Part shown: piece after piece, positions 1 through 35,879 of the stretch
Layout of the letters: each line of letters starts with the position of its first letter
Position numbering within the stretch: the first letter of the stretch is position 1
DNA from: Candidatus Edwardsbacteria bacterium
GTDB taxonomy: Bacteria > Edwardsbacteria > AC1 > EtOH8
Length of the DNA: 35,879 nt
Assembly: GCA_018821925.1 (NCBI GenBank)
Contig: JAHJLF010000047.1
Coordinates: 1 to 35,879, forward strand
Direction: 5' to 3'
Program-made: the position numbers and the translations under genes
Notes under the pieces: generated by a model
Seen by the model: the letters and a program-made list of their open reading frames with translations, nothing else
The model's database searches: none
What the model was told of the DNA's origin: nothing

Positions 1-470
1 CCAAAAAGACCGTTTCTGGTCAGATCCGCCTGCGCTCGGTGGAATCGGCCAGCCAGGTCAACATCAATTCGTTTGTCAAAGACCATGTAATGCCACATAG
101 CACCATCAGGACTGATGGCTGGAAGGGCTACAACGGATTATCTAAAATTGGGTATGTCCACAAGCTCATGCGTCTTGACAGCCCGGAGGATGCCAGTAAA
201 AAGCTACCAAGGGTTCATCGAGTATTCGCAAATTTGCAATCCTGGCTGATAGGAACCCATAAATTCGTGTCAAAAAAGCACGTTCAGAACTACTTGAACG
301 AATATACCACCAGATTTAACGCCCGCCAGCACCCAATAGAGGTCTTTAACGATATTTTACGGCTTACCCTGCTGGCAGAACCAAGGACTTTACGGGGATT
401 TACAGAGCCAGAACGGCCATTTTACCCCAATCCTGCGTAATCTGGTGAGTAAAGGGAATAAGCATTAAAG
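1..470 (+). mobile_element. Right end of an IS1595-family (ISXO2-like) insertion sequence
   Basis: The left edge of the window holds the 3' part of a transposase gene and the end of its insertion sequence. The inner boundary is inferred: the VCBS-repeat gene on the other strand loses its repeat pattern at about position 470, just past its fourth repeat. The other IS end lies outside the window, so neither terminal repeat nor target duplication can be verified. Confidence 0.6.
3..440 (+). CDS. ISXO2-like (IS1595 family) transposase, 5' truncated by the window edge
   Basis: The frame is open from base 3, so the start codon lies outside the window and the in-frame GTG at 39 need not be the start. 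The visible part is the C-terminal half of the DDE domain typical of ISXO2-like transposases. It shows TDGWKGYNGL with the second catalytic Asp, the conserved HRVFANLQSWLIGTHKFVS stretch, and NYLNEYTTRFNAR near the end. In the family this enzyme moves its own element by cut-and-paste or copy-type transposition. It is the only plus-strand gene in the window, and its last 19 bases overlap the end of the convergent VCBS-repeat ORF. Homology is clear; activity cannot be judged from a fragment. Confidence 0.85.
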   Translation, partial: KKTVSGQIRLRSVESASQVNINSFVKDHVMPHSTIRTDGWKGYNGLSKIGYVHKLMRLDSPEDASKKLPRVHRVFANLQSWLIGTHKFVSKKHVQNYLNEYTTRFNARQHPIEVFNDILRLTLLAEPRTLRGFTEPERPFYPNPA

Positions 471-1165
471 GAATTATGCGAAGGATCCCAGCCATTGGAA
501 AAAACGATATCCAAACGACCATCTTTATTTAGATCTGCCACGGCAACGTCGTATGACTGACTTGTAGGCAATGCCGTCCTATTATAGTTGGTAAAATGCC
601 CCTTATTGTCTCCCCAGTAAATATAAGATTCCGAACCCCACCAATTGGATATTATGATGTCCAAACCACCGTCATGATTCAAGTCACATACATAATTACC
701 ATGAGCGCCAGATGAGCCCAGCAAGGTCGTATCACCATTGTTAAAGCCGTCTTTGCTGCCCCAGTATATTATTGAATAGCTACCATAAAAACAGCTGAAT
801 AAAATATCCAAACAACCATCCCTATTCAAATCAGCTATAGAGTTACCCGTAGCACCGCTTGTAGGCAAAAGCGTTCGGTTAGTGCTGTCAAACCCAGTTT
901 CCGTGCCCCAATAGATATATGAATTACTGCCCTGCATATTGCTGATCACCAGATCCGATTTGCCATCTTTGTTTAAGTCATACGTTGATCCCGGATTGGA
1001 TTTCAAGCACCCGCTGTCGCTACCTTCCGTGGATGTAAAAACATTGGCATTAAAATCCCCGTCAGCGAAATCTGCCTGGCTGGCCTCCCGCCAGGTTTCG
1101 GCCCAGGCATTCTGCCCGACCACAAAAAGACAGGCCATGATGATGATCCCCGCTATCTTTTTCAT
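422..1165 (-). pseudogene. Secreted VCBS/FG-GAP repeat protein, 3' end cut off by the IS
   Basis: The start chosen is the ATG at 1165, which begins a signal peptide (MKKIAGIIIMACLFVVG... ending near AWA) and has AGGAG about 8 bases upstream; an ATG at 1198 would only add a polar tail. After the signal come four repeats of the type DLNxDGxxDIxxSNxxGSxSYIYWG. The Asp-rich DxNxDGxxD loops match calcium-binding FG-GAP/VCBS repeats that build beta-propellers in surface or secreted proteins. The fourth repeat stops after DPSHNS, and the last 15 residues no longer follow the pattern; they are read from IS DNA. Family proteins normally have six or more blades, so this is very likely a truncated gene. 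Its own promoter lies at 1215-1243. Confidence 0.75.
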
Positions 1166-1214
1166 TATTTTACTCCTAAACATTATTTTCCAAAGCATGA
1201 CTATTTATACTAGA

Positions 1215-1243
1215 AATATACCTCTAATGATACCCGGTGTCAA
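1215..1243 (-). promoter_or_regulatory. Sigma70-type promoter of the VCBS-repeat gene
   Basis: On the minus strand TTGACA (1243-1238) is followed after exactly 17 bases by TATATT (1220-1215). The predicted transcript would begin near 1208, leaving a leader of about 43 bases that contains the AGGAG ribosome binding site of the start at 1165. Confidence 0.7.
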
Positions 1244-1260
1244 GCAAAAAATAAATATTT

Positions 1261-2334
1261 TTATTCGAAGACTTTTTTATAGACCGCCAACGTATTTTCC
1301 GCCGTATTCTCCCAGGTAAATATCTTAGCCCGAAGCAGTCCCTTTTGAGTCAATTCGTCAGATAATCTGATGTTCTCCAGTATTTCCAATATCTTGTTCT
1401 TCAGCGATTCTTGATTGGTGGGATCAATCATTATCCCGGCATCGCCAGCCACTTCGGGCAGAGAGGTGGTGTTGGAGGTTATCACCGGGCAGCCCGAGGC
1501 CATGGCCTCCAGTACCGGCAGGCCGAATCCCTCGTATAGCGAAGGAAAGGCCAGGATATCTGAGGCGGCATAATAAAGCGGCAGGTCATCACCTGGGATA
1601 TTATCCCTGACCAGGACCCTGCCGGACAGATCATTCGATGATATGTATGCCTGCTCCGCATTCGATATCCGTCCCACCTTAAGCAACAGGACATCCTGCC
1701 GGGACTTGGTTATCTGATTAAAGGCCATTAAAACTGTAATAAAATTTTTCCTGGGGGCCGGGGTGCCGACATGCAGGATAATTTTATCGCTTATCGAAAG
1801 GCCCAATTTCTGCCGGCATTCTGTCTTGTCCCGGAGATGGTATTCCGGCGAGACCCCCAGCATGATGGGGGTGATCTTATCCGGGCTTATCCGGTAGAAC
1901 CTGACCAGGTCATCCTTGGTGGCCTGGGAGATGGAGATGATATGATCGGCCTTTTTAATTCCCGAATATAATATCCGGCGCCAGTATTTTTCCAGGAGCG
2001 AGCCCGGCATTATCAGCGGGATCAGGTCCAGGCAGGTTATTATCCGCCTTTTGCCGGGCTTAAGAAAGGACAGGTTCTGGCTTAGAATGTGGATATTTTC
2101 GCAGTGTTCATAGGCCCTGCTGCAATTTTTCCAGAAAAGAGGCTTGGCGATTGATTTAGCTACCGAGAGTCTGCTGTCCATGCCGTTTTTGCCGTAAAAG
2201 TCACAGGAGCCAGCCTGGTAATTATAATAGACGAATCTTATACCTGCCTGGTCTTTTAATGCCCGGTACAGATTCCAGGCATATACCCCGGCCCCGCTGT
2301 GTTCCGGCTGATCGTTGATGATGTCTACTTTCAT
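1261..2334 (-). CDS. GT4-type glycosyltransferase (GT-B fold)
   Basis: A 357-residue protein of the glycosyltransferase group 1 family, which transfers a sugar from a nucleotide-sugar to polysaccharide, lipid-linked or LPS acceptors in the cytoplasm. The N-terminal half has a glycine loop ([11 protein letters not shown], residues 12-22). The C-terminal donor domain has [12 protein letters not shown] (186-197) and the EX7E motif (E268, E276 in [13 protein letters not shown]), then the conserved [10 protein letters not shown] stretch. The start at 2334 (MKVDIIND) is preferred over the longer frame to 2382, because that extension would run through the terminator of the preceding gene at 2362-2390. 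Donor and acceptor cannot be told from sequence. Confidence 0.88.
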
Positions 2335-2361
2335 GTGATCTGATTTTCCAGTAATAAGTTC

Positions 2362-2390
2362 AAACAAAAAACGGGCGGTCAAAGCCGCCC
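2362..2390 (-). terminator. Intrinsic terminator after the PorV-like gene
   Basis: On the minus strand a six-base GC stem (GGGCGG with CCGCCC, loop of six) is followed directly by GTTTTTTGT. It lies 16 bases past the stop codon of the PorV-like gene and before the glycosyltransferase start, so the two are probably separate transcripts. Confidence 0.75.
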
Positions 2391-2405
2391 CATGGTCAAG
2401 ACATT

Positions 2406-3383
2406 CTAGATTTCAAGCGATAGATCCAGCCTCATGGGGTGGCCCAATCCGGGGAAAGGCGTGTAGGCGTAGTCTATGGAATATTTTTTGTATTTGATGC
2501 CGAAGCCGGCACCCAGGCCGGCAAAGTCGTCTAGGTCAGAACCGTTCTGGATATCCCCCAGATTGCCGTTGTATCCCAGCCGAAGTGACAGATGTTTTAT
2601 AAAATTCAATTCCGTGCCGAAATTCATTTTGAAGGAATTGTCGATAGCCTTGTTGCCGGCCAGCAAAATGACCAGCTGGTCGGAGAATGGACGGTATTCC
2701 ATTCCGGCCCGGACCGTCAAAGGCATCTTCTCCTTGGTGGCGACGAAAGCCTTGGCCACCATCCCGATGTTATTAACCGACAACCCAAGTTTCAGACTGG
2801 TCCCGTAGTTCCTTTTTCCCTTGGCCATAAAAATCTTTTGGGCCACCATGGCCGGGTCCAGCTGGTAGATACAGCCCAGGTCAACCGCCCCGCCAGCCGC
2901 CGAATACTCAAGGGTCTTATCGTAGATGCCCTTGAGGCTTGCTCCGGCGTAAAGGTCTTTAAGAAGTTCCCGTCCATAACTGGCCTGGAGGACAAAAGAC
3001 GAGTAGTTGAAATCCCCCAGTCCCGCTCCGGTGGGATCCAGCAGGGTGGTCTGTTTTATATCGCCGCTGTTCAGGTAGGACAATGACAGGCCGGCGGCGG
3101 ATTTTTCCTTTAAGGGATGGACATAGGTTATATTGCCGATCTGGATGCCGGCGATATAATTGACATACCCGGCCGAGATCTTTTTGATATTGCAGTAAGG
3201 CAGTGCCCCCGGATTGTAAAGAATACATGAGGCATCGCCCCCCATGGCCACGGTGGCCTCGCCCAGCGAGGCCGGCAGGGCCTTGACCGGCACCCGCAGG
3301 AAGGAAAACCCGCTGTCCTCGGCCCGGGCCGGAATGGCGACAGCGGCCAGGGCGATTATCAGTATGCTGAGCCTTTTGATCAT
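2406..3383 (-). CDS. PorV/PorQ-family (UPF0164) outer membrane beta-barrel protein
   Basis: A 325-residue protein with a signal peptide ending near ARA (residue 21). The mature start matches the PorV/PorQ family: GFSFLRVPVKALPASLGEA, then AMGGDASCILYNPGAL (glycine, then a YNPA-like motif), followed by alternating amphipathic strands to an aromatic-rich C-terminus. Family members resemble FadL barrels; in Bacteroidetes PorV works with type IX secretion, but many members lie outside such systems. No gliding or Por gene is seen nearby, so a secretion role is not supported here. The start codon overlaps the stop of the upstream 112-aa gene (ATGA), so both are made from one message ending at the hairpin at 2362-2390. 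Confidence 0.85.
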   Translation of the reverse strand: MIKRLSILIIALAAVAIPARAEDSGFSFLRVPVKALPASLGEATVAMGGDASCILYNPGALPYCNIKKISAGYVNYIAGIQIGNITYVHPLKEKSAAGLSLSYLNSGDIKQTTLLDPTGAGLGDFNYSSFVLQASYGRELLKDLYAGASLKGIYDKTLEYSAAGGAVDLGCIYQLDPAMVAQKIFMAKGKRNYGTSLKLGLSVNNIGMVAKAFVATKEKMPLTVRAGMEYRPFSDQLVILLAGNKAIDNSFKMNFGTELNFIKHLSLRLGYNGNLGDIQNGSDLDDFAGLGAGFGIKYKKYSIDYAYTPFPGLGHPMRLDLSLEI

Positions 3384-3718
3384 TCCTTGATGTCCCCCTG
3401 GTTATTGGGCGACAGAAAGAACACTTTCTGCCAGTGGTCGTCCGAATCGATGATCTGGCTGTTGTCGAAATTGAACGATGGGCGGGCCAACACCGAAGCG
3501 AACTCCTGACGGTGCATCCACAGCCAGTCCTGGACCTCCTCGTGCTCCAGGTTGTTCAAAAAATGAACGAACTCCTCCAGGGTGAACCCGCTCTGAGAAC
3601 GGCTCTCGAACCAGGCCTCGATCTCGGTGCTGTCCAGGCTGGACAGCAGTTCGAACAGATCGCCCCAGTCATTCTCCAAACCAATGGCGTTTTTATTATA
3701 GCTTTTGAAATAGGTCAT
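3380..3718 (-). CDS. Uncharacterised 112-aa acidic protein
   Basis: No family is recognised. The protein has no signal peptide or membrane segment and is rich in Glu, Asp and Trp. The middle reads like paired helices (ESRSQSGFTLEEFVHFLNNL, then EEVQDWLWMHRQEF). It shares a four-base ATGA overlap with the PorV-like gene downstream, and a good promoter with a short leader lies just upstream, so it is the first gene of a two-gene operon. The tight coupling suggests a role linked to the barrel protein, but nothing in the sequence shows which. Confidence 0.7.
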   Translation of the reverse strand: MTYFKSYNKNAIGLENDWGDLFELLSSLDSTEIEAWFESRSQSGFTLEEFVHFLNNLEHEEVQDWLWMHRQEFASVLARPSFNFDNSQIIDSDDHWQKVFFLSPNNQGDIKE

Positions 3719-3751
3719 TATATCCTCACTGGTGTGAACACTTCCGGTCTA

Positions 3752-3780
3752 ATGTTACCCGAAAAGGAGCCGATTGTCAA
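3752..3780 (-). promoter_or_regulatory. Promoter of the 112-aa/PorV-like operon
   Basis: Minus-strand TTGACA (3780-3775), a 17-base spacer, then TAACAT (3757-3752), which keeps the important first, second, fifth and sixth bases. The start of transcription would fall near 3745, about 27 bases before the ATG at 3718, and the leader carries GAGG as ribosome binding site. Confidence 0.55.
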
Positions 3781-3828
3781 CACAACCGGCGCCAGGCAAA
3801 ACAGGATCTGCAATTTAGACACTGGACT

Positions 3829-3990
3829 AAAGACTAAAAATCCGAAATCCGAAACAAATCCGAAATTCCAAATCCAAATGACCCAAGCAACGATCCACTT
3901 CGTGAGTGCCGCGGTTTTGAACATTTGTATTTTGTCATTTGATATTGTTTCGTGTTTCGGGTTTCGTGCTTCGAATTTAAGAAAGGTCTA
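3829..3990 (-). repeat. Imperfect palindrome of heptamer tracts (TCCGAAA type)
   Basis: The gap 3781-4018 has no gene. Its left arm repeats TCCGAAA/TCCGAAT-like units and then CCAAATCCAAATGAC. Its right arm holds GTCATTTGATATTGTTTCG followed by TTTCGGG/TTTCGTG units, so the arms are roughly inverted copies around a centre near 3905. The transcript could fold into a long AT-rich hairpin. The strand is arbitrary. Confidence 0.6.
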
Positions 3991-4018
3991 CTGTCTGAAT
4001 CACAGAAAACGGGATGCT

Positions 4019-4321
4019 CTATTTTCGGGATACGGTATTAAGCCCCTTCTTGCTGTTGTGGCGGGGATGTTTGGCCACAGCGTCTATGGCGTTGACCAGC
4101 GCGGCAATAACCTGCACCTTCAGCTGGGAGGTGGACATATTGACCATGGTATGAATATGCCCCCCTTCACTGGCCACATAATAAGAAGGAAGCTTATTTA
4201 GCGCGAAAGCCATAATATCAAGCTGACAGGTGCGGCAGTGACAAAGGTCGCCCCGGGCCAGCAATACATTTTTCAGTTCCTCTTTTACCAGCTTTTCGGT
4301 ATAGTTGGTGAGCTTTGCCAT
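4019..4321 (-). CDS. ComFB-family protein
   Basis: A 100-residue cytoplasmic protein matching the late-competence ComFB family: NYTEKLVKEEL at the N-terminus, the CHCRTCQLDIMAFALNKLPS core with a cysteine cluster, then YVASEGGH. The cysteines resemble a metal site. ComFB sits in the comF locus of Bacillus subtilis, and relatives in other bacteria have been linked to cyclic-nucleotide signalling; no competence gene is nearby, so the role here is open. It starts 18 bases after the Na/Pi symporter stop, with AAGGAG upstream, and is probably its co-transcribed partner. Confidence 0.82.
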   Translation of the reverse strand: MAKLTNYTEKLVKEELKNVLLARGDLCHCRTCQLDIMAFALNKLPSYYVASEGGHIHTMVNMSTSQLKVQVIAALVNAIDAVAKHPRHNSKKGLNTVSRK

Positions 4322-4339
4322 CTGTTTCTCCTTTTGTTT

Positions 4340-6361
4340 TTATTTGGCCCGGCCCAGCAGGGCGGCCCCTATCTGGCTGGCATGAAAATTTATCCGTTCA
4401 AAATCGCTCAGCAGGTCCAAATGCATGGTGCTGGTCTCCCGGGATTCCTTGAATCCCGCCTGCAGCCTTCCCAGGTGCTTTTTATACAGCTCCTTTTCCA
4501 GGGCCAGCACCTGATCCTTGCGGTTGTGAGCATTTCTGGCCAGTTCCAAATCGCCGGAGGCCAGGGCTCCTATGGCCATATCCAGGGTGGCCAGGGTTTC
4601 CCGGTAGAGCGATTTGATTTCATCCATCCCTTCCTCGGAAAAGGCCAGATGCTGTTCGATCTTCTTTGCGGCATGTCCCATGATGTTCTTGCTGATCACA
4701 TCACCGATATTCTCGATATCATTGACGATATACAGCAACTCCACCCCGCGGCTGGACTGGTCTCCGGAGAGGTCCTCCTGGGTTATCTTGACCACGAAGG
4801 GGGTTATGGCCTCCTCCAGCAGGTCCACCTTATCGTCATCGGCCACCAGTTGGTTTCTCAGATTGATATCGTTCTTTTCCAGAACATCACAGGAGCGGAC
4901 CAGCATATCCCTGACCAGGTCGGCCATTCTCAGTAACTCCTGGGATACTTGGCCGATAGCCAACGACGGCGTTTCTAAAGCCCGCTCATCAAGGTATTTT
5001 GGCCCGAATATTTTTTGCCGGGGGGAGACCACCGGAACCATCCTGTTGAGAAATTTCCCGAACGGCTTAAGCCAGGGCAGGAAGAGCAGCGAGGCCAGCA
5101 CGTTGAAAATGGTGTGGGCATTGGCTATCTGCCTGGCGGTATCTCCCCCGAACCTCTGAACCAATGTTATAAAAGGAACGATAAAGATCAGGGCCGCGAT
5201 TCCGGCCAGGACCTTGAAGATGGTGTGCCCCCAGGCCACCTTTATCGATTCCTGATTGCCGCCCCAGGCCGCCATCAGGGCCGCTCCGCAGGTGCCGATG
5301 TTGGCCCCGATGATTATGGGCATGGCGGCCGGCAGGGCTATAATATCCTGAAAGGCCAAAGTCAGCATTATCCCGATGGTGACGGCCGAGGACCTCACCA
5401 GCAGGGTGAACATCACTCCGATCAGCACCCCCAGCAGCGGGAGGGAACCCATCCCGGCGAACAGGCTCAGGAACCAGGGCATGGATTTCAAGGGAAGCAA
5501 CGAATCGGCGGTCAGCTTCATGCCGTAGAAAATAAGGCCGAAGCCGAATACTATCTGGGGATAATATCTCCAGGGCCGCTTTCCGGCTATCATCATGGCC
5601 AGGAATCCGCCCACCACCAAGGCCAGGCAGTAATCGGACAGTTTGAAGGCGATCAGTTGGACGGTGATGGTGGTCCCGATATCGGCCCCCAGGATCACCC
5701 CCAGCGCCTGTCTCAAAGATATCAGCCCGGCGTTGGTCAGGGACACCAGCATTACGGTGGTGGCGGTGGACGACTGGACGATGCCCGTCACCAGAATCCC
5801 CACCCCCAGGCCCTTCAAGCGGTTGTCGGTCAGGTTCCACAGCATCTGTTTCAGTTTGGTGCCGGCGGCCTTCTGCAGGCCCCGGGAGCAGAATCTGATG
5901 CCGAACAGAAAGAGCGCCAGGCCGCCGATGGCCCCCAGCAATGATATCAGCCACCAGTGATTCTGGTAGGAGTTGAAAGAAAAGGTGACCGCCTTTTTGG
6001 AATCGGTGGCCAGGTGCGCCTGAATATAGATCGTCTCCAGTTGCTTATGAGGAATGATCCGGCAGATGGCATTGCCCTTGACGTCGGAGACCGCCGTATC
6101 GGGTTCCACCTCGGCGGTGCCCTCTCCCACCGGCACGAAGGCCACCCTGGCCCCGGCCACCGGCCGGCCCCGGGCATCGGTGATCTGCACCACCAGGGGA
6201 TGGCCGGCCGGCTTCCCGATGGTCACCGCCTGGCGGTCGCCGGAGACATCGTTGCCCAGAGCATCCACCGCCTTGCTGATGCGGTGATCGGCCCCCCACA
6301 GCGGCATTGAAAAAAGCGATGCCGCCAGGCCTAACAGCAATATTTTTGGGATCCGGCTCAC
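4340..6361 (-). CDS. Na/Pi symporter family protein with N-terminal Ig-like domain and C-terminal PhoU-like domain
   Basis: A 673-residue inner-membrane protein. Residues 1-23 form a signal peptide. Residues about 27-130 look like a bacterial Ig-like (Big_1) domain, with PLVVQITDARGRPVAGARV followed by a DTAVSDVKGNA-type turn. The two inverted Na/Pi-cotransporter repeats follow: QSSTAT (196-201) and GADIGT (225-230), then RSSAV (323-327) and GANIGT (352-357). The second QSS motif is RSS here. The C-terminal 200 residues are helical and PhoU-like, as in the YjbB/NptA group. The family carries out sodium-driven phosphate transport. The extracytoplasmic Ig-like domain is unusual. The GTG start overlaps the stop of the SPOR gene, so they are coupled. 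Confidence 0.88.
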   Translation of the reverse strand: MSRIPKILLLGLAASLFSMPLWGADHRISKAVDALGNDVSGDRQAVTIGKPAGHPLVVQITDARGRPVAGARVAFVPVGEGTAEVEPDTAVSDVKGNAICRIIPHKQLETIYIQAHLATDSKKAVTFSFNSYQNHWWLISLLGAIGGLALFLFGIRFCSRGLQKAAGTKLKQMLWNLTDNRLKGLGVGILVTGIVQSSTATTVMLVSLTNAGLISLRQALGVILGADIGTTITVQLIAFKLSDYCLALVVGGFLAMMIAGKRPWRYYPQIVFGFGLIFYGMKLTADSLLPLKSMPWFLSLFAGMGSLPLLGVLIGVMFTLLVRSSAVTIGIMLTLAFQDIIALPAAMPIIIGANIGTCGAALMAAWGGNQESIKVAWGHTIFKVLAGIAALIFIVPFITLVQRFGGDTARQIANAHTIFNVLASLLFLPWLKPFGKFLNRMVPVVSPRQKIFGPKYLDERALETPSLAIGQVSQELLRMADLVRDMLVRSCDVLEKNDINLRNQLVADDDKVDLLEEAITPFVVKITQEDLSGDQSSRGVELLYIVNDIENIGDVISKNIMGHAAKKIEQHLAFSEEGMDEIKSLYRETLATLDMAIGALASGDLELARNAHNRKDQVLALEKELYKKHLGRLQAGFKESRETSTMHLDLLSDFERINFHASQIGAALLGRAK

Positions 6362-6801
6362 TCGGCCAGGTTGACCTCTATCACAAAGATCCCTTTATAT
6401 CCCAGGGCCTTGGCCCGGCTCTTGAGATTATCTGCATCCCGCCGGGTAAGGTTATTCCCCACCTGCACCTTATAATAGGGCTCGGCCTCGGAGACATAGA
6501 TCTGCTGGTCGCCAAACTTCCACCTGGCCTCCTCGGCCACCTTGCGGGCGTTCTCCAGGGTGGCCGAAGCGAATATCTGGACCCTCCACCCCCAGACGCT
6601 CTGGACCGCCCCCTTGCTGCCAACATACTGGCTCCCCGTGGTCTCCGGGGCCGGAGCGGCCGGGGTGACTTCGGTGAACGGCTGCTTGACCGGCTCCTGG
6701 ACAACCGGTTCCTTGACCGGCTCCTGCACCGCTGGTTTTTTGGCGGAGCATCCCGCCAGCGCCGCCAGGATCAGGATAATTGATAAATGTTTGATCTTCA
6801 T
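6358..6801 (-). CDS. SPOR-domain lipoprotein
   Basis: A 147-residue lipoprotein with a lipobox (ALAGC, lipidated Cys18). A Pro/Val/Glu-rich linker with three EPV/KQP-like repeats (residues 24-55) leads to a SPOR domain at about 72-145 (WRVQIFASATLENARKVAEE, then YYKVQVGNNLTRRDADNLKS). SPOR domains bind denuded glycan strands at division septa. The gene lies 28 bases after manC and its stop overlaps the Na/Pi symporter start by four bases, so it is in the middle of a run of closely packed genes. Whether it anchors the envelope or aids division cannot be told. Confidence 0.88.
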   Translation of the reverse strand: MKIKHLSIILILAALAGCSAKKPAVQEPVKEPVVQEPVKQPFTEVTPAAPAPETTGSQYVGSKGAVQSVWGWRVQIFASATLENARKVAEEARWKFGDQQIYVSEAEPYYKVQVGNNLTRRDADNLKSRAKALGYKGIFVIEVNLAE

Positions 6802-6829
6802 TAAGGTCTCCTTCGCCCATGAAAATTGT

Positions 6830-7900
6830 TTATAGATATTCTTTCAGGTCTTGGTTGGCCCTTACCTGTTCCAGTAATTTTTTCACTTCCTGCGCCTTTG
6901 ACCGGGGGCAGACCATCACGGCATTGCCAGATTTGACGATGATCAGGTCGCTGACCCCCACCGCCGCCACCAGGCCCTCATCGCACAGGGCGATATTGTC
7001 CTGGCAATCCAGCATTTCCACCTGGCCCAGCTTGATATTGCCCCGCTGGTCCTTAGGATGGAACCTCTCCAGGGCCTCCCACGATCCCAGGTCGTCCCAG
7101 CCGAACTCACCCTTGATCACCGCCACCTTGTCGGCCTTTTCCATAATCCCGTAGTCGATGGATATCTTCTCCACCGCCTGGTAGAATTCGGCGAACTTCT
7201 CCCTGCCGGCCGCCAGGCCGCCCTGGGCCTGCCACTCCATCAATGGTTCGTACAGTTTGGGCATGTGCTGCTTGAAGCTCTGCAGGATGGCGGCTGCCTT
7301 CCAGATGAAGATCCCGCCGTTCCAGTAAAAATACCCGCTGCGGTAGAATCTCCGGGCGGTCTCCATATCCGGTTTCTCCCGGAAGCTTTTTACCATGAAG
7401 CAGGGAATGCGGCAATCCGGCAGGACCTCCCCCCGTTCGATATATCCGTAGCCGGTCTCGGGCCGGTCGGGCTTGAGTCCGATGGTTACCAGGTAGTCCT
7501 TTTCAGCCAGCTCCATGCCCTGCAACAGCACCTGGCGGAACATCTCTATGTCCCCTATGTGGTGGTCCGATGGCAGTACCATCATCACCCCGGAGGGGTC
7601 CTCTTTGAATATCTCGGCCGCCGCCACAGCGATGGCCGGGGCGGTATTGCGCCCCATCGGTTCGCCGATCAGCCTGACGTCCTTTATCCCGCTCTGTTTG
7701 ATGGGCTCGATCAGATCGGCGCTGGTCACCACCCACTGCCGCTCCCGGCTGGTCAAAGATTCCACCCGATCCAGGGTCTCCTGCAGCATGCTGTTCTGGC
7801 CGGCCAGAGCCAGCAGTTGTTTGGGTTTGTTCTCCCGGCTTTTTGGCCAGAAACGCTCGCCCTTTCCCCCGGCCAGGACCACGGCATAGATGTTGCTCAT
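6830..7900 (-). CDS. manC: Mannose-1-phosphate guanylyltransferase
   Basis: A 356-residue nucleotidyltransferase making GDP-mannose from mannose-1-phosphate and GTP. It shows the N-terminal signature VVLAGGKGERFWPKSRENKP with KQLL after it, the metal-binding region MVLPSDHHIGD, and RPETGYGYIERGE in the sugar-binding half. The length matches the single-function enzyme without the C-terminal phosphomannose isomerase domain of ManC/AlgA fusions. The start ATG overlaps the stop of the upstream 319-aa gene, suggesting joint expression. GDP-mannose would feed the glycosyltransferases encoded in the same stretch. Confidence 0.92.
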   Translation of the reverse strand: MSNIYAVVLAGGKGERFWPKSRENKPKQLLALAGQNSMLQETLDRVESLTSRERQWVVTSADLIEPIKQSGIKDVRLIGEPMGRNTAPAIAVAAAEIFKEDPSGVMMVLPSDHHIGDIEMFRQVLLQGMELAEKDYLVTIGLKPDRPETGYGYIERGEVLPDCRIPCFMVKSFREKPDMETARRFYRSGYFYWNGGIFIWKAAAILQSFKQHMPKLYEPLMEWQAQGGLAAGREKFAEFYQAVEKISIDYGIMEKADKVAVIKGEFGWDDLGSWEALERFHPKDQRGNIKLGQVEMLDCQDNIALCDEGLVAAVGVSDLIIVKSGNAVMVCPRSKAQEVKKLLEQVRANQDLKEYL

Positions 7901-8856
7901 TTTCCCTTTCTGCTGATATGTTTGCTCTTTATCATGGCCGCCAGCAAGGGCAGCATTATCTCATGGTGGCCGGTGATGGAATATCCCTTGCCGCCACAGG
8001 AAATCGGACGGCGGACCACGTTGAGGTTGGGGCGGTAATGCTGGATCATATCGAAGTTGGCGGTGGTGAAGTTTTTCACCGGGTGGCCTAGGTTGCGGGC
8101 CACGGTCAGGGCCTTTAAAAAGACCTCCGGCAGTATCACCGAGGACCCCAGGTTGATGACCACCCCGCCCGACAATCTGGCTGTCTCTGCAGCCAGTATC
8201 CTGAAATCCCGGTGGCTGGCGCTGCCTATTGAGGCCCCGTCGGCCGAGGGATGCTGGTGGATGATGTCGGTGCCTACTGCCACATGGACCGTGAAAGGGA
8301 TTTTCAGGCGATAGCACTCGGCCAGCAGGCTGTGGTTGATATAAGGAAATTTCTCCTCGTTCAGCATCAGCCCCAGGGATTCGCCGAAGCCCAGCTCCTG
8401 GGCGTCGCCCTGGATGACCGCCCCGTTGATCAGGTCGGCCGTCTCCCGGGCCATGCCGAAGGACCCGTCCTCCAGCCCGGCCGAAACATCCTCCGAGGTT
8501 CGCCCCCAGCAGGCCATCTCGAAATCGTGGATGGCCCCGGCCCCGTTGGTGGCCAGGCCGGTGATGAAGCCCATTTTCATCAGGTCGATGATCACCGGGT
8601 TCAGGCCGCATTTTATGGGGTGGGCCCCCATCATCAGGATCACCGGGCGCTTTTTGCGGCGGGCACCGATCACCGCCGCCGCCACCTCCCGCAGGTCGCG
8701 GGCCTTGAGGATATCGGGCAGGCCATTGATGAAATCCTCCAGCGGCTTTCCCGGATCGGGTATCGAAGCCAAATTGTCTCGTCCCACCCGGCTCTTTCGT
8801 TTGGCTATTGAGTGACGCTTGACCTTCGTCAGATCGGCCTCGGGATATCTTCCCAT
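7897..8856 (-). CDS. Conserved protein resembling the deoxyhypusine-synthase fold, function unknown
   Basis: A 319-residue soluble protein without signal peptide. Glycine-rich stretches typical of a Rossmann-like NAD fold are visible: MMGAHPIKCGLNPVIIDLM, LATNGAGAIHDFE and GGVVINLGSSVILPE. The TNGAGAIHDFE segment recalls the deoxyhypusine synthase family, but the active-site lysine region of true synthases is not evident, and bacteria lack the hypusine target. Histidines and acidic residues (HVAVGTDIIHQHPSADG) may form an active site. It overlaps manC by four bases, which hints at sugar or nucleotide metabolism. The family resemblance is tentative; the gene itself is certain. Confidence 0.65.
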   Translation of the reverse strand: MGRYPEADLTKVKRHSIAKRKSRVGRDNLASIPDPGKPLEDFINGLPDILKARDLREVAAAVIGARRKKRPVILMMGAHPIKCGLNPVIIDLMKMGFITGLATNGAGAIHDFEMACWGRTSEDVSAGLEDGSFGMARETADLINGAVIQGDAQELGFGESLGLMLNEEKFPYINHSLLAECYRLKIPFTVHVAVGTDIIHQHPSADGASIGSASHRDFRILAAETARLSGGVVINLGSSVILPEVFLKALTVARNLGHPVKNFTTANFDMIQHYRPNLNVVRRPISCGGKGYSITGHHEIMLPLLAAMIKSKHISRKGK

Positions 8857-8876
8857 TATCGTTCCTAAAATAATGA

Positions 8877-9668
8877 TTACTTTTCAGTGATGCCGGGGTT
8901 GTATTCCTTGAGCACCGCGTTGATGGAGCCGATGAGGATCTTGCTCTTCATCAGCACCGGGATCTTCCTTTCGTCGTCGGTCAGCCACACCCACAGCCGG
9001 CCCTTGCTCTCGAACAGGCCCGGGGTCCTTAAGACCGGCTCCACCACCAGGCATTCCACCTTGCCGAAAATGGTGTTCAGCGTCTCCCGGCGATAGACCT
9101 TGACCTCCAGGGGATAATTCTTCTTGTCGGTGTGGTTGTCGATGTAGATGGACTGGCCCACCTCCAGAGGAAACAGCCGGGCCCAGAACAGGGAGATCAG
9201 GATGTCCTTGGCCTCCGGGATCAGATCGATAATCTGGCCGGTGCTGTAGACGGCTTTTTTATTCTCCTGGTCGAATTCCACCGACTCCTCGTGGCGGTAT
9301 TTGCCCTCCCGGATCTTCTTCTGATAACGCAGGCTGTACATCTTATCGTAATCGACAAAGGATTCGATCCGATCGTGCACCCGGTAGAAGAACGAAAAAG
9401 TGGGATTGGACCAGGTCTCGTTAACGATATGATAGGCCCGGCGGCCCCCGGCCCAGGTCAGCTCGCTGTCCACCCGCATGAAGGAATAGCCGGCATTGAT
9501 CCCGGCATATTCTATGGAATAGGTCAGCTTCTCTCCGCGTTTCAGTTTTTTCCCGGGGTTAACTGATTTCAAAGTGTCTACCGCAGTGCTGTCTCCCATG
9601 GCCATGCTTGATATAAGCAGAACAGACAAAAAGCAAAACAAAGGAACCGGTCTTTTTGACAAATTCAT
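8877..9668 (-). CDS. DUF3108-family periplasmic protein
   Basis: A 263-residue exported protein: signal peptide 1-25 (ending AMG), then the DUF3108 pattern GEKLTYSIEYAGINAGYSFM, VHDRIESFVDYDKMYSLRYQ, RHEESVEFDQ and FPLEVGQSIYID. This predicts an all-beta fold. Members are common in Gram-negative genomes and are found near lipid and envelope genes, but the function is not established. It starts 17 bases after the upstream GT9 gene and ends 20 bases before the 319-aa gene, so it probably shares their transcript. Confidence 0.85.
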   Translation of the reverse strand: MNLSKRPVPLFCFLSVLLISSMAMGDSTAVDTLKSVNPGKKLKRGEKLTYSIEYAGINAGYSFMRVDSELTWAGGRRAYHIVNETWSNPTFSFFYRVHDRIESFVDYDKMYSLRYQKKIREGKYRHEESVEFDQENKKAVYSTGQIIDLIPEAKDILISLFWARLFPLEVGQSIYIDNHTDKKNYPLEVKVYRRETLNTIFGKVECLVVEPVLRTPGLFESKGRLWVWLTDDERKIPVLMKSKILIGSINAVLKEYNPGITEK

Positions 9669-9685
9669 AATTCCCGATAAAATAA

Positions 9686-10765
9686 TTAAAACTTGTTTTT
9701 GAATGATTCTACGGTCCGGGCAAAAACCGCATCCACCGTGATCTTCTCCATGCAGTCGTATTCATGACATTTTTGCCCGACGCATTTGCGGCAGAGTTCA
9801 ACCGGCGGGACAAGGGTCTCATGCCCCGGACCATACGGCCCCCAGCGTTTGGGGTGGCAGGGGATCATCGGGCAGTACAGTCCTATCACCCTAGTCCTCA
9901 CCGCCGTGGCAATATGGAGAGGCCCGGTGCTGTTGGCCACCATTAATTTTGCCTGCGACAGAAAGGCGGCCAGCTCCGGCAGGGACAACCCCGACACCCA
10001 GGCCGGTTGGGTCTTAAGATAAGCCTGCAGTTTTTCTTTGATGTGTTCTTCGCCCGGCCCCAGCGTCACGGCTACTTTTATTTTCTGAATTCTGAATTCT
10101 GAATTCTGAATTCGATCTATCACCTTGGCAAACTTTTGGATTGGCCAATCCCTGGCCGACCCCCCGCTGCCGGGATGAATGACGATGAACGGCTGGTTGA
10201 TGTCTATGATGCCGGACAGTTTCCTGGCCGTCTGCTCCTTCAGGTCCGGCGGGATAATTATCTCCGGTAGGTATTCTTTTCCCTCGCCGGAAGGCAGGCC
10301 CAGCCCGGATCTCACCAGGGCCAAATTGTGTTCCAGCTCGTGCTTCAGGCTGAACTTGCGGTGCTGTTTCACCCGGCGGTTGAATAAAAGGCTGTATAAT
10401 CTGTAGGCCGTGCCGATCCTGACCGGGATCCCGGCCAGCCATGTGGCCCAGGCCAGCCGGCTGGTGGGGTGCAGCACCACGACCAGATCGAAATCATGGT
10501 CTTTAAGCCTCTTGGCCAGCGCCCGGGCGTTAAGATTTGGATCATCGTTGATGACCGCATCGACCGATTTTGAAAGGGCGATCAGCGGGGCGGTGTAATC
10601 CCGGGCCAGAAATGTGATCCGGCATCCGGGATAAATATCCTTTAAAAGAGCGGCGGCGGGCAACGACAGGATCACATCCCCGATCCGGTCGGTCCTTACC
10701 AGCAGTATGTTTTTGTATGTTTTATTAGACAATTTACTGAAGAAATATTTTAAATTTAACCTCAC
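9686..10765 (-). CDS. Glycosyltransferase family 9 (heptosyltransferase-like)
   Basis: A 359-residue GT-B enzyme of the ADP-heptose:LPS heptosyltransferase family. Landmarks are ILLVRTDRIGDVILSLPA, VIHPGSGGSARDWPIQKFA and the donor loop ANSTGPLHIATAV. The C-terminal CRKCVGQKCHEYDC cysteines are often seen in this subgroup. The enzyme would add a core sugar to lipid A on the inner membrane's cytoplasmic face. The start is a GTG lying in the edge of a GAGGGG palindrome, which supplies the purine-rich stretch before it. A heptamer tract (10083-10113) encodes the odd QNSEFRIQ segment between two conserved parts. It lies 42 bases after a second GT9 gene. Confidence 0.87.
   Translation of the reverse strand: MRLNLKYFFSKLSNKTYKNILLVRTDRIGDVILSLPAAALLKDIYPGCRITFLARDYTAPLIALSKSVDAVINDDPNLNARALAKRLKDHDFDLVVVLHPTSRLAWATWLAGIPVRIGTAYRLYSLLFNRRVKQHRKFSLKHELEHNLALVRSGLGLPSGEGKEYLPEIIIPPDLKEQTARKLSGIIDINQPFIVIHPGSGGSARDWPIQKFAKVIDRIQNSEFRIQKIKVAVTLGPGEEHIKEKLQAYLKTQPAWVSGLSLPELAAFLSQAKLMVANSTGPLHIATAVRTRVIGLYCPMIPCHPKRWGPYGPGHETLVPPVELCRKCVGQKCHEYDCMEKITVDAVFARTVESFKNKF
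10083..10113 (-). repeat. In-gene heptamer tract (TTCTGAA, about 4.4 copies)
   Basis: Four full tandem copies of the 7-bp unit plus three bases lie inside the GT9 gene and encode RIQNSEFRIQ. Seven is not a multiple of three, so gain or loss of a single copy would shift the frame. A sister tract lies in asd. Confidence 0.85.
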
Positions 10766-10808
10766 CCTTCCCTCTCCTAAAGCATTAGGAGAGGGGTAGG
10801 GGAGAGGT
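10760..10808. repeat. GAGGGG palindromic repeat, type with AAGCATT centre
   Basis: A 49-bp inverted repeat (ACCTCTCCCCTACC... against CCTCACCCTTCCCTCTCC) that fills the gap between two GT9 genes, touching the stop of one and holding the start codon of the other. A copy at 33918-33966 matches at all but two central positions. Confidence 0.85.
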
Positions 10809-11929
10809 CAATGTCTTATTTTGAGATGATTGTATCCCTTCTTGGCCGCCTGGAAAATGGCCCCCAGGTCCAGATCTTTTACGCATTCCAGGCTGTCGCA
10901 GGATTTCTTCCAGCAGGGACTGCAATCCAGGTCGGGAACGATCCTCTCCCCCCGGCCGAACAGTTCTATCTCGCTGGCGCAGGACAGCCCGAACCAGACC
11001 ACCACATATTTTTTGAGGGCAATGGCCATGTGCATGGCCGAGGTGTCCCCGGTGATCACCAGGTCGCAGGCGTCCACGTAGACCATGCCCCGGCGGATGC
11101 CCTCGTCGGTGGGACTGTTAATGATAAAGGCCCCGGCCCGGTCCTTGATCTCCTTGTTGCGTTGGCTCTCGGCCTTTCCGCCCAGCAGCATTATCCGGAC
11201 ATTGGGCAGCTCGTTCTGGATCCGGCCGATCAGTTCCAGATGCTGTTCGATGGTCATCTTCTTGTTGGGGAAAAGGTCGGAACAGCCGGTATTGAAGCCG
11301 ATAACCACCTCGTTCTTCTCGATCCCGTTGTTCCGGCGGTAGGCCGCAGCCCAGGCCTTCTCCTCCGGGGTCAGCTCCAACACGTAGTCCTCGCCCTGGT
11401 AATCCAGCGCCATGGCCTGGGCCAGGAATTGTATCCCGGTCACCTGGTTCTTCTTGAATTTCAGATCGTCGTCGATGCCCAGGCGGTAGGCGTATTCGGC
11501 CTCGGGGTTGAAATAAGTGATGGCCCCGTTCTGGTCCAGGGCGAAGCCCAGCTTTTCCTCGGCCTGAACCAGCATGGCCAAAGCATCCGAGCGGTAGGCC
11601 TTGTCGATGGAATAGATCTTGTCGTATTTGATGGCCTGCAGGATGCTGACGGTCTCGAAATCGTAGGGCCAGAGCTTGTCGATGTAGGGGTTGTTCTGCA
11701 GCAGGGGAATGGCCATCGGCAGGGTCACCCAATGGATGGTGCTCTGGGGATCCTTGCGCTTGATGGCCGGCAGCAGGGCGGTGGTCATCAGCACCGCGCC
11801 CAGGGCGTCCAGGTTGATGATCAGTATCTTTTTGCCGCGGGGCTTTTGCTCCTGGCAGGTCTCGCACAGCCAGCCCGGCCGGCAGGGCTTGTAGCCGTTA
11901 AAATCCTTGCAGTCTATGGTGGGATTCAA
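10808..11929 (-). CDS. Glycosyltransferase family 9 with N-terminal cysteine cluster
   Basis: A 373-residue GT9 protein. It starts with a short cysteine motif (DCKDFNGYKPC, then LCETC), as in a GT9 subgroup that carries such a tag before KKILIINLDALGAVLMTTA. The C-terminal half has FNTGCSDLFPNKK, the donor motif GDTSAMHMAIALKK, and a second cysteine group (CSPCWKKSCDSLEC). It likely transfers a heptose or related sugar to the LPS core. The start is a TTG at 11929; it is kept because the cysteine motif belongs to the subgroup and no ATG occurs before it. A weak promoter is proposed at 11984-12011. Confidence 0.85.
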   Translation of the reverse strand: MNPTIDCKDFNGYKPCRPGWLCETCQEQKPRGKKILIINLDALGAVLMTTALLPAIKRKDPQSTIHWVTLPMAIPLLQNNPYIDKLWPYDFETVSILQAIKYDKIYSIDKAYRSDALAMLVQAEEKLGFALDQNGAITYFNPEAEYAYRLGIDDDLKFKKNQVTGIQFLAQAMALDYQGEDYVLELTPEEKAWAAAYRRNNGIEKNEVVIGFNTGCSDLFPNKKMTIEQHLELIGRIQNELPNVRIMLLGGKAESQRNKEIKDRAGAFIINSPTDEGIRRGMVYVDACDLVITGDTSAMHMAIALKKYVVVWFGLSCASEIELFGRGERIVPDLDCSPCWKKSCDSLECVKDLDLGAIFQAAKKGYNHLKIRH

Positions 11930-11983
11930 ATTTCGTAACCTATAAGTAAGTTAATATATTACAATTTACGACTTTAGGGTTTT

Positions 11984-12011
11984 ATTATAACAAAATAAAG
12001 GGAAATTGCAA
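11984..12011 (-). promoter_or_regulatory. Possible promoter of the GT9 pair
   Basis: Minus-strand TTGCAA (12011-12006), a 16-base spacer, then perfect TATAAT (11989-11984). The -35 box is weak. It would give a leader of about 48 bases before the TTG start and head the run of genes that follows. Confidence 0.45.
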
Positions 12012-12059
12012 CAGAAATATGCATGGTTTGAACTTTAACGCTTTGCCCTCCGTTTCAAT

Positions 12060-12420
12060 AGCTTTTATCATCACTCTTAGTCATTGCGAGATTTACTTTC
12101 CTTGACGCAAACGAAGCAATCCCCGAGCTGCTTGCTTTTTTAAAGCCAGGAGAAGACGCTTCGATTGTAAAATAAGAGTCATCTCGCGACGACCTTTTCA
12201 TTTGGTGATCAACAACCTGGTTGAGAATGTGCTATCAATGGTAAAATAAAAAACGGCCCGTAAGGCCGTTTCCAAAGTAATCGGATATTTTACTTCTATT
12301 AAATCTTATTATAATACCGCGCCCCGAAGTAATCCAGCCCCGACCAGTCCCGCTCCTTGACAGCCTGCCCTGAGCGAGACCGTATCGCGGTCGAGTCGAA
12401 CGGGTGAACTTGCGGTTATT
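12060..12420. other. Gene-free stretch with degenerate dispersed repeats
   Basis: No coding frame is convincing here. The part at 12078-12200 resembles the common TCATTGCGAG...GAAGCAATC dispersed repeat, with a rough inverted partner (GACGCTTCGATTG). The part at 12362-12405 resembles the CCCTGAGC...GTCGAACGGG type. The minus-strand terminator at 12241-12271 lies within it. Confidence 0.45.
12241..12271 (-). terminator. Intrinsic terminator
   Basis: A perfect 8-bp stem (AAACGGCC with GGCCGTTT, loop of five bases) is followed on the minus strand by TTTTATTTTAC. It is the first good terminator after the 129-aa gene at 12481-12870. Confidence 0.7.
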
Positions 12421-12422
12421 GC

Positions 12423-12451
12423 TGTGCCCTGCGGCTTAACCGCAGGGCACA
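12423..12451. repeat. Perfect 12-bp hairpin
   Basis: TGTGCCCTGCGG and its exact complement are separated by five bases. No T tract follows on either strand, so it is not called a terminator. It sits 30 bases past the stop of the 129-aa gene and may stabilise the 3' end of its message. Confidence 0.6.
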
Positions 12452-12480
12452 ATAGGATACGCCGTTGCCTACGCTATTAT

Positions 12481-12870
12481 TTACTTCCCTAATTCATCAA
12501 CATATCTTTTAAATATTGCCAAAGCATCCGGTTCTCTTTCTAATAATGCATCATGGTGCTCATTGTCTTTGATCAACTCCTTATAACCCCAAGACGCTTT
12601 TACAAGAATATCCGGTTCTGTAAAAAAGTCCCGGTAATACCACCAATCGGGAATTTTATCATCTAAAATATCAAAACACGCAGTAGAATACCAATTGGGA
12701 AGGCTATAGTCATCACAAACCAATAAGCATACTATACCATCCGCAAGATCCATACCGAAAACATCATATTCTTTACCAATGCTTAAGTCATATACAGCTT
12801 CATCTTCTTCCCCTTCTGCTCTAATACCCTTGATTTGATATCCGCGATTATATTTGCACTTTACACGCAT
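12481..12870 (-). CDS. Uncharacterised 129-aa protein, possibly of the immunity/SMI1-like kind
   Basis: A soluble acidic protein. It begins MRVKCKYN, has a beta-rich middle (YDLSIGKEYDVFGMDL, VCLLVCDD, then WYSTACFDIL) and ends in helices (WGYKELIKDNEHHDALLERE). The layout resembles small stand-alone proteins seen among polymorphic-toxin immunity genes, but no toxin gene is next to it and no catalytic motif is visible. The gene is AT-richer than recR and the GT9 genes around it and stands alone between a repeat-filled gap and recR, which suggests acquisition. GGGGG lies just before the ATG. Function unknown. Confidence 0.7.
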   Translation of the reverse strand: MRVKCKYNRGYQIKGIRAEGEEDEAVYDLSIGKEYDVFGMDLADGIVCLLVCDDYSLPNWYSTACFDILDDKIPDWWYYRDFFTEPDILVKASWGYKELIKDNEHHDALLEREPDALAIFKRYVDELGK

Positions 12871-12961
12871 AACCCCCGCCTAATTATATAAAGATTTATG
12901 ATAAATGTTTTCATAGTAATTGTTATAAATCACTTAGTGTATATTTGTAATTATTAAGCTC

Positions 12962-13561
12962 TCACATCTCCTGCCGGCCGGTCAGGGCCCGGCTCAATGT
13001 CACCTCGTCGGAAAACTCCAGATCGCTGCCCACCGGCAGACCCCGGGCTATCCGTGTCACCTTTATCCCCAGCGGCTTGACCAGCTTCATCAGGTACAGC
13101 GCGGTGGCCTCACCCTCGGCGTTGGGGTTGGTGGCGATGATCATCTCTTTCACCTCGGTCTTCTCCAACCTTACCATCAATTCCCGTATCCGCAGGTCGT
13201 CCGGGCCGATGCCGTCCAGCGGCGAAAGATGCCCCTGCAGGACATGGTACAGCCCTTTGAACTCCGAGGTCTTCTCGATGGCCAGCAGGTCGTTGGTCTC
13301 CTCCACCACGCAGATAAGCAATGACTCCCGCTTGACATCCTGGCAGATGGTGCAGAGGTCGTTCTCCGAGGCGTTGTAGCACTGGACGCAGAAGCGGACC
13401 TTCTCCTTAAGCTCCACGATGGCGTTGGCCAGGGCCACCGCATCCTCTTTGCTGGACTTAAGCAGATAGAAAGCCAGGCGCTGGGCGGTCTTCCGCCCGA
13501 TGCCGGGAAGCTTCATCAGCTCGTCTATGGTGCGCGACAGTATTTCCGATCCGTAATGCAT
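12962..13561 (-). CDS. recR: Recombination mediator RecR
   Basis: A 199-residue protein, the usual RecR length. It has a helix-hairpin-helix (LPGIGRKTAQRLA, residues 18-30), a four-cysteine zinc site (C58, C61, C70, C73), and a Toprim domain with the VVEETNDLLAIE start and ATNPNAEGEATA core. RecR with RecO/RecF loads RecA at single-strand gaps. It is the last gene of the dnaX-ybaB-recR cluster, a widespread bacterial arrangement, separated from ybaB here by a palindromic repeat. Confidence 0.96.
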   Translation of the reverse strand: MHYGSEILSRTIDELMKLPGIGRKTAQRLAFYLLKSSKEDAVALANAIVELKEKVRFCVQCYNASENDLCTICQDVKRESLLICVVEETNDLLAIEKTSEFKGLYHVLQGHLSPLDGIGPDDLRIRELMVRLEKTEVKEMIIATNPNAEGEATALYLMKLVKPLGIKVTRIARGLPVGSDLEFSDEVTLSRALTGRQEM

Positions 13562-13571
13562 ATATTCTTTC

Positions 13572-13620
13572 TACCCCACCCTTGTCCCTCCCCTCGAGGG
13601 GAGGGGATGAGGGAGAGGTT
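13572..13620. repeat. GAGGGG palindrome between recR and ybaB
   Basis: Centred on CCCCTCGAGGGG with outer arms CCACCCTTGTCC and GATGAGGGAGAGG. It fills nearly the whole gap between the ybaB stop and the recR start, and can form a strong hairpin in the message. Confidence 0.8.
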
Positions 13621-13934
13621 TAAAACATCCCCGGGAGGCTCATGCCGCCGGTCAGGCCGGACATCTCCTTGGCCGCCAGGTCGCGGGACATCTTGATGGC
13701 CTCCTGCACACCGCTTAGAACCAGGTCCTGCAGCATATCGGCTTCTTCGGGCTTGATGATCTCCGGCGAGATCTTTATATCCAGGATATTCTGCTGGCCG
13801 TCGGCCGTCACCTTGACCATGCCGCCGCCCACCGAAGCCTCCACCCGCTTATTGGCCAGTTCTTTCTGGATGCTTTCCATTTTGGTCTGCATCATCTGGG
13901 CCTGCTTTAAAATATCCCCCATTCCCTTGGCCAT
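13620..13934 (-). CDS. ybaB: YbaB/EbfC family nucleoid-associated protein
   Basis: A 104-residue DNA-binding protein of the family: N-terminal helix MGDILKQAQMMQTKMESIQK, the VEASVGGGMVKVTADGQ strand pair, then an amphipathic helix and a Gly/Met-rich tail (GLTGGMSLPGMF). Family members bind DNA as dimers with little sequence preference. Its place between dnaX and recR is the standard context. Confidence 0.95.
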   Translation of the reverse strand: MAKGMGDILKQAQMMQTKMESIQKELANKRVEASVGGGMVKVTADGQQNILDIKISPEIIKPEEADMLQDLVLSGVQEAIKMSRDLAAKEMSGLTGGMSLPGMF

Positions 13935-13963
13935 CGTGTCTCCTTAGTGTGTTCAATATTAAA

Positions 13964-14058
13964 TGTCACCCTGGCCCGGCACCCTGTTTGACAAGCCGAA
14001 TGGGTGAATACTGCCCTCCTATAGCCCGTGTCTCCTCGAAGTTTACTCAGGATGACAG
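13964..14058. repeat. TGTCACCCTG...GGATGACAG repeat, copy A
   Basis: A 95-bp unit between dnaX and ybaB, closely matching copy B at 14081-14176. The unit begins TGTCACCCTG and ends with CTCAGGATGACA, the inverse of the start with one mismatch in copy B, so it looks like a small inverted-repeat-ended element. Confidence 0.75.
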
Positions 14059-14080
14059 CCCTTTTATTATTTAATTCGAT

Positions 14081-14176
14081 TGTCACCCTGAGCCCGGCAC
14101 CATGTCTGACAAGCCGAACGGGTGAATACTGCCCTCCTACAACCTGTGTCGCTTCGAAGTGTACTCAGGATGACAG
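14081..14176. repeat. TGTCACCCTGAG...CTCAGGATGACA repeat, copy B
   Basis: A 96-bp unit with 12-bp near-perfect terminal inverted repeats. It ends three bases before the dnaX stop codon. Copies A and B are in direct orientation, 22 bases apart. Confidence 0.8.
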
Positions 14177-14178
14177 GG

Positions 14179-15834
14179 CTACACCACCTCGCCGTCCACC
14201 GCATCCATGAAGCTCTTCAGCTGGGGCGATTCCATGACCTCGGATTTCCTGCGGTCTACCTCATCCTGCCGGCTCAGGCGCTTGGCGGTCTCTTTTACCT
14301 GCGGCGTCTGGGAGGCCTGGGGGGCCTGGCTTTTTTCAATCTGGCAGATAACCTTAAGTTTCTGCCCCCATAATTTCAGGGTCTCCTCCTGGATCAGCTC
14401 CTGGTAGATCTTGTCCTCCAGAGATTTTTTATGGAAGTTGGCCTGCGGGCCGAAGCTCAGTATCAAACTGCCGTCGCTGACCCCTACGGGACGAGCCGAG
14501 GCCAGGCAGGTCCCGGCGGTCATATGCCGCTCCTGGACCGCTGTTATCAGCCTCTGCCACAGGGATTCGAAGTCCTGGTTCACCGGCTCGGCGGAAACGG
14601 TGTATTCAGCCGGTTCTTCTTTTACCGGACTGACATCCAGTTTAGCCGGCTTGAAGGGTTTTACGGCCGGAGCCGGCTGTTCCTCTTTCTTCGGATCGTC
14701 CCCGCCCTGGTTTAATAATTTTATCACTTCCTCCAGCCGGACGGTGGAGTCAAGATTGCATAGGCGCAGGCAGGCCATCTCCAGTATCAGCCGGGCCTGG
14801 GAACTGCGCTTCATGGTGGCCTCGGCGTCGATCAGGATGTTGACCATCCGCAAGATATCCCGGTCATCCAGGCCCTGGGCCTGTTGGGTGAATTTCTCCT
14901 GTTCATCGGGGGTCATCTCCTCGGCCGCGGTCCTGCCGGAGCCGGCGGCTATCAGCAGCAGCTTGCGCAGGTGGGCCAGCCATCCCAGGATGAACTCCTG
15001 CAAGTCGTAGCCGCCAACGGCCACCTGGTCGATCAGTGACAGGATGCCCGGCTTGTCGTGGGCCCTCACCAGTTCCAGGGTCTTGAAATACATCTCCTCG
15101 TCCACCAGGCCCAGCACCTGCCGGGCGTCATCGGCCTTGATGCTGTTCCCGCTGAAGGCGATCAGCTGGTCCATCAGGCTGATGGAATCGCGCATGGAGC
15201 CCTCGGCCTTCTTGGCCACGATGTACAGACACTCGTCATCGGCCTTGACCGCTTCGCCGGACAGCATCTTTTTGAGATGGGACACGATCTCGTTCAGCTG
15301 AATGCGGCGGAAATCGAAGCGCTGGCAGCGGGACAGGATGGTGATGGGCACCTTGTGCACCTCGGTGGTGGCGAAGATGAAGACCACATGGGCCGGAGGC
15401 TCCTCCAGGGTCTTCAGCAAGGCGTTGAAGGCCTCCTTGGTCAGCATGTGGACCTCGTCGATGATGTAGATCTTGTACTTGCCCTGGGTGGGGGTGTATT
15501 TGACGTTCTCCCGCAGGTCGCGGATCTGGTCGATGCCGCGGTTGGAGGCGCCGTCTATCTCCAGCACGTCCATGCTGCGCGAGCCGGTGATCTCCAGGCA
15601 GGAGGTGCACTTGTTGCAGGGAGTCTCGGTGGGCCCCTCGGCGCAGTTGAGGGCCTTGGCCAGGATGCGGGCGGTGGTGGTCTTGCCCACCCCCCGGGCC
15701 CCGGCGAAGATGTAGGCGTGGGCGGTGCGCTTGGTGCGGATGGCGTTGCGCAGGGTGGTGGTTACGTGATCCTGGCCCACGATCTCCTCGAAGTTCTGGG
15801 GGCGCCACTTGCGGGCTAAAACAAGGTAGGACAT
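14179..15834 (-). CDS. dnaX: DNA polymerase III subunit gamma/tau
   Basis: A 551-residue clamp-loader ATPase. Walker A is GARGVGKT (45-52), the zinc cysteines are C64, C73, C76 and C79, Walker B is DEVH (126-129) and sensor 1 is SRC (168-170). Residues after about 370 form a Pro/Glu/Lys-rich linker (EEQPAPAVKPFKPAK) and a tau-like C-terminal region. It assembles with delta and delta-prime to load the beta clamp and ties the replisome together. No clear slippery heptamer for making a short gamma form was picked out. The SRP RNA gene lies directly upstream, and ybaB and recR follow. Confidence 0.96.
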   Translation of the reverse strand: MSYLVLARKWRPQNFEEIVGQDHVTTTLRNAIRTKRTAHAYIFAGARGVGKTTTARILAKALNCAEGPTETPCNKCTSCLEITGSRSMDVLEIDGASNRGIDQIRDLRENVKYTPTQGKYKIYIIDEVHMLTKEAFNALLKTLEEPPAHVVFIFATTEVHKVPITILSRCQRFDFRRIQLNEIVSHLKKMLSGEAVKADDECLYIVAKKAEGSMRDSISLMDQLIAFSGNSIKADDARQVLGLVDEEMYFKTLELVRAHDKPGILSLIDQVAVGGYDLQEFILGWLAHLRKLLLIAAGSGRTAAEEMTPDEQEKFTQQAQGLDDRDILRMVNILIDAEATMKRSSQARLILEMACLRLCNLDSTVRLEEVIKLLNQGGDDPKKEEQPAPAVKPFKPAKLDVSPVKEEPAEYTVSAEPVNQDFESLWQRLITAVQERHMTAGTCLASARPVGVSDGSLILSFGPQANFHKKSLEDKIYQELIQEETLKLWGQKLKVICQIEKSQAPQASQTPQVKETAKRLSRQDEVDRRKSEVMESPQLKSFMDAVDGEVV

Positions 15835-15892
15835 TATTTAAACAATCTTTTTAATTATTTTATTTTTACTGTATCGAGTGAATTGCTCCATT

Positions 15893-15955
15893 TGTCATTC
15901 CCGCCCAGGCGGGAATCCATGAAAAAACTGGATTCCTGCTTTCGCAGGAATGACT
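15893..15955. repeat. GTCATTCC...GGAATGAC inverted-repeat element
   Basis: A 63-bp unit with GTCATTCCCGCC at one end and GCAGGAATGAC at the other, plus an inner GGAATCC/GGATTCC pair. It lies between ffs and dnaX. Related units occur at 19005-19088 and 28620-28650. Confidence 0.75.
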
Positions 15956-15985
15956 GATAGCCTTGTATGGTAATTTAAAGAAAGA

Positions 15986-16084
15986 GGGCCAGGCTTATCC
16001 GATAACAAGGAGAGATTTTGCGTACCGTTGCTACCTTCCGGTCCTGGCGGGATTGGCAGTCTTCGCTTCCATCGGGCCCGGCCC
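15986..16084 (-). ncRNA. ffs: Small bacterial signal recognition particle RNA (4.5S type)
   Basis: The minus strand carries the conserved SRP domain IV: GCCAGGACCGGAAGGTAGCA, which contains the symmetric and asymmetric internal loops and the GGAA tetraloop. The 5' end (GGGCCGGGC) pairs with the 3' end (GCCTGGCCC), closing a rod-like RNA of about 99 bases. A run of T residues (CTCTTTCTTT) follows and may act in termination. The RNA binds Ffh to target membrane proteins. Position upstream of dnaX is a well-known context. A consensus promoter begins 8 bases before it. Confidence 0.95.
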
Positions 16085-16091
16085 ATATTCA

Positions 16092-16120
16092 ATTTTATCA
16101 GAGCGGGGTTAGTTTGTCAA
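16092..16120 (-). promoter_or_regulatory. Strong sigma70-type promoter of ffs
   Basis: TTGACA (16120-16115), a 17-base spacer and TAAAAT (16097-16092). Seven bases later comes the first G of the SRP RNA, exactly where transcription should begin. Confidence 0.85.
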
Positions 16121-16136
16121 CGATTGGTCTTATCTA

Positions 16137-16820
16137 TTACTGCACGCCGAATTTGAACAACCCGCCCGCCGCCGACAGGATCAGGATGAAGACCGCCCAG
16201 CAGCCGAACACCGTCCAGTAGCTTTTTTTGCGGGGCGCCCCGGTGAAGACCGAAAAGCCGATGGCCATCACCACCAGCATCCAGATGGTGAAGAAGTCGA
16301 TATGGTTCAATAGCCGCACCAGGAAACCCTCCTCCATCTCGACGGGAAGCATTAATCCCAGGGAGGTGCTGACCTTGGCGGTTTCTTTTATGAACATCAG
16401 CGGCACTTTCAGGATGGCTCCGGGAATGTTTATCAGGGAGCCCAGGACCGCCACGGTGAACATATCGGCGAATTTGGCCTTGTGGCCCTGCATGGAGAAT
16501 ATGCCCCAGAAGATCAGCCCTATCAGCAGCAATCCGATGGGGACCATGAACAGGTTGCCGACCAGTCCGACTATCAGGGGGATCGGACCGCTCATATTGG
16601 CCTGCATGGCCTCGACCTGCTCCGCGGGGATATCGGGGTTGCGGGCGAGATTGGCTATCTGCTCCGGCATTATTATGGTGGGCAGAATGATGGCCGTCAC
16701 GATCAGGGTGAAGACCACGCTGACGATCAGGGGGATAAGCCAGCGGGGTTTGTCCTTCATCCCCTCGAAGACCTTGTCCGGCTGGTAATAGATGCCAAGG
16801 ATGTCATTAAGCCACTTCAT
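16137..16820 (-). CDS. Yip1-family membrane protein
   Basis: A 227-residue integral membrane protein with about five hydrophobic segments (near residues 29-50, 80-105, 118-140, 170-190 and 205-222). The Yip1 pattern is visible: a short N-terminal WLNDILGIYYQPDKVFEGM, then DKPRWLIPLIVSV. The central loop has an acidic, Met-rich stretch. Bacterial members have no established role; eukaryotic Yip1 acts in vesicle traffic. AGGAGGAG lies before the ATG. The stop lies just before the ffs promoter, so it is a separate transcription unit. Confidence 0.8.
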   Translation of the reverse strand: MKWLNDILGIYYQPDKVFEGMKDKPRWLIPLIVSVVFTLIVTAIILPTIIMPEQIANLARNPDIPAEQVEAMQANMSGPIPLIVGLVGNLFMVPIGLLLIGLIFWGIFSMQGHKAKFADMFTVAVLGSLINIPGAILKVPLMFIKETAKVSTSLGLMLPVEMEEGFLVRLLNHIDFFTIWMLVVMAIGFSVFTGAPRKKSYWTVFGCWAVFILILSAAGGLFKFGVQ

Positions 16821-16844
16821 AGAAATCTCCTCCTAAAGTATTTT

Positions 16845-16872
16845 TACCACAAAGAACACAAAGACCACTAAG
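16845..16872. repeat. CACAAAG heptamer tract, left flank of the GxxExxY gene
   Basis: Degenerate copies of ACCACAAAG/AACACAAAG. They are the inverse of the tract at 17257-17290, so the two bracket the GxxExxY gene. Confidence 0.65.
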
Positions 16873-16873
16873 A

Positions 16874-17290
16874 TTAAAGAATAATTCTTTGAATGCCATT
16901 TTTTAATAGCTTGGTATTGAAATTAAATAACAATCCTAATCGTATTCCCGTTATTTTCAAATACGTTATAAGCTGAGCTTCGTGAATCGGCAATATTTTA
17001 TCAACCGCTTTCAATTCAATAATAATACAATTTTCTACGATCATATCTGCCCTGAAAGAACAATCGACCAATATTTCCTTATATTTCAGGGGGATTGGCT
17101 GTTCAAGTGTAAACTTGATATCGTTCTTATTCAATTCATAAGCTAAGCACTGCTTATATGCTGACTCCAGTAACCCAGGTCCGAGATTTTTATGAACCTC
17201 CAATGCCAGGCCAATAACCTTATTTGACAGCTTATTGATGGTTTCCATATCCATGTTTTCTTTGTGTCCTTTGAGGTCTTTGTGGTTCAT
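16874..17290 (-). CDS. GxxExxY protein
   Basis: A 138-residue protein with the family motif GLLESAY, followed by PIPLKYKEILVDCSFRADMI and IIIELKAVDKILPIHEAQL. The pattern D-x(n)-ELK resembles the core of PD-(D/E)XK nuclease folds, which has led to this family being placed in that superfamily; no activity is established. The first 12 residues (MNHKDLKGHKEN) are encoded by a CACAAAG repeat tract, so the ATG at 17254 (MDMETINKLSNKVI) may be the true start; neither has a clear ribosome binding site. Heptamer tracts lie on both sides. Confidence 0.8.
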   Translation of the reverse strand: MNHKDLKGHKENMDMETINKLSNKVIGLALEVHKNLGPGLLESAYKQCLAYELNKNDIKFTLEQPIPLKYKEILVDCSFRADMIVENCIIIELKAVDKILPIHEAQLITYLKITGIRLGLLFNFNTKLLKNGIQRIIL

Positions 17291-17479
17291 ATTTAATTCT
17301 ATATCTGTTTTTTAAACACAAAGAACGCTAAAATCACCCAGTAATGTCTTACTAATCCAACCGTCCCTTTGTGCCCTTTGTGCGCTTTGTGGTTCAAACC
17401 GTCTGTCCTTTAACACAAAGAACACCAAGCACACAAAGTTTTATTTAAATTTCTTGGCGCTCTTGGCGACTTGGCGGTT
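17257..17479. repeat. CTTTGTG/CACAAAG and CTTGGCG heptamer tracts
   Basis: Clusters at 17257-17290, 17316-17328, 17369-17397, 17411-17437 and 17447-17479, alternating in orientation. The last cluster changes the unit to CTTGGCG. The region between the GxxExxY gene and asd holds nothing else. Confidence 0.7.
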
Positions 17480-17488
17480 CAAAAAAAT

Positions 17489-18487
17489 CTATTTTAAAAG
17501 CAGTTCTGCGATCTGCACCGCATTGGTGGCCGCTCCTTTGCGCAGGTTATCGGCCACCACCCACATCACGAAGGCATTCTTTTTGACCGGATCCGGCCGC
17601 AGGCGGCTGACATACACCAGATCGGAACCTTTCAGCTCGGCCGGGGTGAAGAAATCTTTTTTGTCATACACAATGCCCGGAGCTTTGATCAGAAGCTTCT
17701 CGATATCCCTGACCGTGCAGTTTGACCCGGTCTCGAAATAGACCGACTCCGAATGCCCGGTCATCACCGGAACTCGCACCGTGGTGGCGTTGACCGCGAT
17801 CTTTTTGTCGTGCAGTATCTTTTGGGTCTCTTCGACCATCTTCCACTCCTCGCCGCTGTAACCCAGCTCAGAGATGTCGGATATCTGGGGAATGACATTC
17901 CCAGCTATTTGCCTAGAAAATGGCGAATTTTGAATTTTGAATTTTGAATTTTGAATTTGTTCTTCAAGAGCAATGATTCCCTGCCTTCCCGCTCCCGACA
18001 CCGCCTGGTAGGTGGACACCACTATCCGCTTGACCCGGTATTTTTTATGGATCGGCCCCAGGGCCGCCACCATCTGAATAGTGGAGCAGTTGGGGTTGGC
18101 TATCAAGCCCCGTTGCTTTTCGACATCCTCGGGGTTGACCTCGGGCACGATCAGCGGCACGCTGGGATGCATCCTGAAATCCGAACCGTTGTCTATCACC
18201 ACCGCCCCGGCCGCAATGGCCTTTTGAGCATATAGCCAGCTGGCGCCCTTCTCCCCCTCGGTGCCGGCGAAGAACACAATGCCGCAGCCGGAGAAGTCGG
18301 CCTGCTCGACCGATGCCACCGGATAAAATTTTCTTTTGAATTTGATCCGCCTACCGGCCGACCGGCTGGAGGCCCACAATTTAAGGCCGCTCAGGGGAAA
18401 TCTTCTTTCCTCCAGAACCTTGAGTATGGTCTGGCCCACCAAACCGGTGGCGCCCACCAGACCTACTATCATCGGTCCCTTGGTCAT
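17489..18487 (-). CDS. asd: Aspartate-semialdehyde dehydrogenase
   Basis: A 332-residue enzyme reducing aspartyl phosphate to aspartate semialdehyde with NADPH, the second step to lysine/DAP, threonine and methionine. It shows the nucleotide loop VGATGLVGQT (11-20), catalytic Cys134 in NPNCSTIQ, the substrate region VSGAGRQGI, and His245 in VMTGHSESV. A heptamer tract inserts QIQNSKFKIQNS at about residues 177-188, in a stretch that varies in length in the family, and the frame is kept. The ATG overlaps the stop of the small cysteine protein upstream; the ATG at codon 6 is an alternative. lysC is about 0.6 kb upstream. Confidence 0.94.
   Translation of the reverse strand: MTKGPMIVGLVGATGLVGQTILKVLEERRFPLSGLKLWASSRSAGRRIKFKRKFYPVASVEQADFSGCGIVFFAGTEGEKGASWLYAQKAIAAGAVVIDNGSDFRMHPSVPLIVPEVNPEDVEKQRGLIANPNCSTIQMVAALGPIHKKYRVKRIVVSTYQAVSGAGRQGIIALEEQIQNSKFKIQNSPFSRQIAGNVIPQISDISELGYSGEEWKMVEETQKILHDKKIAVNATTVRVPVMTGHSESVYFETGSNCTVRDIEKLLIKAPGIVYDKKDFFTPAELKGSDLVYVSRLRPDPVKKNAFVMWVVADNLRKGAATNAVQIAELLLK
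17925..17958 (-). repeat. In-gene heptamer tract (GAATTTT, about 4.9 copies)
   Basis: Nearly five tandem 7-bp units inside asd encoding QIQNSKFKIQN. The unit differs by one base from that of the GT9 tract at 10083-10113 (allowing for rotation). Confidence 0.88.
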
Positions 18488-18720
18488 TCCAGCGGTCTGG
18501 ATTTAAGGGCCACCTCGGCCATCACCAGGACGGAGCACTTGCCCATGACCTCCTCTTCGACCGGACCGTCATTCAACTTATTCACCCCCAGCAGTGCGGT
18601 AAATCTCTTGGGCTCCTGGCTGCTTTCCGGCAGAAGTGAGCCGTCCACCCAGAAACTGCATTTCTCCTTGATGCACTCCGACTCCTCCGGTTTCCTGATG
18701 AACCTGATGGGACAGATCAT
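18484..18720 (-). CDS. Small cysteine-containing protein coupled to asd
   Basis: The ATG at 18720 is chosen over 18768 because GGAGG lies five bases before it and the sequence MICPIRFIRKPEESECIKEKC then opens with its cysteine motif. The protein has 78 residues and four cysteines: MIC, ECIKEKC and GKC. These could bind a metal, but the pattern fits no family recognised here. It shares an ATGA overlap with asd, so translation is coupled. There is no signal peptide. Function unknown. Confidence 0.7.
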   Translation of the reverse strand: MICPIRFIRKPEESECIKEKCSFWVDGSLLPESSQEPKRFTALLGVNKLNDGPVEEEVMGKCSVLVMAEVALKSRPLE

Positions 18721-18908
18721 AGGGTCCTCCAATTTATTGGTTGGAAATGACTGAGTTACTTTTACCACCGAAACACGGAATTTATGAATGAACTGATATT
18801 AAGTTTTATCCGAAAGAAGGTCTGTAATATCTTTATAGTTACTTTCTGTACCGCCCGACCTCTCCACTTCGCAAGCATACAAGCTGGTCATGCTCAGTGC
18901 AGGCTCTA

Positions 18909-18945
18909 TTTCCCTCCCCTCGAGGGGAGGGAAGGGTGGGGTTTA
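18909..18945. repeat. GAGGGG palindrome
   Basis: Centred on CCCCTCGAGGGG, with CCCTCCC on one side and GGGAGGGAAGGGTGGGG on the other. It lies in the gene-free stretch 18721-19110 between the small cysteine gene and lysC. Confidence 0.75.
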
Positions 18946-18988
18946 TCCCCGGGTCGCATCAGCGCTGCTGTTTGGCAAAAGCTACCGT
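18946..18988. repeat. GGTCGCATCAGCGCTGCTG repeat, copy 1
   Basis: It is close to 28455-28497, differing at a few positions. Both copies stand next to GAGGGG palindromes, so the pieces travel together. Confidence 0.65.
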
Positions 18989-19004
18989 TAAAAATATCCC
19001 CTTG

Positions 19005-19088
19005 TGTCATTCCCGCCCCGCATCAAGTGCGGGATAAATTCCGACGGGAATCCACGAAAACCTGGATTCCTGCTTTCGCAGGAATGAC
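19005..19088. repeat. GTCATTCC...GGAATGAC element with an internal insertion
   Basis: It has the same ends as the unit at 15893-15955 but is longer, because its left arm carries an extra CATCAAGTGCGGGATAAATT-type stretch. It ends 22 bases before the lysC stop and may fold in the 3' end of that message. Confidence 0.75.
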
Positions 19089-19110
19089 GTGGTTAATTCC
19101 TCAAAGGGGG

Positions 19111-20316
19111 TTATCCTATGAAACTCTTGTGCAAAGCCAGAACCGCCTTTTCGATGTCCTTGCGCGACACGAAACAGGTGAGCTTGGTCTCGCTGGTGGT
19201 CATGCCCTCTATATGGATCTTGATCTTGCCCAGCTGGGCCAGCATTTTGGCCATGACGGCCGGCTCGCTGCCCACCCCGCTGCCGATCAGCGACACCGCG
19301 CCGATGTCCTGATTGACGTACAGCCTCGCCCCCTTCATCTTCTTCAGGTCCTTCTCCATGATCCCTTGGGCCGCCTTGAGGTCCGTCTGGTTGACGATGA
19401 AGTTGAGGTCGGTCCTGCCGTCGTCGCCCCCGCCGTGGAAATACGACCTGATGTATATCCCGGCCCCGGCCAGCTGGGTCACCACCTGGCTCAACAGGAC
19501 GCTCCTCCGAGGCACCGCCTTCATGGCCAGCATGGCCAGGAATTTATCGTGGGCAATGGTTTTGACGACCACCCTCTCCATCTTCGAACCTTTCCCTACT
19601 ATCGTTCCCGGTTTGTTGTCGAAACTGCTGCGGCAGGTCACCGGCATCCTGTACTTGGCGGCCAGCTCCACCGCCCTTAAATGCAGCACCTGAGCCCCGC
19701 AGCTGGACAGCTCCAGCATCTCGTCAAAGGAAATAGCCTTGATGGGCCGGGCGGTTTTGACCAGCCGGGGATCGGCACTGAAGATCCCCGAAAAATCGCT
19801 GTAGATCTCGCAGGCGTCGGCCTCCAGAGCCACCGCCAGGGCCACCGCGGTGGTGTCCGAGCCGCCCCGCCCCAACGTGGTGATCTCACGCGCCAGGCTG
19901 ACCCCCTGGAACCCGGCCACGATCACTATGCTATCATTTTTAAGGGAATCTTTCAAGCGTTCCGGTTTTATTTCCAGGATCTTGGCCCGGGTGTGGCTGG
20001 AATCGGTGATGATGCCCACCTGCGACCCGGTGAAGGACACCACCTTTTCGCCCAGGCCGTGGATGGCCATGGCTAAAAGGGCCATTGATATCCGCTCGCC
20101 GGTGGTCAGCAGCATGTCCATCTCGCGCCTGGGCGGATCAGATGATATCTGACGGGCCAGGGCGCTCAGGTCGTCGGTGGTGTCGGCCATGGCCGAGACG
20201 ACGACCACCACTTTGTTGCCCCGGCGCTTGGCCCGGACTATGCGGGCGGCCACCGCCTTGATGCGCTGGACGTTGGAGACCGAACTGCCTCCGTATTTTT
20301 GGACTATTATCGGCAT
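19111..20316 (-). CDS. lysC: Aspartate kinase
   Basis: A 401-residue monofunctional enzyme phosphorylating aspartate, the first step to lysine/DAP, threonine and methionine. It shows KYGGSSV (7-13), [31 protein letters not shown] and SADPRLV in the kinase domain. Two ACT regions follow (from about residue 265 and from about 345), which in the family bind lysine or threonine for feedback control. No Shine-Dalgarno sequence precedes the ATG; instead a nine-codon ORF overlaps the start. The leader and first codons recur three times upstream. With asd and dapL it builds the DAP route. Confidence 0.95.
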
Positions 20317-20336
20317 ATTTTTGACAGGTTTAACAT
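20307..20336 (-). other. Nine-codon upstream ORF overlapping the lysC start
   Basis: ATG at 20336 reads MLNLSKICR then TAA, ending inside the lysC start region (10-base overlap, different frame). The same frame without indels is present in all three upstream copies, with changes at a few codons. It has no clear ribosome binding site of its own. It may be an accident of the repeat or a coupling device. Confidence 0.4.
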
Positions 20337-20373
20337 GGTTTGTTTTATAATTTAAATATTATATCGTGTATAA

Positions 20374-21183
20374 TCAATTTTGTTTTATCATATCTGATAT
20401 CTTAACTTCCGGATGATGATATCTGCCAATGATCGTATCAAATCCGCTCAAACTAATTGCTTCTTCTGGGCACCAGTGCAGACAGGCAAAACAACCGGCA
20501 CAATGGTCTGACCACCGGGGTTTATTATCAACTATTTCAATGTTATCTACAGGGCAAATCTTTTTACATATTCCGCAACCATTACATTTCCCATTTGAAT
20601 TTAAAACCATGGATTCCCAGCCTTTGGTTATCACTTGCTTTAAAAATTTCAAGAGCGTGGGCAACATTTTGACAAATGATCCCGTGAGAATAAATCCACC
20701 AAATAAATTGCTTGTTTCCAATTTTCCCTTTTTTCTGGAAATAATATATTCACTGACCTCTTCTAATTTAACTTTCCAGTTTTTGAACATTCTTTCATGC
20801 TGGATTTGAGAAAACGAATTGGACCCGATGCCATTATGAGGCATGCCTACCGCAAATCCTGCAGCCAACTCTCCTCCGCAGGATTTTATCACCGTTTCAA
20901 AAATCTTCATAGACTTGGATGGCGTAATTCCATAGGTGCAGACAGCAAATATGTACTTGGAGTCGATATTTTTTATTTTCCCGACAAAATTTTCAACAAT
21001 CAAAGGCGGCTTGAAGTCATAAATTGGAAATACGAACCCTATAACCTCGGCTTGAGTATCAATGCTTTCTTTAACCAATACGGAAGTAATCGGCGTCAAT
21101 TTCCCATTGGTTTTTGCCGCAATATCCCTTGCAACAGCCAATGAATTCCCTGTTCCCGAAAAATAATATATTTCAGTGGTCAT
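20374..21183 (-). CDS. EFR1-family flavodoxin/ferredoxin protein
   Basis: A 269-residue soluble protein. The N-terminal flavodoxin-like domain has the FMN phosphate loop YYFSGTGNSLAVARDIA. The C-terminal domain carries two [4Fe-4S] clusters: CNGCGICKKICP and CAGCFACLHWCP. The architecture is that of EFR1 proteins, seen widely in anaerobes and archaea; the electron partners are unknown. It is AT-richer than lysC and the V-ATPase genes and forms part of the island. No Shine-Dalgarno is seen; the lysC-head copy ends 18 bases before its ATG, so translation may follow that small ORF. Confidence 0.88.
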   Translation of the reverse strand: MTTEIYYFSGTGNSLAVARDIAAKTNGKLTPITSVLVKESIDTQAEVIGFVFPIYDFKPPLIVENFVGKIKNIDSKYIFAVCTYGITPSKSMKIFETVIKSCGGELAAGFAVGMPHNGIGSNSFSQIQHERMFKNWKVKLEEVSEYIISRKKGKLETSNLFGGFILTGSFVKMLPTLLKFLKQVITKGWESMVLNSNGKCNGCGICKKICPVDNIEIVDNKPRWSDHCAGCFACLHWCPEEAISLSGFDTIIGRYHHPEVKISDMIKQN

Positions 21184-21201
21184 GTTTTTTGATTATTAAG
21201 A

Positions 21202-21291
21202 TTAGGTTCTGGTGTCCCGCTGGACGTTGGAGACCGAGCTGCCTCCGTATTTTGGGACTATTATCGGCATATTTTTGACAGGTTTAACATG
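21202..21291 (-). repeat. lysC leader and head, copy 1 (upstream of EFR1)
   Basis: Positions 21218-21291 match the lysC leader and first 18 codons (20263-20336) at all but two positions. The ATG at 21270 stays open for 22 codons: the 18 lysC-like ones (one change, Q6P) and then DTRT before TAA at 21202. The nine-codon upstream ORF is kept too. Past the leader ATG at 21291 the similarity ends. Confidence 0.93.
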
Positions 21292-21331
21292 ATTGATTGT
21301 ATCACAATTTCGGATCAGGTTGGCGGGCGTT

Positions 21332-22462
21332 TTAGTTACTGCCAATGATCAAGCTTTTTTCCGGTATTGTTTTATTATTTATTGGATAATCGAATACGAC
21401 CGCCCGGTTCTTTTCGGCAGCCGTCAGCAAGCGGGCGTCTTCAAAGTCAGCGCCGTTGGTGAACAACAGTTGCCCGGCAACGCTTATTATTAAATAATCT
21501 TCCCTGTTTTTTAACTCAACCTTCTCTGCACCGCCGTTCCAGTCCCGATAGTATTCCAAAGTTTCGTTCGGCGGCATTATCGTCAGGGAATTATCCTTAA
21601 ACTTTTTCAATAACTCGGCCTGGTTGATCATGGTGTCAGGGGCATAAGCCCTTTCATCAACAACCTCCCGATAAGGTTTGGTATAAATACCCCATTGATT
21701 CGGATATATCGTTTTCCGGAAGTCCGTGAGATCAACCCCGATCAGTTTGGCGCTTATATTCTTGATTAAAAACCTCATTAGAAAGTTATCGTTCGTCGGG
21801 GAATGATATATGGCTTTTTCAACAAATATCTCAACCAGGCGTCCCTGGTATATCAAATGCTCCGATGTTGTATCAATTTGCTCTTCAAAAAAGGCCTTCT
21901 CGGATCTGGTCAATTCCTTTTGCCATTTCTTGCTATTCAGCAAAGTATTTAAGGCCGGTTTTAATTCTTCGCTTTTTATTATGCGGTAATTATTATTTGT
22001 CCACTGGCCATTGGCAATACAATATTCCAAATATTTCAGAGAGGACTCGGCCTTTCCTCCCAGCGAATAGCCTCGGGTTATCAAGAACGGTATGCCGTTA
22101 CTGATTTCAATCGGTTCTGACGGCCAATCCTTATAGCCGGTGTTGCCAATAAAACCGGCGGCGCCGATGAGCGGCCTTCTTAAAACGGCGTTTTTCTTTC
22201 CCTGGAATAACAGTCTGGTTAAAATTATTATCTGGTCCTCATATTTATTGGTTCCGGCATATTCTTTGAGGATCTCTATCGCTTTGGTCCTGTCCAGAGA
22301 CTGAATATAGCCTGCCAGTAAAATGTACGGGCTGCATTTGTAATTTTCGGAATTAATGGAAGAACATTGTTCGATCAGGAATTGGAACCGATCGTTCTCC
22401 GTTTGCCCGAATGTTGTGCCGGTTAGGATTGTCGCAAATAATATCGTTAATAATTTTTTCAT
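21332..22462 (-). CDS. Secreted protein of unknown function (376 aa)
   Basis: No family is recognised. A signal peptide (MKKLLTILFATILTGTTFG) is followed by a mature protein that looks helical in the N-terminal half (short repeats resembling TPR or HEAT helices, for instance SLDRTKAIEILKEYAG and SSLKYLEYCIANGQW) and beta-rich in the C-terminal third (LTIMPPNETLEYYRDW, EDYLIISVAGQLLF). AAGGAGG lies before the ATG. The end of the lysC-head copy 2 is 28 bases upstream. Composition is AT-richer than lysC, as for its island neighbours. Confidence 0.7.
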   Translation of the reverse strand: MKKLLTILFATILTGTTFGQTENDRFQFLIEQCSSINSENYKCSPYILLAGYIQSLDRTKAIEILKEYAGTNKYEDQIIILTRLLFQGKKNAVLRRPLIGAAGFIGNTGYKDWPSEPIEISNGIPFLITRGYSLGGKAESSLKYLEYCIANGQWTNNNYRIIKSEELKPALNTLLNSKKWQKELTRSEKAFFEEQIDTTSEHLIYQGRLVEIFVEKAIYHSPTNDNFLMRFLIKNISAKLIGVDLTDFRKTIYPNQWGIYTKPYREVVDERAYAPDTMINQAELLKKFKDNSLTIMPPNETLEYYRDWNGGAEKVELKNREDYLIISVAGQLLFTNGADFEDARLLTAAEKNRAVVFDYPINNKTIPEKSLIIGSN

Positions 22463-22490
22463 GGTTGTTGCCTCCTTAAAATTGCTGGTA

Positions 22491-22549
22491 ACTGCCTCCG
22501 TATTTTAGACCATTATCGGCATGTCTTTGACAGGATTAACATGGTTTGA
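22491..22549 (-). repeat. lysC leader and head, copy 2 (upstream of the 376-aa gene)
   Basis: It matches the lysC leader and the first 11 codons with several changes. After ATG at 22522 the frame reads MPIMV and then a stop, so this copy is broken. The leader shares CAGGATTAACATG with copy 3. Confidence 0.88.
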
Positions 22550-22598
22550 CAATTTATTTTATCCCTACCGTTCCGGGTAAAGTATTTCTTTCCAGGCA

Positions 22599-23165
22599 TC
22601 AGATCGTGCTGAATTGAATTTGGGCCGTGGCCATTCTTGAATAAAAATCCAGCTCTTTCCTTCGTCTTCCCGAATAATCGATCAAACGATCAAGCCCCGT
22701 CCAAAGGCAGAACCATCCGCCGGGCTCAAATAACACCAGGAGCAGCTGAAGGTAGTATCTTTCCGAATTTAAAAATGTGATATAACTTGCAAAGATCATC
22801 AAGGCAATGCCCGATATGGTCAAAATGATGGCATTTCGAATACCATTTTGCTTTTCTTTTAAAAGCTGGCCGCGTTTTTCCGTGAAATACCGCTGCAGGC
22901 GGGTGGCGATTATATCTTCATCCTGTTTATTTCTTGTTTCCGCCGGCAACTGTAACCGCAGGATCATTTCTTTCCCTTGCTGGTCGGCAACCACTTTCCT
23001 GACCTGGGCAATGAAATCGTCCGATACGGTGCGTTTCAAATACGATCTTGGATCGAAATCAGAAAACAACTCTTCCAAAGAGTCCAGCCAAATGTTGACT
23101 ACGTCCCGTTTCAAGAAGGGTTTTTCCTGATCATTGTTTTCCGAGGATTTATTCAGCTGATCCAT
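22599..23165 (-). CDS. Uncharacterised 188-aa protein with two membrane segments
   Basis: The N-terminal half is hydrophilic and charged (KPFLKRDVVNIWLDSLEELF, then DFDPRSYLKRTVSDDFI). Residues about 109-130 and 137-160 form a helical hairpin in the membrane, joined by a short turn (NSERYY). The tail (SGRRRKELDFYSRM) is basic. The pattern looks like a conserved hypothetical family of bacteria and archaea, but no function is known. AAGG precedes the ATG. The chimeric lysC-head/ntpK-tail copy ends 57 bases upstream. Confidence 0.7.
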   Translation of the reverse strand: MDQLNKSSENNDQEKPFLKRDVVNIWLDSLEELFSDFDPRSYLKRTVSDDFIAQVRKVVADQQGKEMILRLQLPAETRNKQDEDIIATRLQRYFTEKRGQLLKEKQNGIRNAIILTISGIALMIFASYITFLNSERYYLQLLLVLFEPGGWFCLWTGLDRLIDYSGRRRKELDFYSRMATAQIQFSTI

Positions 23166-23222
23166 AGTATAAAAACCTTATGGGGAGTTAATGCTATTTA
23201 TTTTTTAGAAAACATGTCTTAT

Positions 23223-23342
23223 CTATTTCAAAATAAACATCATCACCAGAGCGGCCGCCGCCTTGATGCGCTGGACGTTGGAGACCGAACTGCCTCCGTA
23301 TTTTTGGACTATTATCGGCATATGTTTGACAGGATTAACATG
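23223..23342 (-). pseudogene. Chimeric lysC head / ntpK tail (copy 3)
   Basis: On the minus strand the leader and ATG (23321) are followed by about 21 codons identical to lysC, up to AAGGCGG. The frame then runs without a break into CTCTGGTGATGATG..., the last nine codons of ntpK (ALVMMFILK against ALVMTFILK), and stops at TAG (23223). The complete frame is 32 codons. The junction shares CGC in both parents. The small changes show that the ntpK part is decaying. Confidence 0.9.
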
Positions 23343-23460
23343 AATGATTTCCTTTGGATGAGATGTCAAAGGTTGCTATCCGTGATCGGGGGATATTTTG
23401 GTAACGGTATGGTATGTTCATCTTGGAATGCTTATCGGTATAAAATAAACAGAACATTAA

Positions 23461-23871
23461 CTAAGACTTTATATTTTTCAGTTTTTTTATCTTGCGTTTC
23501 AACACTGCCCCACCGCAAAGTTCATGCTCCCATATTCTAATCACTTTCCAACCTTTTACCCGTAGCACACGTCCAATATTAAGATCGCGCTGTATATTGC
23601 GCTGAATTTTATTGTTCCAGTATATGCGATTTGTTGCTGGCACACGGCAGTGTTTCGCACAACCGTGCCAAAAACAGCCATCAATAAAGACTGCAATTTT
23701 ATTTTTTGGGAATGTAAAATCCGGGTTACCAATTATTTTGTAACGCCTACGCCAACCGTGTATATGATTCTCGCGAAAAATTAATACTGTTTTTAATTCT
23801 GTTGATATATTTCCACTAGACTTGACATTCGCCATGATTTGGGAACGTCTATTAATTGAAACATTATCCAT
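23461..23871 (-). CDS. vsr: Very short patch repair endonuclease (Vsr)
   Basis: A 136-residue DNA mismatch endonuclease. It has E25, D51 in GNPDFTFP, FIDGCFWHGC with H69, H74 and the RIWEHEL end. These match the metal and catalytic positions of the family. Vsr nicks 5' to a T:G mismatch produced by deamination of 5-methylcytosine, guarding against the mutations its partner C5-methyltransferase provokes. It lies six bases after the 245-aa nuclease gene and ends the cassette. The AT-rich bases mark it as acquired. Confidence 0.94.
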   Translation of the reverse strand: MDNVSINRRSQIMANVKSSGNISTELKTVLIFRENHIHGWRRRYKIIGNPDFTFPKNKIAVFIDGCFWHGCAKHCRVPATNRIYWNNKIQRNIQRDLNIGRVLRVKGWKVIRIWEHELCGGAVLKRKIKKLKNIKS

Positions 23872-23877
23872 TTAGAA

Positions 23878-24615
23878 TCAAGAAATTATTTCAACCCATG
23901 TTTCGTCAAATTTTAGGGCATCTAATACTTCACCTTGGTTTAGGCGAGGTGGTTTTTTTATGCGAATAGCCAAGCGATGGGCAGGCACATTTTCAATAAT
24001 TGTGAATTGCGAACCATGTGGTTGCCATGTAAAGATGTGTGCATCACCATCTTTAGTATAGCCTTCTAAATTATCATTATCATTCCATTGCCACCAATAT
24101 CGCTTTGCATCGTACATAATAGTATCAAGTTCAAAAGCAGCTAATTCAAGAAGATCATCAGACTTAACCAATACAACTGTACGTAGATGTTGGAACTTTT
24201 TACGGACACCTGCAACGCGCTCATTGTATATAGACAGGACTTTATCGCCCATATCATTTGGATCTACATTCTTGACTTTGTCTTGACCAAAAGAAAAAGC
24301 AACTGAATTGCGACCAGATATTAAACGCACCTTAGCCACAGTGGATGGTCGTTTGTTTTTAACAGTTTTTGCACCCCAAGCTGTTTGTTGAAGCACGATG
24401 TCGTCAAGCCCGACATTAGATGGCTGCCACTTCGCACCAACTAATCTTGCAAATATTTCTTCCCAATCTGTTCCCTCAAGGCGTGGTGTTCCTCTTGTTG
24501 CCAAATGATAGATAATTTCCTTTCCTAAGTTTAAAGCAAACCCTTTGGGAAACTTGTTAATTGGATAAGGTGGTTTATATTTTTCGACTGTTCTTAGCCT
24601 TGGTCTTTTTACCAT
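23878..24615 (-). CDS. Probable type II restriction endonuclease of an unrecognised family
   Basis: A 245-residue soluble protein whose family is not recognised. Its position between a C5-methyltransferase and vsr, with a 41-base overlap with the methyltransferase, points to the restriction partner. A candidate PD-(D/E)XK-like site is E52/E53, then D71-D72 in NVGLDDIVLQQ, with K83/K86 in WGAKTVK; this is an inference from spacing. The recognition site cannot be told. The middle has VLVKSDDLLELAAFELDTI; no transmembrane or signal segment is seen. Confidence 0.7.
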   Translation of the reverse strand: MVKRPRLRTVEKYKPPYPINKFPKGFALNLGKEIIYHLATRGTPRLEGTDWEEIFARLVGAKWQPSNVGLDDIVLQQTAWGAKTVKNKRPSTVAKVRLISGRNSVAFSFGQDKVKNVDPNDMGDKVLSIYNERVAGVRKKFQHLRTVVLVKSDDLLELAAFELDTIMYDAKRYWWQWNDNDNLEGYTKDGDAHIFTWQPHGSQFTIIENVPAHRLAIRIKKPPRLNQGEVLDALKFDETWVEIIS

Positions 24616-25633
24616 AGCGTTTTCCTTTCTCTTTCAACAGCAGTTGTTTATCAAATGATTGTTTCCTTGAATACACAAAATCCGGTTTGCTATTTTTCAT
24701 CCAACCACATGATTTAAATACGTTTAACAAAACAGCTTCGGCAACAGGAATAGGCAAACTATTGCCAGCTTGTTTGCGAGTTTGACTGTAATTACATATA
24801 ATTTTAAACGAATCAGGGAATCCTTGAAGTCGTAACATCTCGCGTGCAGTAAGCCGCCTTTCGCCATTGACTAATAAATAATTATATGAGGCCCCAGCTC
24901 TAAGTGCGCATGAATATGGATATACGCTTATGTGCCCGGCCTTATTCTCATGCCATATTGTAGGTTCCTTTGTTGGAGAATGCGTGGCAAAGCGTTTTGT
25001 TTTAATGTAGTCAGACGCATAATATTCCTTTGGCACACTTTTTTCCAATAACAGCCCAAGTGGTTTCATTGTTTTCCCGCCCTTCGGCCATTCAAAATCG
25101 CATGGTTTTTTGAAGCCTATTATAAATATACGCTCTCGTTTTTGTGGTAGTCCAAAATCCAATGCATTAAATATTTTTTTATCAACACTATATTCAAGTC
25201 CACGCAACACTTCCAAAATTCTAGAAAGTGTTTTCCCACCATTATGCCCAGCTAATAGTTTAACGTTTTCTAAAACGAAAGCCTGCGGTCTCTTCGCTTG
25301 AATTATTCTAGCTATTTCAAAAAAAAGTGTGCCTCTAGCATCTTCAAATCCTTTACGTTGTCCAATGATGCTGAATGGCTGACATGGGAAGCCAGCAAGC
25401 AAGATATCGTGTTCCGGAATAGTGCTAACATCAATAGCGTGTATATCACCTTTAGGAATTTCATTAAAATTAGCTTCGTAAGCTTTTTGGCATTCTATAT
25501 CAATATCGCTGGATAAAACACACTCTGATTTAATGCCCATTTTTTTCGCAACATCTTCAATAGCATAGCGAAAGCCACCTATTCCACAGAATAGATCTAT
25601 GAATCGTATAGTCGTTTCCAAATTGTGCCTCAT
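24575..25633 (-). CDS. DNA (cytosine-5-)-methyltransferase
   Basis: A 352-residue C5-methyltransferase. Motif I is FIDLFCGIGG (11-20), motif IV GFPCQPFS with catalytic Cys84, motif VI ENV (122-124), motif VIII QKRERIF (164-170), motif IX RRLTAREMLRLQGFP (259-273) and motif X QAGNSLPIPVAEAV. The target recognition region between motifs VIII and IX is about 85 residues, so one site is likely read. A basic tail overlaps the nuclease gene by 41 bases in another frame. It begins 21 bases past the ntpK stop, with AAGGG as ribosome binding site. AT-rich. Confidence 0.95.
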   Translation of the reverse strand: MRHNLETTIRFIDLFCGIGGFRYAIEDVAKKMGIKSECVLSSDIDIECQKAYEANFNEIPKGDIHAIDVSTIPEHDILLAGFPCQPFSIIGQRKGFEDARGTLFFEIARIIQAKRPQAFVLENVKLLAGHNGGKTLSRILEVLRGLEYSVDKKIFNALDFGLPQKRERIFIIGFKKPCDFEWPKGGKTMKPLGLLLEKSVPKEYYASDYIKTKRFATHSPTKEPTIWHENKAGHISVYPYSCALRAGASYNYLLVNGERRLTAREMLRLQGFPDSFKIICNYSQTRKQAGNSLPIPVAEAVLLNVFKSCGWMKNSKPDFVYSRKQSFDKQLLLKEKGKRYGKKTKAKNSRKI

Positions 25634-25654
25634 AATTCAACCCTTACCATATCG

Positions 25655-26158
25655 TTACTTCAAAATAAACGTCATCACCAGAGCGAACACCGCATATGTC
25701 TCCGGCATGGCCCCGGCCACCAGCGCATTTCCCAGGGTATTCTTCCCCTCCTGTATGCTCTTTATCCCCGCGGCGCAGACGATCCCCTGGTACCAGGCGC
25801 TGACCATCAATATCACGCTGGCGATGGCGGCCTTGCCGGCCACGGTGTAGGGATCGGTGGCGAAGCCGTTAAGATTGGTGAAGAATATCACCATCCCGTA
25901 GATCCCCTGGGTGGAGGGCATCAGGGCCACCGCGATGTTCTTGTAAAAATTCTCCTCGCCCCCGGCCAGCAGGGCCTGGAAAGCTATCACCAGTCCGATG
26001 GCCGAGCCGCTTAATCCCAGCGACAGGCTGAGGCCCAGGGCGATTTTGGCCACCAAGACCGGCCAGTCGTTTGCCGCCGGGGCGCTCTGGCACCAGGCCG
26101 GTGCGGCGGCGATCAGCGACAGCAGGAAAATTGCCGGGATGGTAAATCTCTTTTTCAT
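25655..26158 (-). CDS. ntpK: V-type ATP synthase/ATPase subunit K (proteolipid)
   Basis: A 167-residue rotor-ring protein: a signal-like N-terminus (1-24, unusual against the roughly 156-residue Enterococcus NtpK) and then two helical hairpins. The ion site is recognisable: M80-P-S-T83-Q84, Q124 in AWYQG, and the key Glu153 in MPETYAV. These line up with T64, Q65, Q110 and E139 of the sodium-translocating Enterococcus hirae NtpK. It lies two bases after subunit I and ends the operon. Its final codons recur at 23223-23252 fused to lysC. Confidence 0.93.
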   Translation of the reverse strand: MKKRFTIPAIFLLSLIAAAPAWCQSAPAANDWPVLVAKIALGLSLSLGLSGSAIGLVIAFQALLAGGEENFYKNIAVALMPSTQGIYGMVIFFTNLNGFATDPYTVAGKAAIASVILMVSAWYQGIVCAAGIKSIQEGKNTLGNALVAGAMPETYAVFALVMTFILK

Positions 26159-26160
26159 GT

Positions 26161-27960
26161 CTATCCTCTTTCGGTTTTGAAGGGTTTGTATTCTATGCCC
26201 CCGCCCTGGAAGAAATTCTTAAAGGCCTCCACGAAATGGAGCCGGGCGGAATGGACCGTGCTTCCCAGTATGGACAGCGCCAGGTTGAAGGTGTGGCCGG
26301 CGATCAGTATCAGCACCGCCAGTGGGATCCCCAAAACCGGCCCGGCCGAGCCGTAGACCATCCCGGCCAGCTGGTTCATCACCGAGGCGATGGCCGAGGT
26401 GGCGATGCCCAGCCCGAACAGCCGGGCGTACGACAGCAGATCGCCGATCAGCCCGGTCAGCCCGTAGATGCTCCACAGTCCCAGCCCGATGCGGGCCAGC
26501 CAGTTCTTATGGTCGGAGGAAAATATCAATGTCAGCAACAGGCCCAGTACGATCAGCCCCGAACCGGCGTAATAGAGCATTTGGCTGTATGAGGCATCGG
26601 CGAACCAGATGTTGCGGCTGACCAATGTCACCCCGCCCCACAGGACCAGCAGAGTGGCCAGCTTTTGAAGAACGCCCTGAAAGTTGTTGGCCTGGAGCAT
26701 CCCCAGCAGATACGAGAAGGAAAGATGCAATACCCCCATGCCCAGGGCCAGGTAGAAGAACAGCATGGGGTCTCCGGCACCGACAGAGACGTCTAAAAGA
26801 ATCCACTGGCGGCTGGCGAACTCGTAGCCGAACACCGATCCGGTGATCAAGCCCACCACGATGGTGGAGACGGCGAAGGCTTTGCACAACTTCAGCGGCA
26901 GGATCAACGCGGGATTCTTGGGCCCCAGCTTCTTTTCCATAATATGGGCGGCCAGCAGAAAGACCAGCCCGTAGCCGGCGTCGCTCAAACAGATGCCGAA
27001 GAACAGTATCATGAACGGCGCGAAGAAATACGAGGGATCCAGGTCCCGGTACTTGGGCAGGCCGTAGAGTTTGAGCAGCGGCTCGATCCGCCTGATGAAC
27101 CAGTTGTTCTTCAACAGCAAGGGCGGCTGTTCGTCGGGCGCCGGTTTCCGCATCTCCAGCTTTAATGGGATGCCGGAACCCTCGACGGCCTCACGAAGCA
27201 ACGATTCATTCTCGGCCGGCAGCCAGCCCTCCAGCCCGAAAAGATATTCCTGCTGGTAGAGCGCCGCGATGCTGTGATCCAGAGTCTCCCGGTTCAGGGT
27301 TTCCAGGTATATTTTTTGCACCGCCTCTTTTTTCAGGGCCAGCCCGGCCAGGGACCTTTTGATCTCTTCCTGCTGCTGCGATAATTTTTGATGCTCCCGG
27401 CGGGCCTGCTCCAGGCCCATCTCGGGCCAACCCAGCAAAGTAGCGTGAAATACTTCCAGATTGAGGCGGTGGGAAATGACGAAGAACAGCGGATATCTTT
27501 TCTGCGACACCACCTGGAGATAAGCGTCATCGGGAATCTTTATTGCCTTCGGGTCCTTCTGGGCCGCCCGGTAGCGGTTGACATACAGATTGTGTTTGCG
27601 GAGTTCTTCGGCATGGGCCGGGTTGAAGTCGCCCCAGGGCTCCAGGTCGGCGATCAGATTCTCCAGATGGGCCAGCCGGGCAGTGGTCTCGCCTAGCCGG
27701 TGCAGCAGGGACTCAATATGGGGGACAAGCTGGTCGTCGCTGATATCGCCGGCCGGGCGGTTTTCGGCGTTGACATATTTGTCCAGCGCTTTCAGGACCG
27801 CATCGATCCTCTTTAGCTCCGGCAGATCGGCGATCTTGGAAATTTTTTCTTTTGGCAGGTCGATATGCACCACCCCGGCCCCCTGCAATAGGGCCATGGC
27901 CCTCTCCTTAGTCTGGGAAGGGCCCACCATGTAGATCCGTGTCATGGGGGCTATTGACAA
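26161..27960 (-). CDS. ntpI: V-type ATP synthase subunit I (stator a-subunit homologue)
   Basis: A 599-residue protein whose N-terminal half is a cytoplasmic arm with coiled-coil stretches (residues 1-310: IAPMTRIYMVGPSQTKERA, later LSQQQEEIKRSLAGL). The C-terminal half has about seven membrane helices, with IMLFFGICLSDAGYGLVFL and IGDLLSYARLFGLGIATSAI being the conserved parts. The latter contains the arginine that faces the rotor carboxylate. The TTG start is chosen because MSIAPMTRI fits the family beginning and GGAG lies eight bases before it. An 833-bp repeat-filled gap precedes it. Confidence 0.93.
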   Translation of the reverse strand: MSIAPMTRIYMVGPSQTKERAMALLQGAGVVHIDLPKEKISKIADLPELKRIDAVLKALDKYVNAENRPAGDISDDQLVPHIESLLHRLGETTARLAHLENLIADLEPWGDFNPAHAEELRKHNLYVNRYRAAQKDPKAIKIPDDAYLQVVSQKRYPLFFVISHRLNLEVFHATLLGWPEMGLEQARREHQKLSQQQEEIKRSLAGLALKKEAVQKIYLETLNRETLDHSIAALYQQEYLFGLEGWLPAENESLLREAVEGSGIPLKLEMRKPAPDEQPPLLLKNNWFIRRIEPLLKLYGLPKYRDLDPSYFFAPFMILFFGICLSDAGYGLVFLLAAHIMEKKLGPKNPALILPLKLCKAFAVSTIVVGLITGSVFGYEFASRQWILLDVSVGAGDPMLFFYLALGMGVLHLSFSYLLGMLQANNFQGVLQKLATLLVLWGGVTLVSRNIWFADASYSQMLYYAGSGLIVLGLLLTLIFSSDHKNWLARIGLGLWSIYGLTGLIGDLLSYARLFGLGIATSAIASVMNQLAGMVYGSAGPVLGIPLAVLILIAGHTFNLALSILGSTVHSARLHFVEAFKNFFQGGGIEYKPFKTERG

Positions 27961-28001
27961 TTGAGGTGCTCCAACTAAATTTGTTTCCCAAATTCTGACC
28001 T

Positions 28002-28129
28002 AACCCCTGCCCCTTCCCCGCAGGGGAAGGGATTCTTACTTCCCCCTCCTCACGGGAGGGGGACCGAGGGGGCGGTCGTTACTTTCCGGGGTCCCAACCC
28101 CACCCTTTCCCTCCCCTCGAGGGGAGGGC
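28002..28129. repeat. Three adjacent C/G-rich palindromes in the ntpD-ntpI gap
   Basis: Units at 28002-28033 (CCTTCCCCGCAGGGGAAGG core), 28040-28073 (CCCCCTCCTCACGGGAGGGGG core) and 28091-28129 (CCCTCCCCTCGAGGGGAGGG core). The 27961-28793 gap has no gene. Confidence 0.78.
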
Positions 28130-28191
28130 CTGCACTGAGGATGGCAGTTATTGTTGCCAACTGAAGTGGAAGCCGTCAGGCAGGGAGAGGT

Positions 28192-28288
28192 CAAAGAGAA
28201 AGCGGAGAAAACAATTCAATACTTTGGTGAATATTTAGATTAATATGTCATGTCCGTGGAAACGGGAATCCAGGCCGGCCTACCGTTG
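28192..28288. repeat. Direct repeat of about 97 bp, copy 1
   Basis: It begins AAAGAGAAAGCGGAGAAAAC and ends GGCCGGCCTACCGTTG. It is highly similar to copy 2 at 28566-28663. A GTCATTCC-type unit is degraded inside copy 1 and clearer in copy 2. Confidence 0.82.
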
Positions 28289-28454
28289 TTACTTTCTTAT
28301 GACTAAGAAAGTAACCAAAGAAGTCCTTGCCGCCCAGCTCCGCGGTTTGTAAGGCCTGCGCCCCGGCATTCATTGAACCAGAACAAGCATGATGTACATA
28401 ACACAATGACTGCTTTATCGGGGTTGAAGTTTATCCGCTCCACTTAAAGGCGGG

Positions 28455-28545
28455 GTCCCGGGTCGCATCAGCGCTGCTGCCTGGCAGAAGCTGCCGTGAA
28501 CCACCCCCGTCCCCTCCTTAATCAAGGAGGGGATAAAGGGGTGGT
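28455..28545. repeat. GGTCGCATCAGCGCTGCTG copy 2 plus GAGGGG palindrome
   Basis: Positions 28455-28497 repeat 18946-18988. Positions 28501-28545 form a palindrome with core CCCCTCCTTAATCAAGGAGG. Confidence 0.7.
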
Positions 28546-28565
28546 AATATTTTGGAGCTTTCTCT

Positions 28566-28663
28566 TCAAAGAGAAAGCGGAGAAAACAATTCAATACATT
28601 GGTGAACATTTAGCGTAATACGTCATTCCCGCTAAGGCGGGAATCCAGGCCTGCCTACCGTTG
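28566..28663. repeat. Direct repeat of about 97 bp, copy 2
   Basis: Second copy of 28192-28288, with a readable GTCATTCCCGC...GCGGGAATCC hairpin (28622-28645) inside. Confidence 0.82.
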
Positions 28664-28672
28664 GCAGAGTAA

Positions 28673-28785
28673 GCGGTGGTTTCGATACGCCCCGCCGTTT
28701 ACCGAGTGGCTGTTAAGTTTGATTTGGTTTTCCCACTTGCTTGATTAACAGATGTATCGAGGTAGGCGGGGCACTCAACCACCGG
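28673..28785. repeat. Imperfect inverted repeat just past ntpD
   Basis: The arms GGTGGTTTCGATACGCCCCGCC and GTATCGAGGTAGGCGGGGC...CAACCACC are roughly inverse, about 50 bases apart. It lies 8 bases beyond the ntpD stop and could end or attenuate the message before ntpI. Confidence 0.55.
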
Positions 28786-28793
28786 CATACAAA

Positions 28794-29396
28794 TCAAAAC
28801 GACACGGCGCTGAGCCGCTTGGCCGCCTTGGCCACCCCCACCGCCACCGCCCGCTGATCCTGCAGATAGACGTTGATATGCCTGATGGCATCCCGGCAGT
28901 CCGGCATCAGCCGCTGTTCATAGAGGTTTATCCGCTGGCTGGTCTTGCGCAGCCCCTCGGTCAGCAGGAGATCCTGGTCCTGCAGGAATTTTAATTCGGT
29001 CTTTAAGTAGATTATATTCCGGGCCGTGTCCCGGACGGCCTCGAAGGAATAGGGCGTATCAAAGAATCCGTAGGCCGGCTGGTGGAAGACAATGCCGTCC
29101 AGCTGCGGCACCCTGAGACCGGCGAAATTTTTCACCGAGCTTTTCAGTTGTTCGATCTCCAGGAATGGGCGGAGGATGCCCTCCATCTCCCGGAACAGCG
29201 GCGAGAAGGTTTCGGCCGCTTTCAGCGAAGCCTCCAGCTGAAGAAACTTCTCCTGGATGGCCTTGCGGACCTGGGATTGCTGCAGCAGGAAAAGCTGCTT
29301 CCGGGCCTCCAGGGCCGGCAGGAACCGCTGGTACATGCCCAGCTTCTGCTTCTGCTCCCTTAAGGAAACTTTATTTAGCTTGATGTTCTCGGGCAT
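28794..29396 (-). CDS. ntpD: V-type ATP synthase subunit D (central rotor shaft)
   Basis: A 200-residue helical protein. The N-terminal helix (LNKVSLREQKQKLGMYQRFL) and the C-terminal helix (LRKTSQRINLYEQRLMPD, then IRHINVYLQDQ) form the antiparallel coiled coil that turns inside the A3B3 head. Length and pattern fit the family. It starts three bases after subunit B, so the two are coupled. Confidence 0.93.
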   Translation of the reverse strand: MPENIKLNKVSLREQKQKLGMYQRFLPALEARKQLFLLQQSQVRKAIQEKFLQLEASLKAAETFSPLFREMEGILRPFLEIEQLKSSVKNFAGLRVPQLDGIVFHQPAYGFFDTPYSFEAVRDTARNIIYLKTELKFLQDQDLLLTEGLRKTSQRINLYEQRLMPDCRDAIRHINVYLQDQRAVAVGVAKAAKRLSAVSF

Positions 29397-29399
29397 GGC

Positions 29400-30704
29400 T
29401 CACTTTTTTTTGGGCCAGTATTTATCTATCATCTCCTGCTTGATCCCCACCTCGTCCGGGGTGAAGCATTCGGCCAGGGTCTGCCAGCCCAGGTCCAGGG
29501 CCTGCTCCAGAGCGATATCCACCCTCAGGTCCAGGAAACGCTTATAGAATTTTTGGGAGTAATCCAGGTAGCGTTCGTCCTCCGGGGTCTTGTCGAAGCC
29601 CATGGCCAGCTTCTGCTCCACCTCCCGGCTCTTGGCGTACAGCCGGATCATGCTGTTCATGATATGGCCGTGGTCCTCCCGAGTCACCTTTCCGATCACC
29701 AGCTGTTTCAAGCGGGACAGCGAGCCGAACGGTTCCACCACGCCCTTGCGCAGATAGAATTGCCCCTCGGTAATATAGCCGGTATTGTCCGGCACCGGAT
29801 GGGTGACATCGTCGCCCGGCATGGTGGTCACCGCCAGAATGGTGATGGACCCGGCCCCCTCGAAATCCACCGCCTTCTCGTAGCGGGCCGCCAGATCGCT
29901 GTACAGCGAGCCGGGATATCCCAGGTTGGACGGCACCTGGTCCATGGAGATGGCGATCTCCTTGAGGGCGTCGGCGAAGGCGGTCATATCGCTCAGCAGC
30001 ACCAGCACCCGCTTGCCCTGGACCCCGAACTGCTCGGCCGCGGCCAGGGCCAGGTCCGGCACCAGCAGCCGCTCCACCACCGGGTCGGAGGCGGTATGGA
30101 TGAACATGATGGTCCGGGACAGCACCCCGGCCTGTTCGAAGGAATTTTTAAATTTAAGATACTCGTCGTATTTCAGGCCGATGCCGCCCAGGATCACCAC
30201 ATCGGCGTTGGCCCGCATCCCTATCCGGGCCAGCAGTTCGTTGTAGGGCTCGCCGGCCGCGGCGAAGATGGGCAGTTTCTGGCTCTCCACCAGGGGATTG
30301 AATACGTCCACCATCGGCACCCTAGTCTCGATGAACCCCCGGGGGATGACCCGCCTGATGGGATTGACCGACGGCCCGCCGATCTCTATCCGGGGAAGCG
30401 ATTTCAATTCCGGCCCGCCGTCTATCGGCTGGCCCGATCCGTTGAAGATCCTTCCCAGCAGGGCCTCCCCGAAAGCCACCTGCATGGGGTGCTTCAGGAA
30501 CCGCACCTGGTCGCCGGTGGAGATGCCCCGGGTCCCGGCGAACACCTGCAGAAAGACCTGGTCGCCCTGCAGGCGGATCACCTGGGCCAGCGAGGAACGG
30601 CCCTGTCCTTTGACCGTGGCCAGTTCGCCGTTGCGGATGCCTGGGGCATGGACGGTGATGATGTCCCCCTGGATCCGGGAGATCAGATTGTATTCCTTGA
30701 TCAT
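29400..30704 (-). CDS. ntpB: V-type ATP synthase subunit B
   Basis: A 434-residue regulatory/non-catalytic head subunit. It begins [20 protein letters not shown] and has RLVPD-like and [14 protein letters not shown] segments, then [12 protein letters not shown]. No Walker A lysine is seen, as expected for B. The ATG at 30704 is chosen over the frame from 30953: GGAGGAGG lies before it, it overlaps the A stop by four bases (ATGA), and the first 83 residues of the longer frame are only a shadow of subunit A. Confidence 0.95.
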
Positions 30705-32470
30705 CTTGCCTCCTCCTTGCCCAGCATGGCGCCTATCTCCCGACGGTATTCCAGATATTTTTCGCCCTGATAGGGGCTGTACTTCATCTGGAAGAAAAGA
30801 TTCTGCAGGTGGGTCATTCGGGCTTTGGCCAGCTCCTTGTTTTCGAAATCGAACTGGTGGCGGACCATCTCCGTCAACAAAAGAAAATCCTCTATCTGCC
30901 GCTGGCGCGAGGTGGCCCTGTCCACCGGATCGAAGGAATCCTGCTGCAGGCAAGTAGCGTCCACGATCTCCGATTTCTGGTAGCTTACCAGGTCGGGCAG
31001 GGAGATGCCCTCCTCCCCCACCACCAGCATCATCTGCCGGACGGCACTGCCGTCGGCCATCAGCTTATGGGTCTCCCTCACCATCTCCACCCATTCCGGA
31101 TGGCGCCGGTTCAAAAAATCCTCCATCTGTTTGAGGTACAGGCTCCAGGAGATCAGCGGATCGATGGCCGGGTATCTCCGCTGATCGGAACGGCTGCGCG
31201 ACAGCCCGTGGAAAGCTCCCACCACCTTGAGGGTGTTCTGGGTCACCGGCTCCTCGAAGTTGCCCCCGGCCGGGGAGACGCTGCCGATCATGGTCAGCGA
31301 GCCGGTGCTTTCATTATGCAGTTTGACCACTCCGGCCCGCTCATAGACCGCGGCGATCCGGCTCTCCAGGTAGGCCGGAAAGGCCTCCTCGCCGGGGATC
31401 TCCTCCAGGCGGGCCGAGGACTCCCTCAGGGCCTGGGCCCAGCGCGAAGTGCTGTCGGCCAGCAGCAAAACTTTAAGTCCCAGCTGTCGGTAATACTCGC
31501 CCAGGGTAAGCCCGGTGTAGATGGATGCCTCCCTGGCCGCCACCGGCATGGAGGATGTATTGCAGATGATCACCGTCCGGTCCATCAGTGACCGCCCGGT
31601 CTTGGGATCCTCCAGTTGGGGGAACTCCCGGATGGTCTCCACCACCTCGCCGGCCCTCTCCCCGCAGGCCACGATGATGACGATGTCGGCCTCGGCGTAG
31701 CGGGAGATGATCTGCTGCAGCACGGTCTTGCCGGCCCCGAACGGTCCGGGGATGCAGGCGGTGCCGCCCTCGGCCAGGGGGAAGAAGATGTCTATCAGCC
31801 GGCACTGGGTCAGCAGCTGTTTGTCCGGCAGCAGCCGCTCGCGGTAGGCCCGCATCGGCTGTTTCACCGGCCACTCCTGTTTCATAGTGGCCGCGACCAC
31901 CCGGCCGTCCTGGTTTTTTATTTTGGCGATGGAGTGAGATATCTTATATTTGCCGGGCGGGGATATTTCGGTGATCTCCCAATTGCCGGAGAGCGCCAAA
32001 GGGACCATGATGGGATGGCCGAACAGCCCCTCGGTGACCTCACCCAGGTATTCCCCGGGCTTGACCCGGTCCCCCTTTTTGGCCAGGGGCACGAAGTCCC
32101 ACAGCTTCTCCTCATCCAAGGGCGGAAGGTACTGTCCCCGCTTCAGGAAGAAGCCCTGGTTGTTCTCCAGCAGGGCCAGAGGGTTCTGCAGACCGTCGTA
32201 GATGTTGCCCAGCATGCCGGGTCCCAGGATGGCCGACAGCACCTGCCCGGAGAAATCAACCTGGTCGCCGATCATCAGCCCGGCGGTGCTCTCGAAGACC
32301 TGCATATCCACCTGACGGCCCCGGATCCGGATGACCTCCGATTTCAGAGCCTGCCCCTGGCAATGGACGTAGGCCACCTCGTTCTGCACCACATCCTGGC
32401 CCGGGTCGATCTCGGCCACTACCAGCGGCCCGTTCACCGATACCACTCTTCCTATGGTCTTATCCGTCAC
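30701..32470 (-). CDS. ntpA: V-type ATP synthase subunit A (catalytic)
   Basis: A 589-residue ATPase with Walker A GPFGAGKT (242-249), the non-homologous insertion between the N-terminal barrel and the P-loop (residues about 115-200), GERAGEVVE, and [15 protein letters not shown] with the catalytic-site region. It hydrolyses ATP to drive cation export, or makes ATP from an inward flow. It starts within the DUF2764 stop (ATGA) and ends within the B start. Confidence 0.96.
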
Positions 32471-33195
32471 TTAACTTCTCCGGCAAATGTTATTTTATCC
32501 AGGTCGAACGGTTTATCCTGATCCTGCCACCGGGAAAATATATATGCCTGCGATAGATATCCCAGCAGGGCATCCAGTGAAAAGCCGTCGTGATTCAGAC
32601 AGCTCGATATGAATTTCAGCCGCTCCCGGTCCAGGTACCTCTCCGCTTCCAGCGGGCCGGAGCATTCCTTGAGGCCGGAGAGCAATTGATCGAAGCTGTA
32701 GGCCGTATTGTTCGGGGCCACCAGATATCCGGCCGGGTCCTGGCCTGCCTGCGAGGCCCGCAAAGATGTCAGCGTATTGCGCAACTGAATCTCCCAGGGC
32801 AGATATTTTTTTAAAAATCTACTGCCGGATATCTCCGCTGTCTGCAGAGCTCGGGTATAATACCACTCCCATAAACGATCGTAGGCGTAGGGCCGGGCCG
32901 GGCCGCCATCCTGCTCTTTCAGAAAATCCAGGATCACCTCCGGCAGGTCATTCTGAGTGTCAATATCCTCCAATGTCAGTTTTCCCCCGGGCAGGAATTT
33001 TTCCCGGCCCGATTCCCGGGAGATGAAATTGGCCACATCGGCGTACAGCAGATGAGCCTCCAGCGTTTCCCGGTCGGCCGGATCGATATTCTGCCGGGCC
33101 TGGGCCGCCAGCCAAGACACATCGGCTCCCAATGGCTGGCCCAAGGCCGCCGGCAGGGGCGGCAGCAGTGACATCAGATAATAATAATTGCCCAC
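32467..33195 (-). CDS. DUF2764 family protein of the V-ATPase operon
   Basis: A 242-residue soluble protein beginning GNYYYLMSLLPPLP, the family mark, with a mainly helical body (RPYAYDRLWEWYYTRALQ). It takes the place of subunit C in Bacteroidetes, spirochaete and chlamydial V-ATPase operons, between E and A, and is thought to fill the central or stator role of C. No separate C, F or G gene was found in this window. It has a five-base gap to E and a four-base overlap with A. Confidence 0.85.
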   Translation of the reverse strand: MGNYYYLMSLLPPLPAALGQPLGADVSWLAAQARQNIDPADRETLEAHLLYADVANFISRESGREKFLPGGKLTLEDIDTQNDLPEVILDFLKEQDGGPARPYAYDRLWEWYYTRALQTAEISGSRFLKKYLPWEIQLRNTLTSLRASQAGQDPAGYLVAPNNTAYSFDQLLSGLKECSGPLEAERYLDRERLKFISSCLNHDGFSLDALLGYLSQAYIFSRWQDQDKPFDLDKITFAGEVK

Positions 33196-33200
33196 GGGAT

Positions 33201-33821
33201 CTATTTCTCCTTAGAGGCGAAGAAATGCTTCCGGAAGCGGGGAGAGCAGAAATCGGCCAAGGCCTCGGCCAGCCCGTCGCTGAAGTTGAAATGGGTGCCG
33301 CTCCCCTGAATGCCCAGCTTGAAGCCGAAGCTGATCTTGTCGGTAAAGTGGACATCTACATGGCCCAGCATTTTCCGGGTGCTCTTATCCAGAAACCAGG
33401 CTTCCAACTCCTTTTTCTGCTTCTCCGGCAGCAGCAACTCTATCCTGGCTTCCTCCCCGGCGCCCTTGGAAAAGGCGGCCAGCACCTGCTCCATCATCTT
33501 GGTCATGAATCCCGGAGCGGCTATCATCCGGCGGATCTCCTCATCCAGCACCGGCCGGACCACCGAGGCCTCCAAATTTTCCTGCACCTTCAAAAGGAAA
33601 TTGCGGGCGGCGGTATCCATATCCGCTTCCATCTGTTTCTTTATCAACCCGGCTTCGCTTTTGGCCCGGGAAACCATCTCGTCGGCCTGCCTGCGGGCCT
33701 CGGCTTTGATGCCCTCGGCTTCATGTTTGGCATCAGCCAGGATCTTTTCGGCCTGGCCCTTGGCCGGCTCGATGATCCCGTCCTTAAGCTCTTTGGTGAT
33801 ATCGCCCAGGGTTCTGGTCAT
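33201..33821 (-). CDS. ntpE: V-type ATP synthase subunit E (peripheral stalk)
   Basis: A 206-residue protein starting at the ATG at 33821, which follows AAGGAG with good spacing; an earlier ATG at 33851 has no such signal. Residues about 20-100 are a long charged helix (ILADAKHEAEGIKAEARRQA) that forms the stalk coiled coil, and the C-terminal part is the globular head that touches B. First gene of the operon. No consensus promoter was found upstream, only a GAGGGG palindrome in the gap to dapL. Confidence 0.9.
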   Translation of the reverse strand: MTRTLGDITKELKDGIIEPAKGQAEKILADAKHEAEGIKAEARRQADEMVSRAKSEAGLIKKQMEADMDTAARNFLLKVQENLEASVVRPVLDEEIRRMIAAPGFMTKMMEQVLAAFSKGAGEEARIELLLPEKQKKELEAWFLDKSTRKMLGHVDVHFTDKISFGFKLGIQGSGTHFNFSDGLAEALADFCSPRFRKHFFASKEK

Positions 33822-33917
33822 TATATCTCCTTCGCGTAAAATCATGTTCAAAAAGGAAGCTTTGATATCCGTTCGTTGAAAATCTTTTGTCTCTCTCTGC
33901 CCTTTCTGTCCGGTCAG

Positions 33918-33967
33918 ACCTCACCCTTCCCTCTCCTAATGCTTTAGGAGAGGGGTAGGGGAGAGGT
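33918..33967. repeat. GAGGGG palindrome, twin of 10760-10808
   Basis: The 49-bp core differs from the copy at 10760-10808 at two central bases only. It lies between dapL and ntpE in a 200-base gap that holds no other recognised element. Confidence 0.88.
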
Positions 33968-34022
33968 TTTATAAGAGAAAGCGGGAAAAGGCCAAGCTCT
34001 TTTATCAAATACTGGATTTAAC

Positions 34023-35180
34023 CTAAAACTTTAATTTCCCGATCCTCTCCACCGCTTCCTTCATCCGCTGGCTGGGTATGGTCAGCGCCATTCGCACATA
34101 CCCCTCGCCGTTCTGCCCGAAGCCGATGCCCGGAATAACCATCACCCCGGCCTTCTCCAATAAAAGATTGGCAAAGTCTATCGAGCCAGTTTTTCCCGGG
34201 GTCTTAATCCACAGATAGAAGGTGGCTTTGGGCAGATCGAATTCCAGCCCCATTTTCTTTAGCCCGGCGGCCAGGATGTCCCGGCGCTCCTGATAGATGC
34301 GGCAATTCTCTTTGACGCATTCCTGCGACCCCTCCAGGGCGGCGATCCCGGCATACTGCACCGCCTGAAACACCCCAGAGTCGGTGTTGGTCTTGATCTT
34401 CAATAAGGCGGATAAAATCTGGCTGTTTCCCACCGCCATCCCTATCCGCCAGCCGGTCATGTTGTAGGTCTTGGAGAGCGAGTGGAACTCGATGGCGCAT
34501 TCCTTGGCCCCGTCCACCTGCATGATGCTGGGCGGCTTATATCCGTCGAAGGCGATCTCGGAATATATCCCGTCGTTGAGGATGATTATTTCATTTTCGA
34601 TTGCCCACTCGACTAATTCCCGGTAGAAGCCAAGGTCTGCCACCGCCGAGGTGGGATTGCTGGGGTAGCACAAAAATATGGCCTTGATCCCCTGGGTCGG
34701 CAGTTCGGCAATGACCGGCAGGTATTTGTTCTCCGGCCGGACCGGGTATTTTACGATCTCGGCCCCGGCGAACATGGTCTGGGCGGCATAGACCGGATAG
34801 CCCGGATCGGGGCACAGCACCTTGTCGCCCGGCCCGAACAGGGCCCAGCAGATGTGGGCCAGGCCGTCCTTGGCGCCCATCAGGGCCACCACCTCATTGT
34901 TCGGATCAAGTGAGGCTGAAAATCTCTTTTTATACCAGCCGGCCACCGCCTGGCGGAATGAAAGCATCCCGTCATAGGTGGGATAGCAATGGTTCTCGAT
35001 GTTGCCGGCCTGGGCGCACAGGGCGTCCACGATGTGCTGGGGGGTTGGCAGGTCGGGATCGCCTACCCCCAGGTCGATGATATCGACACCTTTATCTTGC
35101 AGTTCCTTCTTCCTGGCGTTGAGCTGGGCGAACAGGTAGGGCGGCAGTTTTTGCAGTCTGTCGGCGGAGACGATCTTCAT
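34023..35180 (-). CDS. dapL: LL-diaminopimelate aminotransferase
   Basis: A 385-residue fold-type I PLP enzyme. It shows GVGDPDLPTP, CYPSNPTSAV with N175, D203 and Y206, and HSLSKTYNMTGWRIG with the PLP lysine K237, then VRMALT near the end with the substrate-carboxylate arginine. It fits the DapL group, which turns tetrahydrodipicolinate into LL-DAP in one step with glutamate, avoiding the succinylase steps. A related class I aminotransferase role is possible, but lysC and asd in the window support DapL. It begins at the stop of the TPR gene (TAATG). Confidence 0.85.
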   Translation of the reverse strand: MKIVSADRLQKLPPYLFAQLNARKKELQDKGVDIIDLGVGDPDLPTPQHIVDALCAQAGNIENHCYPTYDGMLSFRQAVAGWYKKRFSASLDPNNEVVALMGAKDGLAHICWALFGPGDKVLCPDPGYPVYAAQTMFAGAEIVKYPVRPENKYLPVIAELPTQGIKAIFLCYPSNPTSAVADLGFYRELVEWAIENEIIILNDGIYSEIAFDGYKPPSIMQVDGAKECAIEFHSLSKTYNMTGWRIGMAVGNSQILSALLKIKTNTDSGVFQAVQYAGIAALEGSQECVKENCRIYQERRDILAAGLKKMGLEFDLPKATFYLWIKTPGKTGSIDFANLLLEKAGVMVIPGIGFGQNGEGYVRMALTIPSQRMKEAVERIGKLKF

Positions 35181-35878
35181 TATTTTCCCTTTAATTCTTT
35201 GATCTTTTTATTGGCCAAATCTACCTGAACCATGCTGCCCTGGCCGCTCTCCAGGTATCGCTCCAAAGATTTTATGGCCTCTGATGTCTCCATTGGCGTG
35301 CGATTTTTCTTGGCGGCCAGCCTGGAGCCCAGCAGATAATGGGCCTCCATCTTCTGGTCGTCGCACAGTATCGCCCGCCGCAAGTAGCGGATGGATTCGT
35401 CTGAATATTTGGGATCGGTCATGGCGTAGGCCAGGTTATAGCTGATATCGGCGCTGCAGGAATCCATCTGGTAGGCTTTTTTATAATAGACGATGGCCGA
35501 ATCGATGGCCGGCATATTGAGAAAACAATAGGCCATATTGCTATAAAAGGAGGGCTGGGTGGGATTTCCGGCCAGGCCTTTTTTAAGCGTTTCTATGGCC
35601 TGAACGAATTTTTCCGTCCTGGCATAGGCCTGGCTGAGGGCGATGATGGCATCGGTGTAATTGGGTTTATACTTGACGGCCTGGGAAAAATTCTCTATGG
35701 CCTTTTCCCGGTTCTCCGGGGTGGAATAGCAGATCCCCAAGTTGAAATAGGCCGCGGCAAAATCGGGTTTGAGCTTGATGGTCTTTTGGAACTCGCCGAC
35801 GGCCGCCAGGGTGTCGCCTTTCTGAAAGGCCTGCACCCCTTGGTTGAAATGCTCCTCGGGCGTCCCGCCGACGCAGCC
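35180..35878 (-). CDS. TPR-repeat lipoprotein, 5' end outside the window
   Basis: The frame is open to the right edge. The GTG at 35836 is unlikely to be the start, as the frame continues upstream with GCVGGTPEEHFNQG, where the Cys after Gly looks like a lipobox. At least five tetratricopeptide units follow, such as FNQGVQAFQKGDTLAAVGEF, AYFNLGICYSTPENREKAIE and DAIIALSQAYARTEKFVQAI. TPR arrays bind other proteins; as a lipoprotein it would sit in the periplasm or on the outer membrane. It ends at the dapL start, so the two are coupled. Partner unknown. Confidence 0.85.
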   Translation of the reverse strand, partial: GCVGGTPEEHFNQGVQAFQKGDTLAAVGEFQKTIKLKPDFAAAYFNLGICYSTPENREKAIENFSQAVKYKPNYTDAIIALSQAYARTEKFVQAIETLKKGLAGNPTQPSFYSNMAYCFLNMPAIDSAIVYYKKAYQMDSCSADISYNLAYAMTDPKYSDESIRYLRRAILCDDQKMEAHYLLGSRLAAKKNRTPMETSEAIKSLERYLESGQGSMVQVDLANKKIKELKGK

Positions 35879-35879
35879 G

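Follow-up and report, generated by a model that had tools for sequence, protein, structure and literature searches.

Integron cassette arrays are the familiar case of foreign genes stacked in one orientation at a single site, the modules being set apart by a repeated element. Another route is insertion with long target duplication (Nobusato, Uchiyama, Ohashi, Kobayashi 2000, Gene 259:99), in which, as citing papers describe it, RM and other genes enter a genome with a long, variable target repeat (PMC3031569, PMC1643837). Homology-facilitated illegitimate recombination likewise builds gene arrays, for example the T6SS immunity arrays of Vibrio cholerae (PMC5361080), and transformation drives merodiploidy in Streptococcus pneumoniae by unequal chromatid crossing-over via partly repeated donor DNA (PMC3784515).

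The locus set beside these systems here is the interval between ntpK and lysC in a window of 35,879 nt, contig C47 of the 2.44-Mb draft genome G000 of Candidatus Edwardsbacteria, whose LysC is 95% identical to that of its closest named relative, another Candidatus Edwardsbacteria assembly. As in integron arrays, the modules of this island are codirectional, stacked and repeat-separated; unlike them, the island has no integrase, and its repeat is a truncated host gene of variable length. A preliminary description had singled out positions 23223-23342, where the head of lysC is fused in frame to the tail of ntpK. There is good, if incomplete, reason to regard this chimera as a junction scar without function, left in a hotspot where foreign genes are added one after another between ntpK and lysC. 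Each insertion came with target duplication, probably through homology-facilitated illegitimate recombination in which two alleles of the locus took part. On the minus strand the V-ATPase operon (with ntpI, and ntpK last) is followed by a C5 methyltransferase gene, a 245-aa ORF, a Vsr gene and the chimeric scar, and then by p188, a lysC-head copy, p376, a second lysC-head copy, an EFR1 ferredoxin gene and intact lysC; the GC content of the island is 38-44% against 54-60% in its surroundings. The features, in order of position, are as follows.

19111-20316, minus strand: lysC, aspartate kinase, intact (Pfam AA_kinase, ACT)
20317-20337, minus strand: native lysC leader; copies diverge abruptly upstream of CATGTTAA
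20374-21183, minus strand: EFR1 family ferredoxin gene, cargo (NF038196)
21218-21291, minus strand: truncated lysC copy c2, between p376 and the EFR1 ferredoxin gene; 74 nt, 97% to native
21332-22462, minus strand: p376; residues 1-199 90% identical to p371 of G002, then divergent
22490-22543, minus strand: truncated lysC copy c4, between p188 and p376; frame broken by a one-base deletion
22599-23165, minus strand: p188, the oldest island gene, in G000, G001 and G002
23166-23222, minus strand: old ntpK 3' flank leading to p188, common to the second ntpK tail of G002 (17/20 just after the stop)
23223-23253, minus strand: ntpK tail portion (ALVMMFILK, TAG), overlapping the lysC part at CGC; 27 nt, 96% to the ntpK end
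23223-23321, minus strand: chimeric 32-codon ORF, lysC codons 1-21 plus in-frame ntpK tail, TAG stop (from translation and copy matches)
23251-23342, minus strand: truncated lysC copy c3, 21-nt leader plus 71-nt head; 92 nt, 97% to native
23347-23421, minus strand: acyltransferase-start remnant, 25 codons, 84% over residues 1-25; gene whole in G001 and G003
23422-23461, minus strand: lysC copy a', decayed leader and head, fused to the acyltransferase remnant as in G001 and G003 (from alignment)
23461-23871, minus strand: Vsr mismatch endonuclease gene, cargo (PF03852, TIGR00632)
23878-24615, minus strand: 245-aa ORF between the methyltransferase and Vsr genes
24575-25633, minus strand: C5-cytosine DNA methyltransferase gene, cargo (PF00145, TIGR00675, PADLOC MTase_II)
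25655-26158, minus strand: ntpK, V-type ATPase subunit K, intact (Pfam ATP-synt_C; NCBIfam subunit K models)
20320-20337, 21274-21291, 22526-22543 and 23325-23342: copies of the CATGTTAATCCTGTCAAA motif

The 245-aa ORF, which had no Pfam, NCBIfam, PADLOC or convincing PDB sequence match, is likely the cognate restriction enzyme, to judge from its position. Besides intact lysC, G000 carries four truncated lysC heads, one of them decayed, and the "copy 3" of the preliminary description is one of these four. The decayed copy a', together with the acyltransferase remnant, aligns with scores of 112 and 146 against a shuffle maximum of 40, its lysC-like part being weaker by itself than the alignment that includes the remnant. 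p376 and p371 of G002 (L120) have unrelated C-terminal halves after residue 199, a divergence that would represent another illegitimate join or a tail swap inside the island. No Rfam match that might indicate an RNA leader or riboswitch before lysC was found over 17000-28500. Elsewhere in the window are two 85-nt direct repeats (89%) lying 118 nt apart beside a dnaX-like ORF, so recognised by eye (13974-14176), two 98-nt direct repeats (87%) lying 375 nt apart between ntpI and ntpD (28191-28663), and, at the contig edge, a partial ORF that by eye is IS1595-type transposase-like (39-440).

The anatomy of the chimera is as first reported. Translation from 23321 to 23223 on the minus strand gives 32 residues, lysC codons 1-21 pass in frame into the ntpK tail, and the bases CGC belong to both sides of the junction; the range 23223-23342 comprises this ORF and its 21-nt leader. 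From the ATG to the junction the lysC part (71 nt) is identical to the native lysC head at 70 positions, and the ntpK part matches with an E value of about 1e-8 within the island; given these match lengths, identities and E value, neither part is a product of chance. By our own arithmetic a junction overlap of at least three bases is expected in about 5% of random joins, and the three-base CGC overlap is a weak indication of microhomology.

Foreign genes occupy the interval between ntpK and lysC in all four available genomes of the genus, with different cargo in each and every cargo gene codirectional with ntpK and lysC. In G000, G001 and G002 the two genes share a strand and are separated by 5.3-5.7 kb; in G003 the interval is split over two contigs whose ends carry matching parts. 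The G001 island consists, after ntpK, of an HNH nuclease gene, a small ORF, a 206-aa ORF (GIY-YIG-like by eye, without a Pfam match), lysC head a and the acyltransferase gene, and then of a 116-aa ORF, lysC head b, a 170-aa ORF, p188, lysC head c, a NUDIX gene and lysC. In G002 ntpK is followed by a 263-aa ORF, a 504-aa deaminase/ATPase-like ORF, an ntpK tail of 67 nt, p188, a lysC head, a phosphoesterase gene, p371 and lysC. The 504-aa ORF (L120:8565-10079) joins a cytidine-deaminase-like domain to a RecG-C-terminal-like ATPase domain (HATPase_c_4) and is a possible defence gene. The first G003 contig carries ntpK, a 294-aa ORF with a DNA methylase gene, an ntpK tail of 66 nt and a TPR protein gene before the contig break; the second carries a lysC head, the acyltransferase gene, pyrF and lysC. 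Here the methylase and the 294-aa candidate restriction gene stand right after ntpK and immediately before the 66-nt ntpK-end repeat (G003:C30 1075-3600, L165), which on sequence grounds reads as a clear case of insertion with target duplication. RM genes are thus part of the cargo in G000 (methyltransferase and Vsr) and G003 (methylase and candidate restriction gene), and some inserts are non-RM. In a family-wide search the pyrF and EFR1 cargo had no close relative elsewhere in the family, and the acyltransferase was confined to the present locus in G001 and G003, plus the remnant in G000.

Truncated lysC heads lie upstream of lysC in all four members of the genus, differing in length and neighbours and stopping at many points, 17 to 108 nt into the gene; the ntpK-tail copies measure about 27 to 67 nt. 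Since the cargo differs and partial lysC heads and ntpK tails stand at the junctions, the additions spared ntpK and lysC themselves and left truncated copies of their ends. In an 800-kb sample of G002, taken for the base rate of gene-end repeats, just 12 pairs of direct repeats are in contact with a gene end, and several of these belong to a single dispersed-repeat cluster, as against 4 pairs by the same criteria in the 5.3-kb island of G000; such scars are therefore concentrated at the ntpK-lysC locus. Sequence identity does not distinguish duplication in situ from allele exchange: among the native heads, c3 most resembles that of its own genome, but copy b of G001 that of G002. Copy b was considered as proof of allele import and rejected, its higher identity to G002 lysC being explicable by common ancestry.

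How old the parts of the chimera are may be read from what lies beyond its stop codon. There the 3' flank of its ntpK tail shares 17/20 bases with the flank of the second ntpK tail of G002, all other pairs of ntpK 3' flanks share at most 9/20, and both matching flanks lead to p188. Given this match and the presence of p188 beyond it in both genomes, the arrangement of ntpK tail and p188 existed before the chimera, and what arrived anew was consequently the RM genes with the lysC head behind them; the ntpK tail of the chimera is thus a pre-existing one and not a fresh copy. The preliminary description held that ntpK and lysC were probably neighbours before the island grew. That the same interval is bounded by the two genes across the genus agrees with this, but they are directly adjacent nowhere among the relatives: p188 lies between them in all three complete intervals, and an empty site, with ntpK adjoining lysC without cargo, was found in none of the four members of the genus, all of which carry the island. 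Genomes of sister genera have the gene order tpr-aminotransferase-lysC-asd in 6/6 cases and lack the V-ATPase operon there, and the related V-ATPase operon of G004 is on a contig other than that of lysC, so that the ntpK-lysC interval is a novelty at the level of the genus. The V-ATPase operon (25655-33851) lies between the aminotransferase gene and lysC only in the genus of G000; in sister genera the aminotransferase gene and lysC follow one another directly.

The sequence of events that would account for the chimera most simply begins with incoming DNA that is another allele of the same locus, of the form ntpK-RM genes-...-lysC. This allele would recombine homologously with the resident one in ntpK (the anchor could lie in ntpK or in lysC), and an illegitimate join at CGC would connect the incoming lysC head to the resident ntpK tail beside p188. 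Such a single event, likely homology-facilitated illegitimate recombination or a template switch, would give ntpK-RM-lysC head/ntpK tail-p188-...-lysC, with the reading frame left open by chance. The decayed lysC head and 25 acyltransferase codons just upstream of the chimera suggest that the segment came from an allele of the same locus. A ComEC family protein is encoded in 4/4 genomes of the genus and Ku in none of the four, a combination that favours putative DNA uptake with homologous or illegitimate joining over Ku-dependent end joining; the latter was ruled out for a genus without Ku.

Compared through the papers that cite it, insertion with long target duplication yields a pattern that the ntpK-lysC product appears to match. 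In both, as far as those papers describe the class, repeats flank the inserts (ntpK tails in G002 and G003, lysC heads in all four genomes), their length varies (17-108 nt for lysC, about 27-67 nt for ntpK), and RM genes can be the cargo, as with the G003 methylase and candidate restriction gene followed by the 66-nt repeat. By the same accounts the ntpK-lysC island differs in that its inserts are serial at one locus, with gene ends duplicated on both sides of the island, and in that it has many non-RM genes and a recurrent right boundary. The Vibrio arrays share stepwise acquisition of cargo, remnants of displaced genes and the combination of a homologous anchor with an illegitimate join, although in the present case the anchor is inferred; their remnants are orphan immunity genes and effector 3' ends, whereas those at the ntpK-lysC locus are lysC 5' heads and ntpK 3' tails, and lysC and ntpK themselves remain intact (PMC5361080). 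Pneumococcal merodiploidy likewise yields duplications from unequal crossing-over, but these span 100-900 kb between long repeats, unlike the short gene-end scars of the island (PMC3784515).

Among the alternatives, plain tandem duplication from the ntpK tail to the lysC head through CGC, with the cargo of the first unit later replaced by RM genes, fares best and is nonetheless unlikely. The preliminary description had proposed a duplication of this interval, and lysC head followed by ntpK tail is exactly the junction order that duplication or unequal crossover would leave. The intervening DNA (p188 and flanks), however, has no second copy in the first unit: no second p188 flank was found in G000, and p188 is single-copy in each genome that has it. 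A later exchange of p188 for the RM genes and the acyltransferase remnant would also be required, the other lysC heads would be left unexplained, and the flank orthologous to the G002 tail implies that a lysC head with its upstream cargo joined an existing ntpK-tail/p188 locus. Joining of alleles needs one step where tandem duplication needs extra replacement steps.

Joining of alleles at random illegitimate sites does not predict the recurring right boundary of the inserts. Inserts that are unrelated to each other repeatedly share one end base, which lies 21 nt ahead of lysC and borders a dispersed 18-nt motif. Downstream of CATGTTAA, 31-37/38 bases are identical among c3, c4, c2 and the native gene of G000, copy a of G001, copy a and the native gene of G003 and the native gene of G008, which belongs to another genus yet shares this sequence; upstream of CATGTTAA the lysC copies agree in only 5-15/30 bases. 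There are exceptions: the leader is wholly or partly missing from copy b and the native gene in G001 and from the native gene in G002. With up to 2 mismatches allowed, CATGTTAATCCTGTCAAA matches 12 times in G000 and 31 times each in G003 and G006, against 0-1 matches for the reversed motif used as control; its copies are often paired in opposed orientation at a distance of 70-90 nt, and some stand directly in front of a start codon. None was found in viral contigs, and nothing related to the motif appeared among the literature matches listed. A 138-aa ORF at 16874-17290 resembles, by eye, GxxExxY proteins, and motif copies in G002 and G003 (L128, L146) seem to have a similar gene in front of them. 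In four cases the stop codon of a cargo gene is no more than 10 nt from a lysC leader or start, and the boundaries could be set by selection for compact, codirectional insertion into the operon. A somewhat less probable account than tandem duplication is integrase-free accretion at a specific boundary, in which the space open to inserts runs from the ntpK stop to the 5' edge of the dispersed AATCATGTTAATCCTGTCAAA motif in front of lysC, one cut being fixed at the motif and the other falling at variable points inside lysC; if true, the AATCATGTTAATCCTGTCAAA motif would be a hotspot signal or nick site for the capture of foreign operons. IS200/605-type transposition at the motif was considered and rejected, with only two Y1 transposase matches in the whole genome and zero in the island.

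Islands in tRNA genes restore the gene and displace its old end. Site-specific integration of this kind, with the ntpK 3' end or lysC 5' end as att core, would fit the abrupt divergence of the intact ntpK genes of all four genomes from one another directly after the stop codon, the start points of the ntpK-tail duplicates downstream of intact ntpK in G002 and G003 (about 3 nt apart or less), and the one common end base of inserts before lysC. We nevertheless hold it doubtful, a shade more so than boundary-specific accretion, as the scanned island proteins gave no match to an integrase or transposase family and no core is fixed, the lysC copies ending 17 to 108 nt into the gene even though their upstream boundary is constant. 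Far less probable is an assembly artefact: the lysC heads are near-identical repeats and G000 is a draft assembly of 95 contigs, but the repeats are shorter than 100 nt and diverged, similar scars occur in independent assemblies of three relatives, and the ntpK-tail/p188 joint is common to G000 and G002. As to the preserved frame, which the preliminary description pointed out, it stays open through to the ntpK stop in 33% of 12,190 simulated lysC-head/ntpK-tail joins, and only one of the genomes has the chimera. The open frame is an accident to be expected one time in three, and nothing points to selection. That the chimera is a mini-gene, translated and selected as a short membrane-like peptide, is scarcely credible, for despite the retained lysC leader and start codon and the open frame, such retention is expected at that rate, the chimera is confined to a single genome, two of its few changes replace an amino acid (V to A, T to M), and no Shine-Dalgarno-like sequence was found upstream.

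If the chimera is, as we favour, a scar of serial insertion, then short in-frame fusions of this type should not be called genes in annotation, and the chimeric ORF is of interest mainly as part of a readable accretion hotspot. Because the insertions are marked by truncated ends of housekeeping genes, the order of events can be read and can be tested in more genomes. The locus thus shows with unusual clarity how bacteria come to collect foreign genes, including genes for defence, without a visible integrase or transposon.

Follow-up and report, generated by a model that had tools for sequence, protein, structure and literature searches.

Gene-end scars and a Type II-like restriction-modification set between ntpK and lysC in Candidatus Edwardsbacteria

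A restriction-modification set beside ntpK

We examined a window of 35,879 nt (contig JAHJLF010000047.1, positions 1 to 35,879) from a genome of Candidatus Edwardsbacteria. Three genes occupy 23461-25633 on the minus strand, beside ntpK (V-type ATPase subunit K by family search; 25655-26158, minus strand), which is the left border of an array of foreign genes. Gene 1 (24575-25633, minus strand, 352 aa) begins after a 21-nt gap from ntpK and overlaps gene 2 (23878-24615, minus strand, 245 aa) by 41 nt, and 6 nt separate gene 2 from gene 3 (23461-23871, minus strand, 136 aa); in this layout the ORF coordinates agree with the initial annotation.

Gene 1 is predicted to encode an HhaI-like C5 cytosine DNA methyltransferase. 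It matches PF00145 (E 1.8e-83, 281 bits), TIGR00675 and HhaI itself (8.9e-65), and a motif scan with patterns typical of this family found motifs I, IV, VI, VIII, IX and X, the six sought; it thus carries the catalytic motifs of the C5 methyltransferase of a Type II restriction-modification (R-M) system. Gene 3 has the family match and conserved core of a Vsr-like mismatch/nicking endonuclease, scoring 50 bits against PF03852 (cut-off 27), marginally above cut-off against TIGR00632 (98.1 bits, cut-off 97.85), and E 2.3e-13 against the solved Vsr structure 1odg. For gene 2, searches of Pfam, NCBIfam, PADLOC and PHROGs gave no family match, nor did any PDB sequence match significantly. Residues D71, D72, W80 and K83 are invariant in an alignment of three sequences and are weakly compatible with a nuclease site; a single-sequence structure model (pLDDT 34.8) was too poor for use. 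Since gene 2 travels with the methyltransferase in three other records, it is most simply the presumed restriction endonuclease of the set. The description of the trio as a complete restriction-modification-repair set therefore holds by family for genes 1 and 3, and for the unit as found elsewhere (below), while the name of nuclease for gene 2 comes from its position. The trio resembles Type II R-M systems in which Vsr accompanies a C5 methyltransferase, both in the families to which genes 1 and 3 belong and in the linkage of these two genes; it differs from them in that gene 2 falls outside all families in the searched libraries.

In a distant genome, G250, the complete trio recurs with its gene order and the overlap of methyltransferase and gene 2 preserved, at 57, 60 and 55% identity. 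The methyltransferase and gene 2 occur together on the phage-like scaffold MT836739 and, with gene 2 present in part, in G213. Altogether gene 2 is matched in 5 of 386 genomes, its own and four distant ones, none of these in its own family; none of the nine other genomes of the family has a close copy of gene 1 (best identity 34%). Pattern scans yielded no relatives of gene 1 on genome contigs and none of gene 2 on viral contigs, and gene 2 had no plasmid match. The recurrence as one unit in distant G250 argues that the trio is a genuine R-M-Vsr set inherited as one module, and we take it as a Type II-like set of putative C5 methyltransferase, presumed endonuclease and putative Vsr that was horizontally acquired.

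Base composition sets the trio apart from the V-ATPase genes, as had been proposed. Its GC content is 37.5-39.2% (GC3 28-34%) vs 58-60% (GC3 78-83%) for ntpI, ntpK and lysC and 53-62% for the 13 window genes that served as host reference. Codon log-likelihood scores relative to these host genes are negative for the trio (-0.43 to -0.58) and positive for the 13 host genes (+0.11 to +0.37), so in both profiles the trio is foreign to its host. The AT-richness noted for the cassette is real, but extends through orf188, orf376 and the EFR1 ferredoxin gene to lysC, covering all of about 20.35-25.65 kb.

The array in the window

Between the trio and lysC the window holds a series of genes and gene fragments, all on the minus strand. 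Next to gene 3, alignment reveals a degenerate lysC 5′ scar (23422-23442), with counterparts in G001 and G003, lying before what remains of an acyltransferase gene, its first 25 codons (23347-23421). This gene is matched in three of the ten family genomes, whole in G001 and G003 and as remnant only in the window genome. A copy of the lysC leader and 5′ end follows (23251-23342; 92 nt, 97% identical to 20246-20337), fused to a copy of the ntpK 3′ end (23224-23261; 38 nt, 87% identical to 25656-25693) at a place where the two genes resemble each other; this fusion and the acyltransferase remnant make up the right flank of the trio. Beyond it are orf188 (22599-23165), of unassigned function and common to G001 and G002, a second copy of the lysC leader and 5′ end (22489-22543) whose counterpart in G001 stands after its orf188, orf376 (21332-22462), also unassigned, with a relative in G002, and a third such lysC copy (21218-21291). 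The last cargo gene encodes an EFR1-family ferredoxin (flavodoxin + 4Fe-4S; 20374-21183; NF038196 206.5 bits, cut-off 75). The right border is lysC (aspartate kinase by family search; 19111-20316), whose own leader and 5′ end (20246-20337) are, by repeat comparison, the counterpart of the copies. What had been called the lysC copies is accordingly one intact lysC together with fragments of its 5′ end.

These fragments bear on the suggestion that an R-M insertion had duplicated its target. Direct repeats of target-gene ends, as left by a long target duplication, flank the EFR1 unit (20264-20337 and 21218-21291). The trio is likewise flanked by ntpK ends (25656-25693 and 23224-23261), here with extra remnants in between, so that around the trio itself there is not one clean duplication.

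No Pfam hit to an integrase, transposase or phage gene was found among the scanned cargo proteins, the window holds no tRNA gene, and its 17-30 kb portion gave no RNA family; promoter and terminator scans gave results near chance.

The ntpK-lysC site across the genus

Four genomes of this Edwardsbacteria genus were compared (G000-G003). Foreign genes separate ntpK from lysC in all four, in G003 over two contigs, and the cargo nearest to ntpK is different in each: the trio, an HNH protein, a 263-aa protein with a deaminase/ATPase, and a 294-aa protein with an N6/N4 methyltransferase. Cargo in the genus also includes an acyltransferase, a NUDIX protein, a phosphoesterase, a TPR protein and an orotidine-phosphate-decarboxylase-like protein. 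All 22 ORFs counted as cargo (6, 6, 5 and 5 in G000-G003) have the orientation of ntpK and lysC; the count excludes a doubtful 154-aa ORF of G001 and small ORFs that overlap others on the reverse strand. Between them lie short partial copies of the border genes: nine aligned and one degenerate copy of the lysC 5′ end, and four of the ntpK 3′ end. Outside the genus the locus was compared in four of six family genomes (G004, G005, G006 and G008), and none of the four showed such copies.

Some scars occupy the same place in several species. A lysC end after orf188 is common to the window and G001, an ntpK end before orf188 to the window and G002, and a lysC end before the acyltransferase to G001, G003 and, as remnant, the window. 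Orf188 with its adjoining scars and the acyltransferase unit are thus older units, common to several species. The trio is present in one of the four genus genomes only, and it sits between ntpK and the multi-species scars. For these two reasons it is most simply a late arrival, and the idea that it founded the island was rejected.

Ends of both border genes also stand elsewhere in G002. At 67.3-70.6 kb of its contig C2 an AAA_13 protein (PDC-S06) and a DUF2971 protein (PDC-S31) are encoded between an ntpK end on the left and a lysC end on the right; the counterpart place in G001 has other genes and no ntpK or lysC ends. This candidate defence pair seems once to have lain in the ntpK-lysC gap and to have taken parts of the two border genes along when it moved. 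Genes for an EcoRI-type methyltransferase and a GmrSD/HNH protein precede the ectopic unit, forming a defence cluster with it (L055, G002:C2:62000-72000, at 2876-8584).

In G003 two contig ends, that of C35 (end of L054) and that of C12 (start of L127), share a common end stretch of ~99 nt and then diverge; the sampled population may have contained two versions of the array.

Origin of the scars

Leader alleles of lysC tie one scar to its own genome. Among the 12 leaders listed, TTAAACC and CAAAAAT occur only in the copy at 21218-21291 and in the resident lysC, and the EFR1 unit sits between this lysC end of 74-77 nt and the resident gene. The coincidence of two private alleles argues that the EFR1 insertion duplicated the resident lysC end locally.

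Other scars are closer to relatives. Over 110 positions the second lysC copy of G001 shows 13 differences to the lysC of its own genome and 6 to that of G002; over all three G001 copies the differences are 2, 13 and 7 to its own gene vs 0, 6 and 6 to that of G002. Both ntpK copies of G002 show the same tendency, with 11 and 12 differences to their own ntpK and 4 to 7 to those of other species. The window lysC copies are nearest to their own lysC in two of three cases, with a tie in the third, the lysC copy of G002 stands out neither way, and those of G003 do not discriminate. The allele evidence on exchange between relatives is mixed, and what looks like exchange could instead mean that the resident gene end was replaced afterward. 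In a homologous-tract test of the ntpK and lysC ends only the ntpK ends of the window and G001 stand out (0/72 differences, 1% of windows), a result too weak for use.

Most lysC copies have their left end at the leader, a sharp boundary that we read as the native leader. The leader (window 20320-20337) is a dispersed 18-mer, CATGTTAATCCTGTCAAA, found in 8 of 13 genomes searched (0 for the reverse-read control), among them several of Edwardsbacteria, with e.g. 16 instances in G003 at up to one mismatch. It is also present at lysC of G008, of another genus, and this presence together with the dispersal favors the native-leader reading; recombination at a short repeat is an alternative.

How the array may have arisen

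We consider it probable that repeated insertion with long, variable target duplication, together with exchange between relatives, built up an integrase-free cassette array at this site, the trio being one arrival. The long-lived insertion site would be the gap from the ntpK stop to the lysC leader, presumably short in the ancestor, into which foreign genes would enter again and again in this genus. Each entry would leave a partial direct copy of the target end that it crossed, lysC 5′ and/or ntpK 3′, such that both housekeeping neighbors stay intact and gene-end scars come to punctuate the cargo. Two routes may have contributed: the resident end may be duplicated at insertion, as for the EFR1 unit, or DNA from a relative's version of the site may be joined through homology at one gene end, its far side being joined illegitimately. 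A fuller claim is that the gap takes up single foreign genes or defence operons, all oriented alike, that these pass from species to species, and that they leave for other sites with pieces of the border genes attached, by general recombination only; this we would advance tentatively, at less than even chances. The competence-related genes ComEC and DprA are present in all four genus genomes; of 14 control genomes, 10 have ComEC and 11 have DprA, so their presence says little on real competence. No empty ntpK-lysC site exists among the four genus genomes, all being occupied, and target duplication is for this reason not provable by before/after comparison.

Either route might be thought sufficient alone, and we regard both such simpler readings as unlikely, to a similar degree. 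If only local insertion with long target duplication had operated, as in Helicobacter R-M insertions, every scar would be a copy of the resident end and no exchange would be needed; the variable-length direct repeats that flank cargo suit this, the EFR1 unit fits it exactly, and the kind of event is in print (PMC3031569, PMC1643837). It sits poorly with the lysC copies of G001 and the ntpK copies of G002, which are closer to genes of other species than to their own, and a single simple duplication would not suffice for the fusion of lysC 5′ and ntpK 3′ ends or for the ectopic unit with its two ends. Homology-facilitated illegitimate recombination alone would import single-cargo versions of the site from relatives, with homologous pairing at one border (ntpK or lysC) and an illegitimate join at the opposite end, which would leave ragged ends. 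The natural outer boundaries at the ntpK stop and the lysC leader, combined with inner ends that vary, the allele mismatches, the position of the fusion in the stretch where lysC and ntpK look alike, and a printed parallel in Vibrio immunity-gene arrays (PMC5361080) all agree with it, but the EFR1 scar with its private resident lysC alleles is better suited by local duplication.

Two further readings we hold to be very improbable. In integron cassette arrays that lack an integrase, the genes are mostly foreign, point one way and are separated by repeats; the present site shares this layout, which could suggest a degenerate integron or another site-specific cassette array. G003 does encode an integron integrase that at 462 bits exceeds the NCBIfam cut-off (G003:C70:26420-27361), on another contig; the other three genus genomes have none above cut-off, and a crude scan of five array stretches for attC core motifs found no attC-like pairs. 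The repeats here are not attC-like by that scan; they are ends of the neighboring genes, with variable inner ends. The integron reading is disfavored on both the attC-like scan and the integrase distribution. Assembly or binning error would be hardly more credible as the source of the scars: two of the genus genomes are metagenome assemblies and G003 is broken inside the array and has the two contigs with the ~99-nt stretch in common, but like scars, partly identical in place, appear in four assemblies, two of which have ~10 contigs.

Relation to known systems

R-M genes of Helicobacter pylori insert with long, variable target duplication (Nobusato et al., 2000, as described in PMC1643837, PMC3031569 and PMC4978471). 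Foreign genes, typically R-M, there lie between long variable direct repeats of the target, which is alike here. Unlike that case, the ntpK-lysC site has many insertions stacked at one place across a genus, with cargo going well beyond R-M, and its repeats come, in truncated form, from the ends of two named genes, some with alleles closer to other species. The Type VI immunity-gene arrays of Vibrio cholerae are proposed to be built by successive events of homologous recombination on one side and illegitimate recombination on the other, leaving remnants of displaced genes (PMC5361080). These arrays, and orphan Rhs tips, resemble the present one as stepwise products of one-sided recombination with remnants; the Vibrio anchor belongs to the varying module and the cargo consists of effector-immunity pairs, whereas the anchors here are two unrelated housekeeping genes. 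The literature listings searched contain no report of the ntpK-lysC site, nor of a multi-species mixed-cargo array punctuated by the ends of both border genes. The kind of insertion is thus already known from Helicobacter, and its serial stacking with mixed cargo looks new.

How defence genes enter and leave chromosomes that show no visible mobile element is an open question. If the integrase-free array is real, gene-end scars would be a readable record of gene arrival, and a species-tagged scar for each arrival would make the order and origin of arrivals legible. R-M genes would then figure as cargo of one sort beside others, and not as the founder. Short truncated copies of both border genes offer a signature with which to search other genomes.

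Repeats outside the site

A scan for direct repeats covered 400 kb from G002, 180 kb from G006 and 220 kb from G021; it took pairs of 35-250 nt with an identity of at least 80% and a distance of 200-10,000 nt. A genome-wide habit of leaving gene-end scars was rejected, as no such pairs were found outside ntpK-lysC in these 800 kb besides an array of Rhs tips; the remaining pairs were either dispersed intergenic repeats or lay within genes or between paralogues. From this part of the genomes the ntpK-lysC site looks special. The Rhs array (L076, G002:C6 at ~341.7-350.1 kb) has a 1443-aa Rhs-type gene followed by displaced tips, each of which opens with a copy of the conserved core end. Upstream of ntpI the window contains a 98-nt direct repeat (28191-28288 and 28566-28663, 87% identical), which includes an element, GGAATCCAGGC, seen elsewhere in the window.
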